Positions 1 through 64,000 of a stretch of 64,000 nt of DNA are shown piece by piece. Source of the stretch: Mayamaea pseudoterrestris. Its lineage: Eukaryota; Bacillariophyta; Bacillariophyceae; Sellaphorales; Sellaphoraceae. Both the position numbers and the translations under genes were made by a program. The notes under the pieces were generated by a model. The model ran no database searches. It was not told where the DNA came from and saw only the letters and a program-made list of their open reading frames with translations. The stretch lies in assembly GCA_027923505.1 (NCBI GenBank), contig BROI01000012.1, positions 124,001 to 188,000 on the forward strand, read 5' to 3'. How positions within the stretch are numbered: the first letter of the stretch is position 1; every line of letters starts with the position of its first letter.

Positions 1-160
1 CGTCTTCGCTCTCCGAAGTAACGCTACTCATTTCATGTTCCTCCACTGCCGCGTCCATCTCCAAGTCGCCGCCTTCGTCCTCCTCAAAAATTGACGGATT
101 AACTTTATCGAGCGCTGCGGCTACATGGCGCTTTCGCAGAGTCATTCGAGTTGCACTCAT
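1..160 (-). CDS. Acidic protein, N-terminal part only
   Basis: Reading the minus strand from an ATG at 160 gives an open frame to the window edge (53 complete codons). It starts MSATRMTLRKRHVAAALDKV and then becomes strongly acidic, with runs such as EEDEGGD and VEEHEM. The basic start followed by an acidic stretch is typical of nuclear or chromatin-associated proteins, but no domain is visible in so short a piece. The reading frame is free of stops and its composition is unlike the surrounding intergenic DNA, which is why I call it a gene. The rest lies to the left of the window. Confidence 0.55.
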   Translation of the reverse strand, partial: MSATRMTLRKRHVAAALDKVNPSIFEEDEGGDLEMDAAVEEHEMSSVTSESED

Positions 161-639
161 TGTAGAATTAGCAATATTCGTTATGACTGAAAGATGCTGC
201 TTTCTCGTTTGCGCGAATATCGCAAATGGATCCGAAAATCCTCGTCCGTCCGTGCGCTCACGAGTCTTGCCGTTTCCAAAGCAGTCTGGACTACCGGTAC
301 GTTACAAAGACTGCTAAAGATCTTTTGAAAATTGTAGCTGCCCCTGAAGCTAAATGATTAGTTGAATATGTGTACTCGCTTCAATAGCAAGGCGAGAGCG
401 AGTTGGAGTCTATTCGCTTGAGCGGTCTGCACCCATGGTTGTCACGTTGTCGCGCCCGACGACGATCAAAAGTCCGCGAATACCGGTGCGTCGTGAGCTA
501 GCATGCGTGGTGAAATTAATCGCGGCGAGACGGAATCTTGGGCAACCTACGTAGTACTACATTTTATTGCACGCGAGCGAGAACAATGTGCCAGCTTATG
601 TAAGTAGAATAAGTCGCTATTACAGGTTGGATGTGACTA
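161..639. other. Intergenic, no feature seen
   Basis: This is the upstream region of the partial minus-strand gene and the 3' flank of the F-box-like gene. I see no open frame, repeat or clear promoter motif in it. Confidence 0.4.
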
Positions 640-2766
640 TCAATTCACGACATTGGCATCAGCGTTGTCACGAGGATTGTCATCCGCATTGGCATTCGCC
701 CCATTGGCATTTGCAGCCACATTGTTGTTGATCTGCGCAAGCCCATAGCGATAGTCGAGATCACGCCAAAGATACATAAAGTTTCCATTTTCAATCTGAG
801 CAAGCCGCGAAGGAGTGCAAATGCTGGTGCAGCAGAAGTCGTACTTATCATATGAGAAATGATCCGTTCCTTCGATCCAAAGCAAAAATGCCTTTGCCTT
901 GACAACCATGTCAATCCACTTTGCGGAAGCCTCCGTGTACGCCTCTCGGGGCTGTTGCATGTGCTTCTTGTAGCATTTGACCCAGTACGCTCCAACTAGT
1001 TTTACCAAATCAGCGTCGATCGCGTCAGTATTGATTTCGTTGACAAGTCCACCGAGAATTTCCTTGCCAAACTCTGGCGTATGATACTTAAAGGCTGCAA
1101 GTGAGGTACTTGCGTCAAATAGTTTATTCTCTTCAATCATGCCCAACACTGCATTGGTCAACTTCGGCACAACACTTGCGAGATCGGGAAACTTCTTTGA
1201 TAACATTATCTTGAGTTGGACCTCATATGGACTGCCATTCGCCAGGAAGTCAAAGGATAGCAGGTTTGAGTCCAACAACATTTTAATCTTCTTGTTGATG
1301 GTGACAGCAGCTACATTTATATCCTTGCTTGTGACTTTGGTCGGCGCTCGGACAAAGCCCCTGAGAAGGTTGTCGACAAATGGACAATCAAAAATGACGG
1401 CTCCCTTCTCGTTCACCGAATGCTTCAAAATAAAGTCTCGCGTGCGCACCCGCAGTTTTGCTTGTAGATCAAATAGGAGCGGCTCTACTTTGTACTGTCG
1501 ATTTACTGCAGCTTTGAGAGCAGCCTCCTGTCGGCGCTCGCGACGAATTATCGCAGCTTTTTTGGCAAGCTCCTGCGCAGCGACTCGAGCCTCCATAAAC
1601 TCCTTGTAGCGCGCGCTGGACGTGGTATCGTACCCGAGAACAAAATCGACAATCTTGCTGACTGGTTGAGCTGGATACTGCTTGACCAACTTTAGAATTT
1701 GATGCATATGTCGACGAGTGCAAATTGGACCAATCGCCTCGCCTCCGCGCCGCTGCTGTTGCAAAAACGTTACAGACCATACAACCGCTAAACAGTTGAA
1801 AGGATATGTGGTCATCTCGACACTAGTGGTATCAACTGTGCACAAGAGTCGTTTGTCCCAGATGGCTGCATTACAGCGAGATCTGCCACGATTGCCTCGC
1901 CAAGTAACAGTCAAGGCTTTTGCCTGTCGCTTTTCGAAACAGTCTTCACAGCAAAACAAGCCATGAAGAAGGGAAATATAATAATTTCCAGGTTCGTTGC
2001 AGAATTCGCATCGCTTGGCGTTGACAAGCTGGAGCAGTCGTAGGGGAGAGGGAGCGTAAAGGGTGCATTTAGGCAAGATCAATTCCAGGCCGCGAAGTCG
2101 TTCCTCCTGCGTCTTGTTTCCTGTCACCATGGCGCTTTTGACAACCATTGTCATTGTCAACTTGTCGCGCAGCGTCTTGCAACTCAAGGCAAGTGTCAAA
2201 AGCTCGCGATGGCCGACGTACTGCATGACGAGACCGAGCACGTCCAAGTCGATTGTAACGCCCAATCCTTTGCGGCGCTTGCGAGATGTGATAAGAATTT
2301 CAGTATCTGTAGTTTGGTTGCGTTTGCGACGCGAGCTCGCACCATTCTTGTCCTCCATCTGCAACATGTTTTTCACCGACTTGCCCTTGGCGAGACGGCG
2401 AAGACGTTCCGTTGTGGTTTCGCGCTTGGCGATCCAATCCGCAGATGGAGTCGGATGAATAGTATCATTGCTGCTCGCGTCAATTTCCGTCTCGAGAACC
2501 GTGTCATTGTATGCGATTGCGTCATTGGTGCCGTCAATAACAGCAACAGGCTTCTGAATCATCTTATCACCAGCGGAGGGACCGAATAGGGCCCTTTCTT
2601 CCTCGTCGTCGGCTTTCGCACTCTTGGTAGAGTTTCTTGTACTGCGCATGATCAGTAATGTCAACGAATCGAGTAGCAATAATGGTAGTATCTGGGCGCA
2701 TTGCAAGATTGAAAACTTTCCGTCGTGAGGCAACGTAGCGACAGTCAAAGTATTTCTTCTTTCCAT
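640..2766 (-). CDS. F-box-like / zinc-finger-like nuclear protein
   Basis: This intact 708-codon frame has no intron. Residues about 172-205 (LDVLGLVMQYVGHRELLTLA and following SCKTLRDKL) have the look of an F-box: a leading L, a hydrophobic helix, then the cluster before a Cys-Lys-x-Leu turn. About 50 residues later four or more cysteines sit in a CxxC-N16-CxxC arrangement (CEFC ... CEDC, about 252-276), suggesting a zinc-binding knuckle. The middle is helical and basic; the C-terminus is a low-complexity Asn/Ala/Asp tail. F-box proteins are usually substrate adaptors of SCF ubiquitin ligases; a role here is inference. The first ATG is at 2766, but the second, at 2649 (MRSTRNSTKSAKADDEEE), starts a more natural nuclear-type N-terminus and may be the real start. 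It is transcribed divergently from the glycosyltransferase-like gene. Confidence 0.75.
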   Translation of the reverse strand: MERRNTLTVATLPHDGKFSILQCAQILPLLLLDSLTLLIMRSTRNSTKSAKADDEEERALFGPSAGDKMIQKPVAVIDGTNDAIAYNDTVLETEIDASSNDTIHPTPSADWIAKRETTTERLRRLAKGKSVKNMLQMEDKNGASSRRKRNQTTDTEILITSRKRRKGLGVTIDLDVLGLVMQYVGHRELLTLALSCKTLRDKLTMTMVVKSAMVTGNKTQEERLRGLELILPKCTLYAPSPLRLLQLVNAKRCEFCNEPGNYYISLLHGLFCCEDCFEKRQAKALTVTWRGNRGRSRCNAAIWDKRLLCTVDTTSVEMTTYPFNCLAVVWSVTFLQQQRRGGEAIGPICTRRHMHQILKLVKQYPAQPVSKIVDFVLGYDTTSSARYKEFMEARVAAQELAKKAAIIRRERRQEAALKAAVNRQYKVEPLLFDLQAKLRVRTRDFILKHSVNEKGAVIFDCPFVDNLLRGFVRAPTKVTSKDINVAAVTINKKIKMLLDSNLLSFDFLANGSPYEVQLKIMLSKKFPDLASVVPKLTNAVLGMIEENKLFDASTSLAAFKYHTPEFGKEILGGLVNEINTDAIDADLVKLVGAYWVKCYKKHMQQPREAYTEASAKWIDMVVKAKAFLLWIEGTDHFSYDKYDFCCTSICTPSRLAQIENGNFMYLWRDLDYRYGLAQINNNVAANANGANANADDNPRDNADANVVN

Positions 2767-3081
2767 ACGTACCGATTGATCTCGTTTCTCCAGCGTGTTA
2801 CAATGAAAACTTCGCTTGTAAGCGGGCTACTTGAGCTAGGGCGATGCTTGCAAAAGATACGAGCGTCCACGGCGTGACGGCGCGATTAATGTGGATAAAA
2901 AGTCACCGCGGCTGCCTTGTCACTCCTTGAAAGTCTTCACGCTCAATGAATTTACTGAATGTCGCTTGAGAGAGCCTGCTGCAGTTTTAGAGGTTTGTTA
3001 AATTGATGCTGTTGCAGTCGCTTGCGGCAATTCGCTCATGGTCGAGGAGTGAGACTAACATGTTGTGAAAGTGTCGACGTG
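2767..3081. promoter_or_regulatory. Divergent intergenic region
   Basis: About 315 bp separate the 5' ends of the F-box-like gene (minus) and the glycosyltransferase-like gene (plus), so it probably contains both promoters. I recognise no specific box. Confidence 0.3.
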
Positions 3082-4749
3082 ATGCGATCCTGTGAGTCGC
3101 ATCGTTACTGTCAGGTCATGGTGCGACACTATGCTCGCTCGTTGGCGATGAACCGTCCGTTTCAGTTTCACCATGGCGAAACGGAGGTGCATCATCTACT
3201 TTACAACACTCTACCAAAACGACGCAGTCAAGCAATGACCAAGTTTTTGTTCCTGTTGACGCTGGCAGCTTTTTGCTGCATTTCAATTTACCAGACAGAG
3301 GTCCGCTTGCTTTCCGCATCCGATACAGAAATTGCTGCAGAAAATGACTCCATCCATTCTTTCATACGACCATTTAATACAACATTGCTGCAGCAAGACG
3401 GAAGAAAAGCAGCAAAACAATTTACAAGAATTATACAGATAAATTGGCAAGGCAAGCAAGACTTGAAGACTTTTATGCGAGCTTATTTTGATGACGAAAA
3501 TCTGGTGTGTCGGCACGTCCTCAGCGATTCTTTAAACGCTACAAAATCAATAGCTTCTTCCCGATTGCTTGAGGAACCATCACATACACAATACATTGTT
3601 AACGTAACAATTGGCTGCCGAGCTCTTTTTGAGAATGCTGGCTTGGGGACGGGCAATTTCATGGCTGGTATGTACGCCATGCGACTGGCAGCTCGTGCAC
3701 TTTCCAACGAGCGTCGCAGCGTCGACATGCTCACAAGCTGCCATGATGCGCACCGGGAGCAAGCCAATCTGATACTTCCTTGGTTAATGGGAACGTTCGG
3801 TGGTGCAGCTGCTGCCGGTGATGCTCAATTCAGCGATCGGTTGGCGCAGCAGTATATCAATCCTGCTTCATTCCAAGACGAAGCTTGCAGTTACATTGAC
3901 AAGGCGCCCATTGGACAGCTTTATCCAGAGATGCAGTACGAACTGAGACGCATGGCTGTTACTTTGATTGGGATTCCGCCAGTCGATCATTCGATGTATC
4001 AGATTGTGAAACAGTGGGTCGACGACCAACGACAACGCTTTGCGTCGTCCCCCTTTTTCAATAATCAATATGCTCTCAATTTTAACGCGGACGCACCACC
4101 CTTGTACAACAACGTATCGCTGGATGATGCCATTCTCCACTTTCGTTGCGGCGACCTCATGGACTCGAATCACCCACGGTTTGGCTTTTTACGGTTTCAT
4201 GCTTTTGCGAAACACATTCCGTTGACGGCCAAGTCCATTGGGATTGTCACGCAACCATTCTCGGGATCATTGGAAACGGTTCGTGCACTTGATGCGAGCG
4301 AAACCAAGCGACAACGATGTCGCGTGGTTGTCACCGAGTTGATTTCCTATCTGCAAGCTCGATTTCCAAATGCTCGCGTGCAGCTCCACAATTCACCAGA
4401 CGAAACGATTGCATTGACGTATGCGCGCATGATACTGGCACAAGCGACGATTGCTGGTATAAGTACGTTTGGTGTATTTGCTAGTATTGCGTCCTTTGGT
4501 ACTGGATATATTCGTCGGCCTGACGAACAGTCAGCGACGAATGAGTGGCTGGTGCACCCCAAGCCATTGGACGAAATCATTTCAAGTGACGGGACGCTAA
4601 ATCGTCCGCAAAGACAAGTGCAGGAGCAAGTAAAACAGCTTGTGCTCATGGATGAATTGGACATACTCATGGTCCGACGCGTGAGAGAATTGTGGCTGGA
4701 GCAAGATGGAGAGCAAAAGATTGTCAAGTGGTTTCGCGGAGACGACTGA
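3082..4749 (+). CDS. Type II membrane glycosyltransferase-like protein
   Basis: An intact frame of about 555 codons from the first ATG. A hydrophobic signal-anchor (MTKFLFLLTLAAFCCISIYQ) begins about residue 52, followed by a Ser/Asn-rich stem and a lumenal domain. The lumenal part has an HFRCGD motif (about residue 352), like the HxRxGD loop of GT-B fucosyltransferase-type enzymes, and a C-terminal block ISTFGVFASIASFGTGYIRR that looks like a nucleotide-sugar binding end of the fold. Several N-x-S/T sites precede it. Together this suggests a Golgi glycosyltransferase; donor and acceptor cannot be told. In-frame ATGs at 3082, 3118, 3148 and 3235 are all possible starts; the last puts the anchor right at the N-terminus and is attractive for a Golgi enzyme. 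No intron is needed. Confidence 0.7.
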   Translation: MRSCESHRYCQVMVRHYARSLAMNRPFQFHHGETEVHHLLYNTLPKRRSQAMTKFLFLLTLAAFCCISIYQTEVRLLSASDTEIAAENDSIHSFIRPFNTTLLQQDGRKAAKQFTRIIQINWQGKQDLKTFMRAYFDDENLVCRHVLSDSLNATKSIASSRLLEEPSHTQYIVNVTIGCRALFENAGLGTGNFMAGMYAMRLAARALSNERRSVDMLTSCHDAHREQANLILPWLMGTFGGAAAAGDAQFSDRLAQQYINPASFQDEACSYIDKAPIGQLYPEMQYELRRMAVTLIGIPPVDHSMYQIVKQWVDDQRQRFASSPFFNNQYALNFNADAPPLYNNVSLDDAILHFRCGDLMDSNHPRFGFLRFHAFAKHIPLTAKSIGIVTQPFSGSLETVRALDASETKRQRCRVVVTELISYLQARFPNARVQLHNSPDETIALTYARMILAQATIAGISTFGVFASIASFGTGYIRRPDEQSATNEWLVHPKPLDEIISSDGTLNRPQRQVQEQVKQLVLMDELDILMVRRVRELWLEQDGEQKIVKWFRGDD

Positions 4750-5054
4750 TTGTGAGCCCATAGCTTCTATGAAATTAAGCAGCGGGATGCTTGCTTAACG
4801 TCACATGATAATCTTTGGGGAACAATAATGAAACTGTTTTCTGAAGAGCCATCCGTCGTCAAAGATGTGGAACTACCGATAGCTAATTTGTAGCCGTAAC
4901 AATCTATCTGCAGTGACTCGTTCAATGGAGGAATTGGTAGTCGGCGCTGCAGCGCATGCCGTACACACAGGTACAGTATTCATAAAATTAAGGTTGCGAT
5001 TTAGAGTAGCTTAATAAACTGCCCCGCACAGTAAGCCGACAACTCGCTTCACCA
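4750..5054. other. Convergent 3' intergenic region
   Basis: About 305 bp between the 3' ends of two convergent genes. It is AT-rich with no open frame, and I see no specific element. Confidence 0.35.
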
Positions 5055-6854
5055 TCAGCAAACGCAAATGCTGTAGATCCAGTCCCATGGATCGCGGTTC
5101 TCCTGGTCTTGCTCCTCCTCAACGACAGAGAAGCGTCGCCACGGCAAGAACGACAAGCCCGTTGCCGTCTCCTCCTTTCGTCGCATGTCCAACTCCTGTC
5201 GCAGCCACACGACATGGTCACTCTTGAGCAAGACACCGACTGAAATGGTAGCATCCGCGTCGTGCTTGCACGGCACCGTCAGTCGCGTCATGCGTCGCGA
5301 CGAGCTTGGTTGAGCTTCAATATTCAGCAGCGAAACCTTGGTCGTCAAAATGTGTCGACGATAGGACCGCCGACGAAGGCGATGCTCGTACAAGGTCAAG
5401 TCAAGGCTCGTTGGTTGCAAGTCGGTAGTTCCGGCGCAGTACATGAGCGCCTGACCGAGTTTCGGTGTAAAGCAACGTTGCTCCTCGTCCCATGAGAGCA
5501 AAATACTTTCCGACTGACCTTCATAAGAAAGCTTGACAGTCCAATTACTCTTTTTCGAAAGTCCAGTCGCGTACAGAGCAGTGACAGTCAGTACACTTGG
5601 TTCAAACGTTAGCGGTCGCGGAACACGATAGGGCGGCTCGAGTAGCTCCACTTCCGTCCCATCCTGTCGCTGCAAAATGGCATGCCGGTTACCAATCACG
5701 TCGCGCAGCAGCGACGACCCTTGCGCAAGCTTGGGCGGTGTCACTGCAGCGGCTGTAGCGTTGTACGTTGGCGTCCAGGCTGGCTCTCGCCGCGGCGCCT
5801 TTGGATAAAACGACTCGTGGCAAAGCTTGCGCAGCACCACGAGCGTGACTTGATCCGTCTTGGACTTGTCCCATCGCAACAAGACTCCATACGTCATGCT
5901 CAAAAAGCCCATGCGCAGTTCAATGAGTGATCTTGTTTCGCAAAAGTTGTCCAAGTCTTGATGAATGCGCGCCTTGCGTCGCTTCATGGTCGCCGGACCC
6001 TTGCGATCGTCCAAGACGACATCCGTCAGCAAGTGCATCTTGGCGCGTAGCTTTTCAAGGCAAGCGTCTCGCCCCTTGGCGCAAATATTGGCGCCAACTT
6101 CGTCGCCCTTGCCCTTGTCTTTTTGCATGCGGCAATGAGCATGAAGATACAAGGATGGATCTGCAGCTTGCGCATCGGCTAGTGCGCCGAGTGAAACGAC
6201 GGATCTTGTCGAGCATTCCGATCGAGTGCTGGTAATGCTGACTTGCCGACGAGGAGCGACGCGAATGCCTGCAGCAGCCGTCGCGTCTCGTTTGTTAGTA
6301 GCAGTGTTACTGCTCGTCGCTGATATATTGCTGTTGTTGCGATTGCTGCGGCTCAATCCCAATGGTCGTCGGCGCTTGCGAGGAGAGTCTGGTTCAACAG
6401 TGACCGCCGCGCCCGGAGGATCGGGTGCTTGCTGATGCGGATGAATGGTACTGGTGGCTGCCGTTGCAACCGTCGACATGGTCGCCACTGTACTTGCCGT
6501 CAATTCACTATTGGTCCGATGAATTTGCATGCCGTCGTTCCCATCGTCGTCGCTGCGATTCCTTGACAGTTTACTCTGCTCGGCGAGGAGTGACTCCAAG
6601 AATTTGTCGTGCAATTGCTCATAGTCAACGTCCGTGTTGCTGCAGTCTTGTCGCGCATTCGTATTCACACAAGCCGATGCAACTGGAGGAGTCTGCAGTC
6701 GCAGTGCCGCGTTCAGTACATTTCCAGGATTGGCGCACTGTCCAACGTCACAGCCAAAGAGATCGATGCTCACGCAGCTTTCGGCCATCCAGTCGCTCCA
6801 ACTGCTGACGGCGCTGTTGCGGTGATTATTGTTGCTGCTGCTATGGACGCTCAT
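5055..6854 (-). CDS. Protein with a C-terminal C2-like domain
   Basis: This intact 599-codon frame starts MSVHSSSNNN at 6854. The first 240 residues are low complexity (Ser, Thr, Ala, Asn) with a basic cluster RKRRR near residue 155 that could be a nuclear signal. Residues about 240-330 are Lys/Cys-rich and helical. From about 410 to 515 alternating strands (PSVLTVTALYATGL, WTVKLSYEGQSESILLSW, SLDLTLYEHRLRRRSYRRHI) look like a C2 beta-sandwich such as those that bind membranes or proteins; the match is by eye and the calcium-binding aspartates are not obvious. The final residues DPWDWIYSICVC end in a Cys-x-Cys that could be lipidated. The function is unknown. A TATATATA tract lies 47 bp upstream. 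Confidence 0.72.
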   Translation of the reverse strand: MSVHSSSNNNHRNSAVSSWSDWMAESCVSIDLFGCDVGQCANPGNVLNAALRLQTPPVASACVNTNARQDCSNTDVDYEQLHDKFLESLLAEQSKLSRNRSDDDGNDGMQIHRTNSELTASTVATMSTVATAATSTIHPHQQAPDPPGAAVTVEPDSPRKRRRPLGLSRSNRNNSNISATSSNTATNKRDATAAAGIRVAPRRQVSITSTRSECSTRSVVSLGALADAQAADPSLYLHAHCRMQKDKGKGDEVGANICAKGRDACLEKLRAKMHLLTDVVLDDRKGPATMKRRKARIHQDLDNFCETRSLIELRMGFLSMTYGVLLRWDKSKTDQVTLVVLRKLCHESFYPKAPRREPAWTPTYNATAAAVTPPKLAQGSSLLRDVIGNRHAILQRQDGTEVELLEPPYRVPRPLTFEPSVLTVTALYATGLSKKSNWTVKLSYEGQSESILLSWDEEQRCFTPKLGQALMYCAGTTDLQPTSLDLTLYEHRLRRRSYRRHILTTKVSLLNIEAQPSSSRRMTRLTVPCKHDADATISVGVLLKSDHVVWLRQELDMRRKEETATGLSFLPWRRFSVVEEEQDQENRDPWDWIYSICVC

Positions 6855-6900
6855 GGTTGCCGTCGCGACGTTTTGCAGTCGCCTTTAGCCTAATTATTTG

Positions 6901-6908
6901 TATATATA
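6901..6908 (-). promoter_or_regulatory. Possible TATA box of the C2-like gene
   Basis: A TATATATA run lies about 47 bp upstream of the ATG at 6854 on the minus strand, a plausible core-promoter distance with a very short leader. It is the only such run nearby; function is inferred from position only. Confidence 0.3.
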
Positions 6909-9019
6909 TGTACACGAGATGCTCGCTGCTATTCGATGAGCGTGGATGATTGATCGGGAGGCGGAAGTGATGCTGATGAGGGTGACGGAGAATTGTCTCG
7001 ATGATTTTGCTCCTGTATGGCGCAACGCCCGCAAGACTCTCCTCGAAACGACTCGTCCTCGGTGCGTGGGAAAAACCGAACGAAATCGAGCTAACGCTAC
7101 GGGAGTGCAAATGACTCGCTAACTATAGCACATAGTGTACAGCGTCATTCCCTCACTGATCCACGAGTCCGTTGGACAAAGATACTATACTTTGAAACAT
7201 ATTTCGACACGCAGGCCGCACCCACGTGGACGCGCAACGAAGCTTCCGCACGGATTCAAACAGGATTCGATAGCGAGGCCTTATACGCGAATCTATTGAT
7301 TCGAACGATGCAGACAGCCAACAAGACTTTTAAAGCATCTTCAACTGCGTGGCGAGAGCCGGAAGGTGTCCGCATGGCATGGAGCGTGGCGTCGCTGAAG
7401 GGATTCGGTTTAGCTAAGTGTCTGTAGGGTTGCAGGCTTTCGCAAGCACTACTGGTAGCTATGCATGGCTACCCAAGGACCCAAGGCAGTCTTGTTAGCT
7501 AGAACCGTGCTATCACTACATAGGTTTTAAACAGCTAACAATGAGTACCTTTTGATATACTACCGGTAGTCTCGAGTGTGTCGTCGTCAAAATGGGCTCG
7601 GGAGCACCATGAGAATGGAACGATTCACACTCCTGACATTTTAGTAGGAGAAATGCCTTTAGTTACTGTAGCGTGGAAGCGTTTGCGCCGTTACCGTTTG
7701 CTCTTGATGCGACGGAAGTCCAAATTGTTTCGGCTTTGGGTGAATAGTTATTGCGTTACCCCTTTCATGCACTCGCCGTAAAACGGGTAGTTTGAAATGC
7801 CAGCTTGCTTTTCCCATGCTCCTTCTTAATCCGACTTCGTTGCCATTTCTGCATCACCTCCTTGGTCCGGGGCGACGATGGAAACGATACCAGATGGAAG
7901 CTCCCGCACAATCCTACGCTTGGAGCATCATCCTTACCATTTTACAGTCGTCATTTGATGGCGGTGGAGCCAGGGGCTCCTTGCGGAGTTGGCCAAGCTT
8001 TTAAAGATGACTGATCATGGTGCACTTGTTTGTCCAGTCTAGTCATAGTAATCTGAGCAAGTCGCTCCAAGTAGAGCGGCAGCAAGGCGTCGACCACCAG
8101 TTGCCAGTGTCGGCCCATTGCCAATGGCATCAAACTTTCGCGAGGCTTTCCGTGTTTGCCAATTCGCAACTAGCATGCGCTGATGTAGTAGCAACATGCG
8201 GCGATCAACTTCATGCCCGACATTGTACAGCTCAAGGTTGCAGTCATTGCCAGAAATGGTATACCTGCTTGCTGCTTGTATTCGTCGCTCACCGACGCCA
8301 GGCGTTCCATTGTATGTCGCAAATACCTCTACACTCCAAATACAACGTAGGTCAAACAAGGATATCCAGAAAAGTTTCCAGTAGCAGCCAAAGTTTCAGT
8401 TTGAAAATTGTTGGTAAAGCAAGGTTTTGCCATCTCTTCGTCGATTCGCTCATCGGATTCCCAGTGAGAAGCAAAATAAAGTCCATCGCCCTATCGTAAT
8501 ATACAATGACGTGCAATGCATCGCCTTGCCATATCAATAATCACCAAAGACGGCGATATTGAGGCAACATGTGCGTCGTGTTTAATCGTCCCTTTGCTCC
8601 ACGAAGGAAGGAAGGAGGCGGATGTCGAATGTCGCATGTCACAGTTCATGTTCGCTCCGAGACCCGAGACTCCGAGTTCGTCAATGCCCAAATGCACAGT
8701 CCACGTGAGTTTTTGAATAATATGTGGAGTCAATGCTTCGTGCAGACGTGTGGCAGAGCAAGGATCCTTCGCCAGGAGTATTCACGAAAGGTATGTTTTT
8801 TTCTCGATGGCTTGTCTTTGCAAATGCCGTTCACATATATACCGAAAGTTGCGTGTACGCGCTTCCCTGAGCCACTCGACGTTTTTTCTCTCGCTTGCTG
8901 CTTTCCAGTTCGTCTGCATTAAAGCTAGAAGGTGCAACGACTTTAACTAGGCAACTTGACGAGCGATGATTGTCTCATTGTCGCGCCATCGCGCACCAGC
9001 ATCGAGGTTTTGCAGTTTG
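6909..9019. other. Gene-poor stretch with a possible decayed ORF
   Basis: No frame in these 2.1 kb has convincing gene-like composition. The best candidate is on the minus strand between about 8040 and 8730, where three short frames in different registers follow one another and read as protein-like text (for example NLELYNVGHEVDRRMLLLHQ, then RKASRKFDAIGNG). That pattern fits an old frameshifted gene or transposase remnant, but I could not identify the family. Confidence 0.3.
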
Positions 9020-9230
9020 TGACGTAGTTTTCACTGGCACTCGTTTCATACTATTGCCTCAATGACGTAGTTTTCACTGGCACTCGTTTTGCGCTATTGC
9101 CTTGATGACGCAGTTTTCACTGGCACCCGTTTCGCATTATAGCCTTAGGCTTCGTTCTCACTGGCACTCGTTTCGTAGTATTGCCTTATGACGTAATTGA
9201 CACTGGCACTCGTTTCCTACTATTGCCTTC
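9020..9230. repeat. 43-bp tandem repeat, five copies
   Basis: Five head-to-tail units start near 9020, 9063, 9106, 9147 and 9189. The core ACTGGCACTCGTTT recurs at spacings of 43, 43, 41 and 42 bp. Four units and the flank at 9231 begin with TGACGTAG, TGACGCAG, TGACGTAA or TGACGTGG. These resemble CRE-type sites (TGACGT, TGACGC) bound by bZIP factors; whether they control a gene is unknown, since no confident gene lies next to them. Confidence 0.8.
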
Positions 9231-10679
9231 TGACGTGGTCGGCGATTCATTTGATTGTGTTCCGCAACTTTCGACCTTATTTTGCAACGAACGAACGCTT
9301 TGTTTACATTTATGATCCAAGAGCAGCAAGCGAGTTTAGCATTGCGATACAATGCGTCAGTAGTGCCACTTGCCGCAAGCTCTGCCAGCAACGTGCTTGT
9401 ATTGATGTTGCCGAAGCATTGAGTCTTCCACTTGCCGTTTGGTATTGCCGTTTCGTTTCAAGTCGATTTTTCGGGTTTCACGAAACTGTCGATCGACCAA
9501 CCGACCACCATTTGCAGCAGCATCCGTCATTTTTTTTAAACGCACAGAAGGAAGCTACTGTCATGCCGGATCCAATGGTGCAGTCAGTTTTGTCGTCCGA
9601 AGCGTATTGGTCCCGCCGCAGCTCCGTAAATTGCGTCCGTTTGTTCGTCGCCCCCCTCCAATCCATCCTTGCTACTGCGCCATAGATCATCGAACGCTGA
9701 TACCGTGCATAGACTTGATCTATAATGTAATGGAGCTGTTTGTCAAGTTTGAGTGTGTGCTGATGAGTATTTGAAGTATGTGAGCCCTTGATATGAGACT
9801 CCACATTTTGTGCGAAACTTTGAGGCGAGTCACGCGTAGATGGCAATAAGCATCTCCTCATTCCATTCTCTGCTCTATACTATCAATACAGACGCAAATG
9901 AAGTGATCTAATTGCCAAAGCGGACGGAATTTAAAAGCAACGTTTACATGGCTTCGTACCGAATCACCTGCACCAGCAACCAGCAACACGAAACTGGGAC
10001 ATGCTAGCCCTATCAATGCAACTTGTGTCGAGTTACCTTGAGTACTTGGTCAAGTAGGAGATGATCAGTCTTCTAGCTTGGTAAGAGAGGGGAAACGAGA
10101 CGATTGCGTGTACCTTGCAATAGAATGGGATTTAGTTGTTCGACGTGAAACGAAACGGCAATAGAGGTCTGCCACCGACTAACGAACGGCATGGAAAGTT
10201 CCAGAACCAAACCAAGCTACCTTCGCAAGCACATTCATTCCAGATTAAATTATTTATTGATTCAGCACATGCAGCCTAGTGATGTATTCGTGTTTGATCG
10301 CAGCTGCAGCGAGTGAGCATTTGGTCCATGGTACATGCTGCACTATCTTGCGTCGTTGCTCGTCTGACGAGCAATTCTGTGCTGCGACGACGACGACAAG
10401 GCTGCAAATCGAACGATTGATCACGGCGAGCTTGATCGTGGAGATACCTTGCGCAAGAGTAAAGAAACACTGAATTAAATGGGCGGACGGGTAGGGTGTT
10501 TGTCTATCGAACCTGCCGAGCGAAACGAGACAACTATCCACCGTTAGTGGGAGTTGTTTAGGACGCAAAAGGTAGACCAATGTTCCAATTCCTCTGAAAG
10601 CATACCGTTAGAAACCATACATTAACAATTAACTGTAGCATTTTACAAATCAAGGTAATACGTCATGATGAACATTGTG
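9231..10679. other. Gene-poor stretch, no supported gene
   Basis: Open frames of up to about 160 codons occur on both strands but start without ATG or overlap each other and have no protein-like motifs. I see no RNA gene or transposon end here. Confidence 0.35.
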
Positions 10680-12153
10680 CTAAAATGACACGCCAAGGTT
10701 TTTTTGGAATCGGTGTTTCAACTTTTTCACATGCTTTGGATCCATGCGAACGAATATAGAATCGACCCACGCATATTTCTTGGCATTTGTTTGAAGTGCC
10801 GCTAGCTTCTTCTCCATGATGCTCACTTCCGCTCTGAGAAAGGTGTTGTCTACTTGGAGCTGCCTCGTTTCCTGGTGGTGCTTATCGGTTAAGCGACGGC
10901 CAGGTGGTGTCGACAAGGCCGTGCGAATACCTTTTGTTTCATCAGTTGTAGGAAGAATCTCAAGTATCGTACTGCACGAGACTCGAGTATGCGAAAGGTT
11001 CTGGATAAGCTGGTGATGGCGGTTAGCTCGCGTAAGGTTGGCAACGATAAGCTGCCAAGTCATCTTTCCTGTGACTTCCAGCGTGGCTTGCTCGATCGAG
11101 TTAAGCTCCTGCCGCAGCTGAATTTCTAATGCAGCTTTGCGTCGCGCAGCTTCGATTAGCTCCTTCTTGTGATTGACAAGGAGCTGTCGCTTCTCCGAGT
11201 CGACAGCTTGAATTTTGTCTTCGACTTCGCTTTCCGTGTCCGCTGCAGCCTGAAACAGTTTCTGTAGCTTGGCAACTCGTAAATTGTAAATGAGCTCGGG
11301 GTGTCGAGCCATGAGATTGAGGTTTGCGTTGACAAACTGATCAAATACCGTCTCATACAGTCGGACAAACTCAATGTCGTTGTCATCAAAGCTTCCGGTG
11401 CTTTCGCCATTATTGTCAAAAGTTTCACGAGATTTGATCGAAGCACTGGGTGCACTGTGCGAATCCTCAGTTGATTCGTTGCAGCTAAAACTCATGACTA
11501 GTGCCCGTCGGATGCGAGCCTGGATGATGTTCCGTGCCATCATTTCCTCCGGCGACGTCATGAGTGAATGCTCCACAGTCTCGTCGCAGGCGTGGTCGCC
11601 GCCTGGTTCACGCGAGTCGTCGTCGTTGTCGTCATCTGCCGCTTGGTTGGGAGCCTGCTGAGTCTCTACTGTGATATCCTCGTGTTGTTGGTTCATCGCC
11701 ATGTAGTTTTGATGCAGCTCAGGATACATCTCTAACTGATCGATAATGGCATGAAATGATCCACCGTAGTACGTTTCGGCCGTCACCGACGGAATGGGCG
11801 ATGTTGTATCATATCTTTCGTTGTAAAAATGAGCATCAGGTGTTGGGTTCGGTGGTAGTACCGGGACAGCAGCGTATAGCTGACTCTGAGGTTCATCGGT
11901 CGCCGCAGAACTTGCTTCAAACTTATTTGGAGAGTATGCCTCGTGCTTGATAGTAGCAGGGCTTGCCTGTGGAACAAAAAATGAGCTAGCTGCATGATTC
12001 GCCATCCTGTTTTGTTGGAAAAATGGCTGCGGGGATGTAGTTCTGCTGCCCTGTGGCCTTGCTCCCAAATTCGTCGTTGCTGTTTCAAGTGAAGGTACCA
12101 TGGCATGGTTAGGCGTTATTGACGGGTGCGATATTTGATCTATTTGCTGGCCG

Positions 12154-12195
<42 letters not shown>

Positions 12196-13238
12196 GGGCT
12201 TATAGGTGGACTGGGCAAGTGTTCAAGATGAATGGGACTTGGAGGAGACGCGTAGGCGAGCATGCTGCGATTCGTCGCCACGTTGTTAACATTTGGCGAC
12301 GCGATAGGCAACATTGATCCGACGCCAGTTTGATTTTCCTGATCCTCGTGTAGCTGAATAAGGTCGACTTCGCGTGTAACTTCATTTTTGGTTTCGGACG
12401 AAAGCTGGGGTCGTAATTGTTGCAGTCGCCGATTTGGATTAAGTTCGACCGAAACGTCGGTGATGGATACGTAGTCGGTATCTTCACCGTCTTTCTCGTC
12501 AATAACGTTTTGCTCCTTGCTATTGCTTTGCATAATTGTTAATTTGTGTTTATGTCGTGGGCTTTTTCGCTTGTGGTACCTGTCATCGACCGACTCTTCG
12601 TCCTCGTCATCTTTGGAGTCATACTGGTTTTGCTGCGCATGACGAGTATCATCCTCGTCTTCGTCGCCTAGAGTTGTTTCGTAATCGTCATAGGAATGAT
12701 CCCTTCCGTATCTGTACAAGCGACGACGGTCACGCTCCTCCATTTCCGACGAGTCGTCACTTTCATAGTGCATGGGTTGCCGATGCTCGCGATAATGGTG
12801 TTTAGGCGGACTCGATGACGATCGCGGACTGACATACGGGCTGCGCATAAATTTCCTATTGGGTGGACTTTTTGTCAACGCTCTTCCGGGACTGCTGCTC
12901 AGCGGCCGCGGCTGTTTGTGGTCACGTCGAGCCGCGTCCGTGAGAATGGTGGAAAAGGTTGGATCGTCCTCGCCCGAAAATGATTGCACCAAATTCGGAT
13001 TACGAGCCGACGACCGTGGCGGCGAACGCGATCTGCTCTTGTGAATTGGACTTCGGCTCTTTCGATGCCTTCCTCGGCCTTGGCTATGAGACGATGATGA
13101 CTCACTTGGAGCTATTCGTCCACGGCTTTCTTCCATGCTGTAATCCCAAGTGTCATTATCGTCCGCTCGTACCCTTGAAGACTCGTAGGCCGAATATTCC
13201 TCAGTATACGAATCGGCGTCACTGATAGCGTTGCCCAT
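10680..13238 (-). CDS. Large disordered protein with C-terminal coiled-coil domain (paralog of the next gene)
   Basis: An intact 852-codon frame. It begins MGNAISDA, which fits the N-myristoylation pattern MGxxxS. Residues about 50-160 are Arg/Ser/Pro-rich with SRSRSP-like dipeptides, 160-220 are acidic with DEDEDD, and about 348-360 is a run of 13 glutamines encoded by pure CAG. The last 240 residues are different: an acidic aromatic segment (DNDIEFVRLYETVFDQFV), an HPEL motif, then long charged helices that should form a coiled coil, and an ending with a conserved VDSIFVRM. This same domain plan (D-hydrophobic-E-F, HP motif, AAL/AV helix, M/LPW motif, RA-DN helix, VW end) occurs in the gene at 13533, which is transcribed away from it. 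Function unknown; RS-like and basic regions hint at a nuclear or cytoskeletal scaffold, but that is inference. Confidence 0.78.
12156..12195 (-). repeat. CAG microsatellite coding for polyglutamine
   Basis: Thirteen uninterrupted CAG codons (CTG on the plus strand) inside the large disordered protein. A pure tract of this kind is usually length-variable between alleles. Confidence 0.92.
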
Positions 13239-13532
13239 GGTGCTTTTGGTAGGACAAGGTATGCAGCCTTTCGTTGCTCCTTTAGGATTGTTTGGTGGAA
13301 CGCGTTGCTGGAACGCGTTATCTCGGTTCTTGGTGGTTTCGTTTGGCGAGCGGCGAGCGAGGCACGAGCGATTCGTTTAAGTAACCTTCCAATATGACGA
13401 GGCCGGCTTGCTGTCGCTTAAGTAAGACGGTTTCGCCAAGTGTGGCGAGATTCACCGCTGCGATTTTTGTAGCTCACCCGATCTCACAACGCAACGTTGC
13501 ATTGCAAACCATCGACTCTCTACTGTTACACC
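13239..13532. promoter_or_regulatory. Short divergent promoter region between paralogs
   Basis: Only about 294 bp separate the ATGs of two head-to-head paralogous genes, so the promoters must be shared or overlapping. I see no clear TATA box or repeated motif in it. Confidence 0.35.
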
Positions 13533-14420
13533 ATGGCGGAAGCTTCGCTAGCACCTTCAACAATTGCAACGACTGTAGCAACGGCTACGACAAAGGCTAC
13601 TGCCTCGCCGTCAGCATCTTCTATACTCCGGGCGCCTCTGACGAAGGACGACCTTGAGTTTGAACTCCAGGACGATCAGTTCTTGATCGACTTTGAGAAA
13701 GCATGGGCTCGCTTTCTCCGCAAGCATCCAAACTGCATGAACATCCCACGGCATTCTAAAATGATGGATCTTGAACAAAAGCTGGAAGCTTCCATGCTCT
13801 CCAAAACAAAGGTGGAAGTTGAAATCGAGCAGCAGATGGCCTTTTTTGCGTCTTCCTGCGAGCAACTCGAGGACGAGTACGCCGCTAAAATGCAGCAGGC
13901 TATTGATCGACAGGCAGCCGTCCAAGATGAACTTGCCAAGCGTATTGCGGTTGTCAATGAGGCGGATGTCCTTCAACAGGAAACCTTGCCGTGGCACTAC
14001 TTTATGCACCAGCTCGATACGCTGGCATCCAAGGCAATCATGCCGCAACAAATTAAAGACATGATGGATGAAGCTAGCGTTACGAGCAACGGACTTAATG
14101 TCAAACCAAGTAATCGGGCCTTGTTACTGACGAATTACGACCTGGAACGACACTCCAGGGATGACCTAATGCTGCGAGCACACGCGACAGACAATGCCAT
14201 ACTTAGCGCTCACATTCAAATGCTCGGGACGGAAATGCAGCGCTACGACAAGGCGACACAGGCGCAGGAATTGGCAAGCAAGTTCTTGACCGACTATAAC
14301 GTCTGGAGCATTCTGAATGCCGGACAGCCAAAGGCGGAGGCTGCAGCTGCGCCGCTTGCCGACTTGACGAAACTATCGCCCTCGGCTGTGACGAGTATGA
14401 CTGAAAGTAACATGATGTAA
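13533..14420 (+). CDS. Coiled-coil protein, paralog of the upstream divergent gene
   Basis: A frame of 295 codons from the ATG at 13533, in a good context (ACACCATGGCGG); the open frame extends 12 codons upstream but without an ATG. A short Ser/Thr/Ala leader is followed from about residue 38 by DDLEFELQDDQFLIDFEKAW, an HPNC motif, charged helices about 75-155 likely to form a coiled coil, a LPWHYFMHQLD segment, and a C-terminal helix ending in YNVWSILNAG. The order and spacing of these blocks match the C-terminal domain of the 852-residue neighbour, so I regard the two as tandem-inverted duplicates, one with and one without the long disordered N-terminus. I do not recognise the family; it may be lineage-specific. 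Confidence 0.78.
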   Translation: MAEASLAPSTIATTVATATTKATASPSASSILRAPLTKDDLEFELQDDQFLIDFEKAWARFLRKHPNCMNIPRHSKMMDLEQKLEASMLSKTKVEVEIEQQMAFFASSCEQLEDEYAAKMQQAIDRQAAVQDELAKRIAVVNEADVLQQETLPWHYFMHQLDTLASKAIMPQQIKDMMDEASVTSNGLNVKPSNRALLLTNYDLERHSRDDLMLRAHATDNAILSAHIQMLGTEMQRYDKATQAQELASKFLTDYNVWSILNAGQPKAEAAAAPLADLTKLSPSAVTSMTESNMM

Positions 14421-14579
14421 TGACGAGTGCTGCTGGTTCTACTCTATCAAATGATGTCTTAACAAATTGTATGCAGTAACTTTACGTGGTGTTACACTGT
14501 CGGTGAAATATACTGCTTGTCATGACATTTATAGCGTTTACAGCAACAATAAGGTATATCCATGCGTAAAATACACCGC

Positions 14580-15767
14580 TCACAGAAACCTCGGGTCTGG
14601 CTGCGGATTCAATAGCTCCTCGACAAGGTCGTGCACTCCGCATCCACCAAAACCAGAGATTCCCTTTTCGTCACGATGCGCATGAGTCGTCTCTGGAGTT
14701 ACAACGGCAACTTTGGCGACCTGCGTCTTGGGTAGGCTCGCTTCTGGTTCTACCACAGCCTTCCATGCAGCAGCAAATGGATTATACTCTGGCGAAAGAT
14801 CCATCAATCCACCGCATCCAGTCTCCATGGCCTTTTCAACGTTCTTATCGCTCGCTGCCTTCCACGACAGTGTGTGCTCGTCCCACTCTTGGCTAATGAC
14901 ATTCATGATGAGCGACTTTTTCTCCGGTGTGTCGTAGGGTGGAAAAAAGTTTGGCGCAAAGTAGTGGGTGATTGTGTTGCGGTCACGGAACAAGTATAAA
15001 CCACTGTCGCGTGCATTGTCATCGGCCCAGTCCATTTCCTTCCGAAGCATGCTTGGTGAGCATGGTAGTGACGAAACTCGTTCAATTGATGCGTCCAGTT
15101 TCCTTGGCACTAGTGGTTGTGGTCCTCGTCTCTTCCAGTCCTCAATTTGCTTGGCGCATTTGCGAAAGTAGGCTGCTCGATAATGAGGACTTTTGAACTC
15201 GGCCTTTCGGCAAAATGTCATGTGATGTGCACCTGGACAAAAGCGAGCTGCAAAATGAAACTGATGAAATAATTGATTGTGGATAAAGCGTAATTGCCAA
15301 TTCATTGGTAATGGCTCGTCCTCAAACTTGCTTGGAGGAGCAGCTTCCAGGTCGAATCGAACCTCCAGTTCGGGCGGAGAGTCGCCATTGGCCACGACAG
15401 CAGTTGGACAAACCGTGATTTCCGGAATTAAAATAGCGCCACTCTCGATTGCTCGTTTGATCTCATTGACCGACAAGCCGCCTAGTGCAGGATCAAAGGT
15501 TCCAATCCGCATAAGTTCAACGTGCGCCGAGTCACGCGCCGTCAACTTGAAGGATTCCGGTGGCTCGCCTCCTCCTACTAGCCAGCCATCGTCGTTCGTC
15601 GAAGCCAAATAGTCGTAGGATCGATCCTGGATTGTGTCAAAGTCAAAGGCAGTTTGATGCGTCGACGAGTCAGGGTTTCCGACGCGAACATTTGCTCGAG
15701 TCAATGAGAGTCCAATAAAGGCGAGGCCATCGACTTTGCAACGCGATGGATCCAAGACGGGCGGCAT
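14580..15767 (-). CDS. Uncharacterised protein, about 395 residues
   Basis: The first ATG of this open frame is at 15767 (MPPVLDPSRCKVDGLAFIG). The protein has a globular composition throughout: an N-terminal segment GLAFIGLSLTRANVRVGNP, a central block rich in His, Phe and Cys (LRFIHNQLFHQFHFAARFCP, then AHHMTFCRKAEF, YRAAYFRKCAKQIEDWKRRG), and a region NTITHYFAPNFFPPYDTPEK before the end. The HMTF and several nearby histidines might be catalytic or metal-binding, and HxT loops occur in 2H phosphoesterases, but only one such loop is visible, so I do not assign that. No signal peptide or membrane segment is seen. The density of conserved-type residues suggests a real enzyme-like fold. Confidence 0.72.
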   Translation of the reverse strand: MPPVLDPSRCKVDGLAFIGLSLTRANVRVGNPDSSTHQTAFDFDTIQDRSYDYLASTNDDGWLVGGGEPPESFKLTARDSAHVELMRIGTFDPALGGLSVNEIKRAIESGAILIPEITVCPTAVVANGDSPPELEVRFDLEAAPPSKFEDEPLPMNWQLRFIHNQLFHQFHFAARFCPGAHHMTFCRKAEFKSPHYRAAYFRKCAKQIEDWKRRGPQPLVPRKLDASIERVSSLPCSPSMLRKEMDWADDNARDSGLYLFRDRNTITHYFAPNFFPPYDTPEKKSLIMNVISQEWDEHTLSWKAASDKNVEKAMETGCGGLMDLSPEYNPFAAAWKAVVEPEASLPKTQVAKVAVVTPETTHAHRDEKGISGFGGCGVHDLVEELLNPQPDPRFL

Positions 15768-15991
15768 GATTGACTTGTTTGGATAGGTCAATTATGCAGT
15801 CCAGTTAGTATCAACAGGATTGGAACGCGACAAGGATGGCAGCAAGATTAACGAAACTGAAATCCTTGCGTTGCAAAATCGTGCCGTAGTTTTTGCGTTG
15901 GCGAATTTAGGCGAGCCATGTCACGCTGTCAGTTATGGCGCGCCGGCCGTGAACGTTGTCGCTCCGGTTTTACTCAGCGACACGCCTGGAG
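15768..15991. other. Intergenic, 5' flank of the 395-residue protein
   Basis: No supported gene lies between the start at 15767 and satellite block A; a 61-codon open frame here has no recognisable features. Confidence 0.35.
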
Positions 15992-16042
15992 CAGTGGCTC
16001 GGTAAAGCTGCATGACAAGTAAATAAGTAAATATGCATTAAC
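15992..16042 (+). repeat. Left boundary repeat of satellite block A
   Basis: CAGTGGCTCGGTAAAGCTGC followed by ATGACAAGTAAA and ending ATGCATTAAC. A closely related 46-bp copy in the same orientation lies at 19629-19674. The pair brackets the composite satellite block. Confidence 0.65.
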
Positions 16043-16107
16043 TTGTCTTTGTCATGCCAACCCATTGTATCAAAGGTGATTACTAATATTGAAAATCTGC
16101 TGTGTGC

Positions 16108-16795
16108 CACATGGTAAACCATACTTGTCTCAGTCTCAGTTGCACCGCAGCCAGTGACTGAATTGCTGCCGTTTTCAAAGATCCAAGCCTTGGACCTTGT
16201 CAAGCACCCTCTGCAGAAAGCATTTGCAGATTTAGATTCATGGTGACAATGTTGGATTGTCACATAAATCTCATCTGAAAGTTTCATGTGGTTGACCACT
16301 TGGAGGAACCTACTTGCTACAATCACGCACATCCACTGACTGATGTGCGTCCTTTTTGGACCATCTCAGCCACTGCCTTTGTCAAACAACTTATGCTGAT
16401 TGCAATGGCATGCTCAGAATAATGCTAGCAAGGTTGATTTATCACATGAAACCCAACTGAAAGTTTGCTGATCTTGGTCACATGGTAAACCCAACTTGTC
16501 TCAGTCTCAGTTGCACCGCAGCCACTGACTGAATTGCGACCATTTTCAAATATCCAAGCCTTGGACCTTGTCAAGCACCATCTGCAGATTACACTTGCAG
16601 GTTCAGAATCATGGTGACAAGGTTAGATCATTAAATAAATCCCATCAGGAACTTTCATGTGGTTGACCACTTGTAGGAACCTATTTGCTACAATCACGCA
16701 CATCCACTGACTGATGTGCTTCCTTTTTGGACCATCTCAGCCCTTGACTTTGTCAAACAACTTATGCTGATTGCAATGGCATGCTCACAATAATA
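16108..16795 (+). repeat. Two direct copies of a 316-bp repeat
   Basis: Copy 1 runs 16108-16423 and copy 2 about 16479-16795, separated by 55 bp. Both start CACATGGTAAACC and end near GCAATGGCATGCTCA; they differ by scattered substitutions. Parts of it (TGGTAAAC...GTCTCAG, GGTGACAA, CTTTGTCAA) resemble the 169-bp satellite and its edge, so it may be a diverged relative. Confidence 0.8.
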
Positions 16796-17395
16796 AACTT
16801 CTCGACCAGTCTCTGCCAGCAGATGCCTTGACATTTAATTGCCGATATAACATGCCGTGTATACACCCCAAATCACACCAGAATGGTGCCAACATCCTTT
16901 TTTAGGCTACGCTTAAAAATGGTATGCCTGGCTGGTGTCTCAGAAGACTGGTGAGAACTTCTCACCAGTCTCATCCCGCAGATGCCTCGATATTCAACTG
17001 CCCATATAACCTGCCATATACGCACTTAAATCACACCAGAATGGTGCCAACATTATTATTCAGGCTGCGCTACACAATGGTATGCCTGGCTGGTGTCTCA
17101 GGAGACTGCAATGTGATTGGTGACAACTTGTCACCAGTCTCATCCCGCAGATGCCATGACAATTAAATGCCCCTACATCAGGCCCTGTAGGTGCCCAAAT
17201 TACACCAGAATGGTGCCAACACCATTATTCAGGCTGCGCTACAAGATGGTAGGCTTGGCTGGTGTCTCAGGGGATGGCAATGTATTTGGTGACAACTTTT
17301 CACCAGTCTCAGCCCACAGATGCCATGACATTCAGATGCCCCTACAGCAAGCCCTGTAGGTGCCCAAATTACACCAGAATGGTGCCAACACCAGT
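16796..17395 (+). repeat. 169-bp-family satellite, block A left part
   Basis: About 3.5 diverged monomers in forward orientation. Landmarks are ACACCAGAATGGTGCCAACA, GCTGGTGTCTCAGG and GACAACTTGTCACCAGTCTC. The leftmost monomers are the most diverged (CATCCCGCAG, GTGTATACACC variants); those at 17110-17395 are close to the block B/C consensus read on the other strand. Confidence 0.88.
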
Positions 17396-17767
17396 AATTT
17401 GCTTCATCATTCCTGCCAGAATTCCAAGCGGCAATTTGCTTCCACATTCCTGCTGGAACTTCAAGCAGTGTTTTGCGGCTACATTCCTGCTGAAATTCCA
17501 AGCAGTAATTTGCTTCATCATTCCTGCCAGATTTCCAAGCGGCAATTTGCTTCCACATTCCTGCTGAAATTCCAAGCAGTAATTTGCTTCATCATTCCTG
17601 CCAGAATTCCAAGTGGCAATTTGCTTCCACATTCCTGCTGGAACTTCAAGCGGTGTTTTGTGGCTACATTCCTGCTGAAATTCCAAGCAGTAATTTGCTT
17701 CATCATTCCTGCCAGAAATCCAAGCGGCAATTTGCTTCCACATTCCTGCTGGATCTTCATGCAGTGT
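17396..17767 (+). repeat. 37-bp tandem repeat, ten copies
   Basis: Ten units of 37 bp with the pattern ATTTGCTTC-N2-CATTCCTGC followed by an AATTCCAAGCRG-type end. Unit types alternate in an order that repeats (CATCATTCC, CCACATTCC, GGCTACATTCC), so there is a higher-order arrangement. Because three units make 111 bp, open frames appear on both strands as a by-product. Confidence 0.9.
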
Positions 17768-17780
17768 TTGCATCCACAAC

Positions 17781-18380
17781 AGGTAAGAATAATCTGCATC
17801 TTGTGGTGTTGACCATACCCACAGTGGAGGCCGTAACCATGGTGTCAGCCTCCAGGCAGTCCTTTTTGCACCATTTGAGACTCTGCACCTGTCAATGGCA
17901 TACCCTGGACATGGTTTGCCTGACTCATTGGGTATTTGGGTGGCCAGGGCATGGGGCGTTTGACAGGTCAGAATCTGCAACTTGTGGTGTTGGCCTTACC
18001 CACTGTGGAGGCCGTACCCATGGTGTCAGCCTCCAGGCAGTCCTTTTTGCACCATTTGAGACTCTGCACCTGTCAATGGCATACCCTGGACATGTTTTGC
18101 CTGACTCATTGTATATTTGGGTGGCCAGGGCGTGGGGCATTTGACAGGGACGAATCTGCAACTTGTGGTGCTGGCCATACCCATAGTGGAGGCCGTACCC
18201 ATGGTGTCAGCCTCCAGGCAGTCCTTTTTGCATCATTTGAGACTCTGCACTTGTCAATGGCATACCCTGGACATGTTTTGCCTGACTCTTTGGGTATTTG
18301 GGTGGCCAGGGCATGGGGCGTTTGACAGGGAAGAATCTGCAACTTGTGGTGTTAACCATATCCACGGTGGAGGCCGTACC
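17781..18380 (+). repeat. 181-bp tandem repeat (type 1), 3.3 copies
   Basis: Units begin at 17781 (184 bp), 17965 (181 bp), 18146 (181 bp) and a partial one at 18327. Landmarks are GAATCTGCAACTTGTGGTG, CCATGGTGTCAGCCTCCAGG and ATTTGGGTGGCCAGGGC. Sequence is unrelated by eye to the next repeat despite the same period. Confidence 0.9.
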
Positions 18381-19099
18381 CATTGTGTGCTGAGTCCAGC
18401 CATATTGTTGATTTCATGAAACGGTCAATCAGGCAGCCCTGGTTTGCATTTCAATCTTTTCCTTAAATGTCAACCCCCGCTGTCATGCGCCAGACTGTCA
18501 TGCCATTGAAAGTGACCCACAGAGGGCCTCCACGGCACCTGACTTGCATGGTTAGATGCACCATTGTGTGCTGAGTCCAGCCAAATTGTTGAATTCATGA
18601 AACGGTTAATCAGGCAGCCCTGGTTTGCATTTCAATCTTTTCCTCCAGTGACAACCCCCGCTGTCTTGCGCCAGACTGTCATGCCATTGAAAGTGACCCA
18701 CAGAGGGCCTCCACGGCACCTGTCTTGCATGGTTAGATGCGCCATTGTGTGCTGAGTCCAGCCATATTGTTGAATTCATGAAACGGTCAATCAGGCATCC
18801 CTGGTTTGCATTTCAATCTTTTCCTCCAGTGACAACCCCCGCTGTCATGCGCCAGACTGTCATGCCATTGAAAGTGACCCACAGAGGGCCTCCACGGCAC
18901 CTGTCTTGCATGGTTAGATGCGCCATTGTGTGCGGAGTCCAGCCATATTGTTGAATTCATGAAACGGTCGATGAGGCAGCCCTGGTTTGCATTTCAATCT
19001 TTTCCTCAAGTGACAACCCCCGCTGTCATGCGCCAGACTGTCATGCCATTGAAAGTGACCCACAGAGGGGCCTCCACGGCACCTGTCTTGCATGGGTTC
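18381..19099 (+). repeat. 181-bp tandem repeat (type 2), four copies
   Basis: Units begin at 18381, 18562, 18743 and 18924, spacing exactly 181 bp. Each starts CATTGTGTGCTGAGTCCAGC and contains GACTGTCATGCCATTGAAAG and GAGGGCCTCCACGGCACCTG. The copies differ at a few sites only. Confidence 0.92.
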
Positions 19100-19560
19100 C
19101 AACATAATATTGTTCTTGGCTGGCTACATGATGGTAAACTTGGCTGGTGTCTCAGGGGATGGCAATGGATTTGGTGACAACTTGTCACCAGTCTCAGCCC
19201 GCAGATGCCATGACATTCAAACGCCCCTACAGCAAGCCCTGTAGGTGCCCAAAATACACCAGAATGGTGCCACCATCATTATTCCGGCTGCGCTACAAGA
19301 TGGTAAACTTGGCTGGTGTCTCAGGGGATGGCAATGATATTGGTGAGAACTTGTCACCAGTCTCAATCAGTCCGCAGGCGCCATGACATTCAATTGTCTG
19401 TATAACATGCCATATATACATCCAGATCACACCAGAATGGTGCCAACATCCTTTTTTCAGGATGCGCTACAAGATGGTAAGCTTGCTAGTGTCTCAGTAC
19501 ACTGGACTGTGATTGGTGACAACTTGCCACCAGTGTCAGCCCCAGATGCCTTGATCTCTG
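19100..19560 (+). repeat. 169-bp-family satellite, block A right part
   Basis: About 2.7 monomers of the same family as 16796-17395 and blocks B/C, forward orientation. The last one, near 19440-19560, is clearly decayed, as expected at the edge of an array. Confidence 0.85.
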
Positions 19561-19628
19561 CCTTTGACTTTGTCAACATATTGGCGTGCCAACTAGGAGA
19601 ATGATGTCATTGGTGACAAGGCCTGCAT

Positions 19629-19674
19629 CAGTGGCTTGGTAATGCTGCAGGACAAGCAAAAACAATGCATTAAC
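19629..19674 (+). repeat. Right boundary repeat of satellite block A
   Basis: CAGTGGCTTGGTAATGCTGC followed by AGGACAAGCAAA and ending ATGCATTAAC; direct-repeat partner of 15992-16042. Confidence 0.65.
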
Positions 19675-19978
19675 AAAAGCCACAGTAAAATCAAGGAACG
19701 AGATATGGTTTTCAGCAAGTCGCACCGTGACACAATGTCAGGTTGCGCTCGTCCGTTTTTTCATCTCTGCCATGGCCGCAAGAGGTGCTTCCTGACCCTT
19801 CCTTGACCATCAGCACGTAACGTTTCGAGGATCACAGTCGTGATACGAATCGTTGTTTGACCATGATGAGGAAGCGTTCACTTTCTTGGCAAGCATCAGT
19901 CGATCACGACACCAGAGGCGTCCGTCCTTTAGACTGCAGACTACTCGTCGTTAATCTTGATCGAACGAATCATTTGCC

Positions 19979-21079
19979 ATGACATCCATCATCCCGGGCC
20001 TCAAAACGCGTCAGTTTATTACCAAGCCACTCAAAATGCCCGTCTTGAAGCTCCAAGACTTGACTCCCATGGATTGGACGACGCCGTCAGCAGCAATCGT
20101 ATTTGAAACTTCCGAGTGCAGCATCGAGACGAACGACAATGTCGTTCTCTTTGACCTTTTCTCGGATCATCCAAATTACGTGATGGGAACAAGCATGGCA
20201 GTCAAGACTTTGAAAGACTCGACGACGGAATCATTTTCGAATGGCGCTTCGGCTGCCGACAAGGCTCGCTTGCCCAAAACCATTGGCGACTGGCAGCAAT
20301 TTGAAGCGAATGCAGCTTTGTTTCACATTGTCTCGACGCCCTTTGACGAGAATGAATTTACAGTTCCACTGGAAACATCAAACTTTACCGAGGAGCAAAT
20401 CGCAATGGCGGAACGAATCGCTTCGGAAATTGAAGCGTCGCATCAAGCAAAAGCTAAAGAACAAGTCATGGCGGATGAGCATGATCAGCATCTGGAAAGC
20501 ATCAAGCATGATCCAGCCATTGTCATGACGAGTCAGCAGGACGTTAACGACAAGGAAAGCGACGGTTGCTATCTCTACAAATATTTTCAAGCAGCCAGGT
20601 CATCCACCTGCTCAACCGATTCCGAATCGGATGTTGCGTCCGACCTTACCGACTCTGACTTTGACGATGCGGCAAGCTACGAAGACGAGACAACGCTGGA
20701 TGCTCGGGATGACGAGGAAACGCAGGAACTATTGGTGCTGGAACCAGTTGTTGCTGCGGTGTTGGCAACGCCAGTCTCCGCCACGAGTCGCCAGCAGCAA
20801 CCGTCGAGACTCTTTGACGTGACGACTGCACTGGAGGAGGAAACTATCTTGATGACAACGACGGTTCATTCTACCGCTGCTAACGCAACGACAAACTCTT
20901 CGCCGTCATCCTTGCAGCGAGCTTTGGCTCGAACGTTGGACGACAATAAGACTGCTGCTGCTATTCCCGCGGATACTGCTCCCAGGCCAAAGCTTTCGTC
21001 GCTCCAGCAAGCACTTGCTCAGACGAGTAAGACCAAGCGATCAGTCACATTCAGCGTCACGAATGCGGGTATGGCGTAG
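19979..21079 (+). CDS. Acidic, Ser/Thr-rich protein with possible PP1-docking motif
   Basis: An intact 366-codon frame from an ATG at 19979. The first half is globular-looking (MDWTTPSAAIVFETSECSIE, PKTIGDWQQFEANAALFHIV), with a Glu/Ala/His helix about 140-175. The second half is acidic and disordered (DSESDVASDLTDSDFDDAAS). Near the end a short motif occurs twice, SSLQRALART and SSLQQALAQT, and the second is followed by KTKRSVTFS. RSVTF matches the RVxF docking pattern of protein phosphatase 1 regulators ([RK]-x-V-x-F). That match is suggestive only, because the motif is short. No domain recognised and no intron needed. Confidence 0.72.
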   Translation: MTSIIPGLKTRQFITKPLKMPVLKLQDLTPMDWTTPSAAIVFETSECSIETNDNVVLFDLFSDHPNYVMGTSMAVKTLKDSTTESFSNGASAADKARLPKTIGDWQQFEANAALFHIVSTPFDENEFTVPLETSNFTEEQIAMAERIASEIEASHQAKAKEQVMADEHDQHLESIKHDPAIVMTSQQDVNDKESDGCYLYKYFQAARSSTCSTDSESDVASDLTDSDFDDAASYEDETTLDARDDEETQELLVLEPVVAAVLATPVSATSRQQQPSRLFDVTTALEEETILMTTTVHSTAANATTNSSPSSLQRALARTLDDNKTAAAIPADTAPRPKLSSLQQALAQTSKTKRSVTFSVTNAGMA

Positions 21080-21289
21080 GGTCCATGCTCGAAATATACA
21101 ATGATTACATGCAAATACATGAAGAAGAAGCAAAGCGACACTTTCGGAATGGCGAATGGAAGCAAATCAAGCAAGCATGCGTGTATGCTTATATATGGAA
21201 AGGAAAGATTGAATCATTTATAATATTGCATTGATGATAACATACGATTGAAAGCATACAGTAGATGCCGATCATTTATAGCGGTTCGT

Positions 21290-22630
21290 TCACTCCGTCT
21301 TGGCGACCTGGTCCTCTTTGCCAGCCGTGGCGAGCTGCGGCAACTCAACGACGCCATCGTTGACGACGCGCTCCACAAACTCGGGTGTCGCTAGCTCGTG
21401 GGAGACTGTTCCATGCGCCACGGCATACACCAAGGCATCCGCTCGCGTCGGATTCAGTTCCTGGTCGCAGCTCGAAGTTGTAAAGGTAATTTCCGAAAAG
21501 TATACACTTTCATCGTCGGCGTACAAGTCTAGCCGCATGATTCCCGTCACATGCTTGCTGAGACGCGACACAATTTCCATCATTTTGCTCCACGTCTTTG
21601 GCTGCGCCGGAGGATCGCCGCAGGCTGGGTAATGGCCGAGCGACAATTGCAGCGGCTGGAAGCGACTCGAGTAGTAGGTTCCGTTCAAGCCGCACCGCCG
21701 ACATACCCAGAGCGGATGGCCATCAATGACCCACCAATGCCACTCGCGCAATGTATCCATATTCAAATGTTCCTCCATTATGATTTGACGAGGAATGTAT
21801 TGATACTGCGTTTGTCGTCCCTTTTGAAATGCTTCGTAGCGAGGGTTGGAAAAGAAGTGCTCCATGCTGTATTTCATATTCTCCAGCACGGTCGGTAGCG
21901 CTTCTGGAAGAATCATTTCGTCTGCCGGTTCCTTGCACTTTTTGAAGCAAGAGTAGTGACTTCCATCGAGTACCTTGGCGACAGCTCCCGACGTATGCGT
22001 GGGCTTGATAATGTAATCGGTCGCATTGAGCGATTCTATTTGCAATTGCAAGTCTTGCACCGTTAGATTCTCCATGACAGTCTTGTTAAATAAAGCAAGC
22101 GTCTTTGGAATTTTTAAATGAGGAATGTTGAGGTCGTGAATGAGTCGCTTGACGTGATCCTTGTCGGCCCATTGGGCCTTTAGCTTGCCCCAAGTGTTGT
22201 TGAATAGAAAGCTACTTCGACACTCTTGCGTGTAGGTTCGCTGGCCAGGGTGCTTGAGCAATTGTTCCTCCAAAGCAGCAGTCATGTTTGTCGTATTGTT
22301 GAACGACAAAAGTCGGTCGTCAAGTTTGTTGTTCGGCTGCGGCGGCTGCTTCTTCGTTTGTGACGCCGAACGAAGACGAGTTGGTGGCTCTTGCTGCTGC
22401 TGGACATTTAGGTTATTATATTTTGCATCATGATTTCGCCGATATTCCAAGACGGCCGTCACACTGCGAGGAGCCATGTGCTCGTCCGACGATGTAAACT
22501 GCGGAAGGCCAGTCATGATCAAGTGCGAGGTGCACAGTCCGCAAACCATGCCAAAGACAATCCACGAAGCAACAGCGTAAAAGTCGCGCCGGCGACTCTT
22601 GTTGGCAACCTTTTGCATGTGAGCGAGCAT
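21290..22630 (-). CDS. Membrane-anchored TupA-like ATP-grasp protein
   Basis: An intact 446-codon frame. Residues about 19-41 form a single hydrophobic anchor after a basic N-terminus, typical of type II Golgi/ER proteins, followed by a Gln/Asn-rich stem with N-glycosylation sites. From about residue 200 it has the marks of a TupA-like ATP-grasp domain: DYIIKPTHTSG (nucleotide-binding lysine and loop), PRQIIMEEHLN, WHWWVIDGHPLWVCRR and MRLDLYADDESVYFSEITFT (metal-binding acidic pair region). In bacteria this family is linked to capsule or teichuronopeptide synthesis, making amide bonds on acidic sugars. Here it would act in the secretory lumen on a glycan or glycoprotein; the substrate is unknown. 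Its neighbour at 23103 is also membrane-anchored. Confidence 0.8.
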   Translation of the reverse strand: MLAHMQKVANKSRRRDFYAVASWIVFGMVCGLCTSHLIMTGLPQFTSSDEHMAPRSVTAVLEYRRNHDAKYNNLNVQQQQEPPTRLRSASQTKKQPPQPNNKLDDRLLSFNNTTNMTAALEEQLLKHPGQRTYTQECRSSFLFNNTWGKLKAQWADKDHVKRLIHDLNIPHLKIPKTLALFNKTVMENLTVQDLQLQIESLNATDYIIKPTHTSGAVAKVLDGSHYSCFKKCKEPADEMILPEALPTVLENMKYSMEHFFSNPRYEAFQKGRQTQYQYIPRQIIMEEHLNMDTLREWHWWVIDGHPLWVCRRCGLNGTYYSSRFQPLQLSLGHYPACGDPPAQPKTWSKMMEIVSRLSKHVTGIMRLDLYADDESVYFSEITFTTSSCDQELNPTRADALVYAVAHGTVSHELATPEFVERVVNDGVVELPQLATAGKEDQVAKTE

Positions 22631-23102
22631 GACTCTTTATGGTATGTAATTGTCGTCTCTTCGCCTTCGTTTCAAGGGTGGACGCGTGCAGTCGCGAGAC
22701 TGATTGTGAGGCTCGACTTTTGAACAGCATTTGGGAGAACAACGCTCGTCATTATTTTCTGGCACGATCACTTTGTTATGGTCGGTCACAGAGGCAATAT
22801 TAATTTTGGTCAAATGCGTCCAGCATAACAGCTGAAGCTGTAGTTATTTGACCAATGACCATGACTCTGACAACCATCATTCAACTGGCATTAATTACGT
22901 AGACGAGCCAAGCAGTCGCATCGCAATGTGGTTTAGCTATGTGAAACTTTGACAGCAACCTTTCTTGTACCGGTATCTATAATATATTTAATTGCTAGCG
23001 TGAGTGCCTGTATTGCTTCGTGTACCGTACTCGATACTCCGCCTCGTCGCCGTTGCACATTTTTGAATTATTCATCAACTAATCCAACAGTGCGCTCATG
23101 AA
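22631..23102. other. Intergenic, AT-rich
   Basis: About 470 bp between the start of the ATP-grasp gene and the end of the SGNH-like gene. Apart from an AT-rich tract near 22975-22995 I see nothing. Confidence 0.35.
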
Positions 23103-24299
23103 TCACTCCAGCAAGTCATACAATTCTTCCACTATATCCCACGCCACCAAGTCGGGATGTCCACCCTTCATGCCGGTGCATCGGTGCATGGCTTCGGGCT
23201 CTCGCAAGTTTCCACCATTGTGATTATCGCCAGTGTTGCGACAGATACCAGGCTCGTCGCTGTGAACGTCGGAGCCGCACTCGCCAAGTATTTCCACGTG
23301 TTTGCGGGCATGCACGAGTCGAATGTTGGTGCGCGGCGGCAGTGTTTCGTTTTGATGGTAGTGTATGGCTCGCAAGGCACTCTCCGCAACGTCTTGTCCG
23401 TGCGGTGCAAACATTGGAACGGCAATGACGGGACCTTTGTACATGGCTGCCAAGCTTTCAATGGTTGGTGACGTATATGAATCGTCAAAGAGCTCTGGAT
23501 GTGACTGCGAGTATGCTGTGATTTCGCGCCCATATTTGCTCGTGGTTTCAAAGTGGTTGAACCGACCCATGATGACTGCGTCCATGGATTCGAGCGAACG
23601 GTCGAGTAGATTCTCAAAGGTTTTGGCCCATTGCTGCTCGTTGTAGACGAGCGGTGAGTTTGACACAGTCACGAGTGTAGCATTGTTTGCAAAGTGGTGA
23701 CTCATGGTGAATCCAAAGGTTGATTCGCTGGAAGCGCCAAAGCTATCATTGTAACTGCGCGAACTGGAAATCACATTTTGATACTCGCAGAGCAGAGTGT
23801 TAAAAACTTGTCGAGTATGCGAGTTCCCAAGCATGAATACATAAGTATTGTTTGGTAGAGGAAACTTTCGGCGTCCCCAGGTGGTACTGTCTTGCCGGTT
23901 AGCGTAGTTGAGCATGCGCGTCGTAAAGTCGTCGTAGGCCGGTCCATCGCAAATGTATGGTTTCTTGGATACATTGGCAAGGCTGGCGCGACAAATGTGC
24001 AAATCCAAGAGTGGTTGCTGATCGTTTGATTGCTTTGCAGTGTTGAATTGTTCTCGAGTTGCTATAATGGATGCCGATGTTGTTCTAAGTGTTTGCTTGG
24101 CCGAGTCAATGACTGGAGTTGGAAGTAGAAACAAACTTGTGGCAAAGACTGCGGCAGTCGCAACGAGACAAAGAATTGAAGACAGTATCAAGTGCATGTT
24201 TTGATAGTTTTGTACTGTGCATTTGAGAAAAGATTGAGTGAGTTTTCTGTCGAAAGCAAGGGTAAAGGTGAAGCGAGTAGCGAGCAAGCATTGCATCAT
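23103..24299 (-). CDS. Membrane-anchored SGNH / PC-esterase-like protein
   Basis: An intact frame of 398 codons from 24299; an alternative start at 24197 (MHLILSSILCLVATAAVFAT) would place the hydrophobic anchor at the N-terminus. After the anchor and a Ser/Thr stem comes YVFMLGNSHTRQVFN at about residue 150, which matches the GDS/GNS nucleophile block of SGNH hydrolases in the Cas1p/TBL (PC-esterase) group. At the C-terminus CTGMKGGHPDLVAWDIVEEL has the Asp and His expected of the catalytic D-x-x-H block, though the spacing is unusual. Such enzymes add or remove acetyl groups on glycans in the Golgi. It is transcribed divergently from the PPR gene. Function is inferred from these two motifs and topology. 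Confidence 0.72.
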   Translation of the reverse strand: MMQCLLATRFTFTLAFDRKLTQSFLKCTVQNYQNMHLILSSILCLVATAAVFATSLFLLPTPVIDSAKQTLRTTSASIIATREQFNTAKQSNDQQPLLDLHICRASLANVSKKPYICDGPAYDDFTTRMLNYANRQDSTTWGRRKFPLPNNTYVFMLGNSHTRQVFNTLLCEYQNVISSSRSYNDSFGASSESTFGFTMSHHFANNATLVTVSNSPLVYNEQQWAKTFENLLDRSLESMDAVIMGRFNHFETTSKYGREITAYSQSHPELFDDSYTSPTIESLAAMYKGPVIAVPMFAPHGQDVAESALRAIHYHQNETLPPRTNIRLVHARKHVEILGECGSDVHSDEPGICRNTGDNHNGGNLREPEAMHRCTGMKGGHPDLVAWDIVEELYDLLE

Positions 24300-24624
24300 C
24301 GTGCCTCATTCGTCGAACGACCATTGTTTCATTGCTTCCATCAACGTACCAGCAACGTTAATCTCTATTGATTAACAGCGTTTTTCAATGAGTAAAAGCT
24401 CCATCAGTGTAAAGAGGACTACGGATGGTAGCCGAGGTAGGAATGGAATGGAATACATTGATCGGTCGAACATGAGTTTTGATGCTGATTTCTTTGGCGA
24501 GCGGCCAAAGTCCCCTTTCGCGAAACCGGTACGACATTAATTCAAAACCGTTTCAACTTGATACTGGTGCGACAGTCGCTCGCATCCGTTCGTTCCGTCA
24601 CTTTTTCGCTCATCCATCATTAGC
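24300..24624. promoter_or_regulatory. Divergent intergenic region
   Basis: About 325 bp between the 5' ends of the SGNH-like gene and the PPR gene; both promoters should lie here. No specific motif recognised. Confidence 0.3.
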
Positions 24625-27594
24625 ATGGGGGACGACGGGATAATGCAGCAGCATCAGCTATTAAAAGCGCGAGATATGCGACAAGAAGTGTTTACTATAG
24701 GTAAACCCTGCTCTCATTCTAATTTTCAATGGCAGAATGTTTTATCTGCTAGCAGATTACGCTGCAATATACGCTGGATTCATCTGCTGCTGCTCTCCAT
24801 CACATCATCCGTTCATGCGTGGACATCAACCAATCGACGATCAAATTATTTCGCCATGAACCATTACTCAACAATGAAATCGACACCAGAAAGCAGTCTT
24901 TTGAACGCGACCGTATCCAGTAAATCCGCTTTGCCTCGACAACGACGTAAACAGCAGCAAAAAGAGCCTTCTCTGTTCAAGTCAAAATCACATCATTCAA
25001 TACAATCAAATGCTATAAATCGAGCGACTCTAAAATCTCGCAATCATACAAAAGCTGTTAATGGTAGAACGTCACAAGCTACGTCCAAGAAGAGACCGCA
25101 GGTGCGACGGCTCCGAAACAATTCCTCTGGCGCTAAATCAAAATCGAATGCCACCAACACCAACATAGCTCGACAAGCGAGCTCATACAATACAACCGAA
25201 GGCGCCGTCCTTTTTAATCGACAACTCAATCTACTTGTTAAGCACCAAGTGAAGCAGCAAGCCAATAACAGAACCGACATTAGGAGTAGTAGCAGCAGTA
25301 GACGATCCGTTGCGCAACAGGCGACCGACTTGCTACTTGAAAAGATCCATTTCAACAGCACAGACTATGACGCGGTGTCATTCAACATTGTTCTATCGGC
25401 GTGGAGCCGACAGCGAAGCATTACGGCGGCACAAAAAGCGGATCAACTACTGTCAATACTACTCACATTGAGCGCTCAAACGCAACGACACAATCTACAA
25501 GCCAACTCGTATTCCTACGGAAGCGTGTTGCACGCCTACGCCAAGGCCAATGATGGAATCCGCGGCGCCACGAGAGCATCCGAACTATTGCATCAGCTCG
25601 AGTCGTCTCCGCATATTCAACTTGACACAGACTATTGTCACAATGCCGTGATGGATGCCTGGGCAGTTTCCAATCACGTTGATGCGGGCATGCGGGCGGA
25701 AGCAATCTTGCGAAGACTTTTGGAGCACAATGGCAGTGTCAAACCGACCAAGGTTTCCTTCAATGCATGCATCAACGCATATGCTCGCTCCGGACAAGTG
25801 CAGCATGTTCAGCGACTATTACAGGAAATGAAGAAACTTGCTGACGCTGGTCAAGTGCACTTTGCGCCCGACAAGATATCCTACACGACTTGCATTGACG
25901 CATTCGCCAAGAGCGAGGGTAGCTTGGCCAATGCCAAGCAGGCGGATGCACTGCTGACGGAAATGGAGCGACTGTATGTGGCAACAAACTCGACCAGTCT
26001 TTGTCCCGACGTGGTTGCCTATACATCCGTTTTAACGGCTTACGCCAAGTCGGGTCGCGTCAAGAGTCAAATCGCCAATGACTTGTTGCGACGAATGGAA
26101 TTGTACGCAAACGATCGCCCAAACTCGGTATTTCTAAATGCATGGATCAATCTACTAGCCAAAAATATGGATGTGGAGGTTGAACAAGACTCGGCGGCTG
26201 CTGCGGAAGGCCTGCTACAGTACATGCAAACGGCATTTTGGGAACGAAAGCAGCTTCAACTGAAACCGTGCAAGATTACCTACACGGCGCTCATCACCGT
26301 CTTGGCCGAAGTTGGAACTGTGGCAGCGGCGGAGCGAGCGGAGGATTTGTATCGAGAGTTGGAAGGCTTGTGGCGCGAAACTGGAGACTTGGATTATTTG
26401 CCGACCACGAAAACGTTTGCGAGTTTGTTGAACGCGTGGGCCCGGTGTGGCGGCGCCTCCAAGGCGTTGCGACGGGCGGACGATATAATGGCCAACATGA
26501 AGCGACTGTATGAGGAAACTGGATCGAATGACGTGCGTCCCAACACGATTCTGTTTGTGCAAATTTTTCAAATTCTTGCCAAGAGTGGAGAAGCGAACGC
26601 AGCTGAGAAAGCCAAGGAACTTTTGAGGGAAATGCACGCGTTGTATTTGGCTGGTTGCCCTGACGTGCGGCCAGATTCGACGACATATGCTTACCTGATT
26701 AACACTTTTACGAAAGCCAGAGTCGATAATGTTGCCGAGCTGGCAACGCTTGTTTTGGAGGAGGCAGAAGCTGGATATAACGCAGGGATTGGAGAACTTC
26801 GGCCGACAGCAATGCTATACTCGGCTTGCCTCCAGGCATATGCCAAGTGTGCCTCGAAGGAAGGTGCGCAGCTGGCCGAAGGTTTGCTGAAACAAACAAA
26901 GGAATTGTACGAACGAGGCAAGATTTATGCCAAGCCGAGATTTACGTTTTACAACGCAGTTATGGACGCGCATGCTCGATCCAATGGCGGGCGGCAGGCT
27001 GCTGAGCGCGCTGTGGAACTCTTGGACGAAATGGATGTCCGCAGCAAGGCCGGTGATCAAACGCTTCGACCAAATACAAGAAGTTTTAACGCTGCAATCT
27101 TCGCGTGGAAGAACAGTGGTGAGGCTGATGCACCAGCACATGCTGAATTGTTGCTTCGACGAATGAACGAAGGCTACAAGGCTGGCGAGCGAAGCATGCG
27201 ACCTGATCGGGTGACAATCAACTCGATTATTGGCGTATGGGCCAAGAGTCATGCTGACAATGCAGCGGAACGTGCTGAAGAATGGCTCACGTTTATGGAG
27301 ACGCAGTTTGCTAATGGTGATCGATCCTTAAAGCCGGACTCGTGGAGCGTCAACACTTGTATAAATGCATATAGTCGCTCTGAGCGTGTCGACGCTCCGG
27401 AACGAGCACGAATGTTGTACGAGCGGATGAAAACAGCCTATGAAGCTGGTGACTTGGAGATGCGACCCGACTTGATTACACTCAATTCACTGCAAACGGT
27501 GCTGTCGCGATGCAGTAACAAGGATGAAAGGCATCAGCTAACTCGTATCGCGGATGAGATTGCCAAGTTGTATACATCGACGCTAGCAGCATAA
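24625..27594 (+). CDS. Large pentatricopeptide repeat (PPR) protein, probably organellar
   Basis: An intact 989-codon frame. From about residue 250 to the end there are roughly 13-15 helical repeats of the PPR type, recognisable by recurrent blocks such as SFNIVLSAWSR, SYTTCIDAFAK, AYTSVLTAYAK, TFASLLNAWAR and SFNAAIFAWKN. The repeats are longer (about 40-60 residues) than the canonical 35, with an extra acidic loop containing a DVRPD/LRPN-like turn, as is common in algal stramenopiles. PPR proteins bind organellar RNA and act in its processing or translation. The N-terminus contains IRWIHLLLLSITSSVHAWTS: a hydrophobic stretch ending in a small-residue site with an aromatic right after it, resembling the ASAFAP-type signal of complex plastids, followed by a Ser/Arg/Lys-rich, acid-poor region. 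The long 48-residue lead before it is unusual, so a start further in or a mitochondrial target remain possible. Confidence 0.88.
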   Translation: MGDDGIMQQHQLLKARDMRQEVFTIGKPCSHSNFQWQNVLSASRLRCNIRWIHLLLLSITSSVHAWTSTNRRSNYFAMNHYSTMKSTPESSLLNATVSSKSALPRQRRKQQQKEPSLFKSKSHHSIQSNAINRATLKSRNHTKAVNGRTSQATSKKRPQVRRLRNNSSGAKSKSNATNTNIARQASSYNTTEGAVLFNRQLNLLVKHQVKQQANNRTDIRSSSSSRRSVAQQATDLLLEKIHFNSTDYDAVSFNIVLSAWSRQRSITAAQKADQLLSILLTLSAQTQRHNLQANSYSYGSVLHAYAKANDGIRGATRASELLHQLESSPHIQLDTDYCHNAVMDAWAVSNHVDAGMRAEAILRRLLEHNGSVKPTKVSFNACINAYARSGQVQHVQRLLQEMKKLADAGQVHFAPDKISYTTCIDAFAKSEGSLANAKQADALLTEMERLYVATNSTSLCPDVVAYTSVLTAYAKSGRVKSQIANDLLRRMELYANDRPNSVFLNAWINLLAKNMDVEVEQDSAAAAEGLLQYMQTAFWERKQLQLKPCKITYTALITVLAEVGTVAAAERAEDLYRELEGLWRETGDLDYLPTTKTFASLLNAWARCGGASKALRRADDIMANMKRLYEETGSNDVRPNTILFVQIFQILAKSGEANAAEKAKELLREMHALYLAGCPDVRPDSTTYAYLINTFTKARVDNVAELATLVLEEAEAGYNAGIGELRPTAMLYSACLQAYAKCASKEGAQLAEGLLKQTKELYERGKIYAKPRFTFYNAVMDAHARSNGGRQAAERAVELLDEMDVRSKAGDQTLRPNTRSFNAAIFAWKNSGEADAPAHAELLLRRMNEGYKAGERSMRPDRVTINSIIGVWAKSHADNAAERAEEWLTFMETQFANGDRSLKPDSWSVNTCINAYSRSERVDAPERARMLYERMKTAYEAGDLEMRPDLITLNSLQTVLSRCSNKDERHQLTRIADEIAKLYTSTLAA

Positions 27595-27647
27595 ACATAT
27601 AATGTATATTTTACATATTAGGTATTAACACTGATGATTACGCAGGT

Positions 27648-28781
27648 TCACTTGGGTTGAGCTTCTCGGTTCTTGTCTTTGGAAGGGCGACTCGTCGTTT
27701 CATGTCGAGCGTTGAAGTAGAGAGCCAAGTTTTCTAGCTGCTGCCGGTGTTGCTGCTGTAATGACATGATCTGGTAGTTGAATTGTATCTGATGGAGCCG
27801 AGATGCCACTAGGGTATCAACCGGATTGATTTGGAGCGGAAAGCCAAACGCATCACAGGCGGCGAATGTTGGGCTGTAAAAATTGTCCTGCATTGCGCCT
27901 CCAACAGCAAGGGGATTGATCGATCCAAAAGCGGGAATGCCCCCTGCTGGAATTTGGTACTGGTTCCAAAGCTGTAGAGTACTAAGGGAAACAGTCGGAA
28001 CTACCGGCAGGCCGTTTATTTGCGAATTGCTTTCGTTTGAAATGGAAATCTTTCGGGGCAGTTTAGTCGTCTCTCCTACAATGCGCCGCTCCTTGCTCAA
28101 TGGTTCGTCACAGTCTTGACCTCCGCTGTAAATGTTCGAGCCCTTAGTCTGCTTGATGTGCTTTCGTTTCCGCTTTTGAATCGTTCGTTTGTGGGACATG
28201 CCGCTTGGAGTCACCGCAGCGGCAGATTGCGTAATGTTAATTGGTCGCTGTTCATCAACTGCGCCAGTGTCGTCCGAATTATGTACGATCTTGGCAGGAA
28301 TGTCGTATGGAGTACCTCCAGCTACCGAATCCTTCCTTTGCAGCATTTCTCGAGTAACATTCGGCGCATTCATGTGAACGGCAGAATCTTCATGCTTGTC
28401 GAGCACTAAATTCGCGTCATCGTGCTCTTCCAATGCCTCTGCCTGCAGCTCAACTTTCTCATCCGCAATGTCATGGTGACGGGCCTTTTGCGTGACAGCT
28501 CCAATGGCTCCGTTCGTTGCAGAATTTGCATCGTCTCGCTCTCGCTCTCCTTCCTGGCTGTCCTTGGCTGCTGCTGATTTCAGATGATTGTCCCCTCTAG
28601 AATGATCATTACCCTCTAAAATCAGCTGCTTTAATGTGACATTAGCATCATGGTCATTGAAAGTATGCCGCTTGGAGCCTTTGGCTTTTTCAGACTTAAC
28701 GAGTGTCGCAGAATTCGCATCGTCAGGCTGCCCTTCCATGCCGCTCCTGTCATCAAGGGACCGAGAAAGTTTGCTTCCCAT
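27648..28781 (-). CDS. Disordered protein with candidate myristoylation and nuclear signals
   Basis: The first ATG is at 28781, giving 377 codons starting MGSKLSRSLDDRS. This fits the N-myristoylation pattern MGxxxS with a basic patch after it. The body is low complexity with repeated DDANSAT/DDANL blocks near residues 20, 82 and 120. A basic cluster KRTIQKRKRKHIKQTK at about residue 196 looks like a bipartite nuclear signal, and the C-terminal third is Gln/Pro/Leu-rich and ends with a helix containing a QQQHRQQL run. No enzyme domain is visible. The mix of membrane and nuclear signals may mean regulated localisation, or that one of the two is a chance match. Confidence 0.65.
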   Translation of the reverse strand: MGSKLSRSLDDRSGMEGQPDDANSATLVKSEKAKGSKRHTFNDHDANVTLKQLILEGNDHSRGDNHLKSAAAKDSQEGERERDDANSATNGAIGAVTQKARHHDIADEKVELQAEALEEHDDANLVLDKHEDSAVHMNAPNVTREMLQRKDSVAGGTPYDIPAKIVHNSDDTGAVDEQRPINITQSAAAVTPSGMSHKRTIQKRKRKHIKQTKGSNIYSGGQDCDEPLSKERRIVGETTKLPRKISISNESNSQINGLPVVPTVSLSTLQLWNQYQIPAGGIPAFGSINPLAVGGAMQDNFYSPTFAACDAFGFPLQINPVDTLVASRLHQIQFNYQIMSLQQQHRQQLENLALYFNARHETTSRPSKDKNREAQPK

Positions 28782-29203
28782 AATGAGACGTTTGCTTGTA
28801 TCTACTCTATATGAGAGCAGCGTTTCATGGGCCGTATGCCGTATGACTCCGAGTTGTTTTTCTTTCGATAAAGAAAAGAGCAAGGAGCCCAAGAAACTGC
28901 GGTTCTGCACCAATTTCGTCTTTCCATAACCGGTACGATTTGCGATTCGAATTTGAGTCGTGTTTTGGTGTCACAATGACCGTTCGTTAATTCTCATATA
29001 GCCTCCGAATTATGTTATAGTCATTCATGATTAAATTGTTCGATGGGGCCGTAATCTTTGATTCGACGAATCTGGTCGAATCTTCTCCGGCACAACAAAG
29101 GGATCATCGCAGCGTCTTCTCCTCACTTTTGTCCACTTGCTGCCAAGATCAAATTGACAGTAACTACTCCATCAGCCTTTACACGATTTTCCAACGGGTC
29201 AAC
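28782..29203. promoter_or_regulatory. Divergent intergenic region
   Basis: About 420 bp between two divergent genes. The plus-strand frame of the PstS-like gene is open upstream to an ATG at 29027, so part of this stretch may be translated if that start is used. Confidence 0.3.
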
Positions 29204-30456
29204 ATGAAGTGTCACAGTTTGCTTCTTCTCATCCTGTCGTCGTCTTTGCACAGCATTGCTGCTCAGCAGTGCGGAACGTCTGGCTTTTCCATTGCCGGAT
29301 CAAGCACCGTATATCCCATTGCCACGGCGTGGGCGGCCGCCTACAGTGACATGTGCACGGGTATCAAGATAAGTCCCATTGATGATGATGGCTCAAGCAA
29401 CGGAGCAGCTCGAGTCTGCGGAGCGGGTGAGGATGGTGCTTCCACGGTCGAAATTGGCGACATGAGTCGGCAATGGCGAGAAGAGGAAGCAACCCAACAG
29501 GATGATGGATACACATATGACTGTGTCATTGGAGATGACTCAAGATCTGTCATACAGATCGATGTGGCGCTCGATGGCATTTCCGTCGTCGCAAGTGGAG
29601 GAGGAACAGCGGCGTCATGCATTGAAGTCCTGGACGGTTTGACAATTGATCAGCTCCGCTGGATGTTTAGCAACTACACCGATTCTCAGCTCGAGGCGAC
29701 AGGATGGGATCCAGCGTCGATTGCGAATTCCGATGGAGACGAGACGACGCATCTTTGGTCTGAGCTTAACGCTTCATGCGAAGCTACGGAGATCTTGGCG
29801 GCTGGACAAGATGAAACGCACGGCACCTTTGATTATTTTAGTGAAACGGTACGTCGAAGGAAGTACAGGATGTAGATGTTTGGATGCTGCAACTGAGTCT
29901 CATGATCATGACTTTCTTTCATTTCTAACGACAGCTATTCGCCGATATGGATAATGGCGAGGGCTTTGCCAACACCTACAACGCCGACCCCGACGGCCCG
30001 GGCGGAACCGTCTCATACGTGGAGTCAAATCCAGCGGCTGTCGGATATGTTGGATATGCTTACTACTACCAGAATGGCATCGAGCTGTACGTGGCGGCCA
30101 TTGAAAACGACGCGGGTGACTTTGTCACGCCCGGCGCCGACTCTGTTGTCGATGGAACATACAACCCGCTCTCGAGAACCATTTACATGAACCTTTTGGA
30201 TGATCCTGAGTCGTTGGCAAACACTGTACCATTTATTCAATTTGGATTCTCGTCGGATGGGGCGGACATTGTTGCGACCACTGGTTACGTGCCGATTCCC
30301 AACCCGAGCGAAATGTTGGCACGATTGCCAGCTGCAGGAGCTACCCAAACGGACGCAGAAGGTAGCGATGTGAAATCATCGTCAGCTCAAAGCGTTAAAA
30401 GCTTTTCTGCGGTGGCAGCAGCTTTGGTTGTTTCCATTGCAGTCACACTAATGTAA
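29204..30456 (+). CDS. PstS-like phosphate-binding protein, spliced, probably GPI-anchored
   Basis: Two exons, 29204-29848 and 29935-30456, join in phase 0 to give 388 residues. The 86-nt intron starts GTACGT and ends ACGACAG; without splicing the frame stops nine codons later. The ATG at 29204 begins a clean signal peptide, MKCHSLLLLILSSSLHSIAA; an in-frame ATG at 29027 is less likely. The mature part opens with SGFSIAGSSTVYPIATAWAA, the phosphate-binding loop of PstS-type solute-binding proteins, followed by IGDMSRQW and a second lobe. The C-terminus has a Ser/Asp-rich spacer and a hydrophobic tail (SAVAAALVVSIAVTLM) with no charged residue after it, the layout of a GPI-attachment signal. 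It would sit outside the cell and capture phosphate or a phosphate compound; no ABC-transporter partner is present nearby. Confidence 0.85.
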
Positions 30457-30820
30457 GCTCCACGTAGTACTTATTTTAAGCTGCGCTACGCGCTCTGTGT
30501 GTCGCTCAGTTTAAAATGATAATGACGCATTTTTACCGCTTTTGCGCAAGCCAGTTTATAGTTTCTTTTGGAGATATTACATGTATACAGAGTTCACTTC
30601 CTGCTGAGCTATAGAAAGCTACTAGGTGATTTCAAGGGTAGAAACGCCGCGAGAGATGGGGCTTTCGCTATCAGCCATGGGCATTTAACTTTGTTGCTTT
30701 ATATTTTTGTGCAAATTTGGCTATCTTCTTAGTTTTATACAAGTTGCCTCGATTATAATGTAATTCCAGTGACCAAACTTAGACCACATCATTGCATCTG
30801 TTGCACAAGGGCTGAGCAAG
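30457..30820. other. Convergent 3' intergenic region
   Basis: About 364 bp between the 3' ends of the PstS-like gene and the small membrane protein gene. No open frame or repeat seen. Confidence 0.35.
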
Positions 30821-31477
30821 CTACTTGCGTCGCCGGTTCGCCCCACAACGTTCTTTGCAAACTCGATACGCCAAGAAAATTGAAACGACAATAATTTGAA
30901 ATAGGGCAATCATGGCAATAGCAAATGTATCAAACTGATCGATTCCTAGTGCCGTCACAGGAATGACCAAACCGACCACGACTGTCAAGACAAACATGAC
31001 CAGAACGAGCGAAAACAAACACAACCGATGCAGCCATGAGTCACCCAAGAGGCACGTCTCCAGCAAAACGACAGTCAGCAGCAGCGCCACCGCCAAGCCA
31101 AGGACGGCTTGCGTATTGCGTGACAATGCGCTGCCTTGACACGAGCCAGCGCCTGGATCGCTCGGCTGAAAGATTTGGCCGCAGAGTTGCTTTGTAAATA
31201 CAACGCTTTTTGTACCAAAGTAGTCAATGCTGTATGCCCGAATCAACAGGCAAGCCGTTCCATCTGCGCTACTGTCGGACGGCTGATACTCAATGACAGA
31301 ATATTGGTGGTTGCGTTCGTAGTCAACGGCGTGGCAGCCGTCCGAAAATGGTCCACCCTTGGCACTGCCGAGTCGGTCAAGTGGACCCGACATTAGTATC
31401 GGAAAGGAATATGCTCCAGTGGAACTGCCGCCACCGTCTCCGTAGTAGGTATTGGATCCATCGTCAAACGCCAGCAT
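30821..31477 (-). CDS. Small membrane protein with three or four predicted transmembrane segments
   Basis: An open frame of 218 codons from an ATG at 31477. An extracellular-type N-terminal half rich in Gly, Ser, Asp and Tyr with four Cys is followed by hydrophobic segments (AVLGLAVALLLTVVLLETCL, LCLFSLVLVMFVLTVVVGLV, IAMIALFQIIVVSIFLAYRV) and a short basic tail RVCKERCGANRRRK. The frame begins abruptly with MLAFDDG and no signal peptide, so a 5' exon may be missing. One speculative solution is an exon starting at ATG near 31551 spliced over a GT-AG gap ending in TTAG just before 31490. Family not recognised. Confidence 0.6.
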   Translation of the reverse strand: MLAFDDGSNTYYGDGGGSSTGAYSFPILMSGPLDRLGSAKGGPFSDGCHAVDYERNHQYSVIEYQPSDSSADGTACLLIRAYSIDYFGTKSVVFTKQLCGQIFQPSDPGAGSCQGSALSRNTQAVLGLAVALLLTVVLLETCLLGDSWLHRLCLFSLVLVMFVLTVVVGLVIPVTALGIDQFDTFAIAMIALFQIIVVSIFLAYRVCKERCGANRRRK

Positions 31478-31794
31478 GTGCGTCCGAACTAATCATCAAT
31501 GTTTGCTTGTTTGCAAATACTTGAGATATGTAGGCTGACACGTATGACGATCCTGGCATGCCCCATCCAATTATCCTCTCCTTCCGCTTTTGCACCAACC
31601 CATGGCTTGTTGATACCAAAATAACAAAGTCGTAGTTACTGGCCGCTGCTCAGCGAGCTCAAGCAAAACAACCAGTCTCGCTGCCTGTCACCGCTGTAAA
31701 TGCGTTTGGCCGCTGACTAATCGCAACCGGCATGATACATTGCCACGTAAACGCCTGGTAATTGCCCATTTGCGCCGTTAGCTTCTTTTTGTTG
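31478..31794. other. Intergenic, possible 5' exon, then decaying satellite edge
   Basis: The stretch next to the membrane protein may contain its missing 5' exon. From about 31690 the sequence grades into highly diverged satellite monomers. Confidence 0.3.
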
Positions 31795-34700
31795 CGTTTC
31801 TGGTGTAATTTGGGCACCGACAGGGCCTGCTGTAGGAGTGAAATTCATAGCATCTGCGGGCGTTGGCACAAGTGGTGTCAAAATGTCCCTGAGACACCAG
31901 CCAAACCTACCATCTTGTAGCCCAGCCTGAATAATGATGTTGGCACCGTTCTTGTTGTAATTTGGGCACCGACAGGGCTTGCTGGGCATTAATACATTGG
32001 CAGGTGACAAGTTGTCACCAAATACATTGGCATCCCCTGAGACACCAGCCAAGCTTACCATCATGTAGCGCAGCCTAAATAATGAAGTTGGCACCTTTCT
32101 GGTGTAATTTGGGCACCAACAGGGCCTGCTGTAGGGGCGTCTGAATGTCACGGCATCTGCGGGCTGAGACTGGTGACAAGTTGTCACCAAATACATTGCC
32201 ATCCCCTGAGACACCAGCCAAGCCTACCATCTTGTCGCCCAGCCTGAATAAAAATGTTGCCACCATTCTGGTGTATTTTGGGCACCAACAGGGCCTGCAG
32301 TAGAGGCGTTTGACTGTCACGGCATCTGCGGGCTGAGACTGGTGACAAGTTGTCACCAAATGCATTGCCATCCCCTGAGACACCAGCCAAGCCTACCATC
32401 ATGTAGCGCATTCTAAATAATGATGTTGGCACCATTCTGGTGTAATTTGGGCACCTACAGGGCCTGCTGTAGGGGCGTTGGAATGTCATGGCATCTACGG
32501 GCTGAGACTGGTGACAAATTGTCACCAAAGACATTGCCATCCCCTGAGACACCAGCCAAGCCTACCATCTTGTTGCCCAGCCTGAATAATAATGTTGCCA
32601 CTATTCTGGTGTATTTTGGGCACCAACAGGGCCTGCTGTAGGGGCGTTAGAATGTCACGGCATCTGCAGGCTGAGACTGGTGACAAGTTGTCACCAAATA
32701 CATTGCCATCCCCTGAGACACCAGCCAAGCCTACCATCATGTAGCGCAGCCTGAAAAATGATGTTGGCACCATTATGGTGTAATTTGGGCACCTACAGGG
32801 CCTGCTGTTGTCATGGCATCTGCAAGCTGAGACTGGTGACAAGTTGTCACCAAATACATTGCCATCCCCTGAGACACCAGCCAAGCCTACCATCTTGTCG
32901 CCCAGCCTGAATAAAAATGTTGGCACCATTCTGGTGTATTTTGGGCACCGACAGGGCCGGTTGTAGGGGCGTTGGAATGTCATGGCATCTGCAGGCTGAG
33001 ACTGGTGACAAGTTGTCCTCAAACACATTGCCATCCCCTGAGACACCAGCCAAGCTTACCATCTTGTAGGGCAGCCTGAATCATGATGTTGGCACCATTC
33101 TGGTGTATTTTGGGCACCAACAGGGCCTGCTGTAAGGGCGTTGGAATGTCATGGCATCTGCGGGCTGAGACTGGTGACAAGTTGTCACCAAATACATTGC
33201 CATCCCCTGAGACACCAGCCAAGCCTACCATCTTGTTGCCCAGCCTGAATAATGATGTTGGCACCATTCTGGTGTATTTTGGGCACCGACAGGGCCTGTT
33301 GTAGGGGTGTTGGAATGTCATGGCATCTGCGGGCTGAGACTGGTGACAAGTTGTCACCAAATACATTGCCATCCCCTGAGACATCAGCCAAGCCAACCAT
33401 CTTGTAGCCCAGCCTAAATAATGATGTTGGCACCATTCTGGTGTAATTTGGGCACCTACAGGGCCTGCTGTAGGGGCGTTGGAATGTCATGGCATCTGCG
33501 GGCTGAGACTGGTGACAAGTTGTCACCAAATACATTGCCATCCCCTGAGACACCAGCCAAGCTTACCATCATGTAGCGCAGCCTGAATAATGATGTTGGC
33601 ACCATTATGGTGTAATGTGGGCACCTACAGGGCCTGCTGTAGGGGCGTTGGAATGTCATGGCATCTGCGGGCTGAGACTGGTGACAAGTTGTCACCAAAT
33701 ACATTGCCATCCCCTGAGACACCAGCCAAGCTTACCATCTTGTAGCGCAGCCTGAATAATGATGTTGGCACCATTATGGTGTAATTTGGGCACCTACAGG
33801 GCCTGCTGTAGGGGCGTTGGAATGTCATGGCATCTGCGGGCTGAGACTGGTGACAAGTTGTCACCAAATACATTGCCATCCCCTGAGACACCAGCCAAGC
33901 TTACCATCTTGTAGCGCAGCCTGAATAATGATGTTGTCTCAATTCTGGTTTAATTTGGGCACCGACAGGGCTTGCTGTAGGGGCGTTGGAATGTCATGGC
34001 ATCTACGGGCTGAGACTGGTGACACCTTGTCACCAAATACATTGGCATCCCCTGAGACACCAGCCAAGCTTACCATCATGTAGCGCAGCCAAAATAATGA
34101 AGTTGGCACCATTCTGTTGTAATTTGGGCACCGACAGGGCTTGCTGTAGGGGCGTTTGACTGTCACAGCATCTGCGGGCTGAGACTGGTGACACCTTGTC
34201 ACCAAATACATTGGCATCCCCTGAGACACCAGCCAAGCTTACCATCATGTAGCTCAGCCTAAATAATAAAGTTGGCACCATTCTGTTGTAATTTGGGCAC
34301 CGACAGGGCCTGCTGTAGGGGCATCTGAATGTCACGGCATCTGCGGGCTGAGACTGGTGACAAGTTGTCACCAAATACATTGCCATCCCCTGAGACACCA
34401 GCCAAGCCTACCATCATGTAGCGCATTCTGAATAATGATGTTGGCACCATTCTGTTGTAATTTGGGCACCTACAGGGCCTGCTGTAGGGGCATTGGAATG
34501 TCATGGCATCTGCGGGCTGAGACTGGTGACAAGTTGTCACCAAATACATTGCCATCCCCTGAGACACCAGCCAAGCTTACCATCTTGTAGCGCAGCCTGA
34601 ATAATGATGTTGGCTCATTCCTGGTGTAATTTGGGCACCGACAGGGCTTGCTGTAGGGGCGTTTGAATGTCATGGCATCTGCGGGCTACGACTGGTGACA

Positions 34701-35532
34701 AGTTGTCACCAAATACATTGCCATCCCCTGAGACACCAGCAAAGCCTACCATCTTGTATCCCAGCCTTAATAATGTTGCCACCATTCTGGTGTATTTTGG
34801 GCACCGACAGGGCCTGCTGTAAGGGCGTTGGAATGTCACAGCATCTGCAGGCTGAGACTGGTGACAAGTTGTCACCAAATACATTGCCATCCCCTGAGAC
34901 ACCAGCCAAGCTTACCATCTTGTAGCGCAGCCTGAATAAAAATGTTGGCACCATTCTGGTGTATTTTGGGCACCGACAGGGCCTGTTGTAGGGGCGTTGG
35001 AATGTCATGGCATCTGCAGGCTGAGACTGGTGACAAGTTGTCACCAAATACATTGCCATCCCCTGAGACACCAGCCAAGCTTACCATCATGTAGCGCAGC
35101 CTGAATCATGATGTTGGCACCATTCTGGTGTATTTTGGGCAACAACAGGGCCTGCTGTAAGGGCGTTGGAATGTCACAGCATCTGCAGGCTGAGACTGGT
35201 GACAAGTTGTCACCAAATACATTGCCATCCCCTGAGACACCAGCCAAGCCTACCATCTTGTCGCCCAGCCTGAATAAAAAATGTTGGCACCATTCTGGTG
35301 TATTTTGGGCACCGACAGGGCCTGTTGTAGGGGCGTTGGAATGTCATGGCATCTGCAGGCTGAGACTGGTGACAAGTTGTCACCAAATACATTGCCATCC
35401 CCTGAGACACCAGCCAAGCTTACCATCATGTAGCGCAGCCTGAATCATGATGTTGGCACCATTCTGGTGTATTTTGGGCAACGACAGGGCCTGCTGTAAG
35501 GGCGTTGGAATGTCACAGCATCTGCAGGCTGA
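31795..35532 (-). repeat. 169-bp satellite array, block B (about 22 monomers)
   Basis: Head-to-tail monomers with a 169-bp period, in opposite orientation to block A. Each monomer carries TGGTGACAAGTTGTCACCA (9-bp inverted arms around one base), CACCATTCTGGTG (5-bp arms) and CTACAGGGCCTGCTGTAG (6-bp arms), plus ATTGCCATCCCCTGAGACAC. Left-edge monomers are the most diverged. Since 169 leaves remainder 1 when divided by 3, the many 88- and 122-codon minus-strand frames are by-products of the repeat and are not annotated as genes. It is interrupted at 35532 by a retrotransposon inserted in mid-monomer. Confidence 0.95.
35529..35532. repeat. Flanking duplication CTGA, left
   Basis: CTGA precedes the left LTR and recurs directly after the right LTR at 42118-42121. 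The uninterrupted monomer has one CTGA at this place (GGCTGAGACTGG), so it is the target-site duplication. Confidence 0.8.
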
Positions 35533-35845
35533 TTGTAACTTGTAAATCAAATCGTTGCACCTTTCGCTTGTAGCTGTCCTTGGATGGCCAATCCAAGCTT
35601 GCAGTTGCTACAATACGAGAGACGAATAAATCGCTTTCTTAACTCTTCAAGCTTAGTAACTCTGCTTGTTTCTACTCTCTATCGCACTAGTTTCAGCAAT
35701 ATACTCGTTGAATCGCTTCGAAGCCGTCGCTGCCACGCATCACGCGATCGTGAGGCTGTGGTGAGCCGCGAGTGCCGCTGTGTCACCCTATCGGACATTC
35801 GGTGTGACTTGCCCGATTTTCGCTGTTTTCGTTCACATCCTGCAA
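35533..35845 (-). repeat. 3' LTR of the copia element
   Basis: 313 bp, plus-strand ends TTGTAACTTG and CATCCTGCAA, so the minus-strand LTR runs TTGCAGG to TTACAA. Identical by eye to the 5' LTR apart from one substitution. Confidence 0.92.
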
Positions 35846-35853
35846 CTCCCCTC
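35846..35853 (-). other. Polypurine tract of the copia element
   Basis: On the minus strand GAGGGGAG lies immediately before the 3' LTR, the normal place of the plus-strand primer. Confidence 0.65.
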
Positions 35854-35862
35854 AAGTCATAC

Positions 35863-38800
35863 CTAATAGTTCGATTCCTTGAAAAGCAGGTTCTTTAAGT
35901 GCTTGCTTGCCGTTGCCCGCGGAAGAAACTTGGTAAGTACATCCGCCGGGTTTGTCGTTCCCATGATGTGGTTGAAATTAATAATTCCCGCCGCAATCGC
36001 TTCGCGTACACGGTGAAATGCCAGTGCATTGTGTCGCTTCGTCAGACTAGAGTGCGGTAAGTTACTGCTTTGCGTTACCGACTTGTTGTCTCCAAACATC
36101 CATGAAGGTCCGTCGAGCGGAACTCCCAACATGCGTAGCGTGAAGCGGAGATCCATGATCTGCTCCGTGCTCACTCTCGCTGCTACAAACTCCGAGCCGT
36201 ACGTCGCCGTCTCGACCGTCGCTTGGCGTTTCGAAAACCAATCGACGACTGTTCCATTCAACATGTGTAGCATGCCCATCGCTGCCCGTCCCGTCGTGTA
36301 ATCGTGGTACAGGTTTGCATCTTCAAACGTTGACATTCGCACCGCCTTGCCGCGCGGCGTGGGCATGTTCCACGGAAGCTCTTCGCAGATCTTGCCGTAC
36401 ACACTGTAGTCCCAATCCATCTTGTCAACTGTCGCGTATCGCTCGTCCGTTGGAATCGAAACGTTGAATCGAATCGCTCCATCCGGGTATCGTCGTAAGT
36501 ATCCGCAAATATGCTTCAACCGTTCCAAGTGCCCCGCTCGTGGCGCAGCTCGGAATCTCCCCATAGTCATGACAGCGCAGTGAATGTCGAATCGACATAA
36601 ACTTACTGCCCATTGCAACGCACCAATTATCGATTGATACTTCGCAATTCCGTCGTCGTCAAGTTCTTTCGTTTCGTCGAGTTCCGGATGATCGCCGTCG
36701 CGTAGTGGACTTGTCTGCGGTCGCGGTTCCTCGCCGAACATTTCTTTGTAGTTCGCTAGTAGCCTCGTGACGTACTTCTTCGCTCCGAAGCAGAGTACGC
36801 CGTCGTCGTCTCGCCAAACGTCTGCGCCCAAATGATATGCCAATGGACCGACGCCCTTCAACTTGTAGTTGTAGTTCTCAATTAAAAGATCCGTTAGTTC
36901 CTTTGGATTCTTCATCGCTATCGCTAAATCGTCGACATACACACAAACGTATTCGTAGTGCGTGCCTTTATCGCGCATCCACACGTCCGGTTCTGCGATA
37001 CACGGCGTGAAGCCAATGTCGCGGAGCGTGTCTGCAAAGTGCTCGTGCCAGCGTGCGCCTGACGTGCGAAGACCGTATAATGCCTTCACGATCGTGAGCG
37101 TGTGACCCTCGAGCTCCCCGAACTCCGGACCTGCCACGATATAAACCTTCTCTTTCGTTTTCGCTTCCAAGTATGCGTTGCCGACGTCAGCTGCCCACAG
37201 TTCCAGACCGTTGAGTTCCGCTAACATCGCTACCATTCGTAGACTTCGCAATGACACAACGCCCGAGTAAACTGAATCCTTCGGCGGCTCTGTCATATGT
37301 CCTCCTGCGACGAGTCGTGCTTTCCGTCGCAAATCGTGCTTGACATCGAATATCATGTGCACGTTTATTCGTTTCCATGGCGCCGGCATAACCTTACCGA
37401 CTCCTTGATCTGCGAACGTGTCGTAATCATTTATCTGATTTAATTCCGTTCGAATCGCATCCGTCCACAGCGTGTTGCCGTTGATCTCGTCGAGAGCTTT
37501 CGCATCTTTATAATTGCGCGGCAGTCTTACGCCAAATTTGTAGCGTACGCCGTTTGCTTTCGATTTTCGTTTCGCTGCTGTCACCATCTGTCGAAACTTC
37601 TTTCGCTTCCGAGTGTAATGTTCCAGCTGCTTCCATCCTGGCTTGTCGAGTAAGCTGTGCTTGAGTCCATACTCTGCGATCGTTATCGGATCGTCCTTCT
37701 TCATGATCGCGAGAGGCTCCCACGTCGTCGTTCCGTCGGTCCATTCGACGAGAACGTTACTTGAACTTCCCTTGTATGTCGGATCGTTCGGTTTCAGATT
37801 AAGCTCGTGTCCGATTACTTTCGTGAATACCCACTGAGTCGCCGGATCGTTTCGTATATCTTCGTCCATCTGTCGTTCGATTAAATCCGACAGTTCGTTG
37901 TAACTTATTAAGTCTTTCGCTGGCTCCTCTCCCATCTGGATCAGGAAACCTTTCGTCGTTTCGAGTAGCTCGTTATCGCGTACTTCGATATATTCGCATA
38001 CAGTCGCTCGCATTTTCTGACCGTTTTCGTGTTCCCTTACGAACGTGCGTCCGATGAGTTCGCTTGGAGAGAACAGAGGGCATTTATTCCCTGATTCTTG
38101 CTCAGCCCTTCTGAAGAACTTCGCTGGTACGTTGGCGTGGTTCGCCATCGGAATCGTTTCGTCGTCGTTTCCTTCGTAGTTGTCGTGACTACTTTCTGTC
38201 GCATTCGTGCTATGATAGCGTCCTGTCGCGAGATCTGGAGTTTCAAAATTTCGCTCGCTTGCGCGTGTAGCTTCTTCAGAAATCTCCCCTCCAGACTCAG
38301 GGAAGGAAGGCAACTCTCGTGGTAACAAGTAGCTGCGCGAGACCACGTTGGAGCGCGGAATCGCCTGAAGCGTGTCGTCCGTCAGAACGAGAAAAGTCAT
38401 GTGCGGACCGCTATTCTCTGCGATGCCCACGAATCGGCCGTTGCCAGATCGTACCGCCGAGGGAAAACTCCCCTGCGCCTCAAACGTGACCGGTTCCCAC
38501 CACTTGAAATGTAACAAAGGCGAAATATCCGGCAAATTTCCGAACGCAACTTCCGTTGGAGTGCGCCATCCCAGCGATTTTGTCGCGAGGACGTTCAGAA
38601 TCATGATTACGAATTTAATCAGCAAAACCCAGCAATGCCCTGGCGAACCCGAATCTCGTTGGAGGTTCTCCATCATTGGCTTAATGTGCGACGTGTGACG
38701 TTCGCATGGATTTTGTTCTGGGTGACCCGGTTCTGTGGTCACTTGAGGAATATTGTACATCCGACAGAGATCCCTCACAGCCTTGCCAGTCTCCGACTTG

Positions 38801-41655
38801 GCATTGTCGCTGAGCAGTCCGTTAGGAGCGCCCACTTCGCGGATAAAATCCTCTAACGCGTTTGACATGTCGCTCTCCGACTTCATCGGGTAGCCGCGCG
38901 TGTAAAAACTTTCTCGTCCAACAAAGAGCTGCATCTTAGTAGCTCCCCCATGCCCTAGAATTCCATCATCCAAAGCTGGCGTGTCAGAGTGTATCGTGTC
39001 CGTGGCGAATAGTTCGCGCAACCGCTGAACGTTTGCGGCCGGAAATCTTGATTTTGTGAGGTGTCGAAATGGTAATCGTGGATGTTCGCTGAGATGATAC
39101 CATGCCTCCGTGTGACGTAAAGTCTGTTGAACGCGCTCAGTCGGGACCCATCCGAGGTACGGCCGAAGAGCATTATAGTCCGGTTCCTTGCTTCGTAGCT
39201 TCCGCAAATTAACGCGTGAAAACTGAGCGTGTCGCACGCACCGATTGATCAGTACGTCAAGTTCGTCGCCAGTGCGTGTCGGCGTGTGACGATTGCGGTG
39301 CGTGATACCGTCATCGTCGAATCGTTCGTCAAAAGATCCATAATCGTGATCGCGTTCGTCGAAATCGTCGTGCGCGTGCTCGACATCGTAAACAGTCGGG
39401 TCCCACGGCACGTCCGACGTCATGATGACAGTCGGATACTTATCCAAATCATCGAACGTGGGTTTCGTCACGTCCAAGTATACCAGGCCATCGCGAATCG
39501 CCAATGGCAAAACGTAGCCTCCAATGTTCGTCGTAATTCGTTGCGTTCCGCCAAACATGGTCGGAATATCGTCGACACGATGTCCCATTGCGCGCAATTG
39601 ATTCGGGCAATGAATCGTCGGTCCGTCTCGCTTTAAAGCATACTGGTGACACAAAAGCAGAATGGTTTCGCCACTAAGGGTCTTAGCCAGTCCAGCTGCA
39701 GTGCCAATCTTGAGAGCTGGGACAATATGATCGTCAATACCAGTCACATCCACCTCGGCGTTCGTTTCCGAAACGACGAGCATGTCTCCTCCGCATAAGC
39801 CTCCGTTCGCGCCGCTGTCGATGAGCGCGCCTTCGTTGATCCGCTCGTAGTGTGCGCGATTGACGCGCATACGACGATGCATGTTGAAGCTGAATGTACC
39901 TCGTCCGGTGTTATCAGTCGTCAACGATCCTGTCACTTGCTGAGTTGTAGTACTCGCATTGTTCGCTTGCAGAACCGATCGTGCAGCCGTTTGGACTGAC
40001 ATTCCACTATTGCCTGGCTGAATATTAATCGTGCCAGGAACGCTTGCGTGATCGTTCGCTACAGATTCCGTCGCGTGACGCTCTTGATGCGCCGCGTTGA
40101 CTTGCGTCTGCGTCGTAGCCGTGCCTCGTTGGTTGCGCGGTCGCCATCCGTTTTCGGGTGTCTTGGGCGCCGTCGCACGCTTGTCCTTCAACTGCTTTCG
40201 CTGATCGAACTTCATCTCCAACCAGACTTCATCCTTCACGCTCGCGTGAGGTTTCTTCATGATCGCTGCGAATCGTTCCGCCGATAAGCCGCTTGGAGTC
40301 GCGCCGCCATTGCCGCCGCCGCCTCCTTTCGTTCCACTAGACTGCGCTTGATTGATTGTGCGCTTAGTCTTCGTCGTCGATGGATGTTTCTTGTCATACT
40401 TGATGCAGCACTCTTCTAAGTGCGCGTACAACTGCGCGAAATTGTCTTCCGAGTCGTGTTGCCCCATGTGTTTCTTGATGGCAATCATTCCGTCAAAACC
40501 TGCTAGCGAGGCGCTGAATCCAGTGTGCTCAGAGAAAGCGTCGCGTAGCATGTCGTATCGTTGTAAACCTGTCAGAGCTTCTGCGTCCATTTCGAGCAGC
40601 CAGATGACTTTCTTGTAGAACAGTGCGAGAAATTCGATCGTCGGCCTTGACCACTTCTCGGTCAGCCGCATTCCCTGCAGTTCCGTTCGCGCGCGTTCCT
40701 TCTCGATGTGAGCAGTAGCGCCTTCTTCGTATCGCGTTCGCAATCGTTGGTAGACTTCGCGTCCGTCCATCGTCTTCTTGAACTGCTGTACTGCGAGTGA
40801 TGCAGACGGAGTTCGACAGTGCGTGAGAAAGATTCTGTATACAAACACATTCTTCTTTGCATACGCCTTCTGTTCCTTCGGTCCCTTTTCCTTCGGGTCA
40901 TAATCGTCGTCAAAGACTTCGTGGAAGTCGTGCAATGTAGCGATGACTTTCAACTCGGAAATCCACTGTTTCCACGAGGAATCCAGCTTCATTTCTTTAC
41001 AATCCTTCGCCGAGAACTTGATAGACTTCGTAAATTGGTCTGAATACTTCTCGTCGTCTTCGTCGTCACCGAGGTCCAGTACGGATGTCGGTGACTGCTT
41101 CGTGTCCACGTCCACGCTCGTCGGTGGCACCTTGTCGGCCGAGTCGGGCTTCGACTCGTCGCCTTCGTTCGTTAGCGTGGAGTCCTTGGATTCGTCCTTC
41201 TTGGATTCCGTTTCGCTTTCTTTCACTGGAGGTTTCGCTCCGCTTCCGCTGCCCACGCTCGCAATGTTGCGCGCTTGGACTCGTTCCTTCGCTCGTGCTG
41301 TGACGAACGTCGCCAGCGTTTCGGTGGTCAGTTGCGACCATGTCTTGATGTCCGGCGACTCTTGCGCCAAATACCATTCGATCGCGTTCGTGATCGTGCG
41401 TTGTTTCATCTTCGTTAGCGAGTGTTCGCTCGTTTCCTGCGTGACATTGTCGCCATCGTCAGTCGTCGTCGTTGTCGTCGTCGTGACGTTCCACTTCGTC
41501 GCGAAATCGTCGTACTCCATCTCGATCAATTGCGTAAGCGATTCTACTCCGAGTTCGTCGAATAACTCCTTGAACTGAGGATCTTGGAAAACGCCTACGT
41601 TCTCTTCGTAAACATGCGCGAAAGCCGCGTCCTTTTGCGCGCGAGTTTCCGCCAT
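35863..41655 (-). CDS. Copia gag-pol polyprotein, intact
   Basis: One frame of 1,930 codons from the ATG at 41655 (MAETRAQKDAAF); the open frame extends 20 codons further without an ATG. The N-terminal 550 residues are gag-like, with a long acidic/Ser/Lys linker; I do not see a CCHC knuckle. Near residue 612 GALIDSGANGG is the aspartic protease site (DSGA). Integrase follows: FATDT, LLSDNAKSE (about 950) and EQNPCERH supply the D, D and E. Between integrase and RT, at about 1330-1380, VLVEWTDGTTTWEPL resembles a chromodomain. RT has RKARLVAGG and the YVDD box (about 1573). RNase H has TYGSEFVAA and FGDNKSV (about 1857), and the end LTKFLP is typical. No frameshift or stop, so it is probably active or recently so. 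Confidence 0.93.
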   Translation of the reverse strand: MAETRAQKDAAFAHVYEENVGVFQDPQFKELFDELGVESLTQLIEMEYDDFATKWNVTTTTTTTTDDGDNVTQETSEHSLTKMKQRTITNAIEWYLAQESPDIKTWSQLTTETLATFVTARAKERVQARNIASVGSGSGAKPPVKESETESKKDESKDSTLTNEGDESKPDSADKVPPTSVDVDTKQSPTSVLDLGDDEDDEKYSDQFTKSIKFSAKDCKEMKLDSSWKQWISELKVIATLHDFHEVFDDDYDPKEKGPKEQKAYAKKNVFVYRIFLTHCRTPSASLAVQQFKKTMDGREVYQRLRTRYEEGATAHIEKERARTELQGMRLTEKWSRPTIEFLALFYKKVIWLLEMDAEALTGLQRYDMLRDAFSEHTGFSASLAGFDGMIAIKKHMGQHDSEDNFAQLYAHLEECCIKYDKKHPSTTKTKRTINQAQSSGTKGGGGGNGGATPSGLSAERFAAIMKKPHASVKDEVWLEMKFDQRKQLKDKRATAPKTPENGWRPRNQRGTATTQTQVNAAHQERHATESVANDHASVPGTINIQPGNSGMSVQTAARSVLQANNASTTTQQVTGSLTTDNTGRGTFSFNMHRRMRVNRAHYERINEGALIDSGANGGLCGGDMLVVSETNAEVDVTGIDDHIVPALKIGTAAGLAKTLSGETILLLCHQYALKRDGPTIHCPNQLRAMGHRVDDIPTMFGGTQRITTNIGGYVLPLAIRDGLVYLDVTKPTFDDLDKYPTVIMTSDVPWDPTVYDVEHAHDDFDERDHDYGSFDERFDDDGITHRNRHTPTRTGDELDVLINRCVRHAQFSRVNLRKLRSKEPDYNALRPYLGWVPTERVQQTLRHTEAWYHLSEHPRLPFRHLTKSRFPAANVQRLRELFATDTIHSDTPALDDGILGHGGATKMQLFVGRESFYTRGYPMKSESDMSNALEDFIREVGAPNGLLSDNAKSETGKAVRDLCRMYNIPQVTTEPGHPEQNPCERHTSHIKPMMENLQRDSGSPGHCWVLLIKFVIMILNVLATKSLGWRTPTEVAFGNLPDISPLLHFKWWEPVTFEAQGSFPSAVRSGNGRFVGIAENSGPHMTFLVLTDDTLQAIPRSNVVSRSYLLPRELPSFPESGGEISEEATRASERNFETPDLATGRYHSTNATESSHDNYEGNDDETIPMANHANVPAKFFRRAEQESGNKCPLFSPSELIGRTFVREHENGQKMRATVCEYIEVRDNELLETTKGFLIQMGEEPAKDLISYNELSDLIERQMDEDIRNDPATQWVFTKVIGHELNLKPNDPTYKGSSSNVLVEWTDGTTTWEPLAIMKKDDPITIAEYGLKHSLLDKPGWKQLEHYTRKRKKFRQMVTAAKRKSKANGVRYKFGVRLPRNYKDAKALDEINGNTLWTDAIRTELNQINDYDTFADQGVGKVMPAPWKRINVHMIFDVKHDLRRKARLVAGGHMTEPPKDSVYSGVVSLRSLRMVAMLAELNGLELWAADVGNAYLEAKTKEKVYIVAGPEFGELEGHTLTIVKALYGLRTSGARWHEHFADTLRDIGFTPCIAEPDVWMRDKGTHYEYVCVYVDDLAIAMKNPKELTDLLIENYNYKLKGVGPLAYHLGADVWRDDDGVLCFGAKKYVTRLLANYKEMFGEEPRPQTSPLRDGDHPELDETKELDDDGIAKYQSIIGALQWAVSLCRFDIHCAVMTMGRFRAAPRAGHLERLKHICGYLRRYPDGAIRFNVSIPTDERYATVDKMDWDYSVYGKICEELPWNMPTPRGKAVRMSTFEDANLYHDYTTGRAAMGMLHMLNGTVVDWFSKRQATVETATYGSEFVAARVSTEQIMDLRFTLRMLGVPLDGPSWMFGDNKSVTQSSNLPHSSLTKRHNALAFHRVREAIAAGIINFNHIMGTTNPADVLTKFLPRATASKHLKNLLFKESNY

Positions 41656-41804
41656 CGTTGTCGTCGTGACAATGTTCTTGCTATCACCTGCGGAACTTTC
41701 CGGGCCAAGAACCAACGTGCGTCCACGTTACTTCGTAAATCAATAGTACTCTTCGTCGATAAAGTCTCTATGCCGAGGCAATGAGTCTCAAGACAGTGTT
41801 AATC

Positions 41805-42117
41805 TTGTAACTTGTAAATCAAATCGTTGCACCTTTCGCTTGTAGCTGTCCTTGGATGGCCAATCCAAGCTTGCAGTTGCTACAATACGAGAGACGAATA
41901 AATCGCTTTCTTAACTCTTCAAGCTTAGTAAGTCTGCTTGTTTCTACTCTCTATCGCACTAGTTTCAGCAATATACTCGTTGAATCGCTTCGAAGCCGTC
42001 GCTGCCACGCATCACGCGATCGTGAGGCTGTGGTGAGCCGCGAGTGCCGCTGTGTCACCCTATCGGACATTCGGTGTGACTTGCCCGATTTTCGCTGTTT
42101 TCGTTCACATCCTGCAA
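41805..42117 (-). repeat. 5' LTR of the copia element
   Basis: 313-bp partner of 35533-35845. An 150-bp leader lies between it and the ATG of the polyprotein. I could not identify the primer-binding tRNA: the sequence after the LTR (GATTAACACTGTC) is not the usual initiator-Met complement. Confidence 0.92.
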
Positions 42118-45100
42118 CTGAGACTGGTGACAAGTTGTCACCAAATACATTGCCATCCCCTGAGACACCAGCCAAGCCTACCATCTTGTCGCCCAGCCTG
42201 AATAATGATGTTGGCACCATTCTGGTGTATTTTGTGCACTGACAGGGCCTGTTGTAGGGGTGTTGGAATGTCATGGCATCTGCGGGCTGAGACTGGTGAC
42301 AAGTTGTCACCAAATACATTGCCATCCCCTGAGACACCAGCCATGCCTACCATCTTGTAGCCCAGCCTGAATAATAATGTTGGCACCATTCTGGTGAAAT
42401 TCGGGCACCGACAGGGCCTGCTGTAGGGGCGTTGGAATGTCACGGCATATGTGGGCTGAGACTGGTGACAAGTTGCCACCAAATACATTGCCATCCCCTG
42501 AGACACCAGCCAAGCCTACCATCATGTAGCGCATTCTAAATAATGATGTTGGCACCATTCTGTTGTAATTTGGGCACCTACAGGGCCTGCTGTAGGGGCG
42601 TTGGAATGTCATGGCATCTACGGGCTGAGACTGGTGACAAGTTGTCACCAAATACATTGCCATCCCCTGAGACACCAGCCAAGCCTACCATCTTGTAGCC
42701 CAGCCTAAACAATAATGTTGCCACCATTCTGGTGTATTCTGGGCACCGACAGGGCCTGTTGTAGGGGTGTTGGAATGTCATGGCATCAGTAGGCTGAGAC
42801 TGGTGACAAGTTGTCACCAAATACATTGCCATCCTCTGAGACACCAGCCAAGCTTACCATCTTGTAGCGCAGCCTAAATAATGATGTTGGCACCATTCAG
42901 GTGTATTTTGGGCACCTACAGGGCTTGCTGTAAGGGCGTTTGAATGTCACGGCAACTGCGGGGTGAGACTAGTGACAAGTTGTCACCAAATACATTGCCA
43001 TCCCCTGAGACACCAGCCAAGCCTACCATCATGTAGCGCAGCCTGAATAATGATGTTGGCACCATTATGGTGTAATTTGGGCACCGACAGGGCCTGCTGT
43101 AGGGGCGTTGGAATGTCACGGCATCTGCGGGCTGAGACTGGTGACAAGTTGTCACCAAATACATTGCCATCCCCTGAGACACCAGCCAAGCTTACCATTT
43201 TGTAGCGCATCCTAAATAATGATGTTGGCACCATTCTTGTGTATTCTGGGCACCTACAGGGCCTGCTGTAGGGGCATTGGAATGTCATGGCATCTGCGGG
43301 CTGAGACTGGTGACAAGTTGTCAACAAATACATTGGCATCCCCTGAGACACCAGCCAAGCTTACCATCTTGTAGCGCAGCCTAAATAATAATGTTGGCAC
43401 CATTCAGGTGTATTTTGGGCACCTACAGGGCTTGCTGTAAGGGCATTTGAATGTCACGGCAACTGCGGGGTGAGACTAGTGACAAGTTGTCACCAAATAC
43501 ATTGCCATCCCCTGAGACACCAGCCAAGCCTACCATCTTGTCGCCCAGCCTGAATAAAAATGTTGGCACCATTCTGTTGTAATTTGGGCACCTACAGGGC
43601 CTGCTGTAGGGGCGTTGGAATGTCATGGCATCTACGGGCTGAGACTGGTGACAAGTTGTCACCAAAGACATTGCCATCCCCTGAGACACCAGCCAAGCCT
43701 ACCATCTTGTTGCCCAGCCTGAATAATAATGTTGCCACTAATCTGGTGTATTTTGGGCACCAACAGGGCCTGCTGTAGGGGCGTTAGAATGTCACGGCAT
43801 CTGCAGGCTGAGACTGGTGACAAGTTGTCACCAAATACATTGCCATCCCCTGAGACACCAGCCAAGCCTACCATCATGTAGCGCAGCCTGAATAATGATG
43901 TTGGCATTATTATGGTGTAATTTGGGCACCTACAGGGCCTGCTGTTGTCATGGCATCTGCAAGCTGAGACTGGTGACAAGTTGTCACCAAATACATTGCC
44001 ATCCCCTGAGACACCAGCCAAGCCTACCATCTTGTCGCCCAGCCTGAATAAAAATGTTGGCACCATTCTGGTGTATTTTGGGCACCGACAGGGCCGGTTG
44101 TAGGGGCGTTGGAATGTCATGGCATCTGCAGGCTGAGACTGGTGACAAGTTGTCACCAAACACATTGCCATCCCCTGAGACACCAGCCAAGCTTACCATC
44201 ATGTAGCGCAGCCTGAATCATGATGTTGGCACCATTCTGGTGTATTTTGGGCACCAACAGGGCCTGCTGTAAGGGCGTTGGAATGTCACAGCATCTGCGG
44301 GCTGAGACTGGTGACAAGTTGTCACCAAATACATTGCCATCCCCTGAGACACCAGCCAAGCCTACCATCTTGTTGCCCAGCCTGAATAATGATGTTGGCA
44401 CCATTCTGGTGTATTTTGGGCACCGACAGGGCCTGTTGTAGGGGTGTTGGAATGTCATGGCATCTGCGGGCTGAGACTGGTGACAAGTTGTCACCAAATA
44501 CATTGCCATCCCCTGAGACATCAGCCAAGCCTACCATCTTGTAGCCCAGCCTAAATAATGATGTTGGCACCATTCTGGTGTAATTTGGGCACCTACAGGG
44601 CCTGCTGTAGGGGCGTTGGAATGTCATGGCATCTGCGGGCTGAGACAGGTGACAAGTTGTCACCAAATACATTGCCATCCCCTGAGACACCAGCCAAGCT
44701 TACCATCATATAGCGCAGCCTGAAGAATGATGTTGGCACCATTATGGTGTAATGTGGGCACCTACAGGGCCTGCTGTAGGGGCGTTGGAATGTCATGGCA
44801 TCTGCGGGCTGAGACTGGTGACAAGTTGTCACCAAATACATTGCCATCCCCTGAGACACCAGCCAAGCTTACCATCTTGTAGCGCAGCCTGAATAAGGAT
44901 GTTGGCACCATTATGGTGTAATTTGGGCACCTACAGGGCCTGCTGTAGGGGCGTTGGATTGTCATGGCATCTGCGGGCTGAGACTGGTGACAAGTTGTCA
45001 CCAAATACATTGCCATCCCCTGAGACACCAGCCAAGCCTACCACCTTGTAGCCCAGCCTGAATAATAATGTTGCCACCATTCTGGTGTAATTTGGGCACC

Positions 45101-45431
45101 TACAGGGCCTGCTGTAGGGGCGTTGGAATGTCATGGCATCTGCGGGCTGAGACTGGTGACAAGTTGTCACCAAATACATTGCCATCCCCTGAGACACCAG
45201 CCAAGCTTACCATCATATAGCGCAGCCTGAATAATGATGTTGGCACCATTATGGTGTAATTTGGGCACCTACAGGGCCTGCTGTAGGGGCGTTGGAATGT
45301 CATGGCATCTGCGGGCTGAGACTGGTGACAAGCTGTCACCAAATACATTGCCATCCCCTGAGACACCAGCCAAGCTTACCATCTTGTAGCGCAGCCTGAA
45401 TAATGATGTTGGCACCATTATGGTGTAATTT

Positions 45432-47478
45432 GGGCACCTACAGGGCCTGCTGTAGGGGCGTTGGAATGTCATGGCGAGACTGGTGACAAGTTGTCACCAA
45501 ATACATTGCCATCCTCTGAGACACCAGCCAAGCTTACCATCTTGTAGCGCAGCCTGAATCATGATGTTGGCACCATTCAGGTGTATTTTGGGCACCTACA
45601 GGGCTTGCTGTAAGGGCATTTGAATGTCACGGCAACTGCGGGGTGAGACTAGTGACAAGTTGTCACCAAATACATTGCCATCCCCTGAGACACCAGCCAA
45701 GCCTACCATCATGTAGCGCAGCCTGAATAATGATGTTGGCACCATTATGGTGTAATTTGGGCACCGACAGGGCCTGCTGTAGGGCGTTGGAATGTCATGG
45801 CATCTGCGGGCTGAGACTGGTGACAAGTTGTCACCAAATACATTGCCATCCCCTGAGACATCAGCCAAGCCTATCATCTTGTAGCCCAGCCTGAATAATG
45901 ATGTTGGCACCATTCTGGTGTAATTTGGGCACCAAATGGGCCTGCTGTAAGGGCGTTGGAATGTCACAGCATCTGCAGGCTGAGACTGGTGACAAGTTGT
46001 CACCAAATACATTGCCATCCCTGAGACATCAGCCAAGCCTACCATCTTGTAGCCCAGCCTGAATAATGATGTTGGTACCGTTCTGGTGTAATTTTAACAC
46101 TGACAGGGCCTGCTGTAGGGGCATTGGAATGTCATGGCATCTGCGGGCTGAGACTGGTGACTAGTTGTCACCAAATACATTGGCATCCCCTGAGACACCA
46201 GCCAAGCTTACCATCATGTAGCGCAGCCTGAAAAATGAAGTTGGCACCATTCTGGTGTAATTTGGGCACTGACACGGCCTGCTGTAGGTGCGTTAGAATG
46301 TCATGGCATCTGTGGGCTGAGTCTGGTGACAAGTTGTCACCAAATACATTGCCATCCCCTGAGACACCAACCAAGCCTACCATCTTGTAGCCCAGCCGGA
46401 ATAATGATGTTGGCAACATTCTGGTGTAATTTGGGCACCAACAGGGCCTGCTGTAGGGGCGTTGGAATGTCACGGTATCTGCCGGCTGAGTCTGGTGACA
46501 AGTTGTCACCAAATACATTGCTATCCGCTGAGACACCAGCCAAGCTTGCCATCTTGTAGCGCATTCTAAATAATGATGTTGGCACCATTCTGGTGTAATT
46601 TGGGCACCTACAGGGCCTGCTGTAGGGGCGTTGGAATGTCACGGCATCTGCGGGCTGAGACTGGTGACAAGTTACATTGCCATCCCCTTGAGACACCAGC
46701 CAAGCCTACTATCTTGTAGCGCAGCCTGAATAATAATGTTGCCACCATTCTGGTGTAATTTGGGCACCGACAGGGCCTGCTGTAGGGGCGTTGGAATGTC
46801 ACGGCATCTGCGGGCTGAGACTGGTGACAAGTTGTCACCAAATTCATTGCCATCCCCTGAGACACCAGCCAAGCTTACCATCTTGTAGCGCATCCTGAAT
46901 AATGATGTTGGCACCATTCTTGTGTAATTTGGGCACCTACAGGGCCTGCTGTAGGGGCGTTGGAATGTCATGGCATCTGCGGGCTGAGACTGGTGACAAG
47001 TTGTCACCAAATACATTGCCATCCCCTGAGACACCAGCCAAGCTTACCACCTTGTAGCCCAGCCTGAATAATGATGTTGGCACCTTTCTGGTGTAATTTG
47101 GGCACCGACAGGGCCTGCTGTAGGGGCGTTGGAATGTCATGGCATCTGCGGGCTGAGACTGGTGACAAGTTGTCACCAAATACATTGCCATCCCGTAAGA
47201 CATCAGCCAAGCTTACCCTCTTGTAGCGTAGCCTGAATAATGATGTTGGCACCATTCTGGTGTAATTTGGGCACCTACAGGGCCTGCTGTAGGGGCGTTG
47301 GAATGTCATCGCATCTGCGGGCTGAGACTGGTGACAAGTTGTCACCAAATACATTGCCATCCCCTGAGATATCAGCCAAGCCTACCATTTTGTAGCCCAG
47401 CCTGAATAATGATGTTGGCACCGTTCTGGTGTAATTTGGGCACCTACAGGGCCTGCTGTAGGTGTGTTTGAATGTCAT
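45432..47478. repeat. 2,047-bp tandem duplication, copy 1
   Basis: Every landmark in this stretch recurs exactly 2,047 bp to the right. The unusual monomers (GGCACCAAATGGGCC, AATTTTAACACTGACAGG, deletion in GACAAGTTACATTGCC) appear in both copies in the same order with the same sequence. Confidence 0.92.
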
Positions 47479-49525
47479 GGGCACCTACAGGGCCTGCTGT
47501 AGGGGCGTTGGAATGTCATGGCGAGACTGGTGACAAGTTGTCACCAAATACATTGCCATCCTCTGAGACACCAGCCAAGCTTACCATCTTGTAGCGCAGC
47601 CTGAATCATGATGTTGGCACCATTCAGGTGTATTTTGGGCACCTACAGGGCTTGCTGTAAGGGCATTTGAATGTCACGGCAACTGCGGGGTGAGACTAGT
47701 GACAAGTTGTCACCAAATACATTGCCATCCCCTGAGACACCAGCCAAGCCTACCATCATGTAGCGCAGCCTGAATAATGATGTTGGCACCATTATGGTGT
47801 AATTTGGGCACCGACAGGGCCTGCTGTAGGGCGTTGGAATGTCATGGCATCTGCGGGCTGAGACTGGTGACAAGTTGTCACCAAATACATTGCCATCCCC
47901 TGAGACATCAGCCAAGCCTATCATCTTGTAGCCCAGCCTGAATAATGATGTTGGCACCATTCTGGTGTAATTTGGGCACCAAATGGGCCTGCTGTAAGGG
48001 CGTTGGAATGTCACAGCATCTGCAGGCTGAGACTGGTGACAAGTTGTCACCAAATACATTGCCATCCCTGAGACATCAGCCAAGCCTACCATCTTGTAGC
48101 CCAGCCTGAATAATGATGTTGGTACCGTTCTGGTGTAATTTTAACACTGACAGGGCCTGCTGTAGGGGCATTGGAATGTCATGGCATCTGCGGGCTGAGA
48201 CTGGTGACTAGTTGTCACCAAATACATTGGCATCCCCTGAGACACCAGCCAAGCTTACCATCATGTAGCGCAGCCTGAAAAATGAAGTTGGCACCATTCT
48301 GGTGTAATTTGGGCACTGACACGGCCTGCTGTAGGTGCGTTAGAATGTCATGGCATCTGTGGGCTGAGTCTGGTGACAAGTTGTCACCAAATACATTGCC
48401 ATCCCCTGAGACACCAACCAAGCCTACCATCTTGTAGCCCAGCCGGAATAATGATGTTGGCAACATTCTGGTGTAATTTGGGCACCAACAGGGCCTGCTG
48501 TAGGGGCGTTGGAATGTCACGGTATCTGCCGGCTGAGTCTGGTGACAAGTTGTCACCAAATACATTGCTATCCGCTGAGACACCAGCCAAGCTTGCCATC
48601 TTGTAGCGCATTCTAAATAATGATGTTGGCACCATTCTGGTGTAATTTGGGCACCTACAGGGCCTGCTGTAGGGGCGTTGGAATGTCACGGCATCTGCGG
48701 GCTGAGACTGGTGACAAGTTACATTGCCATCCCCTTGAGACACCAGCCAAGCCTACTATCTTGTAGCGCAGCCTGAATAATAATGTTGCCACCATTCTGG
48801 TGTAATTTGGGCACCGACAGGGCCTGCTGTAGGGGCGTTGGAATGTCACGGCATCTGCGGGCTGAGACTGGTGACAAGTTGTCACCAAATTCATTGCCAT
48901 CCCCTGAGACACCAGCCAAGCTTACCATCTTGTAGCGCATCCTGAATAATGATGTTGGCACCATTCTTGTGTAATTTGGGCACCTACAGGGCCTGCTGTA
49001 GGGGCGTTGGAATGTCATGGCATCTGCGGGCTGAGACTGGTGACAAGTTGTCACCAAATACATTGCCATCCCCTGAGACACCAGCCAAGCTTACCACCTT
49101 GTAGCCCAGCCTGAATAATGATGTTGGCACCTTTCTGGTGTAATTTGGGCACCGACAGGGCCTGCTGTAGGGGCGTTGGAATGTCATGGCATCTGCGGGC
49201 TGAGACTGGTGACAAGTTGTCACCAAATACATTGCCATCCCGTAAGACATCAGCCAAGCTTACCCTCTTGTAGCGTAGCCTGAATAATGATGTTGGCACC
49301 ATTCTGGTGTAATTTGGGCACCTACAGGGCCTGCTGTAGGGGCGTTGGAATGTCATCGCATCTGCGGGCTGAGACTGGTGACAAGTTGTCACCAAATACA
49401 TTGCCATCCCCTGAGATATCAGCCAAGCCTACCATTTTGTAGCCCAGCCTGAATAATGATGTTGGCACCGTTCTGGTGTAATTTGGGCACCTACAGGGCC
49501 TGCTGTAGGTGTGTTTGAATGTCAT
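47479..49525. repeat. 2,047-bp tandem duplication, copy 2
   Basis: Second copy, directly abutting. The junction at 47471-47481 (AATGTCATGGGCACCTAC) breaks the monomer phase: GTCATGG is followed by GGCACC rather than by CATCTGC, which marks the recombination point. Confidence 0.92.
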
Positions 49526-49967
49526 GGCATCTGCGGGCTGAGACTGGTGACAAGTTGTTACCAATCACATCGCAGTCTACTGAGACAATATTATTAAACC
49601 TACCACCTTGTGGCGTCGCCTAAATAATGATGTTGGCACCATTCCGGTGTAATATGGGTGTATACATGGCTTGCTGTAGAGGCGTTTGAATGTCAAGATC
49701 CCTACAATCCTACTGTCTAAGATTTTTGCATCTGGAGAAGCAGCAGCTGCATTGGCGCACGTTGTATTTATACATTCTACAACAGTGACTGGAAAGGGGC
49801 GGGGCAGTGTCCCACAGACTGCTAGATCGTTACAGTAGCTACCAGTTAAGTGGTGGTAAATGTGTCGTTGTCCTCCCCTCAAAATGGCCTCGATTCAATT
49901 TCATGAAGCATACTCGTCCATTGCGCAAGACACTCATCAAACCATGACCAAGACATAGACCATGCGT

Positions 49968-51047
49968 CTACGACACGTATTTTGGATAGTACTCGTCAAT
50001 ACTTCGGCCACGCTCCGTCCTGACGTAGGACCTCCATTGGATCGTTCCGCCGACTGGATCGAAGCCGAGCTCATAGACTCGCGCACCGTGCTCGCGAAAC
50101 GCTGGTGATCCGCCGTAGCCAGACTGCCGGCCAAAGCAGTAGTGCATGTTGCTGTTGCTGCTGCTACTACTCGTCCAACGATTGCTGCTGACATTGTCGT
50201 TTTCGAAAGGACAGCAGTAGCTATTTCCATGGTTGTGTCCAACGGCCACGAATCCAACGTTTTGCGCATCCATCAAAGCATTCATCATGCCATTGTCCGT
50301 GACGAGCGGATCAATCATTCCCGTCATAGTATCACCAAAGCATTTGTTACTACTATATGTCATGTCCGCGGTTGGCAAGTGCTGAAAGCAAAAGGTGGCA
50401 ATGTTTGGATCGTTGGTAGCTTGGAACCAATCAACTTGACTTGCGTCAATTTTTTCGGGAAGCATGCCACCTCCACTGTCCAGTAGCAAGACTCGCGACG
50501 CAATGGTTGCATCGTCGCTGGCGTAAATGTCGAGCCAGTAATTGCTTTCGCCGAATATATAATTGGGACCAAGTTGTGTGAGACTGAGTAAACTGCTCGC
50601 CTGATCCACTCGCACTATGCGCGATCTTCCCACGCGGGCTGGTCGGTCGGTTTCCGAGTAGTATGCAACATCATGATTGCCAAATATCAAACACCATGGA
50701 ACGTTGAAAGGTTCCAGTACGCTAGCCAGCTGACGAATGTAGTCGTCGGCATTTGTTCGAATGACTTCGCTCGTGACCATGTCGCCCGACAGTACAATCA
50801 AGCCTGGTTGCTCCAAAGATAGGACGGTTCGAATGGTTTCAAATGTGTATGGATCTTGTTCGCCTGCATTAGTTTCGCCAAGATGAATGTCGGTAATTTG
50901 TACAATCTTGAAGGTTTCTATCCGCGAATTGGTGGTGCGAAAGTTGAGTCGTTGGCGTTCGACATCGGCATCTGCAAGCGACAAGAAGGACATTAGCATC
51001 CATGATAGCAAGACTATCGGCCCTGTAGATTGTGATATTCTTGTCAT
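49968..51047 (-). CDS. Secreted calcineurin-like (Dcr2-type) metallophosphoesterase
   Basis: An intact 359-codon frame from an ATG at 51047. The N-terminus is a signal peptide (PIVLLSWMLMSFLSLADA). All metal-ligand blocks of the calcineurin-like family are present in order: QITDIHLGE (about 50), LSGDMV (about 97), FGNHDVAYY (about 122), FQHLP (about 224) and VGHNHGNSY (about 270). The closest group by motif and length is the Dcr2-like / purple acid phosphatase-like set. A second Cys and Ser-rich insert follows GHNHG. It should act outside the cell or in a compartment on phosphate esters. It is transcribed away from the plastid-protein gene at 51312. Confidence 0.9.
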   Translation of the reverse strand: MTRISQSTGPIVLLSWMLMSFLSLADADVERQRLNFRTTNSRIETFKIVQITDIHLGETNAGEQDPYTFETIRTVLSLEQPGLIVLSGDMVTSEVIRTNADDYIRQLASVLEPFNVPWCLIFGNHDVAYYSETDRPARVGRSRIVRVDQASSLLSLTQLGPNYIFGESNYWLDIYASDDATIASRVLLLDSGGGMLPEKIDASQVDWFQATNDPNIATFCFQHLPTADMTYSSNKCFGDTMTGMIDPLVTDNGMMNALMDAQNVGFVAVGHNHGNSYCCPFENDNVSSNRWTSSSSSNSNMHYCFGRQSGYGGSPAFREHGARVYELGFDPVGGTIQWRSYVRTERGRSIDEYYPKYVS

Positions 51048-51311
51048 GCTTATATAATGGTTGTTGAAACCTATTCGTCACAAGGATTTCTTCCTTTGCT
51101 GTGCCTCGTTTTCCTTGGTTTCAGCGAGTGAAATTGTGTGCGCCCGAGGACGTCTCCCTCCACGCGCCCCTCTGCCAGCGAGCGAGCCAGTCTAATGTGC
51201 GGTCGTAGCGGTACTCACCGCCCCGCGCAGCCAATCGACCATGCGAATCCATTCGTTTCTCGCTTGATGCGATCAACGACAAAAACCTCTTGCTTCATCC
51301 ATACTACACCA
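51048..51311. promoter_or_regulatory. Divergent intergenic region
   Basis: About 264 bp between the phosphoesterase and the predicted plastid protein, both starting here. Part is open in the frame of the plus-strand gene, with another ATG at 51195. No specific motif recognised. Confidence 0.3.
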
Positions 51312-52175
51312 ATGTACAGGTTTCTCTTGCTAATATTTCTTCTAGAATCATGGCGAGTAGATCCATTCACTGTTCTGAAACCAGTGCCTGCAAAGAGAAT
51401 ACGGCAATCGACGCAACGGAGTCAAATTTCAAGCTTGTTATTCGGCAATAACAATTATAATGCAGACGACGAATCAATAAGCTACTCGGCAGCAGAACTA
51501 GTAGATGATGAAGATGACGACGCCGATAGTTTTGGGTTGAACGACACGGAATCCGACTGGATACCCGATCGCGTCAAGGCTAAAGAGCGACGAGAAGCCA
51601 AGCGCGTGCGAGTGGAACGCATCGTCGAGGAGCAGCAGACAGCCAAAGTAGAAGCAGACACAACAGCAGAACAAGCTGATGATAATGACACAAGCGATCC
51701 AATGCTACTCCAAAAACCTCGCGCATCGCCCTACAACGACGAGCAGGAGCGTCTCATAGCCAGCATGGGCGGCAAGCTGCCGCAGACCGCCATGCGCGAA
51801 CCAGGATACTTGGGCGACTGCACGCTGCAGGAGATTGCCTCCGACTACTCTGTGCCCGTCTGCTACTTGGCGGACGTCTTGTGCATGTGGAACGTGCCGG
51901 TGCCCATTGACGTGCGCTCCACGCGACTGGGTGACATGGTCACGGGCGAGCAAGCCTTTGCGATTTTGGAGGCAGTCAACTCGTTGGATATTGCGGCGTT
52001 GCAGGATAGATACTCGAACGATAATATAGTGCAGCTTTGCGCCAATTGGGAACTAGACTTGCCGCAAGTGTTTCAGTTTTGCGTGTCGGAAGGTTGGAGC
52101 TTGCCGTTTGGAGTGAGAACATGTTTGCGGGTGGAGCAAGTGGAGGAGTTGCTTCGCGTCATGCAAAAGATTTAG
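51312..52175 (+). CDS. Probable plastid-targeted protein, family unknown
   Basis: The ATG at 51312 gives 287 codons starting MYRFLLLIFLLESWRVDPFT: a signal peptide followed by a site with Phe at the first mature position, then a Lys/Arg/Ser/Gln-rich acid-poor stretch (KPVPAKRIRQSTQRSQIS). This resembles the bipartite ASAFAP leader of diatom plastid proteins. After an acidic linker and a charged helix, the C-terminal 125 residues are compact: TLQEIASDYSVPVCYLADVL, WNVPVPIDVRSTRLGDMVTG, QVFQFCVSEGWSLPFGVRTC. The ASDYSVPVCYLADVLCMW segment has a helix-turn-helix feel (DYSVP turn) and a similar phrase recurs later. I do not know the family. An in-frame ATG at 51195 exists but would bury the signal peptide. 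Confidence 0.78.
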   Translation: MYRFLLLIFLLESWRVDPFTVLKPVPAKRIRQSTQRSQISSLLFGNNNYNADDESISYSAAELVDDEDDDADSFGLNDTESDWIPDRVKAKERREAKRVRVERIVEEQQTAKVEADTTAEQADDNDTSDPMLLQKPRASPYNDEQERLIASMGGKLPQTAMREPGYLGDCTLQEIASDYSVPVCYLADVLCMWNVPVPIDVRSTRLGDMVTGEQAFAILEAVNSLDIAALQDRYSNDNIVQLCANWELDLPQVFQFCVSEGWSLPFGVRTCLRVEQVEELLRVMQKI

Positions 52176-52292
52176 TAATAGAATGCATGCATGTTTGCAA
52201 CGATAAATATTGAAAGGTGGTAATAAATTGAATTATAGCGTGTACTTATAATGTATTAATCTATCAATAAAGCTCAATTTCCTTAAGCGCAT

Positions 52293-52778
52293 TTACACAA
52301 AAACTCGTCGAAGCACTCTTCGCGAATGAACAGGCGTGGTAATGCGTCGCGGCATGGTCGGTGCGGCGTCTGGAACCTTGAAGGCTGTCGCAAAGATGCT
52401 GCTAATGGCTTCGTCGGAAAAGTCGCAACTCTCAATTCGCTGTGGCAGTTTCAGTGCCATGTCTTCGTGATGAGTATGAACGTCTTGTCGTTGTTCGTTA
52501 ACATCAGTTGGCTGTCTCACTATGAGTGGCTCCCATCGACTTTCGGAAGCAACAGTATGCTGCTGCGGGTCGTTCATCTTGGCCAGTTTGTGGCGACACA
52601 GTGTTCGTCGTCGGCGTCGTGGAGGCGACGAGCATGGCTTGCTAACGGGGCAAGCAGGCGATCGAGCGTTGTCAACTACGAGCTCAAGAGGCTCGGTAAT
52701 AGAGAGTTGCTGGAGAAAGAGGGAGAGAGGCATGGTATTGCTATATTCGTGTTGGGCGAATGGAAATTTGTGAGGCAT
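52293..52778 (-). CDS. Small basic protein, possibly the 3' part of an interrupted gene
   Basis: A 161-codon frame from an ATG at 52778 (MPHKFPFAQHEYSNTMPLSL). It has a Pro/Arg block PPRRRRRTLCRHKLAK, a middle part SRWEPLIVRQPTDV, and an ending IESCDFSDEAISSIFATAFK followed by PDAAPTMPRRI and VLRRVFV. The opposite strand is open too, but this strand reads more like protein. The same frame continues upstream through one TGA codon (52784-52782) to an ATG at 52862 giving MTERCTPTPNRASVPSDNLR, so the true product may be longer. Function unknown. Confidence 0.5.
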   Translation of the reverse strand: MPHKFPFAQHEYSNTMPLSLFLQQLSITEPLELVVDNARSPACPVSKPCSSPPRRRRRTLCRHKLAKMNDPQQHTVASESRWEPLIVRQPTDVNEQRQDVHTHHEDMALKLPQRIESCDFSDEAISSIFATAFKVPDAAPTMPRRITTPVHSRRVLRRVFV

Positions 52779-52862
52779 CGTTCAAGAGGCATCGTGGTTG
52801 ATGCGAAGGTTGTCACTCGGCACGGAAGCACGATTGGGCGTCGGAGTGCAACGTTCGGTCAT

Positions 52863-53434
52863 GGAACGGTAGCGCTTAAGTAAATGATCGTCGCAAGGCC
52901 TGTTCCGTGGCGGTTCCATGCCCGATTAGCGTTCCGTTTGCGTCATTGTTGATCACCTTGACTAGTACTGTAAGAACCTCCGTAGTTGCAGTTTACATAA
53001 GGGGCAATGACAGGTGTGAGAAAGACGGATTTATTCGGTATCGGAGTAACAGTCATCAAATGACTGTTATTAGTCATGAAATGACTGTTAAGGACATCTT
53101 GTAGCCAGATGACTGGAACTATGACCCCGGAATGATCGGAGAAAGGCGAATGCCGGAACTATTTACAATTGCCTATTTGCTCGTCAGACATTCTGCGCAA
53201 TGATTTTGTTCTGCAGACGCAAAGACAGGGTCTATCATTGGTAAACACCAGCATGATGATGCTTGGGCGTTGCACGCAAGCGAACTCCCGTTTGTTCCAC
53301 GTTCTGTAATGAGTCATTGATATTATTAGAAGTACCGCTCCGACGCGACCTCAAACCCGAAACCCGGCAGGCAGCTTCGATCAATCGACGGCCGATCCCT
53401 TCCACCCTTTGCCTTGCTACTTCTACCTATTTTC
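52863..53434. promoter_or_regulatory. Intergenic region with TGACT dyads
   Basis: About 570 bp upstream of the JmjC gene. The only structured part is the pair of TGACT inverted repeats at 53048-53086; the rest shows nothing I recognise. Confidence 0.4.
53048..53086. repeat. Two adjacent inverted repeats with AGTCAT/ATGACT arms
   Basis: AACAGTCAT-CAA-ATGACTGTT (9-bp arms, 53048-53068) is followed by AGTCAT-GAA-ATGACT (6-bp arms, 53072-53086). The four TGACT cores resemble AP-1/bZIP half sites, and either dyad could also form a hairpin. It lies about 350 bp upstream of the JmjC gene's first ATG. Confidence 0.7.
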
Positions 53435-54922
53435 ATGTCGAGACAAGTGAAGAAGCTTCTGTCTATCAATTTCATTGCTGGTAGCATGGCGCGATCATTG
53501 CTCCCAGAAAAGTCAAAGCATCAATATTCATCTGATCGACTTCGATCCATTCGACTCGTTGCCGTTTGCATCACTGGCTGCTTTGTCTTGTCGAGCATTG
53601 GATTATATATATGTATCGATAGTCTTGACGACAGCAATACTTCATTTGATCCATCAGTAAATGGAATCTTTTTGTTGAATTCGATGCGACGAGCTGCTCG
53701 GGAGCGACGATTACCCTCCACTCCTCGCTTGAAGAAACGACAAGCAAATGCTATCAAAGCCGCTAAACAAGACACTCACGCATCTCAATCTACCGGTAGT
53801 CAAAGCAAGCAAACGAAACGACAATTGTTTGAAAAAGAGTTTCCTCCCGACGATATGAATCGCATAGAACGAGTCGTTGCGAGTCTACGAACCGACGATC
53901 CTCAAGTGCCAAGGGTTGATTTCGACTACGACATTGACAATTGTCCAGCTACGCCTCCATCAACCTATCCACACCACTGGAACCTTTTAAATATATTGCA
54001 AGCATGGGATCCAAACAATACAACCATTCCAAGCATCATTTACAATTCACTCTGCGTCTTTGACTTTCGAACCGACGAAGCAATCGTTCAAACCTATCGC
54101 CAAAGAGAAGTTCCCTTTGTCGTTCGTCACTATCCAGACTTGTATAGAGCTACCGAGCGATGGAACTACCAAGACTATTTGCTAAATCTAGTCGGACCAA
54201 ACGTTCCGCAGCGCAACGAACACTCGCGCAATAATCGCTTCATGTTTTGGCGAAAAATACGAGGCATGCCGGCACCGGCAGACTGGAAACCACCGACGGA
54301 CATGGTGCAAATGACACTAAAAGAGTGGATGCGAAAGGCAAACGAGCTGGAGCAGCAAACAAAAGGTCGCGAGAGTGCAGCCGCCAACGTAGTTTCGCAG
54401 ACGGAGCAGGATCACTGGTACTTTCGGTTGAATGGCGCCTACAAGAACTTGAACGACTACTTGTACGACGAGCTACCCTTTTTCCGACCAGATCAACCAC
54501 CCAGCTTGTTCATGGTGGATCCATCCGAGGAGAGAGGCATCAACTGTCGGTTTGGCATGACTGGAGTCACGGCAGAGTCGCACTTTGACCCAACGCGAAA
54601 CTGGATTGTACTACTGGGCGGCCACCGCCGCTACATTCTCAGTCATCCGCGCGAATGCATCAACTTGGAGCTATATCCGCTGGGCCATCCGAGTGGACGA
54701 CACTCGGCGCTAGATTGGAGCAAAGTTTCGTCGTCGTATAGTGGTCCACTTTCGCAAGCCGCGGCGCACGAAGTTGTGCTGCAGCCAGGGGATGCACTCT
54801 ATTTGCCGACTTCGTACTTTCACTTTATAGTATCGCTCGATACAACCTACCAGTGCAACGCGCGGTCGGGTGTTACAACGGAGAATATCCACCACTTGCA
54901 CGAGTGTGGGTTTCCCGTGTAA
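53435..54922 (+). CDS. Type II membrane JmjC / cupin-8 oxygenase-like protein
   Basis: A frame of 495 codons from the first ATG at 53435; an ATG at 53486 (MARSLLPEKSK) is equally plausible. A single hydrophobic anchor SIRLVAVCITGCFVLSSIGL lies at about residues 37-58, followed by a basic stem. The lumenal domain contains the Fe(II)/2-oxoglutarate signature: AESHFDPTRNWIVLLGGHRR gives the HxD pair, RRYI the co-substrate region, and PGDALYLPTSYFHFIVSLDT the distal His. Before it, VPFVVRHYPDLYRATERWNY is the usual cupin-8 N-terminal block. Such JmjC proteins hydroxylate protein side chains; a membrane anchor points to an ER/Golgi substrate, similar in topology to lysyl-hydroxylase-type enzymes. 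The substrate is unknown. Confidence 0.85.
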   Translation: MSRQVKKLLSINFIAGSMARSLLPEKSKHQYSSDRLRSIRLVAVCITGCFVLSSIGLYICIDSLDDSNTSFDPSVNGIFLLNSMRRAARERRLPSTPRLKKRQANAIKAAKQDTHASQSTGSQSKQTKRQLFEKEFPPDDMNRIERVVASLRTDDPQVPRVDFDYDIDNCPATPPSTYPHHWNLLNILQAWDPNNTTIPSIIYNSLCVFDFRTDEAIVQTYRQREVPFVVRHYPDLYRATERWNYQDYLLNLVGPNVPQRNEHSRNNRFMFWRKIRGMPAPADWKPPTDMVQMTLKEWMRKANELEQQTKGRESAAANVVSQTEQDHWYFRLNGAYKNLNDYLYDELPFFRPDQPPSLFMVDPSEERGINCRFGMTGVTAESHFDPTRNWIVLLGGHRRYILSHPRECINLELYPLGHPSGRHSALDWSKVSSSYSGPLSQAAAHEVVLQPGDALYLPTSYFHFIVSLDTTYQCNARSGVTTENIHHLHECGFPV

Positions 54923-55814
54923 AGGAGTGGGCGCTCGGCCAAGGAGAACTCTGCATCTGCACTGAATAGCGATGCTTCATCTGTGATTATTTCGCTGCTT
55001 TGCACTCAGTCTCAACATGCGCCCGCCGTCTGCACTCGGCGTCGGTAAGGACTTTTAGTGCGTTTGTCGATCCATTCGCATGATGCCACCGCGCTAGTGG
55101 CAAATAACACTGTACAATTATAGGGATGGGCTGTCATACCTTGCAAAGGAATAGCATTTTTCTCATTATTGGTACTTCCTAAATTCTAGCAGGGAACAGT
55201 TAGCTCGGTCGAAGATCCGAATTGAAAAGCGCTAGCCGAATTACTATGAGAAACACACCCATTTACTAGCTGCTCTGCCGAAACGACTCAAAGAGGCTTC
55301 AAAGTGGGTTGTCGTTCCAGAGTTTGCCGCTGGCGCCATGGGGAATGGGCCTGGCCCCGTATCGCGAAGTTGACTTGCGCATTGATCTACCAGCCAGGCG
55401 AGTTCGAATCACAAACAGCGAGTCGCCGCGCACGAGCTGGCCCACCAGTGAATGTGTAACTTGAGACAATTTGTGGTTGAACGAAGGGATTGCGAGTTGG
55501 TACGAGAATTGGGCAACGAATGCAAACTGTCGCCTCCGACAAAATACTGAACGAGGCGTCAACATTTCCCGAGAGCCTCTCTTTATCAAGTTATCACATC
55601 CAATCCAGCCAGTATCTAGTCGGGTGAAAGGAATTTGATCGACTATCCGCCGACGCCTACTGTCAGCGCAATGGATCGGGCAGCTGCATTCCCGGCAAGC
55701 TCGCCTACTTAAGATGCACCATTGACGCTAGAAGCCTCCAACACCCTTCCTGCAACGCCTATGGTAGACAAAGCATAATGCTATAATTGAGTATTATTTG
55801 GAACTCCGACTATT
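54923..55814. other. Intergenic, no supported gene
   Basis: About 890 bp between the JmjC gene and the secreted protein gene. A minus-strand open frame of 88 codons from 55565 has no recognisable features. I see no repeat or RNA gene. Confidence 0.35.
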
Positions 55815-56806
55815 CTAATCAGATTCCTCAATCGTGGTCCGTTTCCCCTTTGAGAGCGAGGCACGTACTGAGCCGAGAGAAAACGCTTTCAGGAGAGCGC
55901 CATTGAAGGAAAGTGATACACTCCCAACCATGGAACGCTCCTGGCCGCTGTAAACTGAATTTTCTTGGGAATGGGGACCAGTTCTGGAGGTCGTCTCTGT
56001 TAGGTCATACTTGGGCTCTCTCTTGGTCGGTGCCAAAGTGAAGTCGACAATCAGCTCGCCATGTGTTTTGTCAACAAGTGTGCAGTTATCGTATGAACAA
56101 TAATCGTATTCAGTTCCGTTGTAGTCGTAGCATTGTAAATAGCAAAAAATTTCGGAAAGGGTGGTGTTCGAGTCGATGTAACGCATGTTCGCGCTTTTAA
56201 GCTTGGGGTCAACGTTGAAACGAGGAATTTCCCCATTGTAGGCGTCGATGGAAATCCTCGTGGCAGTTGGACCATCGCAGCTGTCTGTTGTACCATAAGT
56301 CACATATCCATTATCATTGACGTCACTGTCAGTTGGCTTGCGGCCCTTGTCGTAGTAGTAGTCATTGGCGTCTTTCGCAAGGTAACCGTAGAGGTAGGTA
56401 GAGCCATAGCAAGCCGAGTTGTCGCTAAACGATCCAAATTCAACAGCACTGCTCTTCGTCACTGTCTTTTTATAATATTTATCGCGACGGCGCTCGGCGA
56501 GGTTGGACACTTCGGACTCATCCTGAGGCTGGTGCTGCTGCATGAAAGCTTGGAATCTCTGATCAAGATCAGGGTCTTCCAAATGGGGCGTTTCGCGCTG
56601 GAACCCCTGCTGTATCACACATTTGGTTCAAAATAAGGCAGGTGTTAGCAACTGACGGTCTCCATCCCTTCTACCTTCTACCGGCTCGCACTGGATGGGT
56701 GATGGATGGCTGACGGCTGACGAATACAAACACGCAAACCGATGCAACTTACACCAAGGATGCACTTCGCGGCTGAGACCATCAAGAGAACCGTAAAGAG
56801 CTTCAT
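55815..56806 (-). CDS. Secreted Cys/Tyr-rich protein, spliced
   Basis: Two exons on the minus strand, 56806-56753 and 56609-55815, join in phase 0 to 282 residues. Exon 1 encodes a clean signal peptide, MKLFTVLLMVSAAKCILG, directly before GTAAGT; the 143-nt intron ends GATACAG. Without this exon the long frame has no ATG near its start. The mature protein opens with a Gln/Asp/Arg-rich pro-like region containing ERRRDKYYKK (a possible processing site), then a Tyr/Asp/Gly-rich domain with Cys pairs (SACYGSTYLYGYLAKD, FCYLQCYDYNGTEYDYCSYD). No family recognised; possibly a cell-wall or extracellular protein. Confidence 0.72.
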
Positions 56807-57511
56807 GACTTCGAGTGGTAGATGAGATTCGGAGACGAAATGTATGAAAACTGATAATTGTGTGGTTGATCGGTAAGTGTCGGTGTAGTAGGATGGATTG
56901 AAAAGCTTTTTCATGTCAAGGCGATTGACAGTGTTGCACATTTGATACGATTGGATATCAATGAAATGACATTTTAGACTATTGCCCGAGTTTTTTCTGT
57001 CGGCTACATAGCCGGAAATGGCATCGGAGTAGCAACAAAAGTGTCACTGGCAACTTTTACTTAAGCAATGATCGTTGAGGACGTGATGTCGAAGGCAGGC
57101 TGGCTCCCTACGAGGTACGCTGAGAAACGCTTACAACTCCGCAGAAGAGTTTTCACTGCCAATTTCGCTATCATGCTCTTCAGGAAAGGATAGTTTAGTT
57201 TGGTAAAATGTTGCATTACTTGACTCTTTGCTGAGATGTTTATTCCACACAGTCCGTGGACTGGGTTCCAGCTCAACTACAAATAAATGGTAAAGCAGCA
57301 ATGCTCGTTACCTCGGTGTATTTGAAGCAAGTATCATTGCAGAGAAGGGATTAATTTGGTAGATCTATTTGGCAATATGATGCGATAACTCACCAACACT
57401 CGTCCTGGTACAGTGCCATACCTGTTGACGAGCCAGGTCACTGAAAATAAAGTCGCAGCGAAACTAGCCGATGACCACGAACACCTTGGAATCCAAAACA
57501 CAACGAGCACC
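56807..57511. promoter_or_regulatory. Divergent intergenic region
   Basis: About 705 bp between the secreted protein gene and the tRNA methyltransferase gene. It should contain both promoters; no specific motif recognised and no gene-like frame. Confidence 0.3.
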
Positions 57512-60500
57512 ATGGCAGCCGACACTTCCTCGCTCGCAGACTTGCTGTCACACTCTAAGGCCCTGCACGAATCGTCAAAGCTTTCGTTGGTGCAACTGGT
57601 ACCGGTGCATTTCAGCTTGCTGCGAGTCGCGGGAGTGAAAAGTCAAATTCTTGTACTTGGCGATTGCGACGATGCATCAGTCAGTGATGGCTCGAGAGCA
57701 ACTGCTACTGCGTCCTGGAGTGAGCTACTGAAATTTCTGCGCGAAATTAAAGATGGAGCAGAGGACACGAACGATGCTTGCAAGCTTTTCAGTGCAGAGA
57801 AGCTATTCGTCTTTCAGTTTATGTTGCTGCAATCAAGCCATTCGACGACTGCCGGTCATCATCCACTTCAAGCCATTACGTCACTCATGCTTCCCGTGAT
57901 CGAGTATGAAACCAAGTTACAGCAGCAGGACTCTGATTTTGAATTAAGCGACGATATAAAACTGCAGGAAAAGGAGCTGGAGGAGCTCATGGAAGCCATT
58001 CTTGAGGCAGTCTTTGCGCAGGCTGCGGACGAATCGTTGTCAGTATCAAGCAGCAACGAGCAAATGCAGGAATGCTTGAACCAACTGTACAAATTTGCCA
58101 GTCGACTCTTGACCGATGGATCTACTTGTCGTAGCAGCAGCTTGGCTTGGAAGACTTTGACGCGCATTTTGACGCGCTTGTACGAGCATCAAGTGCAGCA
58201 ACAGCAGCAATGTGGCGACGAGCATGCTGCATTCATGCTGTTGCAGGCGATTGCAAGTCAAGTCGAGCAAGGCATCCAGGCAGCTGTACAAACTGCCTTG
58301 TCTTCGGCCACGTCTTCTTTCGAACAATCTGCTAGCTTGTCGTGGCTCATGCCTCCCATTACCAACGACTTGTTGCCCTTGCTGGTGTCATCGTCGCCAT
58401 TCCTTGCAGAAGTACATCCCGACGGCAATACCATCGATAGCGATTCGACACCATTGACAAAGATCCGGATCCAAGTGTTGCAGCTATACAGACAGGAACG
58501 AGTCAAACCTGAGCGATTTCAGCAGGCAGGAGTCTACTTGGTCGTCACAAGTGTTTTGTGTATTCTTTTGCCAAGCGTGACGCTGTCGGAACTACAACAT
58601 AATGACGCGACGGACCTTTGGGACTTGATTTATCTTTGCGTATCACAGGGACTTGATGCACCGAGGCGAGGATCATCTTGGAACGAGCATCAATCATCAT
58701 TGTCTCAAAGCACATTGGACGGTAGCGTCGCTCGTCCCACCGATACGTTGCGACTTGCCGCTGATTCCGGCACGCTGCAATTGCTTCGACGACGAGGCCT
58801 CTATCTGCTTCGCATACTGGTTCAAACCATTGGGGAGCCAAGTAGCATGGCGATTTGGAGCAAGTACGTGGCCTGCTACGAAACGCTGGAGATGGAAAGT
58901 ACTCCTCATCTCGTTGACCAAACGTGGGCAACGATTGCCGACATTGCGTCAAACATTTCCGTCGATTCAGAACTGGAATTGGAGAATAACAAGCTCGTTA
59001 GTTCGCCTCTAAGTTTCTCGTGGAAGTGGCTCAAGGTCATGTTGGCTCGAGTCTTGACGACCCACGAAGCTCCGACGGTTCGAAAGCTGAGTCTCTTTCG
59101 ACTGTTTGTTGGAGAGGCCGGCATACTGCTGACACAATCAGCAAGCCAACAGTCGAGCATGACAATGATCAAGGCTTCCGACCGCGATCGACAGAGGAAG
59201 GTAAACAGCAGGCCATCTAAAAGTGCGGGAAAACAATCTCGCGGCGCTCCCATGACTGTGGTTTCGCCTGACTTTGTGCTCGAGTCTGTTTTATTGTCCA
59301 TGGACACGCTCGAAGCATCCGTTGGAACCAATATACATTTTAACAATGATAAAAAGGAAAGTCGGCAAGACATGATGGAATTGTTTGCCACATTTCTCTG
59401 CTCCTACATTCGATCGCTGCAAGATAACGCGTCTCGTTGTAAAGAGTTTTTTCTCGGTTTGTTGGCACCAGAAATACTTTGCCAAATCAGTCGCAAGACA
59501 GTCAAGCTTGTCTTCACATGCATTGCAGATATTTGTTTAGAATCTGGAGCGCGCTTCAAGATTTTTTTGGACGATGAGGTGCTCACGACTGTTTCCAAGT
59601 CACTGCACTTTGTTATGTCTGCAGGCGCGGTTCCGCTAGATTATCAGAAATCAATTCTTGAAAGCCTGTCAATCATGCTTGCAAACGGAGATACAAATTC
59701 AGCGAAAGCCTTGAATCCACTGACGATATTGGGCATACTTGATCTCTTTCCAGTCCCTGACATTGACGAAACCTCGTTGGCAGATGAGACCCAGGAACAA
59801 CGAGGCGCCGAGTCGCCATGGCCTGATCTTGATCCAACTTTCGATAATGTCCGAAAATGGCTTGGAGGAATGAGGACTCAAGACCCCTCTTGGAGAACAA
59901 CCTTTGGCGCAGGCGTTGCAGCTGCCTATATTGATGGTGCGCTGGCGGGCACGGCGACGACGCGGCAGTGGGATCCCTTGGTCGGTCTGTCGACTGCGGA
60001 GAAGGAAATGGGCAAGGCAATCATTTTCTTTTGCTCACTGGTCACTGCTGGGGAACAAGAGTTAAAGACTGCAGCCGAACTCATTTGGCCTGCTATACAT
60101 AAAGGCTTATCAAATGCGCCAGTAGCAATATCGAGCGTCTCCTACACAGGCGCAGAAAAAGTCGCGAAGGCGGTTGTACTTCTCGAGTATGGATGCAAGC
60201 TTCGAGTTATTAGCGGTATGGGAAATGGCGATCTCTTGGTGGATCGCAAGATGCAAACCATGATGCCGCCACCGCAGCACATTGAAACCTTGCTCAAGCT
60301 GGCGACCAAGTTTATTTTGCACGGAATTCGTGTGCTGCTGCCATCAGCCACAAATGCCACTGACTTGTTCAAAAGTTCTAATGCACGTTCGCCTGTCGTG
60401 CGACAGGCGACGGCAAGCTTTGGTCGCTGGATAAATGTGCTGCATACATTGCACGAAGGATTTCCTTCTAGCGCCGCTACGTCAGAGACTATTCATGATC

Positions 60501-63070
60501 TTCTTCAAGAGAATGTGACAACCATTATTTCTGAGGCGACGCGCGGTGGCGAATCTACGGCGGTCACATTACAAGTCGCGGCCATTTTCGCGTCGCTGAC
60601 GAGTGGTGGTCAGATACCGGAAGGTCATTTGATAGATGTTTGTGACGCGCTAGCGAGCATTGAATATGTAGACGAAGGACTTTCGGCAGTTGAAGAGCAA
60701 GCGTCTCGCAGCATATTCCAGGCAGCAAAATGGGGCTCTCTGTCAATTCTTTTAAAACGTTTATTGATGTCGAGTGAACACGACACAGCCAAACAGACAA
60801 TGCAACGAATTCTTGAAAAAGTCAACGACTCCATTCACTTAGTCTCATTGAATGCCATACAAAGCTTGTTTACTTGTGTGATTCTTGCGGCGGAGTATAC
60901 CTTAACCAACTCGACGAAGACCGATAGTCTCGACAATGTAATACGAACGTTGACTAGCCTTATGGATGAAACGAAAACAAGCAGTGAATCCTCAGAGATG
61001 CTCGACGCCATTTGTGGCCTTGTATTTCGCCCTGAGCTTGTGATGATAGAGAGTAAGCGCTTGCTTGAAGATCCAGATTGTCTTGCACCAATTCGTGACG
61101 CCTTTCGAGATTTTATCAAGCAAGCTGGTTCCCAACGCACTTATATTGCCGCCGCAGTTCTCTGTCGGATCATTCACGGCTGGCTAGGGCCCAACGACAA
61201 GCCATCTCAAACCGGAATCGCTGCCATTCCTTATCGTGATGACATTGCATCACTTCTCGTATTCAAGGAAGCCCGCATGGACGACGCATGTGTCAATAAG
61301 AGTTTTCAATCGCAAAACTATAGCGAAGTGCTTCCTTTAGGTACCGACGACCGCAGCGTCACCCGTGGTTTCGCGATCGCGTTTTTATCACGGCTCCCTG
61401 GCGCCGACGAAGGTTTGTCACCTCTTGTTCTTTCGGATCTTTGCCACTTCCTTGTTCGCTTCCTTTTAGATGATTTGCTGACACAAGAAAAAATGGAAAT
61501 AAGACTTGGTTCTTCGTCTTATTGTCGGCGAATGCGAAGTTTACAAGCGCTTTGCGTTCTCTCAAGGTTTGTCACTGCCGATATAGCCGAGGAAGTTTGT
61601 AAGCACGTAATGCAGGTCTTTGAAGATCAATTGTACGGGCAGATACGATACTTTCTGGAAGTATTTACAATTCAGTGCGCGAGGAAATTTCCAGAAATCT
61701 TTGGCCGCGCTCTGTTGCACGATATTCGTAGAGTAAATCTTTCCCTCCAGCATATCTCATCAATTTGCATTGTTGTCGGTGCGCTCACCTGCGGTCGATA
61801 TCAGATGGATTACTTTACTAATAAGGAAAACGTTGGAACAGCTCTTTCTGGTGTATTGCCTTGGCTTGGAAGCACTCAAGGCTTTGCTCGAGCGATCGCT
61901 CAGTTGCTTGTGCATCGGCTCATACCATTTGCAATCGACGTGTCAATTCAATGCGACGATCCTGTACGAGACAGCGATTGGTACCTTCGTTCCGTCTATT
62001 CGTTCCTGGACACGCACGAAGAAATGAAGCGGCTTCGGGCAAAACAAACCAAGTTCTTTGAAACTTATGATGCAGATACAGCATGCACTCTCGACGGAAT
62101 AATGCAATTGACTGTCGATGAAGGCGGCGAGGCGTTCCCAGCGCATCTCGTGGCCGTAATGAAGGACACACTGAAAGAAGTATTTGCGGAAGGCAACGCA
62201 GATGTGATACCCGAGTGGAAGCAAGTCGAAATGATGATGTCCAAGCCGGGTTTTGCCAGTGGAGCTAGCGATTCTCGCGGCGAGGTTGAAGTGAATTTTC
62301 AACGCAAGATTATTCCACTTGATGCGCTAAACCTTGCTCTGGAAAATGAGCAGGATCGAAAACGACGCAATCGTGCGGGACGAAGGAAGCAGCCGCTCAT
62401 AGTTTGCGCTAGCTTGATCGACAAGGCGCCCAATTTAGCTGGCTTGGCGCGCACGGCGGAAATATTTGCTGCCGACCGCCTCGTAATCCCTGAGCGCCGA
62501 GTGACACAAATGGATAACTTTAAGAGCATCAGTGTGACGGCTGCTGACTGGATCGATATCGAGGAATGCAAAGAAGTGGTACGTAATCGACACTATTCAG
62601 TTTTGTGTATAATTGCTCGTGGTGCCAAATGATTATATATCAGTTTAACCAAGATCTGTTCTGATCTCGTTGATGACAAAAGCTATCAGAATGATGGAAC
62701 CAATGTTTCAGAGAAGCTTATAGATTTCGATCTATTTCAACTTATCCACTCTATTTCGTCCGTGTTCCTTCAGAATCTACTGTCGTGGCTTCGGAAGCAC
62801 AAGCGCAATGGTTGGTTTGTCGTCGGACTTGAGCAGACTTCATCCAGTATCAGTCTCGAGCAGTTTCGTTTCCCAGATCGCCCGATTATTCTCTTGCTGG
62901 GCAAGGAAAAGGAAGGCATACCAGTCGAATTTCTAGATGCGGTCGATCAGTGCGTCGAAATTCCGCAGCTCGGCATTATTCGCAGCTTAAACGTCCACGT
63001 GAGTGGCGCTATTGCCATTTGGGAGCAGACGCGGCAGCGATTAACGAATGGAAAGATAAACCTGTCATAA
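57512..63070 (+). CDS. TARBP1-like: TARBP1/TRM3-type tRNA (guanosine-18-2'-O)-methyltransferase, spliced
   Basis: Exons 57512-62578 and 62774-63070 join in phase 0 to about 1,787 residues. The 195-nt intron begins GTACGT and ends CCTTCAG. The start at 57512 (GCACCATGGCAG) has a good context; the frame is open 33 codons upstream without an ATG. The first 1,500 residues are helical, HEAT/ARM-like, as in TARBP1 and yeast Trm3. The C-terminal SpoU/SPOUT domain has all three motifs: NLAGLARTAEIFAADRLVIP (motif 1), IILLLGKEKEGIPVEFLDAV (motif 2) and EIPQLGIIRSLNVHVSGAIA (motif 3, with the knot residues SLNV). The intron falls inside this domain between motifs 1 and 2. The enzyme methylates the ribose of G18 in the tRNA D-loop. 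Confidence 0.92.
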
Positions 63071-63388
63071 ACGTTTAGCCTGATGCAACCGTGATGATGC
63101 TTGGCGCTGCAATATTATTTGCGAGAGTCCTTGTTTTATATCGTGGACTCCGAGGATAGGCTGGTGCACGGAAGAAATGGATAGACGTCTAGCCAGCGGC
63201 AATGCCAATTAAACGAAAATAGTCGGCCCTCGATACATCGACCGCCAACTATGAGTTCTTAAAAACTATATATAAACTATAGATGCGTAAATAACATGCA
63301 TAAAGGTACAGTCATGCACTCAACGATTGAGCGAGTACGCATTCAATTAACGTTCTCTTGCGCAGCAACCAGAAACAAAGCTCGCTCT
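63071..63388. other. Convergent 3' intergenic region
   Basis: About 318 bp between the 3' ends of the methyltransferase and glutathione S-transferase genes. No feature seen. Confidence 0.35.
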
Positions 63389-64000
63389 CTACTTCTTGGC
63401 AGCATACCACTCCTTGACTTCCGGAAGCTCCTTGAAACGCTCCAAATACGCCTTGATCGCCGGATACTTGTCCCAACAATCCGTTGGGACATGATCAATG
63501 TATCCACGCGTAAACGCATCGAGCGTGGCGTAGGCCATGCAGTCGGCAACGGTTGGGTGCTCCTTGCTCGCCATCCATACACCACCATGCTTCTCAATCA
63601 AGCGTGACATATGATTGGCGTGCTCTGGCAAGACGGTCTCCAACCATTTGGTTCGCATTTGCTTAATCTTTTCTTTGCCTTCGTCCGTCTGGGCGAAACC
63701 TTCGGGATAACCAAAGGACTGCGGACTCATGCCAATGAACATGCACGGCGCCCAATAGGTCCAAAAGTCGTCCAGAATGTTCATCGCTTCCTCAATCTCG
63801 TAGAGATGCTCGCGAGGATACAAGGTATCACTAAAAGTGGCACCGACATAGCGCAACAAAGCCATACTTTGCGCCATTGGCTCGCCATTATCAATCGTCA
63901 TGACTGGTAACTGTCCATAGGGCGTCTTGGGTTTGAAGGATTGCCATTCCTCTCGACTGAGCCGCTCGTCGTCAAAGGGTGTGTTGCTTAAGACGAGGGC
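63389..64000 (-). CDS. Glutathione S-transferase, N-terminus outside the window
   Basis: The frame is open from the right edge of the window to a stop at 63389, 203 residues. The visible thioredoxin-fold part has GQLPVMTIDNGEPMAQSMAL: the cis-proline loop (LPV) and the Gln-Ser pair that contacts the glutathione gamma-glutamyl group, followed by LLRYVG. The helical C-terminal domain contains LEKHGG-type loop (IEKHGGVWMA) and the N-capping box/hydrophobic staple (HPTVADCMAYATLD), conserved in sigma/alpha-like classes. It ends ERFKELPEVKEWYAAKK. About 15-25 N-terminal residues with the catalytic Tyr or Ser are missing. Cytosolic detoxification is expected; class is uncertain. Confidence 0.9.
   Translation of the reverse strand, partial: ALVLSNTPFDDERLSREEWQSFKPKTPYGQLPVMTIDNGEPMAQSMALLRYVGATFSDTLYPREHLYEIEEAMNILDDFWTYWAPCMFIGMSPQSFGYPEGFAQTDEGKEKIKQMRTKWLETVLPEHANHMSRLIEKHGGVWMASKEHPTVADCMAYATLDAFTRGYIDHVPTDCWDKYPAIKAYLERFKELPEVKEWYAAKK

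Follow-up and report, generated by a model that had tools for sequence, protein, structure and literature searches.

A dispersed, nucleosome-length satellite with a low-variability 19-bp palindrome in the diatom Mayamaea pseudoterrestris

Main finding

The 169-bp tandem repeat of the pennate diatom Mayamaea pseudoterrestris (Bacillariophyceae, Sellaphorales) is a dispersed satellite family with a monomer of nucleosome length. In the reading that we favour (probability about 0.55), its arrays form dispersed, probably methylated satellite islands, and a 19-bp palindrome in the monomer is probably the site of a dimeric protein. Phaeodactylum is the main source of what is known about diatom centromeres and heterochromatin. 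A silicon transporter from the genome studied here matched a protein attributed to Mayamaea pseudoterrestris at 100% identity along its full length as query. The genome assembly comprises 30.6 Mb in 41 contigs, and such a compact diatom genome, with about 5% satellite lying among genes, makes it testable whether satellites persist by carrying a protein site. There is one candidate site, the 19-bp palindrome, and a single genome offers arrays that differ in age and subfamily. No description of the 169-bp repeat was found in the literature searched on diatom satellites and on this species, a search that did not extend to the Mayamaea genome paper (PMC9724779).

The 169-bp array in the window

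The window is the whole 64-kb stretch of DNA that was analysed, and its features are listed in Table 1. The 169-bp tandem repeat was confirmed on the plus strand at 31,798-49,695, with one interruption at 35,533-42,117. TRF counted 21.0 copies at 32,003-35,532 and 44.9 copies at 42,118-49,695. In addition, 69 monomer hits were obtained on the plus strand of the array, 66 of them at least 149 bp long. The interior of the array was homogeneous and its edges were decayed, the last monomer having 79% identity. TRF, the monomer hits and this last monomer bear out the initial annotation of a tandem satellite with a homogenised core and decaying edges. Its extent of 31,795-49,700 needed revision: the array is real, but it is not continuous, being split by a Ty1/copia element, and copies also lie outside that range.

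Table 1. Positions of the satellite, of the inserted element and of one example of each dyad in the 64-kb window
Feature	Position	Strand	Evidence or remark
Satellite piece, older, reversed	16,796-17,396	-	Monomer hits
Satellite piece, older, reversed	19,095-19,554	-	TRF, monomer hits
Left part of array	31,798-35,532	+	TRF, monomer hits
Dyad 1, example: 19-bp palindrome TGGTGACAAGTTGTCACCA, 9-bp arms	33,341-33,359	+	Least variable dyad
Dyad 2, example: CACCATTCTGGTG	33,431-33,443	+	Partly conserved
Dyad 3, example: CTACAGGGCCTGCTGTAG	33,456-33,473	+	Not conserved
Ty1/copia retrotransposon inside array	35,533-42,117	-	LTRs, target duplication, RVT_2
Right part of array, in phase again after the retrotransposon	42,118-49,695	+	TRF, monomer hits, junction
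Internal duplication in array	45,481-49,527	+	45,481-47,480 equals 47,528-49,527 over 2,000 bases, no difference

The repeat forms long head-to-tail arrays of a single monomer, and it evolves in concert, with a mean difference of 0.072 within arrays and 0.102 between them. By the tests made, it is a satellite. The exact 2,000-base tandem duplication inside the array points either to unequal exchange not long ago or to a duplication made in assembly. One 37-bp and two 181-bp tandem repeats lie between the two reversed pieces. Within the 64-kb window, Rfam gave no matches and the tRNA search found no tRNA genes.

The LTRs of the Ty1/copia element (35,533-35,845 and 41,805-42,117) showed 1 difference in 313 bp, and a 4-bp target duplication, CTGA, was present at 35,529-35,532 and 42,118-42,121. 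The long open frame of the element (35,863-41,727, minus strand) matched RVT_2, the reverse transcriptase of copia type, with an E value of 3.1e-25. The satellite phase was preserved across the insertion. The element is younger than the array it interrupts, and it is itself young.

Copy number and dispersal

Exact copies of the 19-bp dyad numbered 7,561 in the genome (3,689 forward and 3,872 reverse). The dyad was exact in 77% of unselected monomers (90 of 117), unselected arrays being those not found through a pattern, namely the window and the contig starts. Dividing the exact copies by this fraction gave an estimated family size of about 9,800 monomers, which amounts to roughly 1.7 Mb and about 5% of the assembly. 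Arrays were placed at at least 52 sites on at least 26 of the 41 contigs, in both orientations. At least eight of the 52 sites lie on the 2.99-Mb contig C1, where two further places were found besides. A single block per chromosome, which had initially been set as a check, was not borne out.

Two complete lists of rare variants contained 53 and 35 places, corresponding with 20-kb linkage to 35 sites (on 23 contigs) and 17 sites, six of which were common. The union of 52 sites adds seven C1 places and five others to these lists. Capture-recapture on the two lists put the total at about 90 sites (92), a figure that is only rough because the variants are array-specific. A 37-base variant pattern gave one hit. 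The family was present at three of the 20 contig starts examined. At dozens of sites the arrays lie among genes, and they homogenise locally.

Occurrence and conservation of the three dyads

The monomer had been described as carrying three dyads in each of about 67 copies. The dyads do occur, but exact copies on the plus strand of the window were just 48 for dyad 1, 29 for dyad 2 and 23 for dyad 3. The arms of dyad 1 are beyond chance: of 1000 monomers shuffled by dinucleotides, 2 reached arms of at least 9 bp with a loop of at most 3. Shorter inverted repeats turned up far more often in these shuffles, at least one being present in 561 for 5-bp arms with a loop of at most 3 and in 311 for 6-bp arms with a loop of at most 6; arms as short as those of dyads 2 and 3 are common by chance. 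Eleven stretches of other satellites contained no near match to dyad 1 (at most 6 mismatches), and 153 kb of DNA outside satellites contained none with at most 4 mismatches.

Two rotated consensuses were used for the conservation profile. A first profile was rejected, because mismatches near the ends of monomers, the place of dyad 1, are lost through trimming in local alignment. L002-L006, which lie inside L001 and L007, were excluded from all counts, as were the transporter loci L041-L044. Over 26 array groups of equal weight, the divergence of dyad 1 was 0.0204 against a median of 0.0688 for 19-bp windows. It ranked second among the 169 windows, the first being its own one-base shift. Centre-variant monomers, which were used to locate arrays, were dropped from this divergence and from the context and consensus counts, which lowers dyad 1 slightly; when they were kept, with the loci then included, the value was 0.0216 and the rank was still second of 169. 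Dyad 1 diverged less than the rest of the monomer in 25 of the 26 groups, the exception being L036 (0.037 against 0.027). The same held for dyad 2 in 25 groups and for dyad 3 in 12. In monomers below 86% identity, the divergence was 0.065 in dyad 1 and 0.195 in the rest. Moreover, dyad 1 was unchanged in 15 monomers of L045 and in seven of L048 (centre-variant monomers excluded), while the other positions of the monomer departed from the consensus by 15% and 11%, respectively.

The ranks depended on how the arrays had been found. Among the 169 windows, dyad 1 ranked 13 in unselected arrays, 17 in the 64-kb window alone and 2 in pattern-located arrays. The corresponding ranks were 58, 57 and 17 for dyad 2, and 149, 159 and 151 for dyad 3. 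None of the 24 array consensuses differed in dyad 1 or dyad 2, and 20 of these 24 arrays were pattern-located; the stretches starting at 83-86, which overlap dyad 2, were equally constant. In an array located by non-dyad patterns, dyad 1 was exact in four of five monomers. The region C1:609-610 kb was considered as a dyad-less array and was rejected, the dyad being present in its own sequence.

Changes at a needed site arise there but seldom spread. Private and shared changes were therefore counted separately in the 24 arrays and expressed relative to the rest of the monomer. For dyad 1, private changes were 0.46 and shared changes 0.14 of the rest (Fisher p 0.0007). The values were 1.0 and 0.47 for dyad 2 (p 0.0036), and 0.80 and 1.01 for dyad 3 (p 0.21). 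These figures come from a set in which 20 of 24 arrays were pattern-located, mostly via dyad 1 or the centre variant. In the four unselected arrays, with centre-variant monomers kept and the second copy of the 2-kb duplication excluded, no dyad gave a significant result (dyad 1, 0.58 and 0.31, p 0.42; dyad 2, 0.89 and 1.25, p 0.51; dyad 3, 0.51 and 0.99, p 0.17). As in the case of a CENP-B box, one block of the monomer was found under constraint, with the spread test non-significant in these four arrays.

With these caveats on array sampling, dyad 1 belongs to the blocks of the monomer that vary least, and its arms vary less than its centre base. Furthermore, CACCATTCTGGTG is partly conserved and CTACAGGGCCTGCTGTAG behaves as neutral. 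In the profile and the spread test, greater conservation of the dyads than of other positions, which had been set as a check, held for dyad 1 and in part for CACCATTCTGGTG, but not for CTACAGGGCCTGCTGTAG.

An absence of selection, in which the apparent conservation would come from low local mutability, uneven gene conversion and the array-finding method, is unlikely, although it deserves more weight than any other alternative. Even private changes were halved in dyad 1, as would be expected if mutation were slow or conversion frequent there. The unselected arrays, besides the result of their spread test, had the control stretch 24-42 exact in 88 of 117 monomers against 90 for dyad 1. However, sequence context predicted 87.7 private changes in dyad 1, twice the 44 observed. 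Within dyad 1, private changes affected 12 of 325 monomer cells at the centre base and 34 of 5,850 in the arms, so that the centre base varied six times more than the arms. Exact counts over the genome, which are independent of array sampling but dependent on the consensus chosen, also favoured dyad 1: dyad 2 (centred) had 5,543 copies, other stretches 4,272, 4,057 and 3,950, and dyad 3 with two free letters 3,975. The exact copies of dyad 1 were 1.4-1.9 times those of these five other stretches.

The low variability of the palindrome suggests that some protein recognises it. This conservation supports the initial proposal that the 19-bp dyad might be a binding site for a protein, retained in most copies.

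Sequence recognition or DNA shape

In the arm pairs of dyad 1, 63 changes were one-sided and none was two-sided. This pattern is more like sequence recognition than a kept hairpin, and two symmetric half-sites recognised by a dimer fit it better than a hairpin kept for its shape. Dyad 1 was, however, not spared deleted bases, having 2.32 per site against 2.72.

It is improbable that the palindrome acts through DNA shape, as a cruciform or hairpin at which forks would stall and which would favour the growth and exchange of arrays. The perfect 9-bp arms, so rarely reached in shuffles, would suit such a role, and a fragment folded as RNA beat 200 of 200 shuffles (z -2.82). A monomer-length stretch gave z -1.91 as RNA (134 nt), and the whole monomer as DNA (169 nt) folded no better than expected (z -1.08). 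The lack of any pair changed on both sides also speaks against a kept shape, and the array edges and orientation switches examined fall outside the palindrome. Orientation switches at the palindrome were accordingly rejected, the junctions that were read falling elsewhere.

On the favoured reading, the palindrome is the putative binding site of a dimeric, sequence-specific chromatin protein. Monomers keeping the palindrome would be those that persist or spread, and we propose that they do so because binding positions nucleosomes, seeds silencing, or both. The palindrome would in that case act as a CENP-B box does, though it is not one.

CpG depletion and chromatin state

The CpG observed/expected ratio was 0.28 for the array in the window and ranged from 0.13-0.43 across seven stretches of other satellites. 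Non-satellite DNA had 1.14-1.16, and the copia element 1.54. The satellites examined also had raised TpG and CpA, so that CpG loss was accompanied by the TpG/CpA excess expected of methylated heterochromatin. At the four consensus CpGs, C>T changes reached 0.123 against 0.033 elsewhere and G>A changes 0.098 against 0.023, whereas transversions rose just from 0.024 to 0.041. One of the four, the CpG at 68-69, had no such transition excess. Three matches to C5-methyltransferases were present in the genome.

Where CG methylation has been studied in diatoms, it is found mostly at repeats and transposable elements, according to the available part of PMC9998398. The arrays of Mayamaea are probably CG-methylated heterochromatin islands, to judge from their CpG decay; the low CpG could also be an inheritance from founder sequences. 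The satellite had been suggested to be centromeric or heterochromatic. CpG decay gives indirect support to the heterochromatic part, while the centromeric part, with its single block per chromosome, does not agree with at least 52 sites.

Centromere and mobile-element readings

The GC content of the array was 51%. No 300-bp window below 36% GC was found in the 64 kb, and none below 33% in L001-L028. Episome maintenance needs a low-GC core of about 28-32% GC over 500 bp (PMC4976089), and a low-GC core of the Phaeodactylum type was absent from the DNA scanned here. In the complete Phaeodactylum genome, low GC served to locate the centromeres, and the available text of that report (PMC9266582) contains neither the word satellite nor the word tandem. 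An AT-rich centromere core next to the array near C1:640 kb was considered and rejected, the low GC of L007 being a run of N. For a CENP-B or pogo/Tc5-type protein, a search of the genome with PF03221 gave no match, and neither did its control. Five of the 20 contig starts examined (C4, C9, C11, C20 and C30) were filled or headed by a 180/352-bp satellite, which on C11 adjoins telomere-like CCCTAA repeats.

A conventional centromeric satellite, in which one main array of each chromosome would carry CENH3 and the remaining copies would be strays, is very unlikely. The nucleosome-length monomer and the homogenised arrays would agree with it, as would the short dyads, which are discussed for centromeres in the accessible parts of PMC8997354 and PMC9070824. 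However, one main block per chromosome was not seen: the arrays occupy at least 52 sites on at least 26 contigs, with at least eight on C1, and this dispersal argues against a conventional single centromere. The GC content of the array and the lack of any window below 36% also differ from the low-GC centromeres that the available text of PMC9266582 describes.

Spread of the satellite as cargo or part of a mobile element has slightly less in its favour still. In 14 of 24 cases, an array flank shared a piece of at least 60 bp with another flank; L008 and L035, on different contigs, were 89% identical over 1,254 columns, part of which is a degenerate satellite block in reverse orientation, and a further 213 bp were common to L001 and L028 at 98.6%. 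On the other hand, 10 of the 24 flanks shared nothing, several shared pieces were other satellites or short segments meeting the array at differing phases and orientations, and no common pair of ends was seen around the arrays.

The sole centromere model that would fit the dispersal is a repeat-based holocentromere, as described in the available parts of the work on Rhynchospora (PMC10954556) and Luzula (PMC11538461). By this analogy the scattered arrays would be the centromere units of a holocentric or polycentric diatom, each marked by a palindrome-bound dimeric protein, which we regard as the least probable of the readings.

Comparison with known systems

The monomer of primate alpha satellite is 171 bp long. 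The diatom satellite has a near-equal monomer length and, like alpha satellite with its CENP-B box as presented in the available part of PMC8997354, a standout block of 17-19 bp that is likely a protein site. The CENP-B box has another sequence; the diatom block is palindromic, is a candidate protein site and occurs in many dispersed arrays rather than at a single centromere.

The genome-wide spread of satellite arrays resembles Tyba in the holocentromeres of Rhynchospora (PMC10954556, available part). Array size and, roughly, spacing are similar as well. In Rhynchospora, Tyba arrays average about 20 kb and are spaced about 400 kb apart; the diatom array in the window has 11.3 kb, and 92 sites would roughly correspond to one per 330 kb. 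CENH3 has been demonstrated on Tyba. In the CG-methylated repeat islands of Phaeodactylum and other diatoms, methylation confined to repeats would leave the same CpG contrast. In the accessible text of PMC9998398, those islands are described mainly for transposable elements, whereas in Mayamaea a satellite would probably be methylated. Among stramenopiles, PpSat of the oomycete Phytophthora parasitica likewise illustrates satellites of up to a few hundred bp; the lengths, GC contents and copy numbers differ, and no conserved palindrome is mentioned in the available part of PMC7290008.

The conserved Box 1 of Meloidogyne satellites is similar to dyad 1 in being a short box of low variability in a diverging satellite. 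According to the part of PMC3694981 available, Box 1 is common to divergent satellites, whereas dyad 1 had no near match in the other diatom satellites examined. By analogy with these systems, as far as the available parts of PMC8997354 and PMC3694981 describe them, the diatom satellite may function as do those satellites of primates and root-knot nematodes that carry a box.

Array Edges and Neighbouring Repeats

The array edges on two contigs (stretches L008 and L035 of the same genome) were 89% identical, and both comprised a degenerate reversed satellite block together with unique flanking sequence. Since block and flank were common to the two, array edges can move together. Within the 169-bp array of the window, an exact tandem duplication of 2,000 bp was observed, which may reflect unequal exchange in the recent past or be an artefact of the assembly.

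Three further tandem repeats were enclosed by an older stretch of 169-bp satellite in reverse orientation, and a 181-bp relative also adjoined the arrays of stretches L029, L047, and L048. The neighbouring 348-bp satellite possessed its own 27-bp inverted repeat in four copies, different from dyad 1, the 19-bp palindrome of the 169-bp monomer.

The 42-43-bp tandem repeat was found again in the contig-start stretches L014, L016, L020, and L027. Furthermore, a 180/181-bp satellite, which also had a 352-bp higher-order form, filled or headed 5 of the 20 contig starts examined; at that of C11 it followed telomere-like CCCTAA repeats.

Positions of the repeats and of the silicon-transporter locus
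Feature	Location	Unit
Edge, L008	L008:61-1274	
Edge, L035	L035:1-1225	
Duplication	window 45481-49527	2,000 bp
Enclosed tandem repeats	window 17394-19095	37 bp; two distinct 181-bp units
348-bp satellite	L047:1976-3001	348 bp
Tandem repeat	window 9020-9236	42-43 bp
Contig-start satellite	L012, L017, L019, L024, L026 (contigs C4, C9, C11, C20, C30)	180/181 bp
Silicon-transporter locus	C1:2970661-2974680 (L042-L044)	

Silicon-Transporter Locus

A single open frame of 1,445 residues on contig C1 contained three silicon-transporter matches, an arrangement like that of a triple fused transporter.
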